A DNA stretch of 32,678 nt from a virus, in the IMG/VR virus record IMGVR_UViG_3300023210_000126, positions 1 to 32,678 of that record. One strand, written 5' to 3'. The position numbers were made by a program, and so were the translations under genes. Under the pieces are notes generated by a model. That model ran no database searches. It was not told the DNA's origin and was given only the letters and a program-made list of their open reading frames with translations. The number at the start of each line of letters is the position of its first letter. Position 1 is the stretch's first letter. Positions 1-32,678 of this stretch are shown here, in pieces.

Positions 1-1
1 T

Positions 2-178
2 TGCCCATACATCCCTCTGATGTCTTCCGGTGTTGTTCTTGATCCGGCTACATTCGAGCCAGTTGTAAGCTTTATGACGAGATATGGCTACGTCGAATTG
101 ACGAATACGGCCTCGAGTCTTGGAAACGCCGGTGACTACTTGGGTGAGATTGCCGTTTCAAATCTTTCATTCACTTAA
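2..178 (+). CDS. 23: Major capsid protein gp23, C-terminal end (partial)
   Basis: The open frame enters from the left edge and stops at TAA 176-178, giving the last 58 residues of a protein. The segment CPYIPL followed about 20 residues later by F-x-TRYG matches the conserved C-terminus of T4-type major capsid proteins (T4 gp23 has SPYIAL ... FKTRYG), and the closing GDYLGEIAVSNL resembles the gp23 end that packs in the hexameric capsomer. The upstream part lies outside the window, so the start, prohead-protease site and length cannot be judged. A strong terminator follows about 70 bases later, as expected for the last gene of a highly expressed late unit. Identification rests on a short stretch, so a related capsid vertex paralogue (gp24-like) is possible. 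Confidence 0.72.
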   Translation, partial: CPYIPLMSSGVVLDPATFEPVVSFMTRYGYVELTNTASSLGNAGDYLGEIAVSNLSFT

Positions 179-246
179 GTCAAGTAAAGAAAATCTTTTA
201 CTTACGTGTTACTTTAAGTAATACTTGAGTACAAGAAACAAGATTA

Positions 247-272
247 GGGGAGCATTCGTGCTCCCCTTTTTT
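247..272 (+). terminator. Rho-independent terminator after gene 23
   Basis: A perfect 8-bp stem GGGGAGCA / TGCTCCCC closes a TTCG tetraloop and is followed by six T. UUCG loops are especially stable in RNA. It separates the capsid gene from the following endonuclease and small-gene cluster. Confidence 0.93.
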
Positions 273-273
273 G

Positions 274-302
274 TTGACAATTCCATCCCCTGTGTGTATA
301 AT
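274..302 (+). promoter_or_regulatory. Consensus sigma70 promoter
   Basis: TTGACA (274-279) and TATAAT (297-302) are separated by exactly 17 bases, with TGTG just before the -10. It starts two bases after the terminator T-tract and points at the endonuclease at 337. It should be read by host RNA polymerase early in infection, unlike the late-type boxes before most virion genes. Confidence 0.8.
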
Positions 303-324
303 ATATAATCGCCTGCATTAGAAT

Positions 325-332
325 GATAAATA
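325..332 (+). promoter_or_regulatory. Late-type promoter box GATAAATA
   Basis: One mismatch from the T4 late -10 consensus TATAAATA. Only four bases (CAAC) separate it from the ATG at 337, and no Shine-Dalgarno is visible there, so a transcript from it would begin at about the AUG. Confidence 0.45.
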
Positions 333-336
333 CAAC

Positions 337-1116
337 ATGAAACACATAATATACAAAACGACACACGTCAATGGGAAGTACTATATTGGAAGACATAGCA
401 CGGACAATATTGACGATGGATATATCGGATCGGGACTATGGCCCAGATCAATCAAGGACAAGTCCACCTTGACGCGAGAGATACTTGAAGAGGCGAACAC
501 CGAGGACGAGTTGATCAAACTAGAGGAACGGTATCTATCTGAGCATTATGGCAAGCCAAACTGTATGAACATGAATGCGGCGAGTACTGGAGCACCCGTG
601 GGTGATCAAAATCCCATGAAACGACCAGAAATAGCCGCAAAAATATCTGGTGATAACCATTGGGTCAATCAACATCCAGAACGACGACAAGAATTAGTAG
701 ATACACAAAATCGTTTGGTAGCAAATGGAACACATAACTTGGCAGGAGACTCCAACCCACAACATAAACCTGAAAACAAAAAGGCAACGGGTAAACGCAC
801 CACCGAGCGCAACCTAACCAATAACCCAATTCATGGCAGCAAACATCCATGGCTACATGGAAAATCTCCTAATGCTAATGGGGAATCGAATAAGAAATTA
901 GTTGAAGCCGGTACACATAATTTTCTAGGGCCAGAGCACAATCGTCGGATGATCGCTGAAGGAAAGAATCCTTGGGTAGGTAGTTCTGCTAATGAAAAGA
1001 TGTTGGCTGCGGGTACACACCCATCACAGCAAAAGAAAACATGTGAACACTGTGGAAAAGAAACGAGCACAGCCATGCACAAGAGATGGCACGGTGAGAA
1101 ATGCAAACAACGTTGA
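337..1116 (+). CDS. GIY-YIG homing endonuclease with NUMOD3-type repeats
   Basis: 259 aa. The N-terminus is a GIY-YIG nuclease: IIYKTTHVNGKYYIGRHST supplies the Y...YIG core and R19, DGYIGSG follows, and E63/E64 lie where the metal-binding Glu is expected. Residues about 90-220 hold repeated G-x-x-NP/HPW segments of the NUMOD3 DNA-binding type. The last 24 residues form a putative zinc finger (C236-x2-C239 ... RWHGEKC256) shared with three other HEGs in this window. Such enzymes cut an HEG-less allele and copy themselves in. It lies directly downstream of gene 23, a conserved target neighbourhood. It has a sigma70 promoter 35-63 bases upstream plus a late-type box abutting the ATG, and its TGA overlaps the ATG of a tiny ORF (TGATG). 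Intact by eye; activity untested. Confidence 0.88.
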   Translation: MKHIIYKTTHVNGKYYIGRHSTDNIDDGYIGSGLWPRSIKDKSTLTREILEEANTEDELIKLEERYLSEHYGKPNCMNMNAASTGAPVGDQNPMKRPEIAAKISGDNHWVNQHPERRQELVDTQNRLVANGTHNLAGDSNPQHKPENKKATGKRTTERNLTNNPIHGSKHPWLHGKSPNANGESNKKLVEAGTHNFLGPEHNRRMIAEGKNPWVGSSANEKMLAAGTHPSQQKKTCEHCGKETSTAMHKRWHGEKCKQR

Positions 1117-1151
1117 TGCGCGAAGCATGGTCCCGTCGTCGTAATGGTTAA
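1116..1151 (+). pseudogene. 11-codon ORF, likely C-terminal relic of an MVKYGI-family gene
   Basis: The ATG shares its A with the TGA of the preceding endonuclease (TGATG). The frame reads MREAWSRRRNG and stops at TAA inside the octamer ATGGTTAA, the same octamer that joins the following three gene pairs. Its Asn-Gly end matches the end of the first array member (KELKNG). I infer it is the tail of a lost upstream member, left when the endonuclease invaded. It may now act as a coupling leader. Confidence 0.4.
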
Positions 1152-1356
1152 GTACGGCATATGGTCTCCCCGAAACATAAAACACAATCAAGGCTTTGGC
1201 CCTCATTGGTGGTTGGGCGGTCTGATACCAACGCCGCCACTATTTTCGACCCGTGCCCAAGCAAATAACTTTATATCGGTGGTGACATCCAATAACAATG
1301 TCTATAAATTGCACCCTAAACAATACGTACCAAAGAAAGAACTCAAGAATGGTTAA
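1144..1356 (+). CDS. MVKYGI-family small protein, copy 1
   Basis: 70 aa, function unknown. It is the first of six tandem paralogues that share an N-terminal MVKYGI(W), a central Trp-rich segment, a TR-x-x-A motif (here FSTRAQAN, about residues 36-43) and a C-terminal K-Q-x-V-P-K-K (here PKQYVPKKE). No signal peptide or membrane segment is apparent; the protein looks like a compact soluble domain. The ATG overlaps the stop of an 11-codon ORF by eight bases. No clear Shine-Dalgarno precedes it, so translation probably depends on coupling. Its last codons overlap the start of copy 2 through the same octamer. I do not recognise the family. Confidence 0.75.
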   Translation: MVKYGIWSPRNIKHNQGFGPHWWLGGLIPTPPLFSTRAQANNFISVVTSNNNVYKLHPKQYVPKKELKNG

Positions 1357-1561
1357 GTACGGCATCTGGTGTAAAGGACAAAGCGGTCGTCCCGCTGTAT
1401 GGTGGAATGAATGGTATTGTAATGGGGTGGAAGATAAGCCAGATGATGCGAAGTTGTTCGCCACTCGTGCTAAATCACAAGAGTATTGTGACCATGTGTC
1501 GGCAGAGCATCCGGATATCATGTACAGGGTCAAGCAATGGGTACCTAAGAATCATGGTTAA
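1349..1561 (+). CDS. MVKYGI-family small protein, copy 2
   Basis: 70 aa, function unknown. It starts MVKYGIWCKG, has Trp pairs near residues 18-22, the FATRAKSQ form of the family TR-x-x-A motif near residue 44, and ends YRVKQWVPKNHG. An in-frame ATG at 1298 exists, but the start at 1349 aligns with the other members and sits inside the ATGGTTAA overlap with copy 1, so it is preferred. The two cysteines are not conserved among copies. Eight-base overlaps on both sides suggest termination-reinitiation coupling and roughly equal output of neighbouring copies. Confidence 0.75.
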   Translation: MVKYGIWCKGQSGRPAVWWNEWYCNGVEDKPDDAKLFATRAKSQEYCDHVSAEHPDIMYRVKQWVPKNHG

Positions 1562-1775
1562 GTATGGAATAATGGTTCGGTCTGTAATAGGCCACCGAAC
1601 AATTGTAAAATGGTATGCTGATGGTCTGCAGGGGAGTGTCCGGTTGTTAAAAACACGTGAAGCTGCAGAAGTTGTGGCTATAGAATGTCGAGAATATGCA
1701 CCTTCTGTCAATTATGAAGTGAAACAGTTCGTGCCTAAAAACGAAGACACATACATAGCTGGCGTTCATGGTTAA
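1554..1775 (+). CDS. MVKYGI-family small protein, copy 3
   Basis: 73 aa, function unknown. It begins MVKYGIMVRS, has the conserved KWYADG segment around residue 20, the TRE-x-A motif (KTREAAE) and Y-E-VKQFVPKN near the end. An upstream in-frame ATG at 1407 would read through the shadow frame of copy 2; the start at 1554 matches the family and the octamer overlap. The C-terminal tail beyond VPKN is a few residues longer than in copies 1 and 2 and ends again in His-Gly before the shared octamer. Confidence 0.74.
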   Translation: MVKYGIMVRSVIGHRTIVKWYADGLQGSVRLLKTREAAEVVAIECREYAPSVNYEVKQFVPKNEDTYIAGVHG

Positions 1776-1992
1776 GTACGGCATACGGGTACAATATCTT
1801 GAAAATCCTTTGGTTGTTGATCAATGGTACTTGACAGGTTACCCTGATATGGTTATGTTATTCAATACACGTGCGCAAGCAGGGGCACATTGTATTAAAT
1901 TGCAGAAAGAATGGCTCACTGTGAAATACACGGTCAAGCAATGGGTTCCCAAGAAAGAAAAGTTGAATCCATCGGGGAGAGATTTATGGTAA
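1768..1992 (+). CDS. MVKYGI-family small protein, copy 4
   Basis: 74 aa, function unknown. It begins MVKYGIRVQY, carries DQWYLTGY in the central aromatic region, FNTRAQAG as the TR-x-x-A motif and YTVKQWVPKKEK near the C-terminus. It is a clear paralogue of its neighbours but as diverged from them as they are from one another, so the array is not a recent amplification. It overlaps copy 3 by eight bases and copy 5 by seven (ATGGTAA). A GGGGAG Shine-Dalgarno inside its 3' end probably serves copy 5. Confidence 0.74.
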   Translation: MVKYGIRVQYLENPLVVDQWYLTGYPDMVMLFNTRAQAGAHCIKLQKEWLTVKYTVKQWVPKKEKLNPSGRDLW

Positions 1993-2198
1993 AGTACGGC
2001 TTTCAGTATTATCATCCCACGATGTATAAATGGTTTTGGCACCGTGTCGATCACAAGAATGGTACATCTGTTCCATTATGGAGAACCCGTGAACGTGCCA
2101 ATGATGCATTAGTACGTCGGGGGTGGTCTTATAAAAATGGTGATACCCAATGGAGAATTCATCAATGGGTTCCGAAGAAATGCAGGACGATCATATAG
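1986..2198 (+). CDS. MVKYGI-family small protein, copy 5
   Basis: 70 aa, function unknown. It starts MVKYGFQYYH, has a run of aromatic and basic residues (YKWFWHRVDH), WRTRERAND as the TR-x-x-A motif and IHQWVPKKC near the end, where His replaces the usual Val-Lys before Gln. An ATG at 1911 is in frame but would overlap copy 4 by 82 bases. The start at 1986 follows GGGGAG with about seven bases of spacing, the best ribosome site in the array, and aligns with the family. Confidence 0.73.
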   Translation: MVKYGFQYYHPTMYKWFWHRVDHKNGTSVPLWRTRERANDALVRRGWSYKNGDTQWRIHQWVPKKCRTII

Positions 2199-2420
2199 AT
2201 GATTAAGTACGGTATATGGTGTGAGTTCAAAAACAAGGTCAAGCGAGATCGCAATGGGTTTTGGATATTCACCACAATACCACATGGCTATCCGCAGGGG
2301 CATAACACCCGAGAGCAAGCAACCGCACATATGAACCGGTGTGTCCATTTATCGACCACTCGATTGCGTGTCAAGCAGATTATCATGAAGAATTTTATCG
2401 ATTCAGATGAGATGTTCTGA
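2199..2420 (+). CDS. MVKYGI-family small protein, copy 6 (divergent)
   Basis: 73 aa, function unknown. It is the most divergent member: MIKYGIWCEF at the start, GFWIFTT in the centre, HNTREQATAH as the TR-x-x-A motif, and RVKQIIMKN in place of the usual VKQWVPKK. The start codon abuts the TAG of copy 5 with no overlap, unlike the first four junctions, and only a distant AGGA lies upstream. Its 3' end runs 26 bases into the convergent gene at 2395-2685, so the array ends here. The lost WVPKK signature may mean relaxed selection or specialisation. Confidence 0.68.
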   Translation: MIKYGIWCEFKNKVKRDRNGFWIFTTIPHGYPQGHNTREQATAHMNRCVHLSTTRLRVKQIIMKNFIDSDEMF

Positions 2421-2685
2421 GTATCATGAGGGTGCGTTCAACGTCGGTCTCACATAATACATCCAACCACTGGCGATATGATAGTCTGAAACCGTGTAGA
2501 TAATATCTACATGGTGTATTTTCATTAACCCATATTACGGATGGTCCGTCTATACGATGATATCCAACGTCTTGCACATGATATCGCACCATGCCGTGGG
2601 TGTGTAATTGGCGTCCATTTTTAAGTCCCGGATTTTCCCGCAAACATCGGGCGAGTTTATATAGGTCTACTGGTGATGCTTTCAT
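2395..2685 (-). CDS. HR-DGP repeat protein, shorter paralogue
   Basis: 96 aa. It contains one copy of an HR-x-DGP-S/A repeat (HRIDGPS, about residues 43-49) followed by W-x(7-8)-R-Y-Y-x-HG and SYRQWLD, a pattern resembling MORN-like repeats seen in scattered phage and bacterial proteins of unknown function. The ATG lies in an ATGA overlap with the stop of the upstream, longer paralogue, so the two are probably co-translated. The N-terminal 40 residues (MKASPVDLYKLARCLRENPG...) look helical. It converges with the MVKYGI array and overlaps its last gene by 26 bases. Function unknown. Confidence 0.65.
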   Translation of the reverse strand: MKASPVDLYKLARCLRENPGLKNGRQLHTHGMVRYHVQDVGYHRIDGPSVIWVNENTPCRYYLHGFRLSYRQWLDVLCETDVERTLMILRTSHLNR

Positions 2686-3032
2686 GATATAATGGACTTT
2701 CTATGGGAGTACGTCAGTATCAGGATTGTTTTCATTTCTGGTGTAATATGAGGTAACGTGAGGTATTCTCTGAACGAATATTGCAAGCCGTGTATAAACC
2801 ACATAATGTCACCACTACCCCACATTATCGCCGGTCCATCCACTCTATGAAGTTTGCCTCTACAGTACCATTTTTTTGTTCCATTTGTTGAGACATATGC
2901 AGGTCCATCATCGCGATGGTAGATTTGTTTGTAGAAGTCATCATGGCTCATAGCATACCACGTCATGGCATCATCCTTGCCATCGGTGAATTTCCATAGG
3001 TCGTCATCGACTAGGGTTGTTGATTTTACCAT
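2682..3032 (-). CDS. HR-DGPA repeat protein, two repeats
   Basis: 116 aa. Two repeats are clear: HRDDGPA at 39-45 and HRVDGPA at 62-68, each followed by a short beta-type stretch with W-Y-x-x-G or W-F-I-HG. The end (YSFREYLTLP...) aligns with SYRQWLDVL of the downstream paralogue, so the two genes arose by duplication. The repeats resemble MORN-like beta-hairpin repeats; no function is established. The predicted ATG sits only six bases after a possible sigma70 -10 on this strand and no Shine-Dalgarno is seen, so either the transcript is leaderless or an internal start is used. Confidence 0.65.
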   Translation of the reverse strand: MVKSTTLVDDDLWKFTDGKDDAMTWYAMSHDDFYKQIYHRDDGPAYVSTNGTKKWYCRGKLHRVDGPAIMWGSGDIMWFIHGLQYSFREYLTLPHITPEMKTILILTYSHRKSIIS

Positions 3033-3038
3033 TTGAAT

Positions 3039-3066
3039 AACATAACATACATCATTTATTTGTCAA
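3039..3066 (-). promoter_or_regulatory. Possible sigma70 promoter for the HR-DGPA pair
   Basis: On the minus strand TTGACA (3066-3061) is followed after 16 bases by TGT-TATGTT, an extended -10 form. The -10 ends six bases before the ATG at 3032. Confidence 0.45.
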
Positions 3067-3068
3067 CC

Positions 3069-3075
3069 CTAAATA
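3069..3075 (+). promoter_or_regulatory. Late-type promoter box CTAAATA abutting the next start
   Basis: CTAAATA is followed by four bases and the ATG at 3080. The same CTAAATA form precedes gp13 and gp18. No Shine-Dalgarno is visible before this ATG. Confidence 0.4.
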
Positions 3076-3079
3076 TTGT

Positions 3080-3676
3080 ATGACTAAAGCATTTGTGATA
3101 GGTAACGGAACATCTCGGGCAGGATTTGACTTAGGTCTCCTACGAGATAAAGGAATCATATACGGTTGTAATCGATTGTATCAAGACACTCATGTGGATG
3201 TATTGGTATCGGTCGATCCGGGGATGTCCTATGAGATACAGGACTCAGGGTATTCAAAAGATCACAAACATTACTGTAGATATCCTCGACATGATGAAGA
3301 AACTGGTGCACTTGATATTCCACCAGAGATTTACGGATGGTCGAGTGGTCCCGCCGCAGTATGGATGGCGGCACAACAGACAGATATCACGGATGTGTAT
3401 TTGCTTGGGTTTGACTTCGTTGGGTTATCCTCTCATCCCAGTATGACAAAGAAGGCGAACAACATGTATGCTGGTACTGAGTTCTATATCACGGAAGATC
3501 ACCCAGAGACATATTTTGGCAATTGGGTTCAACATGTTGGTGAAGTTCACGATATGATGGCGAAAATGAACAAGAATTTGTACATTGTGGGCCGAATGAC
3601 GAACTTTAAGACGGATAGGATGCCTAATTTGATCGATGTTGATTATGAGAAGTTCCGAGATCAGCTAAATACTTGA
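3080..3676 (+). CDS. Rossmann-like protein, MptE/DUF115 or sialyltransferase-like
   Basis: 198 aa. The N-terminus AFVIGNGTSRAGFDLGLLRDKG with IYGCNRLYQD then VDVLVSVDPGM resembles proteins of the MptE-like/DUF115 group and sialyltransferase-like folds, which begin with a GNG-x-S nucleotide-binding loop and then C-N-x-L/A. A second segment, DVYLLGFDFVG, ends a further beta strand. Related proteins occur in several T4-like environmental phages next to structural genes; some family members act in pyrophosphate or sugar-nucleotide transfer. The only promoter candidate is a late-type box four bases before the ATG. It heads a cluster of structural genes, so it may modify a virion or surface component, but that is inference. 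Family assignment is by eye. Confidence 0.55.
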   Translation: MTKAFVIGNGTSRAGFDLGLLRDKGIIYGCNRLYQDTHVDVLVSVDPGMSYEIQDSGYSKDHKHYCRYPRHDEETGALDIPPEIYGWSSGPAAVWMAAQQTDITDVYLLGFDFVGLSSHPSMTKKANNMYAGTEFYITEDHPETYFGNWVQHVGEVHDMMAKMNKNLYIVGRMTNFKTDRMPNLIDVDYEKFRDQLNT

Positions 3677-3690
3677 TAAGGAACTAACAC

Positions 3691-4365
3691 ATGGCCGAAA
3701 CGAAAAGTTATTCAACTTCTTACACTATTTCATCTATCAACGGGACAGATTTCATGTCTTTCACCGATGGTTCTGGTGTTGTGATCAATGCGGATTTGGA
3801 TGTTATCGGCACGATCACCAAGATAACCAGTACTGACACTGAAATCGCAGATAACACGATTCTTTTGAACTCGGGCGAATCCGGTGCAGGGGTAACATTG
3901 ACCACCTCTGGTGTTATCATTGATCGTGGTTCGTCAACTGACGTATCTCTACGTTGGGATGATTCAATCGATGATTGGCAGCTAACCCGTGACGGTTCAA
4001 CATATGAATACATCTTGACATCCGCTACATCGTCTGCAGGTATGACGGAGTTGTTGGATGATTTGACTCCTACATTGGGTGGCGAACTAAAGCTCAACGC
4101 AAAAACGGTCTCCAACAAAAATGATGCTGGAACATATCTAACATCCGATTTGGTTATTGATACCGGAACGGTTGGCGAGCTACGAATTGAGAATGGTGTA
4201 TTGAAGATTGATGAAGTCAGTGATCCGTCCAGTGAAGTTGGATATTCTAAATTGTACGCCAAGGCCGCAGGGGCAGGGGAATCAGGATTATATTTTTCAA
4301 ACAACTCCCACGCAGATGAGTTGATAAGTAGAAGTAAAGCAATCGTTCTCGGAATGATTTTATAA
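3691..4365 (+). CDS. Putative virion/tail-fibre protein
   Basis: 224 aa. Rich in Ser, Thr, Gly and Asp with beta-strand periodicity. It contains LRWDDSIDDWQLTRDGSTYEY, a motif common in phage fibre and capsid-decoration proteins, and TPTLGGELKLNAKTV, typical of fibre-shaft segments. A Shine-Dalgarno AAGGA lies eight bases before the ATG. It follows the DUF115-like gene by 14 bases and precedes three more structural-type proteins, all co-oriented and closely spaced. No cysteines or catalytic motifs are seen. Best read as a minor structural protein or adhesin of the head-tail surface; the exact role is unknown. Confidence 0.6.
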   Translation: MAETKSYSTSYTISSINGTDFMSFTDGSGVVINADLDVIGTITKITSTDTEIADNTILLNSGESGAGVTLTTSGVIIDRGSSTDVSLRWDDSIDDWQLTRDGSTYEYILTSATSSAGMTELLDDLTPTLGGELKLNAKTVSNKNDAGTYLTSDLVIDTGTVGELRIENGVLKIDEVSDPSSEVGYSKLYAKAAGAGESGLYFSNNSHADELISRSKAIVLGMIL

Positions 4366-4374
4366 GGAACAGAA

Positions 4375-4680
4375 ATGGCAATTACAAACACAGCGGTCCT
4401 AGCCACCGACACGACAATTTACACATCAACAAATGATACCGCAGTATCGGTAATCTATTTTTGCAATACATCAGGCGCAACCCGCACATTAGACGTACAT
4501 GCGATTCCTAGTGGCGGTAGTGTTGCGGCAAGTACTCAAATTTATGATCAAATTAGCATCGCACAGAATGACACATTCATTATGGAAACCGAAAGACTTA
4601 TATTGGCTGATAGTGATTTCATTAGTGCAATTAGTGACTCGACCGGTGTCACAGCCACAGTGAGTGCGGTGGCAATCTAA
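4375..4680 (+). CDS. Small putative virion protein
   Basis: 101 aa, function unknown. Strongly alternating beta pattern rich in Thr, Ser and Ala; ASTQIYDQISIAQNDTFIMETERLIL resembles a beta-sandwich common in small phage decoration or fibre-tip proteins. AAGGAACAGAA precedes the ATG. It overlaps the next ATG by one base (TAATG), indicating translational coupling. No membrane or signal segment. Confidence 0.55.
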   Translation: MAITNTAVLATDTTIYTSTNDTAVSVIYFCNTSGATRTLDVHAIPSGGSVAASTQIYDQISIAQNDTFIMETERLILADSDFISAISDSTGVTATVSAVAI

Positions 4681-5072
4681 TGGGCAGACATGCAAAGAAC
4701 ACATATTTGAATGGCAATCGAGTGATCGACGGTGTTACCGCATCACGTCCGACTGATCCAGTTGATGGTATGATATATTGGAATACTACTACTGGTGAAC
4801 TGGAAATATTTGATACCACTTGGGTATCGATTGGTATTTCTGGCACAGCAACCATTGTGCATGACACTTTTGTCGGAGATGGTTCGACCGCAGCATACAC
4901 GATGTCTCAGTCAGTGACCTCGGATGAAGAAATTCGGGTATTCATCATGATAGATAATGTGATGCAAAATCCAGTGTCTGCATATACCGTTTCGGGCACA
5001 GCATTGACCTTTACATCTCCCCCACCAAGCCTCTCAGATATTTCTGTTCGACACGGATTCGATACTGTATAA
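4680..5072 (+). CDS. Putative tail-fibre-associated protein
   Basis: 130 aa. The N-terminal half has ASRPTDPVDGMIYWNTTTGELEIF, the P-x-G-x-x-YWNT-T-x-x-x-x-x-Y/F motif frequent in phage tail-fibre and adhesin proteins. The second half, FVGDGSTAAYTMSQSV ... VFIMIDNVMQNP...YTVSGTALTF, matches a repeat found in T4-like cyanophage structural proteins. The start shares the A of the preceding TAA. A late-type box lies between this gene and the large fibre gene that follows, so the two may be differentially expressed. Confidence 0.6.
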   Translation: MGRHAKNTYLNGNRVIDGVTASRPTDPVDGMIYWNTTTGELEIFDTTWVSIGISGTATIVHDTFVGDGSTAAYTMSQSVTSDEEIRVFIMIDNVMQNPVSAYTVSGTALTFTSPPPSLSDISVRHGFDTV

Positions 5073-5074
5073 AG

Positions 5075-5082
5075 CATAAATA
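5075..5082 (+). promoter_or_regulatory. Late promoter box CATAAATA for the fibre gene
   Basis: CATAAATAC is one mismatch from the T4 late -10 consensus. It lies 54 bases before the ATG at 5137, which has ACAGGAGAAACAC as its ribosome site. Confidence 0.6.
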
Positions 5083-5136
5083 CCTGTACATACGGCGGCA
5101 CACCGACCTTAGAATTGTGGTGTACAGGAGAAACAC

Positions 5137-7080
5137 ATGGCTATTGGTCGCATTTCAGGACCAATGCTTAAGTCAAACCTAACACGATTAGGTACGGATT
5201 TAGCATTTGAAACAGATTTACTTTATTTAGACGTAGCTAATTCTCGTATTGGCATCAACAAAGCCATCCCCACTGTGCCATTGGATGTTGTTGGTGTTGT
5301 TAATTTCAATGCAGGCGCAACCCACATCGGTTTACAGCTAACTGGTACCGATACTTTCCAAGACATTTATCTTGTCAATTCAGGCGGTGCAGTTAGATTA
5401 CGTTCTAATAATGATAATTTTTTAATAGCTCCCAACGGCACTAACACTGCGATTACTGTAAACGGCACTGATCAATCATCTACCTTCTCTGGTGACATCA
5501 CTAACGGAAGCCTTCGTATTGCGGGTAACCAAATCCTCACGGACACCACCAACGAAAACATTGTTCTAGCACCAGCGGGTACTGGATATGTTATTGGTGT
5601 CACCCCTCCAGCATCCGATAACACCACGAAACTCGCAACAACAGCATATGTTCAAACCGAACTTGGTGGCATTACCGTAAACCAAATTGTTCAATTAGAC
5701 ACTAGCATTACCGCAACAGATACGGGTTCTGATGGTACACTAACATTTGACACAGACGGCACAACTGCGCTAACCATTACTGGTGGTGCATCGCCTGTAC
5801 ATACAGTTGTCGGTGTTATTGCAGCACCCGATGGCTCATTTTCAAGTCCACCATTCACAAACACAGGCAACACCAATACAGGAATCTACTTTCCGGCAAC
5901 TGATGCTGTTGGAATCACCGCAGGTAATAGTGAAGGTTTGCGCGTTGGTGGTAATGGTAAGGTATATATCAAAGAGTCATCCAACGCCAGTATGACTACT
6001 GGTTTGACTATTAACCAAGGTACCGCAAGTGATGAAATTCTTGCCTTGAAATCTAGTTCGGATATCACTCACGGAATGACTACGCTAGCAGAAACTGATA
6101 CGTATTTTTCCATTAGAAAGCTATCTGATACAGTCGGCGGTACACAAATACGATCATTCAGTGATACTACTGGTATCTCCGCGTTTGAAATTGCTGCATA
6201 TGATGGCGGCACTCCAGACACTACCGACACCTCTGCCTCTTATGGTATTATTTCATTATCCGGCAGCAAGGCAAACGGAACAGGTAATCAGGTTGCAGCC
6301 GCTACTGAAAACATTATGTCCATTGATGACGGTTCTAGTACCCGCTGGCTAATCAAAGGCAATGGTGACATTCATCAGATTGCAGGTGATTATACGCTTG
6401 ATTCTGGCACAGTAACAGCAACCACATTCTCCGGAGCACTATCGGGCAACGCAACAACCGCAACGTCGGCAGCAGGTTGGACGACCGGTAGAACGATCAC
6501 ATTGACAGGTGATGCTACTGGTGTCTCCGCAGCATGGGATGGAACTGGCAACATATCATTCGCTACTGTTGTGGGCAATGACACCCACACGCATGATGCA
6601 AACAACCTTACTGGAACAATTCTGAATTCTGGAGTTGTTACCTCAAGTCTGACCACCGTTGGTGTATTGGGGTCAGGTTCAATCTCATCCGGCTTTGGAA
6701 ACATTGATAACGGATCGTCTACCTTGTCTACCGGTGCAGCGACCTTCACGGGTGAACTTACTATGTCGGTCACTGATGCTATATCAGCAGCAGGTACCAC
6801 ACAGGGTGCAGCCACGGCCTTGACAACCACATTCAACCGTGTGACCACAGTTGTGTCAGCATCCGCCGAGGCTGTTGTACTACCAACCGCAGTCGCAGGA
6901 AGAGTGATCTATATTTTGAATGCAGACGCAGTGGACACGTTGAAAATTTTCCCAGCTACCAGTGATGATATTAACGATGGTGCTGCGAATGCTTCTACTG
7001 ATTTGGGCCCTGGCGCAAGAATTATGTTTGTTGCAGTGGACGCAACATCTTGGTATGGGTTCTACGGCGTATATGCTTGA
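5137..7080 (+). CDS. Tail-fibre-like structural protein
   Basis: 647 aa. The N-terminus (MAIGRISGPMLKSNLTRLGTDLAFETDLLYLDVANSRIGIN) and PLDVVG shaft-like repeats are typical of long fibre or adhesin proteins of T4-like marine phages. Later segments contain FTNTGNTNTGIYFPATDAVGI and the YTLDSGTVTATTFSGALSGNATTATSA type of shaft repeat, then ILNSGVVTSSLTTVG. The C-terminal 120 residues (VVLPTAVAGRVIYILNADAVDTLKIFP...SWYGFYGVYA) form a small conserved beta domain seen at the end of fibre-like proteins. No peptidase or chaperone (Peptidase S74) motif is evident. AGGAG six bases before the ATG supports the start. It is most likely a trimeric host-recognition or whisker-type fibre. Confidence 0.68.
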   Translation: MAIGRISGPMLKSNLTRLGTDLAFETDLLYLDVANSRIGINKAIPTVPLDVVGVVNFNAGATHIGLQLTGTDTFQDIYLVNSGGAVRLRSNNDNFLIAPNGTNTAITVNGTDQSSTFSGDITNGSLRIAGNQILTDTTNENIVLAPAGTGYVIGVTPPASDNTTKLATTAYVQTELGGITVNQIVQLDTSITATDTGSDGTLTFDTDGTTALTITGGASPVHTVVGVIAAPDGSFSSPPFTNTGNTNTGIYFPATDAVGITAGNSEGLRVGGNGKVYIKESSNASMTTGLTINQGTASDEILALKSSSDITHGMTTLAETDTYFSIRKLSDTVGGTQIRSFSDTTGISAFEIAAYDGGTPDTTDTSASYGIISLSGSKANGTGNQVAAATENIMSIDDGSSTRWLIKGNGDIHQIAGDYTLDSGTVTATTFSGALSGNATTATSAAGWTTGRTITLTGDATGVSAAWDGTGNISFATVVGNDTHTHDANNLTGTILNSGVVTSSLTTVGVLGSGSISSGFGNIDNGSSTLSTGAATFTGELTMSVTDAISAAGTTQGAATALTTTFNRVTTVVSASAEAVVLPTAVAGRVIYILNADAVDTLKIFPATSDDINDGAANASTDLGPGARIMFVAVDATSWYGFYGVYA

Positions 7081-7509
7081 TCATAACGACTCAATCGTTT
7101 TGATTTTCTCTTTGAATTCATCAAAGTTAAACGTGGAGTAAACGCCCGGATGTAATGGCTTCGGGTAAGCATCTATCAATGTCCAACAGTAGCCCTTGTG
7201 CTCGTTGTTCAATAACGGAATGAACTCTCTATCAACCGGACATACGTACGTGTGAAATTCGAACAATCGATCTTCTGATGTAAACTTTTCTATGGGTACA
7301 AATTTGGATATGATCGGAACGAAGCCAATCTCTTCTTTGGATTCACGAACTAACGCAGCAATCTCGGACTCATGTTGTTCCATCTTGCCGCCAACTAATC
7401 CCCATGTGTTGGTGTACTTGGTGTCATCTCTCATCAAGAAAAGATATCGTCTGGTCTCAGTGCTGAAATATAAACACCCTACCGCTTTAACTAGTTTACG
7501 CTTTGCCAT
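7081..7509 (-). CDS. Nudix hydrolase
   Basis: 142 aa, the usual size of a one-domain Nudix enzyme. The Nudix box spans residues 41-63: G-x5-E-x7-RE-x-x-EE-x-G-F, with E47, R55, E56, E59 and E60 available for Mg2+ binding. WGLVGGKMEQHE is the typical lead-in. The family hydrolyses nucleoside diphosphates linked to another moiety; the substrate cannot be read from the sequence. The stop abuts the convergent fibre gene stop with no spacer. The start overlaps the upstream gene by 14 bases, so the two are translationally linked. Phage Nudix proteins can sanitise nucleotides or alter RNA 5' ends; which applies here is unknown. Confidence 0.9.
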   Translation of the reverse strand: MAKRKLVKAVGCLYFSTETRRYLFLMRDDTKYTNTWGLVGGKMEQHESEIAALVRESKEEIGFVPIISKFVPIEKFTSEDRLFEFHTYVCPVDREFIPLLNNEHKGYCWTLIDAYPKPLHPGVYSTFNFDEFKEKIKTIESL

Positions 7510-8098
7510 ATGATATCATACTATCCTTGTATTTTTGATAGGATCGTTCCAAAATTTGTCTGTGTTTATCCTGATCCAAAATCCCTTGGAAATATAAGAT
7601 CATTCTGTTCTGATCCTGATCAGCACCATGTATGCCATCAGACGCCCTCATGACGAACGTGTTCGTCTCTGGTGGGGTTACTCCATATGTCTTGACCCCT
7701 GCCCCATCAACAACGAAAAACTTCCCTACGGTACCGGATATCAACATACGATATCCACACGGCTCATTGGATTGGGTATGATCATATAGTGACTGATTTA
7801 TTTCAGGTGTCGTGAAGTCAATATGCGCCTTTGTCATTAACTCTGGCTTGGTTCTATGAAATTTCACATTTACGTATTCGGTGAACGGCAAATGCATATC
7901 AAAAAAATCTATCACATCTTGCCATTCATCGTGCATAAAATCAGCAAACCCGACCGTGCTGTAATTTTTAGTCGGTTCCGTCAACCTCATTACGTCCCAA
8001 AATCCGAATTCAAATTCAGGGACAAAGGTATCCGCTAACTCATTCAGGCGAGTATTAATCGGAATGTCGATGGGCAAAAATAAAGTGTTTTCAAACAT
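7496..8098 (-). CDS. 2OG-Fe(II) oxygenase-like protein
   Basis: 200 aa from the ATG at 8098 (a GTG at 8113 is also in frame). HID at residues 92-94, H157 in GIHGAD and R165 are spaced like the H-x-D...H...R/K iron and co-substrate site of double-stranded beta-helix dioxygenases, with CGYRMLISG and TFVMRA as core strands. Such phage proteins hydroxylate proteins or modified bases, but the substrate is unknown. It lies directly downstream of the gp15-like gene and overlaps the Nudix gene, forming a small accessory pair inside a structural operon. The ATG lies five bases after a TATACT box without a Shine-Dalgarno. Assignment is by pattern; a cupin-like non-enzymatic fold is an alternative. Confidence 0.5.
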   Translation of the reverse strand: MFENTLFLPIDIPINTRLNELADTFVPEFEFGFWDVMRLTEPTKNYSTVGFADFMHDEWQDVIDFFDMHLPFTEYVNVKFHRTKPELMTKAHIDFTTPEINQSLYDHTQSNEPCGYRMLISGTVGKFFVVDGAGVKTYGVTPPETNTFVMRASDGIHGADQDQNRMILYFQGILDQDKHRQILERSYQKYKDSMISYGKA

Positions 8099-8103
8099 AC
8101 TAC

Positions 8104-8133
8104 AGTATAACACACATCAATGCTATAATACAA
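8104..8133 (-). promoter_or_regulatory. Weak sigma70-like promoter before the oxygenase-like gene
   Basis: Minus strand TTGTAT, 18-base spacer, TATACT, then only five bases to the ATG at 8098. The -35 is poor, so confidence is low. Confidence 0.25.
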
Positions 8134-9544
8134 CACTCCAATGACCACCGGAGTATTCTCCCTCATAGGATTTGATCCACTGATTGGTTGACCATTTGTA
8201 TTGAATGCCAGATGTGGTGTTCGTTACGTACTGTACCGTTGTACCGTTCGCACTAGCATCAAAATCAACAGTCCATTCGGTGCCATCGTATGCAATGATA
8301 TCATTTGCCGATGCAATCAATTCTTCACCACCAGTACCTTTCCAAGCATCCGCACCATCTGTGTTAGAAGCATCTCCGATATCTTCCAATATCAAATATC
8401 TCTGTCCAGACGTAGCTGCGGCCAATCCACCAGCAGTTCCCGGCCCAACTTGGGTAGGATTGACAATACTCAATACTGCTGTTTGGGTGTTGGTGGGAAT
8501 AGTATCTGTGTCCACTGTGAACAACAATACGGTCTTATCAGTAGGATGATATGCAACTGTTCCAACAACTTCAGTGAAAACCTCAATCTCATTGGGGTCT
8601 TGGTTGAATTTCAATTGAGTAATACCACCTGTGAGTTCGCCATATTGATTGATGAAAGCATCCCAATTCATTGCAGTGTTTGCATAATTGATAGAAGGGG
8701 AGCCAATCTCGTCATTCTGGATATCAAGAGTTTCTTGAACTCTCAGTAATTTGACTTGGTTGCCCAATAATAGCACACCAGCATCAAGTGGTGAAATCGT
8801 TTGACGATTGCCCAACAAGATATCATCAGTAAGAATTCCCTGTGGAATTTGGCCGTCTTCGTCATACATACTTGCAATGATCTTGTAGATCACACCAAGC
8901 TTCTTGACCTTCGCTGGCATACTGATCCAAATAGGTGTCTTGAAAGATAACGTAGCGACATCAATTTGATCATCACCGCCCATTGGCACTGAACGAGATG
9001 TCCATTGAACATTCTGAAGTTCAAGAATACTCAATGAGGTCCAATCCAGATAGTTATCGGTAGATTGAAGTTCGAGACTTGGGTTAAACAAACACAAAAT
9101 TTGTTCAAGGAGTTGTAACTTTTGATCGGTATTGCTGGTCCAGATATCCACCTTCACCATCAAATTGTATGGCGCTGGCATAAATCGATCCACTGTGAAA
9201 GCGTTACCTTGTGTGGTCTCATATGACTCGGTGGTCGTGTTATACTTACGTTCACGTAGGTGTTTAGAATCAACGAACGTTGGGTCTTGCCGCCACTCGG
9301 GATTGTAATCCAACGAGTCAACATAGCAACTGATCATGGGAACGGTCTGTGTACCGGACTCACTGTTCTGGCGTAAGATGACAGAAGCTTGTCTTGACGC
9401 ATCTCCATATCGCGCAGGGACGCGCATCAAGGCAGCATTGCCATCTCGTTCAATGCCGGTTTGAACTTGGAAGTTCGAGAACAAGCGAATGATCTGCAGC
9501 AAATATCGCTTGATTTGTTCGTCGTAGAAATGTTGCTGGAGCAT
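8123..9544 (-). CDS. 15: Tail sheath terminator/stabiliser gp15-like
   Basis: 473 aa from the ATG at 9544. The N-terminus MLQQHFYDEQIKRYLLQIIRLFSNFQVQ ... MRVPARYG aligns in pattern with T4 gp15 (FYN-x-x-x-RRY ... LFSNIQ ... IRVPITY), and PAPYNLMVKVDIWT...KLQLLEQILCLFNPSLEL matches the gp15 core (PIKMIYELSIFT ... IVEQILPYFQP). gp15 caps the tail and joins it to the neck. T4 gp15 is 272 aa; here residues about 260-473 are an extra domain whose end (SGIQYKWSTNQWIKSYEGEYSGG) looks like a surface or fibre module. A GTG at 9565 is also in frame, but 9544 matches T4 and starts one base after the stop of an upstream relic gene. Confidence 0.8.
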   Translation of the reverse strand: MLQQHFYDEQIKRYLLQIIRLFSNFQVQTGIERDGNAALMRVPARYGDASRQASVILRQNSESGTQTVPMISCYVDSLDYNPEWRQDPTFVDSKHLRERKYNTTTESYETTQGNAFTVDRFMPAPYNLMVKVDIWTSNTDQKLQLLEQILCLFNPSLELQSTDNYLDWTSLSILELQNVQWTSRSVPMGGDDQIDVATLSFKTPIWISMPAKVKKLGVIYKIIASMYDEDGQIPQGILTDDILLGNRQTISPLDAGVLLLGNQVKLLRVQETLDIQNDEIGSPSINYANTAMNWDAFINQYGELTGGITQLKFNQDPNEIEVFTEVVGTVAYHPTDKTVLLFTVDTDTIPTNTQTAVLSIVNPTQVGPGTAGGLAAATSGQRYLILEDIGDASNTDGADAWKGTGGEELIASANDIIAYDGTEWTVDFDASANGTTVQYVTNTTSGIQYKWSTNQWIKSYEGEYSGGHWSVVL

Positions 9545-9545
9545 G

Positions 9546-9786
9546 TTATTTGTCCATCCATACACGTTTGCCGTCTATCTTTTTCCAAGTCTTTCCCTTG
9601 TACTTCTGACCAACAGCCCTACAATGATCTGCCATCTTTTGTTTGAACTCTTCATTTTCGTACATTTTCTTAGAAACCTCTGATCGCATCTGTTTATATT
9701 CTTCTGTAGATCGTGTTCTCTTGGATCGTTTGCCCTACGTATTTCTTATGGTTGATTGTGTTTGTTATAATATATATGTACATCAT
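9546..9786 (-). pseudogene. Decayed GIY-YIG homing endonuclease
   Basis: From ATGATG at 9786 the frame reads MMYIYIITNTINHKKYVGQT, a textbook GIY-YIG N-terminus, but stops about 30 codons in. In another frame the last 60 or so codons (TRSTEEYKQMRSEVSKKMYENEEF...) end KGKTWKKIDGKRVWMDK before TAA 9548-9546, a C-terminal module usual for phage GIY-YIG endonucleases. The catalytic middle is missing, so an internal deletion with frameshift is inferred. The relic sits exactly between the fibre-like gene and gp15, with one base between its stop and the gp15 ATG, so it marks an old HEG insertion. Confidence 0.75.
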
Positions 9787-9787
9787 G

Positions 9788-9795
9788 TATTTATG
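9788..9795 (-). promoter_or_regulatory. Late promoter box CATAAATA before the HEG relic
   Basis: Minus strand CATAAATA ends one base before the ATG at 9786 and four bases before the second ATG at 9783, the same close spacing seen at other HEG starts. It may now serve gp15 downstream. Confidence 0.45.
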
Positions 9796-9829
9796 CCAAT
9801 AAAGTAAAAGTGCGTTTGTAAAGCCATGA

Positions 9830-11140
9830 TTATCCTAGGTCTGGTTCAAAGGTTTGCGTGATGAATAGTTTGGCATCCCAAATCTTGATATCTGAATCTC
9901 TTGGGGTTAAGTAAATAGTTCCACCATTGGTGATGAATGTTCCGAGTGTGAAAATGGGAATGCTCCATGAAAATTGATTGTCTAAGTTCGCACCCTTAAC
10001 AAAGATTTTGTGTTCCGCAAACACAACACCAAGCGCACCGCCGATATCAATTTCTAAATCGATGTGTGCTTGTAAACCAGCATCATATGAAGCCGTGATC
10101 TGCAAACGTATATCATAACAATTTCCAGACGTGGCGGGTGTGATTTTATTAGTTGATGTATTCCAAATTGAACCTGATAATGGTGCGTATGTAGTATTTG
10201 TACCACTTGCAAGACCATCGATGGTTAATTGTGTTCTTGCGTCTTCTACTATCGCTAATTTGTTAGAGACAATATTAATAGACTCTGCATGATTTGTCCA
10301 ACCGCCCACTCTTGTATTTGGAGTGCCTGTATTATCTTTGAAAGTCCAACCAGTCGAACTCTCATCAATTCCGCCAGCATCCAATGGCGTCCCTGCCGCA
10401 GCAAAAGTACAATTCGAAAATTGTCCAGATGTGGCAGGATTAATAGCACTATCAATATCAATTCCGGTTTGACCGGCAGCAGTAAGAAATTGTGTACCAT
10501 CCACATTGAAAATATTTGGAGTAGTACCGGATGCCATTGTCATCATAGTTGGCGTTCCAGTGAGACTAAAGAACCCACATGATCTAAACAGTATAGCAGT
10601 CCATGCTCCACTAATGGTTACACCAGCCGCACCACCCGACCATCGTGTGTTGGTGAATACCGCAGCAATACCATTAGTAATGGAATCTACGCCAGCGGAA
10701 TTAAGTGTAATATCATCGAATCTGTAAAATTTACCAGCCGCACCAAGATTGAAACATGGACCACCCGTGTTTGTCAAACTACAGTGCATAATCGTTAGGG
10801 TCTCATCACTGGTGATCATCGCGGCAACGTTGTTTGTTGTTAGTGATATAACCTCTGAACTTCTTCCAAAAATTCCAATAGCGCCAGCCGAAGCGTCTAT
10901 TCGGTTCACACCAATATCAATTGCACCATTTATCATGTAAGTTTTCCCAGTAACTAGCGTGATAACACCAGAAACTGGTGTTGGGAAATCAGCCAACGCA
11001 TTAATCTCTACAACTGCGGCAGGGTCTTTAACAGACACAACTAAATCTCTCATGTCTTGTGCAGTGATGGCACCGTTTGATTGACCGTCTTGAAATAATG
11101 TTGTTAATAATTCTGTTGTTGTTCTTACTGTATCTACCAT
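9830..11140 (-). CDS. Beta-helix fibre or whisker-like structural protein
   Basis: 436 aa. The N-terminus (TELLTTLFQDGQSNGAITAQDMRDLVVSVK) is a short domain common to phage fibre-like proteins. The middle, about 60-290, has evenly spaced Asn, Thr and Gly with segments such as FRFDDITLNSAG and FSNCTFAAAGTP, suggesting a right-handed beta helix like that of pectate-lyase folds and tail spikes, though no catalytic residues are evident. The C-terminal 150 residues resemble a jelly-roll head domain (YDIRLQITASYDAGLQAHIDLEI...). It lies between gp14 and gp15, the place where neck-associated fibres sit in relatives, so a neck whisker or collar fibre is a reasonable inference. It starts nine bases after the gp14 stop. 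Confidence 0.6.
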   Translation of the reverse strand: MVDTVRTTTELLTTLFQDGQSNGAITAQDMRDLVVSVKDPAAVVEINALADFPTPVSGVITLVTGKTYMINGAIDIGVNRIDASAGAIGIFGRSSEVISLTTNNVAAMITSDETLTIMHCSLTNTGGPCFNLGAAGKFYRFDDITLNSAGVDSITNGIAAVFTNTRWSGGAAGVTISGAWTAILFRSCGFFSLTGTPTMMTMASGTTPNIFNVDGTQFLTAAGQTGIDIDSAINPATSGQFSNCTFAAAGTPLDAGGIDESSTGWTFKDNTGTPNTRVGGWTNHAESINIVSNKLAIVEDARTQLTIDGLASGTNTTYAPLSGSIWNTSTNKITPATSGNCYDIRLQITASYDAGLQAHIDLEIDIGGALGVVFAEHKIFVKGANLDNQFSWSIPIFTLGTFITNGGTIYLTPRDSDIKIWDAKLFITQTFEPDLG

Positions 11141-11149
11141 TTGTTATCC

Positions 11150-12319
11150 TTAATCAAATTCTGCGGCAAACGCTGCAGCGAACGCGCCTTCTATGTCTGG
11201 TGTAGCAACGATATCAGCTTTCGCCGATAACAAATCACTTAAGTTCTGGTTAACATTCACAGTCGTTACACCATCTTGTGCCGTGAATGTTCCTGAGTTG
11301 TTAATGAACGATCCTCTGATATTTAGGGATGTTCCCGGTGAGTAATCAGTATTCACCGCATCTTCGATCTTGACCCACTTAGCGCCATCCCAGCGGAACA
11401 ATCTATTAGGTAGATAGTCCAGCCTCAATACATAGTCACCTATGCTCGGGGATGTTGGGAAGGTAATGCTCGGCAACACCGAGAAACCATTGGGAGCTTC
11501 GCCGTCGCCGTACAACAATGTATTGGTGAAGTTCGCATTAGCTGATTCTTCAGGACCAAGCATCTCTCCACTGTCGTCATCAACAGGAACAACATAGAAT
11601 TGATCAATGTCGTACCCAGACTCAGGGGTTTCGGCTTCAGCTTGTTGGAGAATGGCGTCGTTGATCGCGATTTCGTCTTGATATGAACTCAACAGGTCTT
11701 TAAGGGTCGAGCCACCTTCGCTGAATGTTGTGTTCGTGAAGATATCTCGGTATTCTTGTGAATCCACAATAGGAGTACATTTGACGCGCCATAAATGAGG
11801 CCACCACGAAGGCCCGAAGCCTTCGGAAGCATTGCTTGCGTCTTCGATCTTGTAATACCGCTTCAGTGCCGCCGGAATCCCCTCATGACCTAAACTGTAA
11901 TAGTCTTTCAGGTGTTGAAGTTCCAACACATCACCATTCATGAGCTTTCTGCCCAGTTGTGCGACCATATCGTTGATATGGAATGTGATAAACAGAGTAT
12001 CCCCTGCTAATGTCAAACCAAACTGAGATAAATCGAAGTCAATGTCGGAAACGTTGTACACACCACGTATATCGTACACCGATTGGTCATATTTGCGATC
12101 ACGGTTCTCTAAAAACAACAAATCTTGAATGTTTTGCTCACTAACTGTTGCATATGATGGCTCAGTCGCGTCTTCAGTGGCACCTTGATCAAAAGTACCA
12201 AGATATAGATGCACATTTATTCCGGTTCCGCCAATAGTATACATCTCAGATGCACGTTGATCCTGAAACTGATAATCGGTATTGTGCTGACCATTTTGCC
12301 ACAAACTTATCTTTGGAAT
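11150..12319 (-). CDS. 14: Neck protein gp14-like, apparent AUU start
   Basis: About 389 aa. SDIDFDLSQFGLTLAGDTLFITFHIND ... GDVLELQHL followed by PHLWRVKCTPIVDSQEYRD resembles the gp14 core of T4-type phages (DFISKFGL-x-I-x-D-x-V...GDLIYFP...FEINWV). gp14 works with gp13 in the neck to close the filled head and accept the tail. There is no ATG: the first candidate with a good ribosome site (AGGAG, seven bases away) is ATT at 12319, giving (M)PKISLWQNGQHNTDY; an in-frame TTG at 12304 lacks a well-spaced site. T4 gp14 is 256 aa, so the C-terminal 130 or so residues, including a FRWDGAKWVKI fibre-type motif, are an extension. A late box lies 24-31 bases upstream. Confidence 0.62.
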   Translation of the reverse strand: MPKISLWQNGQHNTDYQFQDQRASEMYTIGGTGINVHLYLGTFDQGATEDATEPSYATVSEQNIQDLLFLENRDRKYDQSVYDIRGVYNVSDIDFDLSQFGLTLAGDTLFITFHINDMVAQLGRKLMNGDVLELQHLKDYYSLGHEGIPAALKRYYKIEDASNASEGFGPSWWPHLWRVKCTPIVDSQEYRDIFTNTTFSEGGSTLKDLLSSYQDEIAINDAILQQAEAETPESGYDIDQFYVVPVDDDSGEMLGPEESANANFTNTLLYGDGEAPNGFSVLPSITFPTSPSIGDYVLRLDYLPNRLFRWDGAKWVKIEDAVNTDYSPGTSLNIRGSFINNSGTFTAQDGVTTVNVNQNLSDLLSAKADIVATPDIEGAFAAAFAAEFD

Positions 12320-12341
12320 CGTACTTCTCCTTGCTTATATA

Positions 12342-13082
12342 CTATTTATGAACACACGCAGTAGAACAGTACACACCTTTGCTATCCCGCACTTTATACT
12401 CAAACTTGGAACTACATGTTTTGCATGTGGATGTTTTCCAGTGTTTGTTAGCGTCCGGATTTTCTGGATTCTTCCGGCATTTATCGCCATGCCACCGTTT
12501 GAATATAGGAGATGGTATCTCATTTTTGCAATATACACAGGATACCTTTATATTGTTTGGATTATTTGGACCAGACATTCGTCGTGCTGCACCCGGTTTG
12601 GGTTTACCTTTGTGGGCATCGCTGAGTTTTTTACATTCTTCGGGGGATTTAACTCTACCGGCATGAGACCGTGACATCTTGGCTTTGGTTTCCGGAGTGT
12701 GTTTTGTGCCCCATCTCGGGTTCTTATCGCCTATCATCCTTTCTCGTTTTGAATTACTATATCCGATTTTCAACTGCGCATACAGGTGTGAACTCACCTT
12801 ATATCGCTTGTGTTTATCAGATACCATCCACAACATGCATCCAAAAGCATTCCACATTTGCCACTTATGCTTGGTAGCGGATACCATTTTGGTCAACAAC
12901 CAATGACAAATGAAGTGTTCTCTTGTAGTAAGTACGACTAAATTATTTCCACGCTCACCACCCATACATTTAGGCATGATGTGATGTATTTCTGTTCCGG
13001 CAGTTTTACGAGGCAAATTTCTTGCTTGTGCGGAATCGATGATGTTATAATACCAAGTAGTGTATTTGTTGCTCTTAAACAT
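12342..13082 (-). CDS. HNH homing endonuclease with NUMOD3 and two zinc fingers
   Basis: 246 aa. The N-terminus MFKSNKYTTWYYNIIDSAQAR is shared by all HNH HEGs here. TEIHHIMPKCMGGERGNNLVVLT (30-52) then REHFICHWLL is the HNH site, with H33/H34, N46/N47 and H57/H60 as likely catalytic or metal residues. GDKNPRWGTKHTPETKAKM (118-136) is a NUMOD3 DNA-binding repeat. Residues 182-202 form the C-x2-C...RWHGDKC finger and 220-243 a second CxxC...CxxxC finger not found in its relatives. It lies between the gp14 gene and the structured leader at 13180. Its last codons (HK-stop) overlap the gp14 late box. It overlaps a 34-codon ORF upstream by eight bases and has AGGA before its ATG. Confidence 0.88.
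   Translation of the reverse strand: MFKSNKYTTWYYNIIDSAQARNLPRKTAGTEIHHIMPKCMGGERGNNLVVLTTREHFICHWLLTKMVSATKHKWQMWNAFGCMLWMVSDKHKRYKVSSHLYAQLKIGYSNSKRERMIGDKNPRWGTKHTPETKAKMSRSHAGRVKSPEECKKLSDAHKGKPKPGAARRMSGPNNPNNIKVSCVYCKNEIPSPIFKRWHGDKCRKNPENPDANKHWKTSTCKTCSSKFEYKVRDSKGVYCSTACVHK
12343..12350 (-). promoter_or_regulatory. Late promoter box CATAAATA for gp14
   Basis: Minus-strand CATAAATA sits inside the final codons and stop of the upstream HEG. Expected transcripts start near 12337, leaving a short leader with AGGAG (12331-12327) before the gp14 start. Confidence 0.6.
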
Positions 13083-13179
13083 ATGTGATCCTAAATTGAT
13101 GTGAAATTATGGTGGCTTCTTCTTGTGAATAGCCTTGGTTAATCCAGTATTGAATTCGTGATTTTATAAATATGATCAT
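13075..13179 (-). CDS. 34-aa ORF between the structured leader and an HNH HEG
   Basis: ATG at 13179 to TAA 13077-13075; the product starts MIIFIKSRIQYWINQGYSQE and ends ISHQFRITYV. The ATG is preceded by GGAGG with about ten bases of spacing, inside the conserved leader element. The stop overlaps the HEG ATG in ATGTTTAA, so translation of the HEG is probably coupled. R-x-x-YW-x-x-x-GYS-x-EEA resembles a linker motif in other phage endonucleases, so this may be a relic of an earlier HEG. Function unknown. Confidence 0.45.
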   Translation of the reverse strand: MIIFIKSRIQYWINQGYSQEEATIISHQFRITYV

Positions 13180-13247
13180 TGCTGATGTCCCTCCAGACGT
13201 TAGAGTAAGCGGATGTTTCCAGCATCGCGGCTTACATTGTATTTATC
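13180..13247 (-). promoter_or_regulatory. Structured leader element, copy 1 (late box, hairpin, conserved SD block)
   Basis: Minus strand: GATAAATA (13247-13240), then an ATG directly followed by TAA, a 6-bp stem GTAAGC (13235-13230) / GCTTAC (13210-13205) with an inner GATG/CATC hairpin, and a conserved block of about 29 bases with GGAGG (13194-13190) ending at the ATG 13179. The second copy at 18008-18072 keeps the block and the stem with compensatory changes. A late transcript would start at or within the stem, so the element probably forms a 5' hairpin and controls access to the ribosome site. Confidence 0.65.
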
Positions 13248-13343
13248 ACTTACTACGTATTTATTGAAAAAACTCTTGACAATTATGTAGATCGTGCGTA
13301 ACCTTGTATAAGTAATTGCTATATAGGATAAAAAAGGCGCAAG

Positions 13344-14477
13344 ATGGCAAAAGAGACAAAACTCCCGAAAGCAACCCTGCTGAAACACATTGGGAGTGAA
13401 CCCATATGGGACGGAGTAGAGAAATGGGATGAGAAGCGAATACTCACGATCAAATCGTTGGGGCTGAACCACTATAACTATTTTTATGAGGCGAAAGACC
13501 TCAGACCGAAGATTTTTGAATGGATGAAGTTCGCCGAATATTCTGACGAAGATATGCGCTGTGTAAAAGCAATGCCCGATGTCAAACTATCAATCACCAT
13601 GGGATCAATATCGTCTATGTTGCTCAAAGGATTGCCAGATGAATATAGTGATTGGTTACGAGCACGACTGGACGAGTTGATCGTCGCAGGAAAAACTGTA
13701 TCGAAACCCGCCAAAAAAGCAGAACTAGATAACAAAGCCCCGAGACCAAGCATCCAAGATCATATGAGAGAGCAATTGGGCGAGATCATTGGACAGTTCG
13801 AGGAATGGGTTGATACCATCGACAACAAAGATTTTAAACAACCAAAAGTGTTTGATTGGATGAAGAAAGAGAATGTGGCTCAAGTCCACGTCAAGAAAAT
13901 ACGAGATTATTACACTCCATTGTTGACAGAGATAGAAACCGCCAGCACGAAAGACGCACCCGATGACCTCAAAGAAGCATATAGATCGTTCAAACGGGCA
14001 GACTTCAAGCGCCATAAGACTTTCTTTGCCGAACTGTTCAACGACTTGGCGTCCTACGAATCTGCTAAGAAGGCAACCCGCAAAACCAGTAAAGCAAAGG
14101 CCCCATCTAAAAGCAAACTGGTGGCAAAGCTGAATTATCAACCAGATGACACCAAATACAAAGTCGCCAGCATCAACCCAACTGAAATCATAGGAGTGCA
14201 ACAATTGTGGGTGTTCAATACAAAAACTCGTAAGGTCGGAGTATACAACGCCAATGAAAACGATGGTGGTCTTGGGGTAAAAGGATCAACGATCACGGGG
14301 TATAATGAAAAGACGAGTGTAACAAAAACCATTCGTAAACCAGAGAAGTACTTGCCAGACCTCATGAAAGGTGGTAAGATCAAGCTACGGACAATTCTAT
14401 CGAACGTAAAGGCGACCGAAATCAAACTGACTGGCCGCATCAACAAGGACACTGTACTCTTACGAGTGATCAAATGA
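13344..14477 (+). CDS. Unrecognised phage protein, 377 aa
   Basis: I do not recognise a family with confidence. The first 120 residues and a stretch near 130-230 are mostly helical and mixed-charge, and both contain an F/W-x-W-M-K segment (KIFEWMKFAEYS near 55; KVFDWMKKENVA near 168) followed by a similar spacing of residues, so the N-terminal part is probably an internal duplication. A Lys/Ala-rich linker (KKATRKTSKAKAPSKSK, about 235-255) joins a C-terminal beta domain (about 260-377) with QLWVFNTKTRKVGVY and a TGRINKDTVLLRV end. The basic linker could contact nucleic acid. It ends in an ATGA overlap with the next gene. AAGG before the ATG supports the start. Confidence 0.7.
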   Translation: MAKETKLPKATLLKHIGSEPIWDGVEKWDEKRILTIKSLGLNHYNYFYEAKDLRPKIFEWMKFAEYSDEDMRCVKAMPDVKLSITMGSISSMLLKGLPDEYSDWLRARLDELIVAGKTVSKPAKKAELDNKAPRPSIQDHMREQLGEIIGQFEEWVDTIDNKDFKQPKVFDWMKKENVAQVHVKKIRDYYTPLLTEIETASTKDAPDDLKEAYRSFKRADFKRHKTFFAELFNDLASYESAKKATRKTSKAKAPSKSKLVAKLNYQPDDTKYKVASINPTEIIGVQQLWVFNTKTRKVGVYNANENDGGLGVKGSTITGYNEKTSVTKTIRKPEKYLPDLMKGGKIKLRTILSNVKATEIKLTGRINKDTVLLRVIK

Positions 14478-14821
14478 AATCAGCATTATGGAAGTGGCCC
14501 TCGCCAGCCGGTACCAAGATAGGCCAATTGACCGTACTTATGGCGTCAGATAGAACAGGAAAATCGTTATTCAACATGGCACAAAAACCAACAATCACAA
14601 TGCCCGTATTGGGAGATGAGTATATCATTTCGATATCGTACCCACCATTTTGGTCACGGGAGTTGAAAGGCCCACTGATACAGAAAGTCTGTAAATTTGT
14701 CAAGGATATGACGGATGGTAATTTGAAGGTGCGGATGTATGAAAATGCAACAGAAATCACTATACCGCACGACGAAAATTTCGCCTGTTGGTTCAAGATT
14801 AAGTTTGCTGAGTTTTTTTAG
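14474..14821 (+). CDS. Unrecognised phage protein, 115 aa
   Basis: Starts in the ATGA overlap with the preceding gene and is presumably co-translated with it. MKSALWKWPSPAGTKIGQLTV and the mixed alpha/beta remainder give no family I can name; there are no cysteine pairs, Walker or nuclease motifs except a single Cys near residue 74. The last 23 bases overlap the convergent small gene at 14799-14987. Function unknown. Confidence 0.65.
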   Translation: MKSALWKWPSPAGTKIGQLTVLMASDRTGKSLFNMAQKPTITMPVLGDEYIISISYPPFWSRELKGPLIQKVCKFVKDMTDGNLKVRMYENATEITIPHDENFACWFKIKFAEFF

Positions 14822-14987
14822 GACGTGACGTAGCGCCACCTGCGGTGGTCTCAATGTCCATTCTCTTCTTTTTTCTACGAGCCGCACGGAAACCCTTGTT
14901 CAAATCGGTATCAGTGGTACCCAAAAGACTGATAGTATTCTCGTTCGGCTGGTTAGTGAGTTCATTAAGTAATTCGGCTATCTTCAT
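14799..14987 (-). CDS. Small basic protein, 62 aa
   Basis: MKIAELLNELTNQ at the start is an amphipathic helix, followed by an acidic stretch and then a very basic one (FRAARRKKKRMD, about 34-45) and a Pro/Lys-rich tail. An in-frame TTG at 15026 exists, but the ATG at 14987 lies five bases after the CTAAATA late box formed by the palindrome at 14989-15008. There is no Shine-Dalgarno, so the transcript may be leaderless. The basic patch suggests nucleic-acid or protein-surface binding. It is divergent to gp13 and shares its promoter region. Confidence 0.6.
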   Translation of the reverse strand: MKIAELLNELTNQPNENTISLLGTTDTDLNKGFRAARRKKKRMDIETTAGGATSRPKKTQQT

Positions 14988-14988
14988 G

Positions 14989-15008
14989 CTGTATTTAGCT
15001 AAATACAG
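14989..15008. promoter_or_regulatory. Perfect 20-bp palindrome making a bidirectional late promoter
   Basis: Each half is CTAAATACAG, so the CTAAATA late-type box points outward on both strands. Rightward it serves gp13 (Shine-Dalgarno GAGGA, ATG 15026); leftward it ends one base before the ATG at 14987. It could also act as an operator. Confidence 0.55.
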
Positions 15009-15025
15009 GACAACGAGGAATTCCA

Positions 15026-15781
15026 ATGGCTGCAGTAGACGACTTAAAAGAAGAGATCACAGAATACATCAGATTACGTCTTGGTGGTGATATGGTTCAG
15101 GTCGAGCTTGATCCGGCACATTACACCATGGCAATTAAACAGGCATTCAGAAAATATCGCACATCATCTGAGCGTGGTGTAGAAGAATCTTATGCATTCT
15201 TGACATTGGAAGAAGGCGTTAACAATTATACATTGGATTCCAACATCACTGAAGTTCGCCAAGTGCTAAGACGTACGGTCGGTGGTATGGGGTCAACATC
15301 CGGTTCCGATTTCGAACCATTCCATTCTGGATTCCTGTCATACTACATTCTCCGTGCTGGTCGATCCGGCGGAATGCTTTCATACGAACTATGGAGCGCA
15401 TATCAGGAACAATCAATGAAGATGTTCGGTGGGTATCTGAACTTTCATTGGGATACTTCAACCAAAAAGCTTCAACTTATTCGTGATGTTAGAGCAGATG
15501 GTGAAGAAGTGTTGCTATGGATTTACAACAACAAGCCAGATGAACATCTATTGAATGATCAATACGCTTATCTTTGGTTACAGGATTACGCATTAGCTGT
15601 AGCTAAAGTATCATTGGGTGAAGCCCGAAGTAAATTCGCTACATATGTAGGACCGCAGGGCGGAACAACCCTGAATGGTGATTCGTTGATCGCAGCCGGT
15701 ACCCAAGAGATGATTGATCTTGAAGCGAAACTTCAGAATTATGACGACGGTGGAATGCCAATGTGGTGGGTCATCGGATAA
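15026..15781 (+). CDS. 13: Neck protein gp13-like
   Basis: 251 aa. The N-terminus is DDLKEEITEYIRLRLGGDMVQVELDPAHYTMAIKQAFRKYR followed by EESYAFLTLEEGVNNYTL, matching the opening of T4-type neck protein gp13 (short helix, LG-x-P-V-x-x-I/V-x-x, then a D/Q-x-x-x-x-I-x-x-A helix). ITEVRQVLRRT and WIYNNKPDEHLLNDQYAYLWLQDYALAVAKVSLGEARSKF fit the family's later helices, where E/D...YA...K-x-x-LG-x-x-R is common in neck and adaptor-like proteins. gp13 assembles with gp14 on the portal after packaging. It is shorter than T4 gp13 (309 aa). GAGGA and a late box in the upstream palindrome support the start. Confidence 0.7.
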   Translation: MAAVDDLKEEITEYIRLRLGGDMVQVELDPAHYTMAIKQAFRKYRTSSERGVEESYAFLTLEEGVNNYTLDSNITEVRQVLRRTVGGMGSTSGSDFEPFHSGFLSYYILRAGRSGGMLSYELWSAYQEQSMKMFGGYLNFHWDTSTKKLQLIRDVRADGEEVLLWIYNNKPDEHLLNDQYAYLWLQDYALAVAKVSLGEARSKFATYVGPQGGTTLNGDSLIAAGTQEMIDLEAKLQNYDDGGMPMWWVIG

Positions 15782-15784
15782 AAC

Positions 15785-15814
15785 TTGACACTAATCTGTG
15801 AGATTTGATATAAT
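15785..15814 (+). promoter_or_regulatory. Consensus sigma70 promoter, possibly leaderless
   Basis: TTGACA (15785-15790), 18-base spacer, TATAAT (15809-15814) with an extended TGA just before it. The ATG at 15820 is five bases after the -10, so the start site should fall at about the AUG, and no Shine-Dalgarno is visible. Confidence 0.72.
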
Positions 15815-15819
15815 TATGA

Positions 15820-16503
15820 ATGTCAAAATTACAAGATATCATAGATGATCCCAAAAATCAACTACTAGAATACTGCAATCATTATGTTCTGATTGAAAAA
15901 GACATCGGCATGGGCAGTACCATGAAAAGTGCATACGCACTCGATGGCGGATATATCGGAGATCAAGAAGAAGCCGAGAAATGGATAGTAGAACGAGGCG
16001 TCATTCCTGAGTTAGCATCCCCAACTCATAACACATGTAGCATAGGATTTTGTGAAGCAGAACAATCATGGCACTGCTGGTCACATCGCGCCCGATATCA
16101 TTTCGGAATTGGCGACAGCACCAAGAAGGGTGACTGCAGTTATTATCCAGCCAACAAAGAAGACTTCATTGAAGATGTCCTAACCTTTTGGGGTGACAAC
16201 GAGTATCACGAAAAACATTGGGCCGAGGAAGGCACCGATACTATTAATATTTACGGCGAAACTTTCACCACATCCGATAATGAAATGGAAGCAGACATTC
16301 CTGATGTTATCGACACCAAAGTAGTCAAAGGTGTATGGATCAACTCATTGTACAACGATAAGGTTCCTAATGAGAAGTTAAGAGGAACCATCAATCGACG
16401 GTTCTGCGAGTTCCCTACAACATACGGCAGGGGTGAGTGGACTGTTACAACATTAACCGAGGCACGTCAAATGGCGTGTGATTTTGCGAACGGCGTATCA
16501 TGA
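15820..16503 (+). CDS. Unrecognised phage protein with Cys/His-rich core
   Basis: 227 aa. The central part CSIGFCEAEQSWHCWSHRARYHFGIGD...KKGDCSYYPA (about 68-112) is a pattern I have seen in uncharacterised phage proteins (CSIGF-C...W-x-GWSHRA-x-x-FGIG); the clustered Cys and His might bind metal. It also has a FWGDNEYHEKHW segment and ends ARQMACDFANGVS. It is separately driven by a sigma70 promoter, unlike the flanking late genes, so it may be made early. Its TGA overlaps an ATG (ATGA) followed by ATC, which I interpret as the ancestral start of gene 1 before an HEG was inserted. Function unknown. Confidence 0.7.
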   Translation: MSKLQDIIDDPKNQLLEYCNHYVLIEKDIGMGSTMKSAYALDGGYIGDQEEAEKWIVERGVIPELASPTHNTCSIGFCEAEQSWHCWSHRARYHFGIGDSTKKGDCSYYPANKEDFIEDVLTFWGDNEYHEKHWAEEGTDTINIYGETFTTSDNEMEADIPDVIDTKVVKGVWINSLYNDKVPNEKLRGTINRRFCEFPTTYGRGEWTVTTLTEARQMACDFANGVS

Positions 16504-17208
16504 TCTAGATTTGCAGTTATCAAAATGAAATCTAGTCATGTTTCCACCTCTCCCCACTAATGAACAATGTGGGCATATTCGAGTGGTATGAGTATATCCT
16601 TTTGGAATAGGGGAGGTTTTTGCCCTTGCATTGCGCATTTTTTCAATAGTTTGATCTGTGTGTTTCTTTCCATAAAATGGGTTGCGAGTTCCTTTGGTAG
16701 CAATGCTGATTTTTTGTTTGGTGGAATCAGTAGGCACGTATAATTTACTACTTTTTCTCATCCGCTCAATGGACGCGGGTGTATGGTGTTTACCATAGAA
16801 CGGATTACCGTCGCCAGAATATAGCAAGGAACGCTCTTTTCGTTTTATAGGATCGGCCCAGAATAGTGTCATATTATCAGAAATTTGCTGCTTGACCAAA
16901 GCGTACACAGTGCTTGTTACCTTATATGATCTTCCCCCTTTCTTTGGCTTACCCAACATGAAACTTAGTGCGTGGTACATCTTTCGAGAATCATTGCCTT
17001 TCGTCATTTTAGGGAGAAGCAAATGGCAGATGAAATGCTCCCTATATGTCAACACTGATGTATTTGATGTCAGATCGACCCCGCCCAATGATTTAGGTAT
17101 TATATGGTGTATCTCCGTTCCGTTCGATTTACGAGGCAAGTTTCTTGACATTGCTCGATCAATGATGTTATTATATACTTGTGTGTATTTGTTACGTAAA
17201 AAATCCAT
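16498..17208 (-). CDS. HNH homing endonuclease inserted at the gene 1 start
   Basis: 236 aa from the ATG at 17208, where MDFLRNKYTQVYNNIIDRAMSR aligns with the other HNH HEGs; the upstream in-frame GTG-type starts run through gene 1. TEIHHIIPKSLGG (31-43), then SVLTYREHFICHLLLPKM, forms the HNH site. Residues about 120-200 hold three GNPFYGK/HT repeats of the NUMOD3 type. The end is the shared finger C212-x2-C215...RFHFDNC232, with Phe in place of Trp. It is antisense to its neighbours and spans precisely from the stop of the preceding gene (six-base overlap) to the ribosome site of gene 1. A GATAAATA box lies five bases before the ATG and there is no Shine-Dalgarno. Confidence 0.87.
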   Translation of the reverse strand: MDFLRNKYTQVYNNIIDRAMSRNLPRKSNGTEIHHIIPKSLGGVDLTSNTSVLTYREHFICHLLLPKMTKGNDSRKMYHALSFMLGKPKKGGRSYKVTSTVYALVKQQISDNMTLFWADPIKRKERSLLYSGDGNPFYGKHHTPASIERMRKSSKLYVPTDSTKQKISIATKGTRNPFYGKKHTDQTIEKMRNARAKTSPIPKGYTHTTRICPHCSLVGRGGNMTRFHFDNCKSRS

Positions 17209-17213
17209 ACTAT

Positions 17214-17221
17214 TATTTATC
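17214..17221 (-). promoter_or_regulatory. Late promoter box GATAAATA abutting the HEG start
   Basis: Minus-strand GATAAATA is followed by five bases and the ATG at 17208, predicting a leaderless late transcript for the HEG. Confidence 0.45.
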
Positions 17222-17233
17222 AGGAGAAAATAA

Positions 17234-17857
17234 ATCTTAATCGGAATATCAGGACTAATAGGATCAGGCAAAGGCACCGTTGGTGACAATCTGGTCAGGG
17301 ATCATAAATTCACAGCAATATCGTTTGCGGCATCACTTAAGGATGCATGCTCGGCGATGTTCCATTGGGACAGGGATATGCTCGAAGGGGCCACTCCGGA
17401 ATCACGAGCAGCACGAGATGTGATAGATCAATGGTGGGCCATTAAATTGGGCATTCCTGATTTCACCCCAAGAATGGCATTGCAACAGTTTGGCACAGAG
17501 GTTATGCGGAATAGTTTCCATGATGATATGTGGATTCTGTCATTACAAAGGAAACTTGAGTTAGCTGAACCAAGTGCCAACATCGTCGTAACAGATGTCA
17601 GATTTCCGAATGAGATCGCCATGATCAAAGAACTCGGCGGCACATGTATTCGCGTGAAACGCGGTGAAAACCCCGATTGGTGGGACTTGGCAGTAAGCTC
17701 TAATAAAGTTGGTATGTTCGAAGCAATCGAGGATTTAGGAATCCATGAAAGTGAATACCGCTGGATTGGGCAAGAGTTTGATCATGAGATAACCAATGAT
17801 GGGTCTTTCATTGATCTACAAATCAAGGTCAATGATCTGGTATCAAATTGCGTTTAG
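17234..17857 (+). CDS. 1: Deoxynucleoside monophosphate kinase gp1-like, apparent AUC start
   Basis: About 207 aa. The P-loop GLIGSGKGT (about 7-15) opens the protein, and VVTDVRFPNEIAMIKELGG (about 118-137) is the gp1-type Walker-B/NE signature; the dNMP kinase phosphorylates dNMPs for T4-type DNA synthesis. The frame is closed by TAA at 17231-17233, and the first codon after it is ATC; no ATG, GTG or TTG occurs before the P-loop. AGGAG (17222-17226) is seven bases from this ATC. The next ATG at 17357 would delete the P-loop. The preceding gene ends ATGATC, which would fuse perfectly to the TTA-ATC-GGA codons here, so the HEG at 16498 seems to have separated gene 1 from its ATG. The product may be made at a reduced level from AUC, or may be defective. 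Confidence 0.85.
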   Translation: MLIGISGLIGSGKGTVGDNLVRDHKFTAISFAASLKDACSAMFHWDRDMLEGATPESRAARDVIDQWWAIKLGIPDFTPRMALQQFGTEVMRNSFHDDMWILSLQRKLELAEPSANIVVTDVRFPNEIAMIKELGGTCIRVKRGENPDWWDLAVSSNKVGMFEAIEDLGIHESEYRWIGQEFDHEITNDGSFIDLQIKVNDLVSNCV

Positions 17858-18007
17858 CTGCCAATGCAACAATATTGTTTCCTTCCCCGCCCCCATGCAC
17901 TTTGGAATGATATGATGTTTCTCGATATATCCCTTGGGCGCAAGTCTCATTTGTGCTGATTTTGTTATGTTATAATACCACTTGGTATATTTGTTATCTA
18001 AATACAT
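17858..18007 (-). pseudogene. Truncated HNH homing endonuclease
   Basis: From the ATG at 18007 the frame reads MYLDNKYTKWYYNITKSAQM and continues to EKHHIIPKCMG, then shifts: after a G-rich run the family sequence (GNNIVALAAKR) continues in another frame. The remnant stops at the end of gene 1, exactly where REHFICH would follow in intact relatives. The start is preceded by the structured leader element with GGGGAG. So one-base loss plus 3' deletion inactivated it. It gives a second HEG footprint on gene 1, this one at its 3' end. Confidence 0.75.
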
Positions 18008-18072
18008 TGCTGATGTCTCCCCAGACGTTAGAGTAGGTAGAATACGTGTTCGTGACCTACATTGTATTTATG
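18008..18072 (-). promoter_or_regulatory. Structured leader element, copy 2
   Basis: Minus strand: CATAAATA (18072-18065), ATG immediately followed by TAG, stem GTAGGT / ACCTAC (18060-18055 with 18038-18033), then the conserved block with GGGGAG and ATG at 18007. Against copy 1 the stem has two compensatory pair changes (A-T to G-C and C-G to T-A) while the loop is unrelated and three bases shorter. The TAG is also the stop of the HEG at 18057-18797. Confidence 0.65.
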
Positions 18073-18797
18073 TTATCCGGAACCAAATCGCCTTGTGACC
18101 ACTTAACTTTACCGATAACTAACTCATATTCACAGTTCAAACAAACTGTTTTGAGGTTGTTCCAAGCATAATTCGTTTGATCTAAATCGATATGATGGAT
18201 CACTAATTGAGCTTCGAACTTCGGATGGAAGCCGCATTTCTCACAGTGCGGCTTTTTTCTGTAATTTGCAACCACGGAAGGTTTCGGGTATTTTTTCTTC
18301 TTATCTTTTCTGATACAAGTAGCACATTTCTTCTTATAGTATACCTTTTCATTGCCATCCATATCTGTTCGGTAATAATTTATCGACACTGGATCAATGC
18401 CACACTCGGGGCATAACCCACGTTCTCTTTCATTGATTGGGGGATACTTGGTCATTCGCTTTGAGGTTTCTCTCGCAAACCATTCTTTTAAAGATTGATA
18501 TATGCGATTGTTTACCTTGAATGGTCTCTGATCAGCGTTGCTGAGATTGGACATGAAAAATGCCGCGCTCATCAGCTTAGAAACATGTATCGGGTCATCG
18601 ACCATTCTTGGCAGTAACAGATGGCATATATAATGTTCTCTGCCCTCAAGCACCACCAAATTCCCACTAGAATTATCACCGCCCATGCATCGGGGTATGA
18701 CATGATGAACTTCGGTATAACATACCGGCATATGTCTGTTTTTTGCTCGGTGTATAATTGCATTGTATGTCTTGGTGTATTTGTTATTCTTAAACAC
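18057..18797 (-). CDS. Chimeric HNH homing endonuclease with two HNH domains
   Basis: 246 aa, GTG start at 18797 with AAGGA eight bases upstream. Residues 1-65 are the HNH module of its neighbours: MFKNNKYTKTYNAIIHRAK then TEVHHVIPRCMGG (28-40) and REHYICHLLL. Residues about 127-240 are a different zinc-containing HNH protein, with C129/C132, C158/C161, C185/C188 and C219/C222 pairs and VIHHIDLDQTNYAWNNLKTVCLNC (199-222); the whole arrangement (GLCPECGIDP...KKCATCIRK...CEKCGF...GDLVPD) matches a free-standing HNH protein common in T4-like cyanophages. It lacks NUMOD3 and the RWH finger, whose place the second HNH takes. It ends inside the next leader element. Start and length fit a functional fusion. 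Confidence 0.85.
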   Translation of the reverse strand: MFKNNKYTKTYNAIIHRAKNRHMPVCYTEVHHVIPRCMGGDNSSGNLVVLEGREHYICHLLLPRMVDDPIHVSKLMSAAFFMSNLSNADQRPFKVNNRIYQSLKEWFARETSKRMTKYPPINERERGLCPECGIDPVSINYYRTDMDGNEKVYYKKKCATCIRKDKKKKYPKPSVVANYRKKPHCEKCGFHPKFEAQLVIHHIDLDQTNYAWNNLKTVCLNCEYELVIGKVKWSQGDLVPDNINTM

Positions 18798-18814
18798 TGA
18801 TATCGTCCTTCATA

Positions 18815-18843
18815 CCTTTATTTAGGCAAAGCACAAATAAAGG
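18815..18843. repeat. 9-bp inverted repeat in the gp18 upstream region
   Basis: CCTTTATTT and AAATAAAGG flank 11 bases. There is no T-tract after it, so it is more likely an operator or paired late-box remnants than a terminator. It lies between the divergent starts of the HEG and the sheath gene. Confidence 0.45.
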
Positions 18844-18877
18844 ACTCGTCGTATCAGCCCTGTTTTCCTCGCTTTCG

Positions 18878-18884
18878 CTAAATA
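18878..18884 (+). promoter_or_regulatory. Late-type promoter box CTAAATA for gp18
   Basis: GCTAAATACAG matches the half palindrome used for gp13. It lies 36 bases before the sheath ATG, which has GAGG about ten bases upstream. Confidence 0.55.
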
Positions 18885-18920
18885 CAGTAACAAATATGTT
18901 TATAGTGAGGAAACAAAAAC

Positions 18921-21900
18921 ATGGCAACATTAGTATCACCCGGTATCGACGTTACAGTATCAGATGAAAGCATCTATGCACCAGCGTCAACAGGCACCGT
19001 ACCCTATGTTCTTATTGCAACTGGTCAAGATAAATCAGATGCCGCAGGAACCGGTACTGCAGCAGGAACAACTGCAGCAACAGCAAATGACATCTACCTG
19101 ATCTCATCTCGTCGCGAATTAACAGCGACATTCGGAGCACCTACCTTCTATCAGAGCACATCTGGAACTGGTCTTCATGGTTATGAATTGAACGAATACG
19201 GACTAATGGCAGCATACAGCTTGCTGGGTATTAGTAACCGTTGCTATGTACAGCGTGTTGATATTGATCTTTCCGAACTTACCGGTGCATCACGTCCTAC
19301 TGGAAATCCTGTAAACGGAACAGTATGGATTGACGCATCCACTACCTCTTGGGGCATCACTCAGTTCAGTGCTGCAACACAAGCATTCGGTACAGTTACT
19401 CCTATCGTGATCGAAGATACTGCCGATTTGACAGGTGGTGTTCCATTGGCATCAATCGGTGATATCGGCGACTATGCAGTTGTTGCTACAAATACAAGCA
19501 ATCCGACATATTACAAGAACCGTAGTAATGCATGGGTACTGACCGGTGACACCACATGGGAAGTTTCATGGCCAGCAGCTTCATCCACCGCTTCTCCAAC
19601 ATTTGCGGGCAATGAAACTATTGTTATTAACACAATTACAACAACATTGAGTTCTGACACAACAGCCAGCTTGGCATCATCCCGTATTAATACGGCAATG
19701 ACAGGCACAGGCATCACCACAGCAGTGGTTGATAACGTACTAGAATTCTACGTTGAAAGCACAGCAACATCCGATGGTTCTACTGTCGATGGAAAAATGG
19801 TAATCGCAGACGGCGGTGTAACTGGTTTCCTAGCAGCCGCAGGAATTACCGCAGGTACATACGCTGGTCCACTAGTACAGCAATCCCCTCACTACACTGT
19901 ACCAGAATGGAAATCAGGCGACACAGTTCCGCGTCCAACAGGTTCCGTATGGGTTAAAACAACCAAAGCATCTTCAGGCGGTGCCGGTAACGGTGCTCAC
20001 GTTGATCTGTCAGTATACAACTCAACAACTGATTTGTTTGTTGACACAACAGCATTGCTTTATGAAAACGATCAGACAGCTAACAAGAACTTGGATAGTT
20101 CTGGTGGTGGTCAAAATCTTTCAACATCAACATACTACATGCAGTATGATGTAACCGAAGATGAGACAGTAACCTACAAACTGTTCAAGCGTTATGCATC
20201 AGGTGATACTATTGTGGTTGGTAACACAACTACTCCAGCCCCAACCACTTCAGACACGTTTACCATCTCTGCATCAGCAGCAGGTTCTGTAGCAATGTCA
20301 ACACCTGTAACAGTTACAATGAGCGGCACCACTGGCGCTACCTTCGTAACAGACATTCTGGCAGCAAATGTTACTGGTGTAACAGCAGCAGTTGAAACTA
20401 CAGGCGCAGTAAGCATCACCCACACAGGCGGTGGTGTAATTGTTCTGAAAGAAACACTGAATACACCTCTAGCCGATGTTGGTCTTGTAGCAGCAATCAC
20501 AACTGGCCAAGTTCGTGCCGGTAACGCAAGTGATATTATCCTGAGTAACTGGGTTCCAGCGACGTATACAACATCTGTAGCACAGCCTACAACCGACCCA
20601 TCTGCCGACACATATTGGTTCCACGATGACGTTGATGACGTTGATATTATGATCCATGACGGTTCAGTATGGAGAGGTTACCAGAATGTATCAAACGATG
20701 CACGTGGTTACGATCTTTCAACAACTGATCCAGCAGGACCACAAGTTGCAGCAGCAGCACCAACAACACAGTCAGATGAAACTGCATTGGTATACGGTGA
20801 TCTATGGGTAGATACTTCTGACCTAGAAAACTATCCAATCCTAAATCGCTGGCAAGCAGTTTCTGGTGAAGATAAGTGGGTAGTCGTAGACAACACCGAT
20901 CAAGGTTCAGAAAACGGTATCCTATTCGCTGATGCTCGTTTCATGGGTGACACCACAACTGATGTCAACACTGGAACACTTACATCAATCGTTGATTTGC
21001 TAACTTCTGATATTGTTGATCTGGATGAGCCAGACCCAGCAATCTATCCACGTGGTATGCTTCTATGGAACACACGTCGTTCCGGCTACACCGTGAAGAA
21101 ATTCAAAAGCGATTACTTCAACCGCACAGATTTCCCAATCGCTGATTACCCAACTCTCCCAACAGAGACAAACGCATGGGTAACAGTAAGTGGAAACAAA
21201 CTTGACGGCTCCCCTTACATGGGTCGTAAAGCTCAACGCGCCGTTGTTGTTGCCGCATTTAAAGCAGGTATCGATGCAAGCACTGATAACCGCGAAGAGA
21301 CTCGTGAGTTCAACATTATTTCTTCACCTGGATATCCTGAACTTATTCCGAACATGATCCAATTGAACACGGATCGTCGTGAAACAGCATTCGTTGTTGG
21401 TGATACACCAATGCGTTTGGGTTCCACTTCAACGGAAATCCAAGCTTGGGCAACAAACGCAACTGCAGGAACAGGCGAAGATGGTCTCGCAAATTCAAGT
21501 TCATACATGGGTCTATGGTATTGCCACGGTCTCACAAACGACTTGAGCGGAAACACAATTGTTGTTCCATCATCCCACATGGTTCTTCGTGGTTTGGTAC
21601 GAAATGATGATGTAGCGTTCCCTTGGTTCGCACCAGCAGGACCACGCCGTGGTCTAGTTGATAACGCATCAGCAATTGGTTACTTGGATGCAGCATCTGG
21701 TGAATTCCAGCTTACCGACATCCGTGAATCAGTTCGTGACACATTGTACACCAACGATATCAACCCGATTACTAACATTCCGGGAATTGGTGTTATGTTG
21801 TACGGTAACTTGACAGTGCAGTCATTCGCTTCGGCGCTTGATCGCATCAACGTTGCCCGTCTGGTAGCTCACATTCGTCGTCAGCTTGATAAGCTTGCAA

Positions 21901-22157
21901 AACCATTCATCTTCGAGCCGAACGATAAGCTAACTCGTGATGAAATCAAGCAGGTTGTTGAGCAAGAAATGAACGATCTTGTAGCAAAACGCGGATTGTA
22001 CGATTACTTGGTAGTGTGTGATGAGTCAAACAACACATCAGCACGTATCGACCGTAACGAACTTTACGTAGATATAGCCATCGAGCCAGTAAAAACAGTC
22101 GAATTCATTTATATTCCACTTCGAATTTTGAATACTGGTGAAATAGCCGGAGGATAA
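18921..22157 (+). CDS. 18: Tail sheath protein gp18-like, greatly extended
   Basis: 1078 aa. The N-terminus MATLVSPGIDVTVSDESIYAP resembles the start of contractile sheaths (T4: LLSPGIELKE), with an ELTATFGAP...GYELNEYGLMAAYSLLG region as in T4 (LVNTFGQP...). The C-terminal 450 residues carry the conserved sheath core: YPRGMLLWNTRRSGYTVKKF, then SSHMVLRGLVRNDDVAFPWFAPAGPRRG, IRESVRDTLYTNDINPITNIPGIGVMLYGN, INVARLVAHIRRQLDKLAKPFIFEPND and an end IEPVKTVEFIYIPLRI. About 400 extra residues (roughly 130-640) of Thr/Ala-rich beta material with YYKNRSNAWVLTG and VYNSTTDLF-type segments decorate the outside compared with T4 (659 aa). A strong terminator follows. Sheath contraction drives tube insertion through the host envelope. 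Confidence 0.95.
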   Translation: MATLVSPGIDVTVSDESIYAPASTGTVPYVLIATGQDKSDAAGTGTAAGTTAATANDIYLISSRRELTATFGAPTFYQSTSGTGLHGYELNEYGLMAAYSLLGISNRCYVQRVDIDLSELTGASRPTGNPVNGTVWIDASTTSWGITQFSAATQAFGTVTPIVIEDTADLTGGVPLASIGDIGDYAVVATNTSNPTYYKNRSNAWVLTGDTTWEVSWPAASSTASPTFAGNETIVINTITTTLSSDTTASLASSRINTAMTGTGITTAVVDNVLEFYVESTATSDGSTVDGKMVIADGGVTGFLAAAGITAGTYAGPLVQQSPHYTVPEWKSGDTVPRPTGSVWVKTTKASSGGAGNGAHVDLSVYNSTTDLFVDTTALLYENDQTANKNLDSSGGGQNLSTSTYYMQYDVTEDETVTYKLFKRYASGDTIVVGNTTTPAPTTSDTFTISASAAGSVAMSTPVTVTMSGTTGATFVTDILAANVTGVTAAVETTGAVSITHTGGGVIVLKETLNTPLADVGLVAAITTGQVRAGNASDIILSNWVPATYTTSVAQPTTDPSADTYWFHDDVDDVDIMIHDGSVWRGYQNVSNDARGYDLSTTDPAGPQVAAAAPTTQSDETALVYGDLWVDTSDLENYPILNRWQAVSGEDKWVVVDNTDQGSENGILFADARFMGDTTTDVNTGTLTSIVDLLTSDIVDLDEPDPAIYPRGMLLWNTRRSGYTVKKFKSDYFNRTDFPIADYPTLPTETNAWVTVSGNKLDGSPYMGRKAQRAVVVAAFKAGIDASTDNREETREFNIISSPGYPELIPNMIQLNTDRRETAFVVGDTPMRLGSTSTEIQAWATNATAGTGEDGLANSSSYMGLWYCHGLTNDLSGNTIVVPSSHMVLRGLVRNDDVAFPWFAPAGPRRGLVDNASAIGYLDAASGEFQLTDIRESVRDTLYTNDINPITNIPGIGVMLYGNLTVQSFASALDRINVARLVAHIRRQLDKLAKPFIFEPNDKLTRDEIKQVVEQEMNDLVAKRGLYDYLVVCDESNNTSARIDRNELYVDIAIEPVKTVEFIYIPLRILNTGEIAGG

Positions 22158-22186
22158 CGCGAAGTATTCGGCAATATAACGAAAGT

Positions 22187-22215
22187 AAAAGGGGCAATTT
22201 TTATTGCCCCTTTTT
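22187..22215. terminator. Bidirectional Rho-independent terminator
   Basis: AAAAGGGGCAAT / ATTGCCCCTTTT form a 12-bp stem with a TTTT loop and T-tracts on both strands. It ends the gp18 transcript rightward and the HEG transcript leftward. The last HEG codons (KKGQ-stop) lie inside the stem. Confidence 0.9.
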
Positions 22216-23793
22216 CCATATGTACTTCAAGTTTCCACAATCCCATATTCTATTCCACCCCTGTAGTTGCCTATTCTCCCACTCGGTTATATTTTGATTG
22301 TCCTCTTTTGTTTTACGTAACCCAAATCTATGATAACGAGTAAGATCATTTGCTGTTATGTACCAGTACGATGGCGGCGTATCTTTTTGTTTAATGAATC
22401 CCAATTTGTCATAAAATGCATCATCGTTGCTCCATCGTTTATCTGCGTATGATATGATTTCGATAGGGTCGATGTTGGTTACGAAATGCTTGAAAAGCTT
22501 ACTCGCCCCACCAATGACTGCGGTATTAAGTTTGCTACATAGTCGATTGATTTCCCATTTATCTACCTTTCTTGAGATATTAGATTTGGAAAAAGTCATC
22601 ACTGATAATAATTCTCCATCGTGAAAGAGACCGTATCGCACATTGCTTCGGCCTGATCCTTGAATGTGATTATCGTTTAAGAACTTATTTGCGGTACTAG
22701 AATCGATTTCTTCGATCAAACATTTTCTTGCATACACTTTGTCATCAGTCGTTCCTATGTGGTTCGTGATCCGACTCTTAACGATATCAGAATTGTTGAT
22801 CCATTCATCTTCAAACAACGTAATTAAATGAATGCCTTTTGCCGCCGCCAAAGTTCTTTTCATTAAGTGATACGTGTTATCTTTTCCAGCAACTTCGCTG
22901 TGCCAGTATAATCCACAGTATTCAATGCCCAGATTGTATTCCGGAAGAAAAATATCTATCTCATACGGCTTGATAATACTACGGGATGTCTGAACAACAG
23001 TGATGTCTTTGTCCCGTAACCAGTCAGCCAATTCTGCTTCGCCTTTGCTGATTCGGATCGCCGGTTTAGGATAACATATGTCACATAGATGGGTCTTCAA
23101 TTTAACCCCTCTAGTATATTGCTTAGTGATGTGAAATTTGTGACCACATGTATTGCATTTTAATTTAAACAGTGCTTCATCTACTGAATTTAATAACATC
23201 AGGTTTTGAGAACATAACGTTTCCATAATTCTATCGTTGGCTTTTTCGCTTTTGAGTTTAGCAGTAGCGCCCGATGATGCCTTAATCTTTTCTATTGATT
23301 CCTCGGTATGACTACTGCCCCTAAAGAACGCCAAATCATATCCACGTTCTTTTTTAGTTTCGATAGCCTTCATCGCTGATTCATGTGTGATGGTCTGGTC
23401 AGCCCGCTTTTCTTTGATTTTTTGCTTAGTTTCATCACTGCGTTTACTGCCTAAGTTTGGATGGTTGCCATTCTTTTTCCATTCGGCGTTCCGCGCAAGT
23501 GCTTTGGTGCTCAGTTTATCCTTTTGCTCTTGCTTCATAGCAGTATTTTTATTCCAAGCAATCTTACCCACGCTGCTTCCACTCATCTGTTGCTTGGATG
23601 CATCTGAATGACTCCTTCCGAACATTCCATTGTTATCCCCAGAGGATTGCAACCGCTTCAATTCCCTATATTCTTCACTAACCACCTCACCATATTGTTC
23701 TTTGTACTCAGTGGTGGTCAGATCATGCGTTCGTAGATGTTTCCATCCTATTGTGTTCTTGAATTCTCTGTTACAGATTTTACATTCTATCAT
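22201..23793 (-). CDS. EDxHD (Vsr-like) homing endonuclease
   Basis: 530 aa. The N-terminus has a C2H2-type MucR-like finger (C4-x2-C7...H19-x3-H23) with RTHDLTTTEYKEQYGEV, a DNA-binding module seen in many HEGs. Residues about 50-190 contain NUMOD3-like GMFGRSHSD, NLGSKRSDE and FFRGSSHTE repeats. A zinc ribbon (CNTCGHKF...HLCDICYP) precedes the nuclease: SKGEAELADWL, EIDIFLPEYNLGIEYCGLYWHSE and HLITLFEDEW fit the E-D-x-H-D order of Vsr-fold phage HEGs such as the I-Bth0305I type. The last 150 residues (N-acetyltransferase-like SVMTFSKSNIS...EINRLCSK) are the accessory domain common in this class. It lies between gp18 and gp19, antisense to both. GAGGG precedes the ATG and a late box lies 58-65 bases upstream. 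Confidence 0.88.
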   Translation of the reverse strand: MIECKICNREFKNTIGWKHLRTHDLTTTEYKEQYGEVVSEEYRELKRLQSSGDNNGMFGRSHSDASKQQMSGSSVGKIAWNKNTAMKQEQKDKLSTKALARNAEWKKNGNHPNLGSKRSDETKQKIKEKRADQTITHESAMKAIETKKERGYDLAFFRGSSHTEESIEKIKASSGATAKLKSEKANDRIMETLCSQNLMLLNSVDEALFKLKCNTCGHKFHITKQYTRGVKLKTHLCDICYPKPAIRISKGEAELADWLRDKDITVVQTSRSIIKPYEIDIFLPEYNLGIEYCGLYWHSEVAGKDNTYHLMKRTLAAAKGIHLITLFEDEWINNSDIVKSRITNHIGTTDDKVYARKCLIEEIDSSTANKFLNDNHIQGSGRSNVRYGLFHDGELLSVMTFSKSNISRKVDKWEINRLCSKLNTAVIGGASKLFKHFVTNIDPIEIISYADKRWSNDDAFYDKLGFIKQKDTPPSYWYITANDLTRYHRFGLRKTKEDNQNITEWENRQLQGWNRIWDCGNLKYIWKKGQ

Positions 23794-23850
23794 ATTAATC
23801 CCTCACAGTATAATACCATACTTTGATATCGCTATTCAACCACTTAAAAC

Positions 23851-23858
23851 TATTTATG
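23851..23858 (-). promoter_or_regulatory. Late promoter box CATAAATA for the EDxHD HEG
   Basis: Minus-strand CATAAATAG, 58-65 bases before the HEG ATG at 23793, whose Shine-Dalgarno is GAGGG. Confidence 0.5.
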
Positions 23859-23885
23859 CATGTGGAATAAGTTACAAAGTTTTCT

Positions 23886-23893
23886 GATAAATA
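23886..23893 (+). promoter_or_regulatory. Late promoter box GATAAATA for gp19
   Basis: GATAAATA lies 28-35 bases before the ATG at 23921. AGGAG seven bases before the ATG completes a typical late leader. It faces away from the HEG box 28 bases to its left. Confidence 0.6.
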
Positions 23894-23920
23894 TTAGTAA
23901 CGATAATCAGGAGATTACAC

Positions 23921-24538
23921 ATGTCAGTAGCATCATTGACCAAATTTACAGTACCACTAGCAAGTGATCAAAGCGCATCCGCACAAGGCTTGTTCATGCC
24001 GAAGCTACAATACCGCTTCCGTGCATCATTTGAGAACTTCGGCGTAAGTACCCCACGTAGTGAATTGACCAAACAGGTCATGGATATTACTCGCCCAAGC
24101 GCAAGCTTTGAAGAAATCACACTTGATGTATATAACTCAAAAGTTAACCTTCTTGGTAAGCACACATGGGAGCCAACTGTAGTAAACCTACGTGATGACG
24201 CTCAAGGCGAAGTTGCTAAACTTGTCGGTGAACAGATGCAGAAGCAATTCGATTTCATGGAGCAGAGTTCTGCAGCATCGGGCATCGATTACAAATTCAT
24301 CACACGCTACGAAGTTCTTGATGGCGGCAACGGTGTCAATGAGCCAACAGTTCTCGAAACATGGGAAATGTATGGTTGCATGGTAACAAACGTTAACTAC
24401 AACACAATGAGCTTTGCGACTTCTGAACCTGCTACAATCAGCATGACAATTAAGTTTGACAACGCTATTCAGACCCCAGTAGGAACAGGCATCGGTACAG
24501 CAGTAACACGTACAGTCGGAACCACAGTCACTGGTTAA
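23921..24538 (+). CDS. 19: Tail tube protein gp19-like
   Basis: 205 aa, close to T4 gp19 (163 aa) plus a Thr/Gly-rich tail. FMPKLQYRFRASFENFGV then LTKQVMDITRPSASFEEITLDVYNSKVNLLGKHTWEPTVVNLRDD is the canonical tube motif (M-x-x-Y-R-F-x-V...VTRPS...H-x-Y-x-S-K-x-Y...W-E-x-I-x-x-x-x-x-D), followed by FITRYEVLDGGN...VLETWEMYGCMVTNVNYNTMSFATSEPATISMTIKFDNAI. Six copies form each ring of the inner tube along which DNA passes. It starts with AGGAG at seven bases and has its own late box. The HEG between gp18 and gp19 means the two are transcribed separately here. Confidence 0.93.
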   Translation: MSVASLTKFTVPLASDQSASAQGLFMPKLQYRFRASFENFGVSTPRSELTKQVMDITRPSASFEEITLDVYNSKVNLLGKHTWEPTVVNLRDDAQGEVAKLVGEQMQKQFDFMEQSSAASGIDYKFITRYEVLDGGNGVNEPTVLETWEMYGCMVTNVNYNTMSFATSEPATISMTIKFDNAIQTPVGTGIGTAVTRTVGTTVTG

Positions 24539-24550
24539 TAAGGAAAACCG

Positions 24551-25714
24551 ATGACCATAATGGATTCATTCTTAACCGGATTAGGCTCAACTAATGACCA
24601 AATCCGTGATTTCAAACATGCCTCGAAGTTATTCGTTGACTCGAATTATCGTCTTGCGCCTAAGAATAAGTTTCTGTTCTATGTGGTTATCGGATTCAAT
24701 CCAGCAGCAGTTCCAAACGCTAAATTCACGTTTCCAGAACAAACTGAAATTGGACAACTTGTAAAGAATGTAGACCTTCCAAAATTCAAAAATCAACTGG
24801 AAATTAAAAATCAATACAACAGAACACGACTGATCCAAACCAAAATGGAATACGAACCAATCAATATCACATTCCATGATGACAGTGCAAATCTATTGAG
24901 GGATTTTTGGTTCGATTATTTCAGTTACTATAGCTCAGATTCTGACCACAAAGATGTATCATATCTAGAAAATAACGTATACAAGCCCCGCATCATTGAC
25001 AGATATGGTTTGACTAAAGGCCCCGTTGCGCCATACCTATCTTGGATTAAAGTGTATAGCTTGCATCAAAAACGGGTAACTGAGTATACTCTTATGAACC
25101 CAATGATCGACAGTTATCAATTCGCAAATCATGATGTGACCGGTTCATCAGAAACGATGGAAACCTCTATGTCAGTGTCGTTCGAGGCAGTGAAAATGGG
25201 TTCATCGAATCAGACAGTAAAGCGTCTCCCAGGATTTGATAACGCTCACTACGACAGCGCACCAAGCCCACTGACCCCCGGCGGCGGATCAACAGATAGT
25301 CTACTTGGCCCCGGTGGCCTTTTATCGACCGCCACATCTATCGGAAATGATCTATTCGGTGAGAACCCAAATATTGCTGGAGCTATATTCAAAGGTATCG
25401 GTGCGGCAGGAAATCTTCGTGGCAAAAACATCAAATCTATTTTGAAAAACTCAGCAGTAGATGTTATCAAAAATGCCGCCAGAGATAATGCGGGTGCGGG
25501 AATCGCATTCCCACAAGCATCTACTATAATCCCAGCAGCCGGTGCACAAAATACAATAGGTACCAGTATCGTATCAACGATTCCGAGAATCGGTTCGACA
25601 ATCGCTGGGCTATCACTCTCTTCGGCAGCTTCGCGTGTGGTCAGTAATAACAGTAGTGTCCAAATAACACAACCCGCTGCCCCAAGACCGATAGATAGTA
25701 CTGAGCAACCTTAA
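24551..25714 (+). CDS. Tail-tube-like structural protein, possibly the baseplate tube initiator
   Basis: 387 aa. Residues 40-215 have a tube-like fold pattern parallel to gp19: NKFLFYVVIGFN...QLVKNVDLPKFKNQLEIKNQYNRTRLIQTKMEYEPINITFHDDSANLLRDFW...TEYTLMNPMIDSYQFANHDV...ETSMSVSFEAVKMG. The C-terminal 150 residues are Gly/Ala/Ser-rich and probably flexible. Similar second tube-like proteins follow gp19 in several T4-like marine phages; T4 uses gp54 and gp48 to initiate the tube on the baseplate, so that role is a possibility rather than an assignment. AAGGAAAACCG precedes the ATG, 12 bases after the gp19 stop. It is co-oriented with the following small gene at seven bases or more. Confidence 0.65.
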   Translation: MTIMDSFLTGLGSTNDQIRDFKHASKLFVDSNYRLAPKNKFLFYVVIGFNPAAVPNAKFTFPEQTEIGQLVKNVDLPKFKNQLEIKNQYNRTRLIQTKMEYEPINITFHDDSANLLRDFWFDYFSYYSSDSDHKDVSYLENNVYKPRIIDRYGLTKGPVAPYLSWIKVYSLHQKRVTEYTLMNPMIDSYQFANHDVTGSSETMETSMSVSFEAVKMGSSNQTVKRLPGFDNAHYDSAPSPLTPGGGSTDSLLGPGGLLSTATSIGNDLFGENPNIAGAIFKGIGAAGNLRGKNIKSILKNSAVDVIKNAARDNAGAGIAFPQASTIIPAAGAQNTIGTSIVSTIPRIGSTIAGLSLSSAASRVVSNNSSVQITQPAAPRPIDSTEQP

Positions 25715-25723
25715 GGATACATG

Positions 25724-26110
25724 ATGAGCACACAACAGACAACCAATTTACCGATTGTACCTCCATCCACTTCGACCAATACCACTAAAACTCTCAGATT
25801 ATTTAATGGGTACTTCGACACCAAAGTGACAGTGGATATCAATGTGTATGATGTCGTACATGGCTTCTTCGTGCGTAAGATCAAATCTCAAGAAGCAGCA
25901 GACGCATTGACCGCAGCCGTTATTACAACGTCATTCGATAACAAACTTGACCCATTACAAGTCATTAAAGATTTGGATTCAGTTGATGATCTGGAGCTAG
26001 ATGCAACACTGGCATTGTACATGAATGAAACCCGACGTAACACAAGTCTACTTGGTGTAAAACAAACCCAGCCTGTAATTGAGATTGTAGCGAGAAGCAT
26101 CTTAGCATAA
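25724..26110 (+). CDS. Unrecognised small phage protein
   Basis: 128 aa. Two ATGs occur in tandem (25721 and 25724); AAGGA gives better spacing to the second. After a Thr/Pro-rich N-terminus, residues 30-128 are alpha/beta: RLFNGYFDTKVTVDINVYDVVHGFFVRKI...AADALTAAVITTSFDNKLDPLQVIKDLDSVDDLELDATLALYMNETRRNTSLLG. This type of protein sits between tube and head-completion genes in relatives and may be a tail or neck accessory. Its stop shares the A of the gp4 ATG (TAATG), so the two are coupled. Function unknown. Confidence 0.65.
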   Translation: MSTQQTTNLPIVPPSTSTNTTKTLRLFNGYFDTKVTVDINVYDVVHGFFVRKIKSQEAADALTAAVITTSFDNKLDPLQVIKDLDSVDDLELDATLALYMNETRRNTSLLGVKQTQPVIEIVARSILA

Positions 26111-26568
26111 TGGCAGTCCGGGGTAAGACATTACACGGGCAATATCAAGTTCGAAATCCACAGAAATACAAAGGGGTTGGTATGCCCACATATCGATCCG
26201 GCTGGGAAAGCCAGTTCATGCAGTTCTGTGATAACAACTCAAGCATACTTTCATGGGCATCTGAATCCGTGAAGATACCATATCGAAACCCACTAACAGG
26301 AAAGCAAACCGTGTATATTCCGGACTTCCTGATATCATACGTAGATAAGAATGGCACCGTGCATGGCGAATTGATCGAGATCAAGCCAGCCAAAGAAACA
26401 TTCAAAGAATCCGTCCGATCACAAATGGACGCTGAACGTTATGCAGTGAACCAAGAAAAGTGGAAAGCAGCATCCGCGTGGAGCAAACGCATGGGCGTGA
26501 AGTTCCGCATCCTCACAGAACACGATCTATTCGCTGGAACAAAACCCAAAAACCGTCGTCGTAAGTAA
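26110..26568 (+). CDS. 4: Head completion nuclease gp4-like
   Basis: 152 aa, the size of T4 gp4. YQVRNPQKYKGVGMPTYRSGWESQFMQFCDNNSSILSWASESVKIPYRNPLTGKQTVYIPDFLI matches gp4 (FPEKYIGD...YRSSWEKRFMIYCDTHP...WGSE...IPY-x-SPVD...RYFVDF). PDF (71-73) and ELIEIKP (87-93) with E33 make a PD-(D/E)xK nuclease-like site, TnsA-related. gp4 (also called gp50/65 in T4 literature) acts after DNA packaging to prepare the filled head for joining. The C-terminus KPKNRRRK is basic. The ATG overlaps the previous stop by one base. Confidence 0.82.
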   Translation: MAVRGKTLHGQYQVRNPQKYKGVGMPTYRSGWESQFMQFCDNNSSILSWASESVKIPYRNPLTGKQTVYIPDFLISYVDKNGTVHGELIEIKPAKETFKESVRSQMDAERYAVNQEKWKAASAWSKRMGVKFRILTEHDLFAGTKPKNRRRK

Positions 26569-26590
26569 TAAGTACATTCAGGAGTACCAT

Positions 26591-27097
26591 ATGACGAAAC
26601 AACTTAGTGATCTTTTCAATCTAGATGAGCCAGAAGACACAGATGACGATAAAGAAGAAGAGAAATCCACCTCAGAGCCTACGGACTCGAAAGCACTCGA
26701 AACTACCATGCAAACGATTGACAAAATAGACAAAGCACTGCCGATGGTTAAAAATCTGGAAGCTCACGAGAATGAGATGGACGAGTTGGGCGATTTAGCC
26801 AAAACAGCGTTCACTGACATCATGGATTTGGCATACAACGTCGATCCTTCCAGAGCAGGCCGTATGATGGAAGTCGCAGGCCAGATGCTAGGTCATGCAA
26901 TCACTGCAAAGAGTGCCAAAATGGACAAAAAACTCAAAATGCTCGACTTACAGTTGAGGAAAGCCAAAATGGACTCCGGAATGAGATCAAGTGGTATCGA
27001 TGAGGACGCTATTGATGGTGAAGGCGTGATATTGGACAGAAATACCCTGATGCAACAGGTTATGGACCAGATCAAATTGGACGCCGAAGATAAATAA
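26591..27097 (+). CDS. 16: Small terminase subunit gp16-like
   Basis: 168 aa, almost the length of T4 gp16 (164). The N-terminus is acidic and disordered (EDTDDDKEEEKSTSE), then two long helices: LGDLAKTAFTDIMDLAYNVDPSRAGRMMEVAGQMLGHAITAKSAKMDKKLKMLDLQLRKAKM, the coiled core typical of gp16, in which NVDPSR-x-x-x-x-x-x-VAG-Q-M matches the family. The end (GEGVILDRNTLMQQVMDQIK) is the conserved peptide that in T4-type small subunits contacts the large subunit. The protein forms rings that regulate gp17 packaging. GGAG is close to the ATG. The large subunit gp17 is not in this window; HEGs now occupy nearby sites. Confidence 0.82.
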   Translation: MTKQLSDLFNLDEPEDTDDDKEEEKSTSEPTDSKALETTMQTIDKIDKALPMVKNLEAHENEMDELGDLAKTAFTDIMDLAYNVDPSRAGRMMEVAGQMLGHAITAKSAKMDKKLKMLDLQLRKAKMDSGMRSSGIDEDAIDGEGVILDRNTLMQQVMDQIKLDAEDK

Positions 27098-27114
27098 CAT
27101 AACAAGGATTTACA

Positions 27115-27723
27115 ATGAAACAATTCGCTACATATTTGACAGAAGGTAAGAAAGACTACGGTTTCCGTATCAAGCTTGCTATAGAGCCAACTGATGGCGT
27201 AATGGATAAGCTAGAGCATGTCCTTTCACGTTATGAACTAATCAGTATCTCACACCCAAAGAAATCCCCAATTCAGAAACACCCAGCAGACTTCCAAACA
27301 CTGAAGAACGCTGAAGTTTGGACAATTGATGCAGTGGTAAACTATCCTGCGACTCCAGATATGATTTGGAACAACATGGAAGCATTCGGTGGCATTCCGC
27401 GCAGTATGTCTGTTGTAATGAACGCAGATAACTACGATGAAATCGCTCGTGAAGAAGCACCAGAAGGTGAACAGGTTTATGTTCCACTAGTTGGTTCTGA
27501 AATGGAAACCACTACACAAGACCCAACATTCGGCGATGAGTACAACAAGAAAATGCTCGGCGATATCGAAACACGTGAGTATGAGCTTGCAGTACCAAAT
27601 GGTGATAAGGCGAAATTCTCGTCAGATGCCCCAGAAGGCAAACAAAGTGTTGTAGGCACACATGTTCCTGATCCATCCCGGTGGCCTTGGAATGCACAGA
27701 AAGCCCCAAATAGGAAGAAATAA
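27115..27723 (+). CDS. Unrecognised protein with MKxFxxYLTEG start
   Basis: 202 aa. The N-terminus MKQFATYLTEGKK resembles a short leader found on many unrelated proteins of T4-like marine phages and might be a targeting or processing signal. The body has YGFRIKLAIEPTDGVMDKLEHVLSRYELISISHPKKSPIQKHPADF (an RRM-like alpha/beta pattern) and a second domain to about 110; then acidic and Pro-rich tail EREDP-type sequence to RWPWNAQKAPNRKK. It lies two bases before the next gene with AAGGA before its ATG. It follows the small terminase, as in relatives where the function is unknown too. It may be an internal head protein. Confidence 0.65.
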   Translation: MKQFATYLTEGKKDYGFRIKLAIEPTDGVMDKLEHVLSRYELISISHPKKSPIQKHPADFQTLKNAEVWTIDAVVNYPATPDMIWNNMEAFGGIPRSMSVVMNADNYDEIAREEAPEGEQVYVPLVGSEMETTTQDPTFGDEYNKKMLGDIETREYELAVPNGDKAKFSSDAPEGKQSVVGTHVPDPSRWPWNAQKAPNRKK

Positions 27724-27725
27724 TC

Positions 27726-28727
27726 ATGGAAATGAAAAACGTATTAGAAGCTTTGAAAGCTATCGAAGATCAGAATGAAGCCATTCTTGGAGCTTTGGAT
27801 AACACCGAACGCATGAACATGACTGTCGAGAACAACACCAAAGAAGACATGCTGAAGTCAAAAGGTAGCTGTGATCACGATTGTGATTGTGACGGCGATT
27901 GTAATGAGGCATGTGAATGTGTTACGAATGAAAGCAAAGAGCTTGATGAAGAGCAAGTTGATGAGTTCGATGCCAAGAAAGCTGAAAAGAATGCCGAAAA
28001 GCAAAATAAACAAGGCAAGGAAAATCCGTTCGGTCTCAAAAGCGAAAAAGACAAGGACAAGGTTGAAGAATCACGCGATGATAGACCTGACTGTGATGAA
28101 TGCGACGGCACCGGCAACAACAAAAAAGGATATTCGGACGACGGCGGTAAATACTGCCCAGCATGTGATGGTGACGGCAAAGTAAACGAAGATGTTGCCG
28201 ACGAAGATCGCGCTGCAGTATTGAATGACATGCTACACCTAGCTGGTTTGAAATCAATTAAAGAATCGGCAGAAGAGTCAGGCACCTATGTATATTCAGG
28301 TCTTGGTGCAGGTACATATCACTCCGCAACAGGCAAACAGATATGGTGCTCACCACAAGAAGCAAATGCAATGGCTAGAGAAGACGGCGTTAAATTCCGT
28401 TATATCGATAAACTGAAGAAAAATGGCACTGTGGCAGTCAAGGATAGTAAAATGAATGAATCAGACGACATCGCAGATGCAGATCGCGCAGCTATGTTGG
28501 GCGACATGTTGAAGCTAGCTGGCCTAAAGCCACAGATCGATGAAGAGTACGCAAATGAGCCAGACCCAACGTATGGCGACACTGATCTACAAGTCAATGG
28601 AATGTCAGGTGGACTGAATGGTGCCAAGAAACAATGGCGTCGTGAGTTCCCCGGTGATAACCCTAAAGCTGTACAAGACATCAAAGAAAACTTGACTGGT
28701 CTTTGGGTCAAAATGAAAGACGACTAA
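27726..28727 (+). CDS. Cys-rich protein with DnaJ-like zinc motif and duplicated helix motif
   Basis: 333 aa. An N-terminal coiled helix is followed by a Cys/Asp cluster CDHDCDCDGDCNEACEC (about 49-65) and a charged linker. A DnaJ-type finger CDECDGTGNNKKG...YCPACDGDGKV (about 121-152) has two C-x2-C-x-G-x-G knuckles. An ADEDRAAVLNDMLHLAGLK motif (about 157-176) recurs as DADRAAMLGDMLKLAGLK (about 251-269), each preceding an acidic stretch; such DMLKLAGL repeats recur in T4-like marine phage proteins of unknown role. The C-terminus WRREFPGDNPKAVQDIKENLTGLW is helical. The gene ends a unit with a strong terminator. A virion-internal or metal-binding role is possible; no function is known. Confidence 0.65.
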   Translation: MEMKNVLEALKAIEDQNEAILGALDNTERMNMTVENNTKEDMLKSKGSCDHDCDCDGDCNEACECVTNESKELDEEQVDEFDAKKAEKNAEKQNKQGKENPFGLKSEKDKDKVEESRDDRPDCDECDGTGNNKKGYSDDGGKYCPACDGDGKVNEDVADEDRAAVLNDMLHLAGLKSIKESAEESGTYVYSGLGAGTYHSATGKQIWCSPQEANAMAREDGVKFRYIDKLKKNGTVAVKDSKMNESDDIADADRAAMLGDMLKLAGLKPQIDEEYANEPDPTYGDTDLQVNGMSGGLNGAKKQWRREFPGDNPKAVQDIKENLTGLWVKMKDD

Positions 28728-28745
28728 GCCCCGCGAAAGACACCC

Positions 28746-28784
28746 CCACGAAAGCCCCAGAAATATTCTGGGGTTTTTTCGTGG
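28746..28784 (+). terminator. Nested Rho-independent terminator
   Basis: Inner stem CCCCAGAA / TTCTGGGG (28755-28773, ATA loop) is followed by six T. An outer stem CCACGAAA / TTTCGTGG pairs around it, including the last three T of the tract. It ends the gp19-to-28727 unit. Confidence 0.9.
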
Positions 28785-28811
28785 TTTTATTGTGCAAGTA
28801 GGTTTTATTGG

Positions 28812-28819
28812 TATAAATA
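28812..28819 (+). promoter_or_regulatory. Perfect late promoter TATAAATA
   Basis: Exact match to the T4 late -10 consensus. Expected start near 28825; AGGAG (28827-28831) and the ATG at 28839 follow, so the leader is very short. It drives the HEG and probably the dehydrogenase. Confidence 0.75.
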
Positions 28820-28838
28820 GACATATAGGAGAATACAA

Positions 28839-29591
28839 ATGAAACCGTTTACATATCTAATAGGCTGGTCAAAGATGAACAAATTTTACTACGGGGTTAG
28901 ATATGCCGCCGGATGCCATCCCGACGAGTTGTGGACCGTTTATTTCACTTCCTCTGGCCTAGTTAAAGAATTGAGATCAGAACATGGCGAACCGGATATC
29001 GTAACTATACGAAAAACATTTGATACTGTGAGGGAAGCCCGCGATTGGGAAGAACGGGTTCTTAAGCGAATGAAAGTTGTTATCCGTGAAGACTTCATAA
29101 ATCAAAATGACAGAATGGCACCACCCATTAGGTATGGCAAACGTGATGCTAGTGTTGGTGTAAAAATCAGTGCAGCACTCAAGGGTAAACCCAAATCAAA
29201 ACAGCATAGAGCAAATCTTTCAAAAGCTATATCCAAATATTTCGATACTCACGATGGACATAATTTAGGCAAGTCCATGTCAGAAGAAGCAAAGCAGAAA
29301 CTGCGAGAAAAAAACACAGGCAAAAAAGCCAACAGCAACACAAAGCAAAAAATGTCAGCAAACCACAAAAGCAAACAGTCGGGATTTGTATTCGTTCAAT
29401 CAGAAGAGGCGAAACAAAAAATACGGAATGCAAGAGCAACACAAATAATTACTGACGAACATAAACTGAACATAAGTATTGCTAATAAAGGCAAACCAAA
29501 AGCAAAAATAACATGTCCCTATTGTTTTAAAGAGGGTGGGATTGGCGCAATGAAGCGTTGGCATTTTGATAACTGTAAGGAAAATATGTAA
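28839..29591 (+). CDS. GIY-YIG homing endonuclease with NUMOD3 and RWH finger
   Basis: 250 aa. FTYLIGWSKMNKFYYGVRYAAGCHPDELWTVYFTSS is the divergent GIY-YIG form (Y-L-I...YYGVRY) of this phage HEG class, with ARDWEERVLKR supplying the later Glu. VGVKISAALKGKPKSKQHR, KSMSEEAKQKLREKNTGKK and QSEEAKQKIRNARA are NUMOD3-type repeats (about 106-220). The C-terminus is C226-x2-C229...RWHFDNC246, the finger shared with three other HEGs here. AGGAG precedes the ATG. The TAA overlaps the dehydrogenase ATG (TAATG), so host-gene translation is now coupled to the HEG, which inserted exactly at the start of that gene. Confidence 0.87.
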   Translation: MKPFTYLIGWSKMNKFYYGVRYAAGCHPDELWTVYFTSSGLVKELRSEHGEPDIVTIRKTFDTVREARDWEERVLKRMKVVIREDFINQNDRMAPPIRYGKRDASVGVKISAALKGKPKSKQHRANLSKAISKYFDTHDGHNLGKSMSEEAKQKLREKNTGKKANSNTKQKMSANHKSKQSGFVFVQSEEAKQKIRNARATQIITDEHKLNISIANKGKPKAKITCPYCFKEGGIGAMKRWHFDNCKENM

Positions 29592-31828
29592 TGCGTGTAG
29601 GGATGATAGGCGTAGGAAAATTGGGACAACCATGCGCAGAAGTCATGGCGGAATATCATGATGTACAGGGATATGACCTCAGTCCTCGCACACCTAGCAA
29701 CTTTGAAATGGTACAAACTGTTGAAGAAGTTGTACAACATAAAGATTTGATATTCATCGCAGTGGAAACCCCGCATGATCCCATGTATGGTGGATCAGAA
29801 CCAACATCCCATCTCCCGAACAAAGACTTCGATTACAGTGTGGTGAAATCTGTACTACAAGAAGTCGATAAATATGCCAACAAAAATCAACTAGTTGTAT
29901 TGATCAGCACAACCCTCCCAGGCACCGTCCGCAGAGAGTTTATACCATTGGTGAACAACTTCCGCTTCATCTACAATCCATATCTGATTGCCATGGGAAC
30001 AGTAAAAGAAGATATGGTTGATCCTGAGATGGTAATCATCGGCACTGAAGATGGCTCTACAACTGGCGATGCTAAAATGTTGATTGAGTTCTACAACACC
30101 ATGATGCTAAAACATCCTCGATATGAAGTGGGTACTTGGGATGAAGCCGAGTCCATCAAGATTTTCTATAATTGTTATTCCGAAGATACCGAAGTGTTGA
30201 CGAATACCGGATGGAAGCTTTTTCCTGAAATATCCTTGATTGATCAAGTTTTTAGTTTAGCTCCAGATACAATTATACCAGAATGGTTGTCTCCTACGAG
30301 TATAGTAGGAAGACCTCATCAGGGTGAAATGATACACTTTCATAGCTCCAAAGATGATGTATTAGTCACCCGTGATCATAATATGTTCATAGGAACTCAA
30401 ATTTCGCACCCAGAAAAGGGATATGATTACAACTGGCGCATAATGTCGGCTAACGATGCAATCAAACGGAATCAGTTCTCGTTTATTCGACACACTGAAT
30501 GGCATAATGATTCTCCAACAGAGATCGATCTGGGTTTTGTTAAATTACCGACATCGTTATATGTGGAACTGATGGCTTGGTTTTTGTCAGAAGGCTGTGT
30601 TTCTAATGGTAGAATCATAATATCACAAGATCAAGAAAAAAACACGAGCAAATACAACCAAATACGAAGGGTTATGACAGAACTCAAAACACACTTTAAC
30701 ACTACGAATATAGTATGTGAAGGTGCGACCGGAGTAAGTTTCTTACAAAGAGAACTAGGTAAGTACCTATCTATGTTTGGTAAAAGTTTCGATAAGTACG
30801 TTCCTACTCATATCAAAAATATGGGAAAGGATCATATACGGTTGTTTTTGGATATCTATAATTTAGCAGATGGGAGCAGTCTCCCTACCAAGAGATTTGA
30901 TGGAACAAAAGAAGATGATAGGCGGTACAAATATTATGCAACATCTTCTGATCAAATGGCCGCAGATTTAGGAGAACTCATTGTAAAAATAGGGCATTTC
31001 CCCTCATACAGAACGACTAGAACAGAATTGAGCAACAAAGATTGTCATTTGGTATATGAATTGGTAACCAACATATCCAACTTTCAACGATCTGGAAAAG
31101 CTGGCCTGAAATATACTGAGTTATATAACTATGATGGATATGTATATTGCGTAATGTTGCCCAAAAATCATGTGTTTTTGACAAGACGCAATGGTAAATG
31201 CACATGGCAAGGAAACACCTTCATCAGTGCCAAAATCGGTATTGTGAACATGATCCAAGATGTTGCCGAGAAGTCAGGCAATATCAATGTGGACGTGGTT
31301 ACAAATGCATTAGCGAAATCGACACACCGCATCATGGGACCGAAATACATGTTTGCTGGAATGGGAGATGGTGGGCCATGTCACCCGCGTGACAACATTG
31401 CGTTACGTTACATGGCAGAGGAACTTGATCTTGGGTATGATTTGTTTGATGCTATTATGAGTGCACGGGAAGTTCAAGCAGAGAATCTAGCCAAAAAACT
31501 AGCATCTTTCGACCGTCCCGTGGTCATCCTAGGAAAAGCATACAAACCTGCTGTGCCGTACACCACAGGCTCTTACAGCATGCTTGTGCATCACTATCTC
31601 CTTGAGTATTCAAATGGCTGGACTATTATGTACGTAGACCCAAACACCGGAGACACGCCGGATTGGACACCAGACAATGCAGTGTATTTGATCTCGTACT
31701 ATGAAGATTGGGTTGAGGATTACGACATCCCATCAGGATCAATCGTAGTCGATCCGTGGAGAAAGTACCACAGCGATGACGAATCAATCACTGTGGTACA
31801 TTATGGAAACACCCGATTCACCAAATGA
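29591..31828 (+). CDS. ugd: UDP-glucose/nucleotide-sugar 6-dehydrogenase precursor with intein
   Basis: 745 aa precursor; 397 aa after splicing. GVGKLG (7-12) is the NAD-binding loop, STTLPGT (about 110) and NPYLIAMGTVKEDMVDPEMVIIG are family motifs, and GDGGPCHPRD has the catalytic Cys at precursor residue 597 (mature 249). The conserved EAESIKIFYN-TFISAKIGIVNMI helix is split after FYN by a 348-aa intein. The C-terminal domain (VVILGKAYKPAVPYTTGS) is the third family segment. The enzyme oxidises UDP-glucose-type sugars to uronic acids with NAD. In a phage it may supply uronic acid for surface glycans or modified bases; the substrate cannot be read here. The gene starts inside the HEG stop. 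Its 3' end overlaps the convergent small gene by 11 bases. Confidence 0.88.
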   Translation: MRVGMIGVGKLGQPCAEVMAEYHDVQGYDLSPRTPSNFEMVQTVEEVVQHKDLIFIAVETPHDPMYGGSEPTSHLPNKDFDYSVVKSVLQEVDKYANKNQLVVLISTTLPGTVRREFIPLVNNFRFIYNPYLIAMGTVKEDMVDPEMVIIGTEDGSTTGDAKMLIEFYNTMMLKHPRYEVGTWDEAESIKIFYNCYSEDTEVLTNTGWKLFPEISLIDQVFSLAPDTIIPEWLSPTSIVGRPHQGEMIHFHSSKDDVLVTRDHNMFIGTQISHPEKGYDYNWRIMSANDAIKRNQFSFIRHTEWHNDSPTEIDLGFVKLPTSLYVELMAWFLSEGCVSNGRIIISQDQEKNTSKYNQIRRVMTELKTHFNTTNIVCEGATGVSFLQRELGKYLSMFGKSFDKYVPTHIKNMGKDHIRLFLDIYNLADGSSLPTKRFDGTKEDDRRYKYYATSSDQMAADLGELIVKIGHFPSYRTTRTELSNKDCHLVYELVTNISNFQRSGKAGLKYTELYNYDGYVYCVMLPKNHVFLTRRNGKCTWQGNTFISAKIGIVNMIQDVAEKSGNINVDVVTNALAKSTHRIMGPKYMFAGMGDGGPCHPRDNIALRYMAEELDLGYDLFDAIMSAREVQAENLAKKLASFDRPVVILGKAYKPAVPYTTGSYSMLVHHYLLEYSNGWTIMYVDPNTGDTPDWTPDNAVYLISYYEDWVEDYDIPSGSIVVDPWRKYHSDDESITVVHYGNTRFTK
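30173..31216 (+). mobile_element. 348-aa intein with LAGLIDADG-type endonuclease
   Basis: Cys1 (CYSEDTEVLTNTGWKLF, block A) begins at 30173; TRDHNMFIG (66-74) is block B with the Thr and His that help N-S shift. Two endonuclease motifs follow: ELMAWFLSEGC (132-142) and LFLDIYNLADGS (224-235), both retaining an acidic residue, so the LAGLIDADG enzyme may be active. Block F is GYVYCVMLPKNHVF (322-335) and the end is RRNGKCTWQGN with Asn348; the penultimate residue is Gly rather than the usual His, a form known in other phage inteins. The +1 extein residue is Thr. It is inserted in the active-site helix of the dehydrogenase, the usual place for inteins: the most conserved part of the host protein. 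Confidence 0.92.
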
Positions 31829-32072
31829 TGTGGTCGCGTACCTTTTTGACCACACCACGCTTGGCTTTTGAGTTTTGAATATCGCCGATATGCTTAATAG
31901 TGCCCATATCTCTGCGAGAAATAAACCCACCGAATCTTGACCGCATAACATAGGGTGCATCAATTGGCCTATTTGCTTCCAGTTCGATATTGACTTTTGA
32001 TTTAGGAGTCGATGGCCGATGCGGCTTATCCACTCCGATAATTTTACCAAAAGCACTGCTTTGTGTAGTCAT
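31818..32072 (-). CDS. Small basic protein, 84 aa
   Basis: MTTQSSAFGKIIGVDKPHRPSTPKSK ... FGGFISRRDMGTIKHIGDIQNSKAKRGVVKKVRDHIIW. An AGAGG Shine-Dalgarno eight bases before the ATG supports this frame; an overlapping minus-strand frame (31784-32056) has no such site and looks like a shadow. Basic and mostly without hydrophobic core; function unknown. It follows the HNH gene by 17 bases and converges with the dehydrogenase. Confidence 0.55.
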   Translation of the reverse strand: MTTQSSAFGKIIGVDKPHRPSTPKSKVNIELEANRPIDAPYVMRSRFGGFISRRDMGTIKHIGDIQNSKAKRGVVKKVRDHIIW

Positions 32073-32089
32073 TTCATTTTCCTCTCAAT

Positions 32090-32611
32090 CTAGGCTAGGT
32101 AGTGATCTAGGTACTCGTGCCAAATCTCTTGCTTGATCTGGATCGGATTGATCTTGATCTTGTTAACCATTTCCCAATAGTCAGGCCGGTGTGGCGCATT
32201 CAATGGCTTGATGAAGCGATCACCTTTCTTCTGGTTACATGGAAAACATGCAGACACAACGTTAGTCCAAACGGTCTTGCCGCCTTTAGCTTTAGGGGTA
32301 ACGTGATCTACCGTTAGTTCGCCGGAAGGAAACGTGTTACCGCAATACTGACAAGTGTACAGATCACGCAACCACATGTTGCGCTTGCTGAAACGTACAG
32401 CCTTCTCAAAATTAAAGTACTGCTTTGTTACCACTACAGAAGGCACACGCCATTCATCATGGGCAGAGTGAACCACCCAATCATCATAATAATGCACAAC
32501 GCTAACGTTGTCTGTGTAAACAAGCTTCACGCTGTCCGTCCATGGAATGACAGAAAGCGGAACCAAGGTCAATGGTGCCATACTCGCATTAAGCACGAGA
32601 GTATCACTCAT
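32090..32611 (-). CDS. HNH endonuclease, McrA-like
   Basis: 173 aa. The C-terminal half is a zinc HNH nuclease: C87-x2-C90, then LTVDHVTPKAKGGKTVWTNVVSACFPCNQKKG with D102/H103, N117 and C122-x2-C125. The N-terminus (VLNASMAPLTLVPLSVIPWTDSVKLVY) is the small beta domain common to a widespread phage and bacterial HNH family. Unlike the HEGs here it has no NUMOD3 or RWH finger, so it may be a resident phage nuclease, for example for packaging or host DNA cleavage, rather than a mobile one. AAGGA lies nine bases before the ATG, and a sigma70 promoter is upstream. Confidence 0.85.
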   Translation of the reverse strand: MSDTLVLNASMAPLTLVPLSVIPWTDSVKLVYTDNVSVVHYYDDWVVHSAHDEWRVPSVVVTKQYFNFEKAVRFSKRNMWLRDLYTCQYCGNTFPSGELTVDHVTPKAKGGKTVWTNVVSACFPCNQKKGDRFIKPLNAPHRPDYWEMVNKIKINPIQIKQEIWHEYLDHYLA

Positions 32612-32641
32612 AATACTATCCTTACATAATATACTACTATA

Positions 32642-32669
32642 ACTATAACATATTTAGCCATGAAGTCAA
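32642..32669 (-). promoter_or_regulatory. Sigma70 promoter for the HNH gene
   Basis: Minus strand TTGACT (32669-32664), 16-base spacer, extended TGT-TATAGT (-10 at 32647-32642). The leader before the ATG at 32611 is about 25 bases with AAGGA near its end. Confidence 0.6.
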
Positions 32670-32678
32670 GAGATTTTC

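Follow-up and report, generated by a model that had tools for sequence, protein, structure and literature searches.

Six related small genes of 70 to 74 codons follow one another head to tail on the plus strand of a T4-like phage (positions 1144 to 2420), and the start of most of them is at the same time the stop of the gene before. They lie in a window of 32,678 bases, which is a complete IMG/VR record and a fragment of a genome. Its source is a T4-like phage, as tail sheath, tail tube, gp15, neck and head-closure genes are present in the window. The explanation that we favor, at a little below an even chance, is that the six genes belong to an early-type accessory operon, which would encode translationally coupled, duplicated and diverged host-directed paralogues.

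The first-pass annotation had described six tandem genes with proteins of the MVKYGI type, and this description was borne out except at the left boundary of the array. The boundary had been placed at 1116, where an 11-codon remnant ORF begins and not a family member; the array starts at 1144. Gene 1 (1144 to 1356; 70 aa; pI 10.4), gene 2 (1349 to 1561; 70 aa; pI 7.7), gene 3 (1554 to 1775; 73 aa; pI 8.8), gene 4 (1768 to 1992; 74 aa; pI 9.5), gene 5 (1986 to 2198; 70 aa; pI 10.4) and gene 6 (2199 to 2420; 73 aa; pI 9.8) are all on the plus strand. As had been noted, the octamer ATGGTTAA forms an 8-nt overlap at the first three junctions (1349 to 1356, 1554 to 1561 and 1768 to 1775), the fourth junction is the shortened 7-nt ATGGTAA (1986 to 1992), and gene 6 abuts gene 5, with TAG directly before ATG (2198/2199). 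The junction distances are −8, −8, −8, −7 and 0. A fourth octamer of the array, at 1144 to 1151, joins the remnant ORF to gene 1, and gene 1 thus starts at a junction as well. Apart from the copies at 1144, 1349, 1554 and 1768, ATGGTTAA occurs only three times on both strands of the 32.7-kb window. Chance does not produce such an arrangement easily: among 2,000 first-order Markov sequences of 1,500 nt each, built on the array region, none contained a chain of six ATG ORFs of at least 60 codons, and the longest simulated chain had two.

The six proteins are homologous. Their pairwise identity is 24 to 40%, and in a database of the six each matched at least one other with a blastp E value of 1.3e-5 or lower. 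They share a layout with an M-x-K-Y-G start, one Trp, a Thr-Arg preceding a helix, and a Gln and a Lys near the end. Nine residues are invariant, namely M1, K3, Y4, G5, the Trp, the Thr-Arg pair, the Gln and the Lys; the gene 6 protein begins with M-I and not with M-V. Both ends of the proteins had been thought to be fixed. This is true of the N-terminal end, while the C-terminal end varies among the copies (PKQYVPKK, VKQWVPKN, VKQFVPKN, VKQWVPKK, IHQWVPKK and VKQIIMKN), and the proposed VKQWVPKK end is only approximate.

Beyond codon 6, 91 of the 210 pairs with an identical residue also had the codon in common, compared to 84.7 expected from the codon usage of the phage. Synonymous sites are thus saturated beyond the first codons, whereas nine residues never change, and we conclude that the six genes are real and selected at the protein level. 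Codons 2 to 6 were extra-conserved in the DNA, with the same codon in 43 of 65 cases versus 27.7 expected (p about 0.002 to 0.005). Codon 2 was omitted from a second test because its GTT is required for the upstream TAA, and codons 3 to 6 alone were still extra-conserved (p about 0.01). Near the start, for example, AAG is used in 6 of 6 cases and the rare ATA in 4 of 5. Codon 2 itself is GTA in gene 5, at the 7-nt junction, and has drifted to ATT in gene 6, where no overlap is needed. The extra conservation of codons 2 to 6 points to an added constraint at the DNA or RNA level, related to the initiation region or to recombination.

Junction distances of −8 to +6 have been linked to termination-reinitiation, and among prokaryotic overlaps those of −8 form the third commonest class (Huber et al., PMC10666635). 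All five junctions of the array fall within this range. The suggestion that the array is a reinitiation cassette therefore agrees with the geometry (all junctions between −8 and 0), the coupling itself being predicted. The accompanying statement that most members lack a Shine-Dalgarno sequence was correct for genes 1 and 3; genes 2 and 4 have a weak one, and genes 5 (GGGGAG) and 6 (AGGA) have a Shine-Dalgarno-like sequence. Because the conserved MVK codons (ATG GTT AAG) supply the stop of the previous gene, copying of a start-to-start unit would keep the predicted coupling, in agreement with the idea that duplication preserves it. Judged from the sequence, linked translation of the genes and duplication-proof junctions are likely. 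The array resembles known termination-reinitiation gene pairs (PMC10666635, PMC6728339) in its 8-nt and 7-nt overlaps, its 0-nt abutment and the scarcity of Shine-Dalgarno sequences at several starts. It differs from them in that the junctions form a linked run, the octamer is repeated, and a conserved protein start sets the upstream stop.

Alternatively, the six proteins could be the subunits of a single heteromeric structure such as a ring or a filament, and the overlaps would fix their proportions and allow co-translational assembly. Among the genes for subunits of heteromeric complexes, overlaps are enriched (PMC10666635), and all six genes are intact and show the same fold elements and the same invariant residues. 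However, the set was present in no other T4-like phage searched, which would be odd for a complex, and the copies differ strongly in sequence and in net charge (+0.7 to +9.8 at pH 7). We therefore regard such an assembly as unlikely.

The first gene of the operon (337 to 1116, plus strand) encodes a GIY-YIG-type homing endonuclease (PHROG 314, E = 2.2e-24; the Pfam GIY-YIG match, with E = 0.063, is short of its cut-off). Its stop overlaps the ATG of the remnant ORF (TGATG). The remnant, MREAWSRRRNG* (1116 to 1151, plus strand), has its TAA within the first ATGGTTAA and corresponds to the tail of the endonuclease of a sister phage. Indeed, the 50-kb sister contig L040 (IMGVR_UViG_3300023210_000048) is 100% identical to window positions 1115 to 1236 and 91% identical at the gp23 end, and between these regions it carries a different homing endonuclease (275 aa; PHROG 314), which ends with ...REAWSRRRNG; its stop codon TAA falls within the octamer ATGGTTAA at the start of gene 1. 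Another contig, L049, does not differ from the window anywhere in the array, and 19 of its 20 differences are located in the 3' part of the endonuclease gene, at 984 to 1074. These comparisons show that the homing endonuclease at the left edge of the array is swapped between sister phages and that the edge was exchanged while the stop-start link into gene 1 was kept. New in this analysis is that the octamer at the gene 1 start is a junction; in L040, it contains the stop codon of the other homing endonuclease. The swapped endonucleases lie directly upstream, with a breakpoint that adjoins gene 1, and the array could be imagined as a side effect of the mobile endonuclease: recombination would have amplified the cassette, which would be of little use to the phage. 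This is very improbable, since all six frames are intact and, together with the saturated synonymous sites and the invariant residues, indicate long selection on the proteins.

The operon is preceded by the C-terminal end of the major capsid protein gene (gp23-like; 2 to 178, plus strand), which has 91% DNA identity to a 394-aa gp23-like gene of L040. We infer that it is gp23 from its position after portal/prohead-type genes and from its sequence character. An intrinsic-terminator-like hairpin with 9 pairs and a T-rich tail (246 to 267, plus strand) separates gp23 from the operon. Directly after this hairpin and 34 bases before the endonuclease start, there is a perfect sigma-70-type promoter, TTGACA-17-TATAAT (274 to 302, plus strand). 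It is one of only two exact matches in the window, compared to 0.04 expected for this E. coli-type consensus, which may not be that of the host. The second perfect promoter (15785 to 15814) ends 5 bases upstream of the first ATG in a 227-aa gene belonging to the anti-Thoeris Tad6 family (PF25188, E = 1.6e-44), 13 kb from the array; the true start of this gene may be a later ATG, or its transcript may be leaderless.

In L040, only two promoter matches of at least 11/12 were found, one just upstream of a gp47-like gene and the other inside a gp46-like gene. In T4, gp47 and gp46 are early genes with a role in recombination. At the array operon of L040, a weaker promoter-like sequence (about 9/12) was read by eye. 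This contig carries a gp55-type late sigma gene, and T4-late boxes TATAAATA are located just upstream of two other endonuclease genes (at 28812 of the window and at 36666 of the contig). No TATAAATA late promoter was detected near the array operon. Because of the perfect sigma-70 promoter, the promoter matches at early-type genes in L040 and the lack of a late box at the operon, the array is best interpreted, from its sequence context, as expressed early or by the host polymerase.

The genes around the operon are late structural genes (capsid, fibre-like and tail genes), with the capsid gene before it and fibre-like genes after it on the same strand; the location is thus not that of an early or middle gene. 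On the 3' side of the array, a consensus scan gave a candidate terminator hairpin with a weak T tail (2491 to 2515, plus strand). This candidate falls within a minus-strand ORF. Minor virion or capsid-decorating proteins that are used late would suit a location immediately behind the capsid gene and ahead of the fibre-like genes, on the same strand. But the operon has its own perfect sigma-70 promoter, a terminator upstream and no TATAAATA nearby, and insertion of the endonuclease may account for the position of the cassette. The promoter type led us to lower the decoration-protein reading, and we consider it distinctly unlikely.

In five T4-like phages, about 90% of the unique ORFs are located among early and middle genes, in operons of their own (PMC1524935). 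The array is similar to these early operons of novel ORFs in that it has no database relatives, its own host-type promoter, flanking genes on the same strand and clustered small ORFs. In contrast to them, it is a single family of six paralogues joined by fused junctions, and it is located among late genes, downstream of the capsid gene.

The first-pass annotation could not name the family and proposed a profile search, which was run and names no known family either. Searches of Pfam, PHROGs, NCBIfam and PADLOC gave no significant family for the six proteins, and weak matches to T4_Y13H, phrog_2430 and phrog_1079 were at chance level given six queries. The match of gene 4 to T4 Y13H (PF25744) extends over the TR-x-x-A helix (E = 0.13) and reaches 12.6 bits, compared to a gathering cut-off of 27; no Y13H match was found in 14 related records. 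When gene 2, gene 4 and the profile consensus were used in tblastn against 50,697 phage records, only chance matches were obtained. Profile searches of 50 tail-tube-related and 50 gp23-related records and of T4, KpV477, CC31 and 7-11 revealed no real relative, and neither did a sequence search of the PDB. Among the matches of start-motif and end-motif scans of viral contigs, the family was present only in the same-phage copies of L049 and L040. A single match in a scan of genome contigs was a repeat protein of TPR character and was dismissed as a chance match. As far as sequence searches can tell, the family is new to every library searched, with relatives found only within the same phage population.

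With a pI of 8.8 to 10.4 for five of the six proteins and with invariant Lys, Arg and Gln, nucleic-acid-binding regulators, which would act on host or phage expression by transcriptional control or RNA binding, were also considered. We hold this to be improbable: the charge is not conserved among the copies, and the family library searches gave no match of the six proteins to a DNA- or RNA-binding family.

AlphaFold models of the gene 2 (pLDDT 78) and gene 4 (pLDDT 77) proteins both suggest a beta-beta-alpha-beta core, with a small sheet and one helix that starts at the Thr-Arg; the second strand is not well defined in the model of gene 4. A viral fold search returned 1,170 loose matches, mostly to uncharacterised phage proteins of 50 to 75 residues (best E = 0.004). 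According to these models, the core appears typical of small phage proteins and is probably shared by many uncharacterised ones. For both models, the best match among solved structures was 8g9s chain A, from a type I-C CRISPR entry (E = 0.36 and 0.29; TM 0.59), which is not significant, and chains of AcrIC9 (8hjj) appeared lower down the list of solved matches of the gene 4 model. The secondary structure elements of AcrIC9 follow the order beta-beta-alpha-beta-alpha-alpha, and its surface is highly acidic (PMC10478522). A beta1-beta2-alpha1-beta3 core appears to be common to AcrIC9, 8g9s chain A and the predicted models. However, AcrIC9 has two more helices and is highly acidic, whereas the six proteins are neutral to strongly basic and lack sequence similarity to it; the best anti-CRISPR match by sequence was AcrIIC5 at chance level (E = 0.6). 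Since the acidic surface that marks DNA-mimic anti-CRISPRs is absent (pI 7.7 to 10.4 for the six), we take the match as a generic small fold. With E of about 0.3 and the opposite charge, an anti-CRISPR identity was not adopted, and the fold match was kept as a lead only.

According to the explanation that we favor, the host-type promoter at 274 to 302 would transcribe the homing endonuclease gene, the 11-codon remnant and the six paralogous 8-kDa genes. Ribosomes would enter at the endonuclease and move from gene to gene by stop-start coupling, with the M-V-K start ATGGTTAAG of each gene doubling as the stop of the preceding one. The paralogues would have arisen by tandem duplication of start-to-start units, which preserved the coupling, and would then have diverged under protein selection. 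The copies are predicted to be small beta-beta-alpha-beta proteins that contain a Trp and are mostly basic. The set may bind and modulate host targets in takeover or counter-defence, and the copies may have diverged for different targets. This host- or defence-directed function is the least certain part of the explanation. By analogy, host takeover or counter-defence would still be the most probable function, on the basis of the promoter type, the Tad6 parallel and the habit of T4-like phages; the first two lean toward early host-directed proteins and away from virion parts. The more specific roles named in the first-pass annotation, those of inhibitors, adaptors or surface-binding modules, are a guess. 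Several points speak against the explanation as a whole. The operon lies among late structural genes and outside an early block. The promoter may serve the upstream endonuclease, its counterpart in the sister contig is weaker, its consensus is that of E. coli and may not be that of the host, and the Tad6-family gene is 13 kb distant. Furthermore, the searches gave no relative beyond the same phage population, and neither the best viral fold match (E = 0.004) nor the best solved one (E = 0.29) reaches significance.

The frequency of the layout was analyzed by neighbour alignment of small ORFs in 2.35 Mb of loci. Rows of small paralogues were few, and the most prominent was found in L035 (IMGVR_UViG_3300037512_002016; viral or bacterial), where about 30 paralogues of about 100 aa extend over 11 kb, most of them joined by the repeated overlap CCATGATT. 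Like the array, L035 is a row of small paralogues with one repeated overlap and fixed last residues before the stop. It differs in that its family is unrelated, the overlap is a 4-nt ATGA, the row covers 11 kb and a HisA-like gene interrupts it. Since an unrelated row has the same layout, paralogue rows with one repeated overlap arose more than once. In the literature on tandem paralogue arrays in phages, we found nothing directly comparable.

A bolder and rather doubtful possibility is that the array is a modular diversification cassette, in which ATGGTTAAGTACGGCAT would act as start codon, as stop of the previous gene and as short recombination repeat, and which would provide a tunable battery of inhibitors. 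Due to this triple role, copies could be added, lost and swapped unit-wise without breaking translation. If this were true, the phage would have tunable inhibitors against a varying family of host defences, and this design would have been invented a second time in the unrelated 30-copy array of L035.

Tandem paralogues with one repeated start-stop overlap would make copy number and translation level evolvable together. In the sister phage, the left edge of the cassette was rebuilt by endonuclease exchange, and the predicted coupling into gene 1 was retained. In summary, the promoter class that the array has in common with an anti-Thoeris homologue makes it a concrete candidate for a host- or defence-directed function, and the six-gene family is small enough for gene-by-gene testing.

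The architecture of the six-gene array recurred, at far larger size, in L035 (IMGVR_UViG_3300037512_002016), a contig unrelated to it in sequence. There, about 30 paralogous genes, each of about 100 aa, stand in tandem at positions 21-11282, and the majority are joined via an ATGA overlap inside CCATGATT. The row is split by a HisA-like gene (5341-6117; Pfam His_biosynth, E=1.4e-28); for the ~100-aa paralogues Pfam gave no family.

Paralogous neighbors were also found in the window. Two minus-strand genes with HR-x-DGPA repeats (2395-3032), which are paralogous to each other and overlap by 4 nt, are convergent with array gene 6 and cover its 3' end. Furthermore, two adjacent genes at 23921-25714 each match tail tube families (PHROG 4542); they represent a tandem duplicate of a structural gene. 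In other T4-like contigs, pairs of ~122-aa paralogues abut with a gap of zero (L172 and L173, 15714-16448; L125, 3046-3801), with starts MRxRE... and MRFRE....

Besides the promoter of the array operon, the window's only perfect sigma-70 promoter, at 15785-15814, precedes a 227-aa homologue of Tad6, a Thoeris inhibitor (15820-16503; PF25188, E=1.6e-44). A deoxynucleoside monophosphate kinase match at 17357-17857 (PHROG 139) lacks ~145 N-terminal positions of the profile and adjoins a minus-strand HNH-type gene (16498-17289). Possibly, the kinase gene was broken or displaced by this mobile element.

The free-standing endonuclease genes 3' of the capsid gene are not alike among sister contigs (window 337-1074 versus L040 and L049). 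Of the 20 differences that separate the window from L049, which is identical to it over the array, 19 fall within 984-1074; their clustering suggests recombination within the endonuclease gene.
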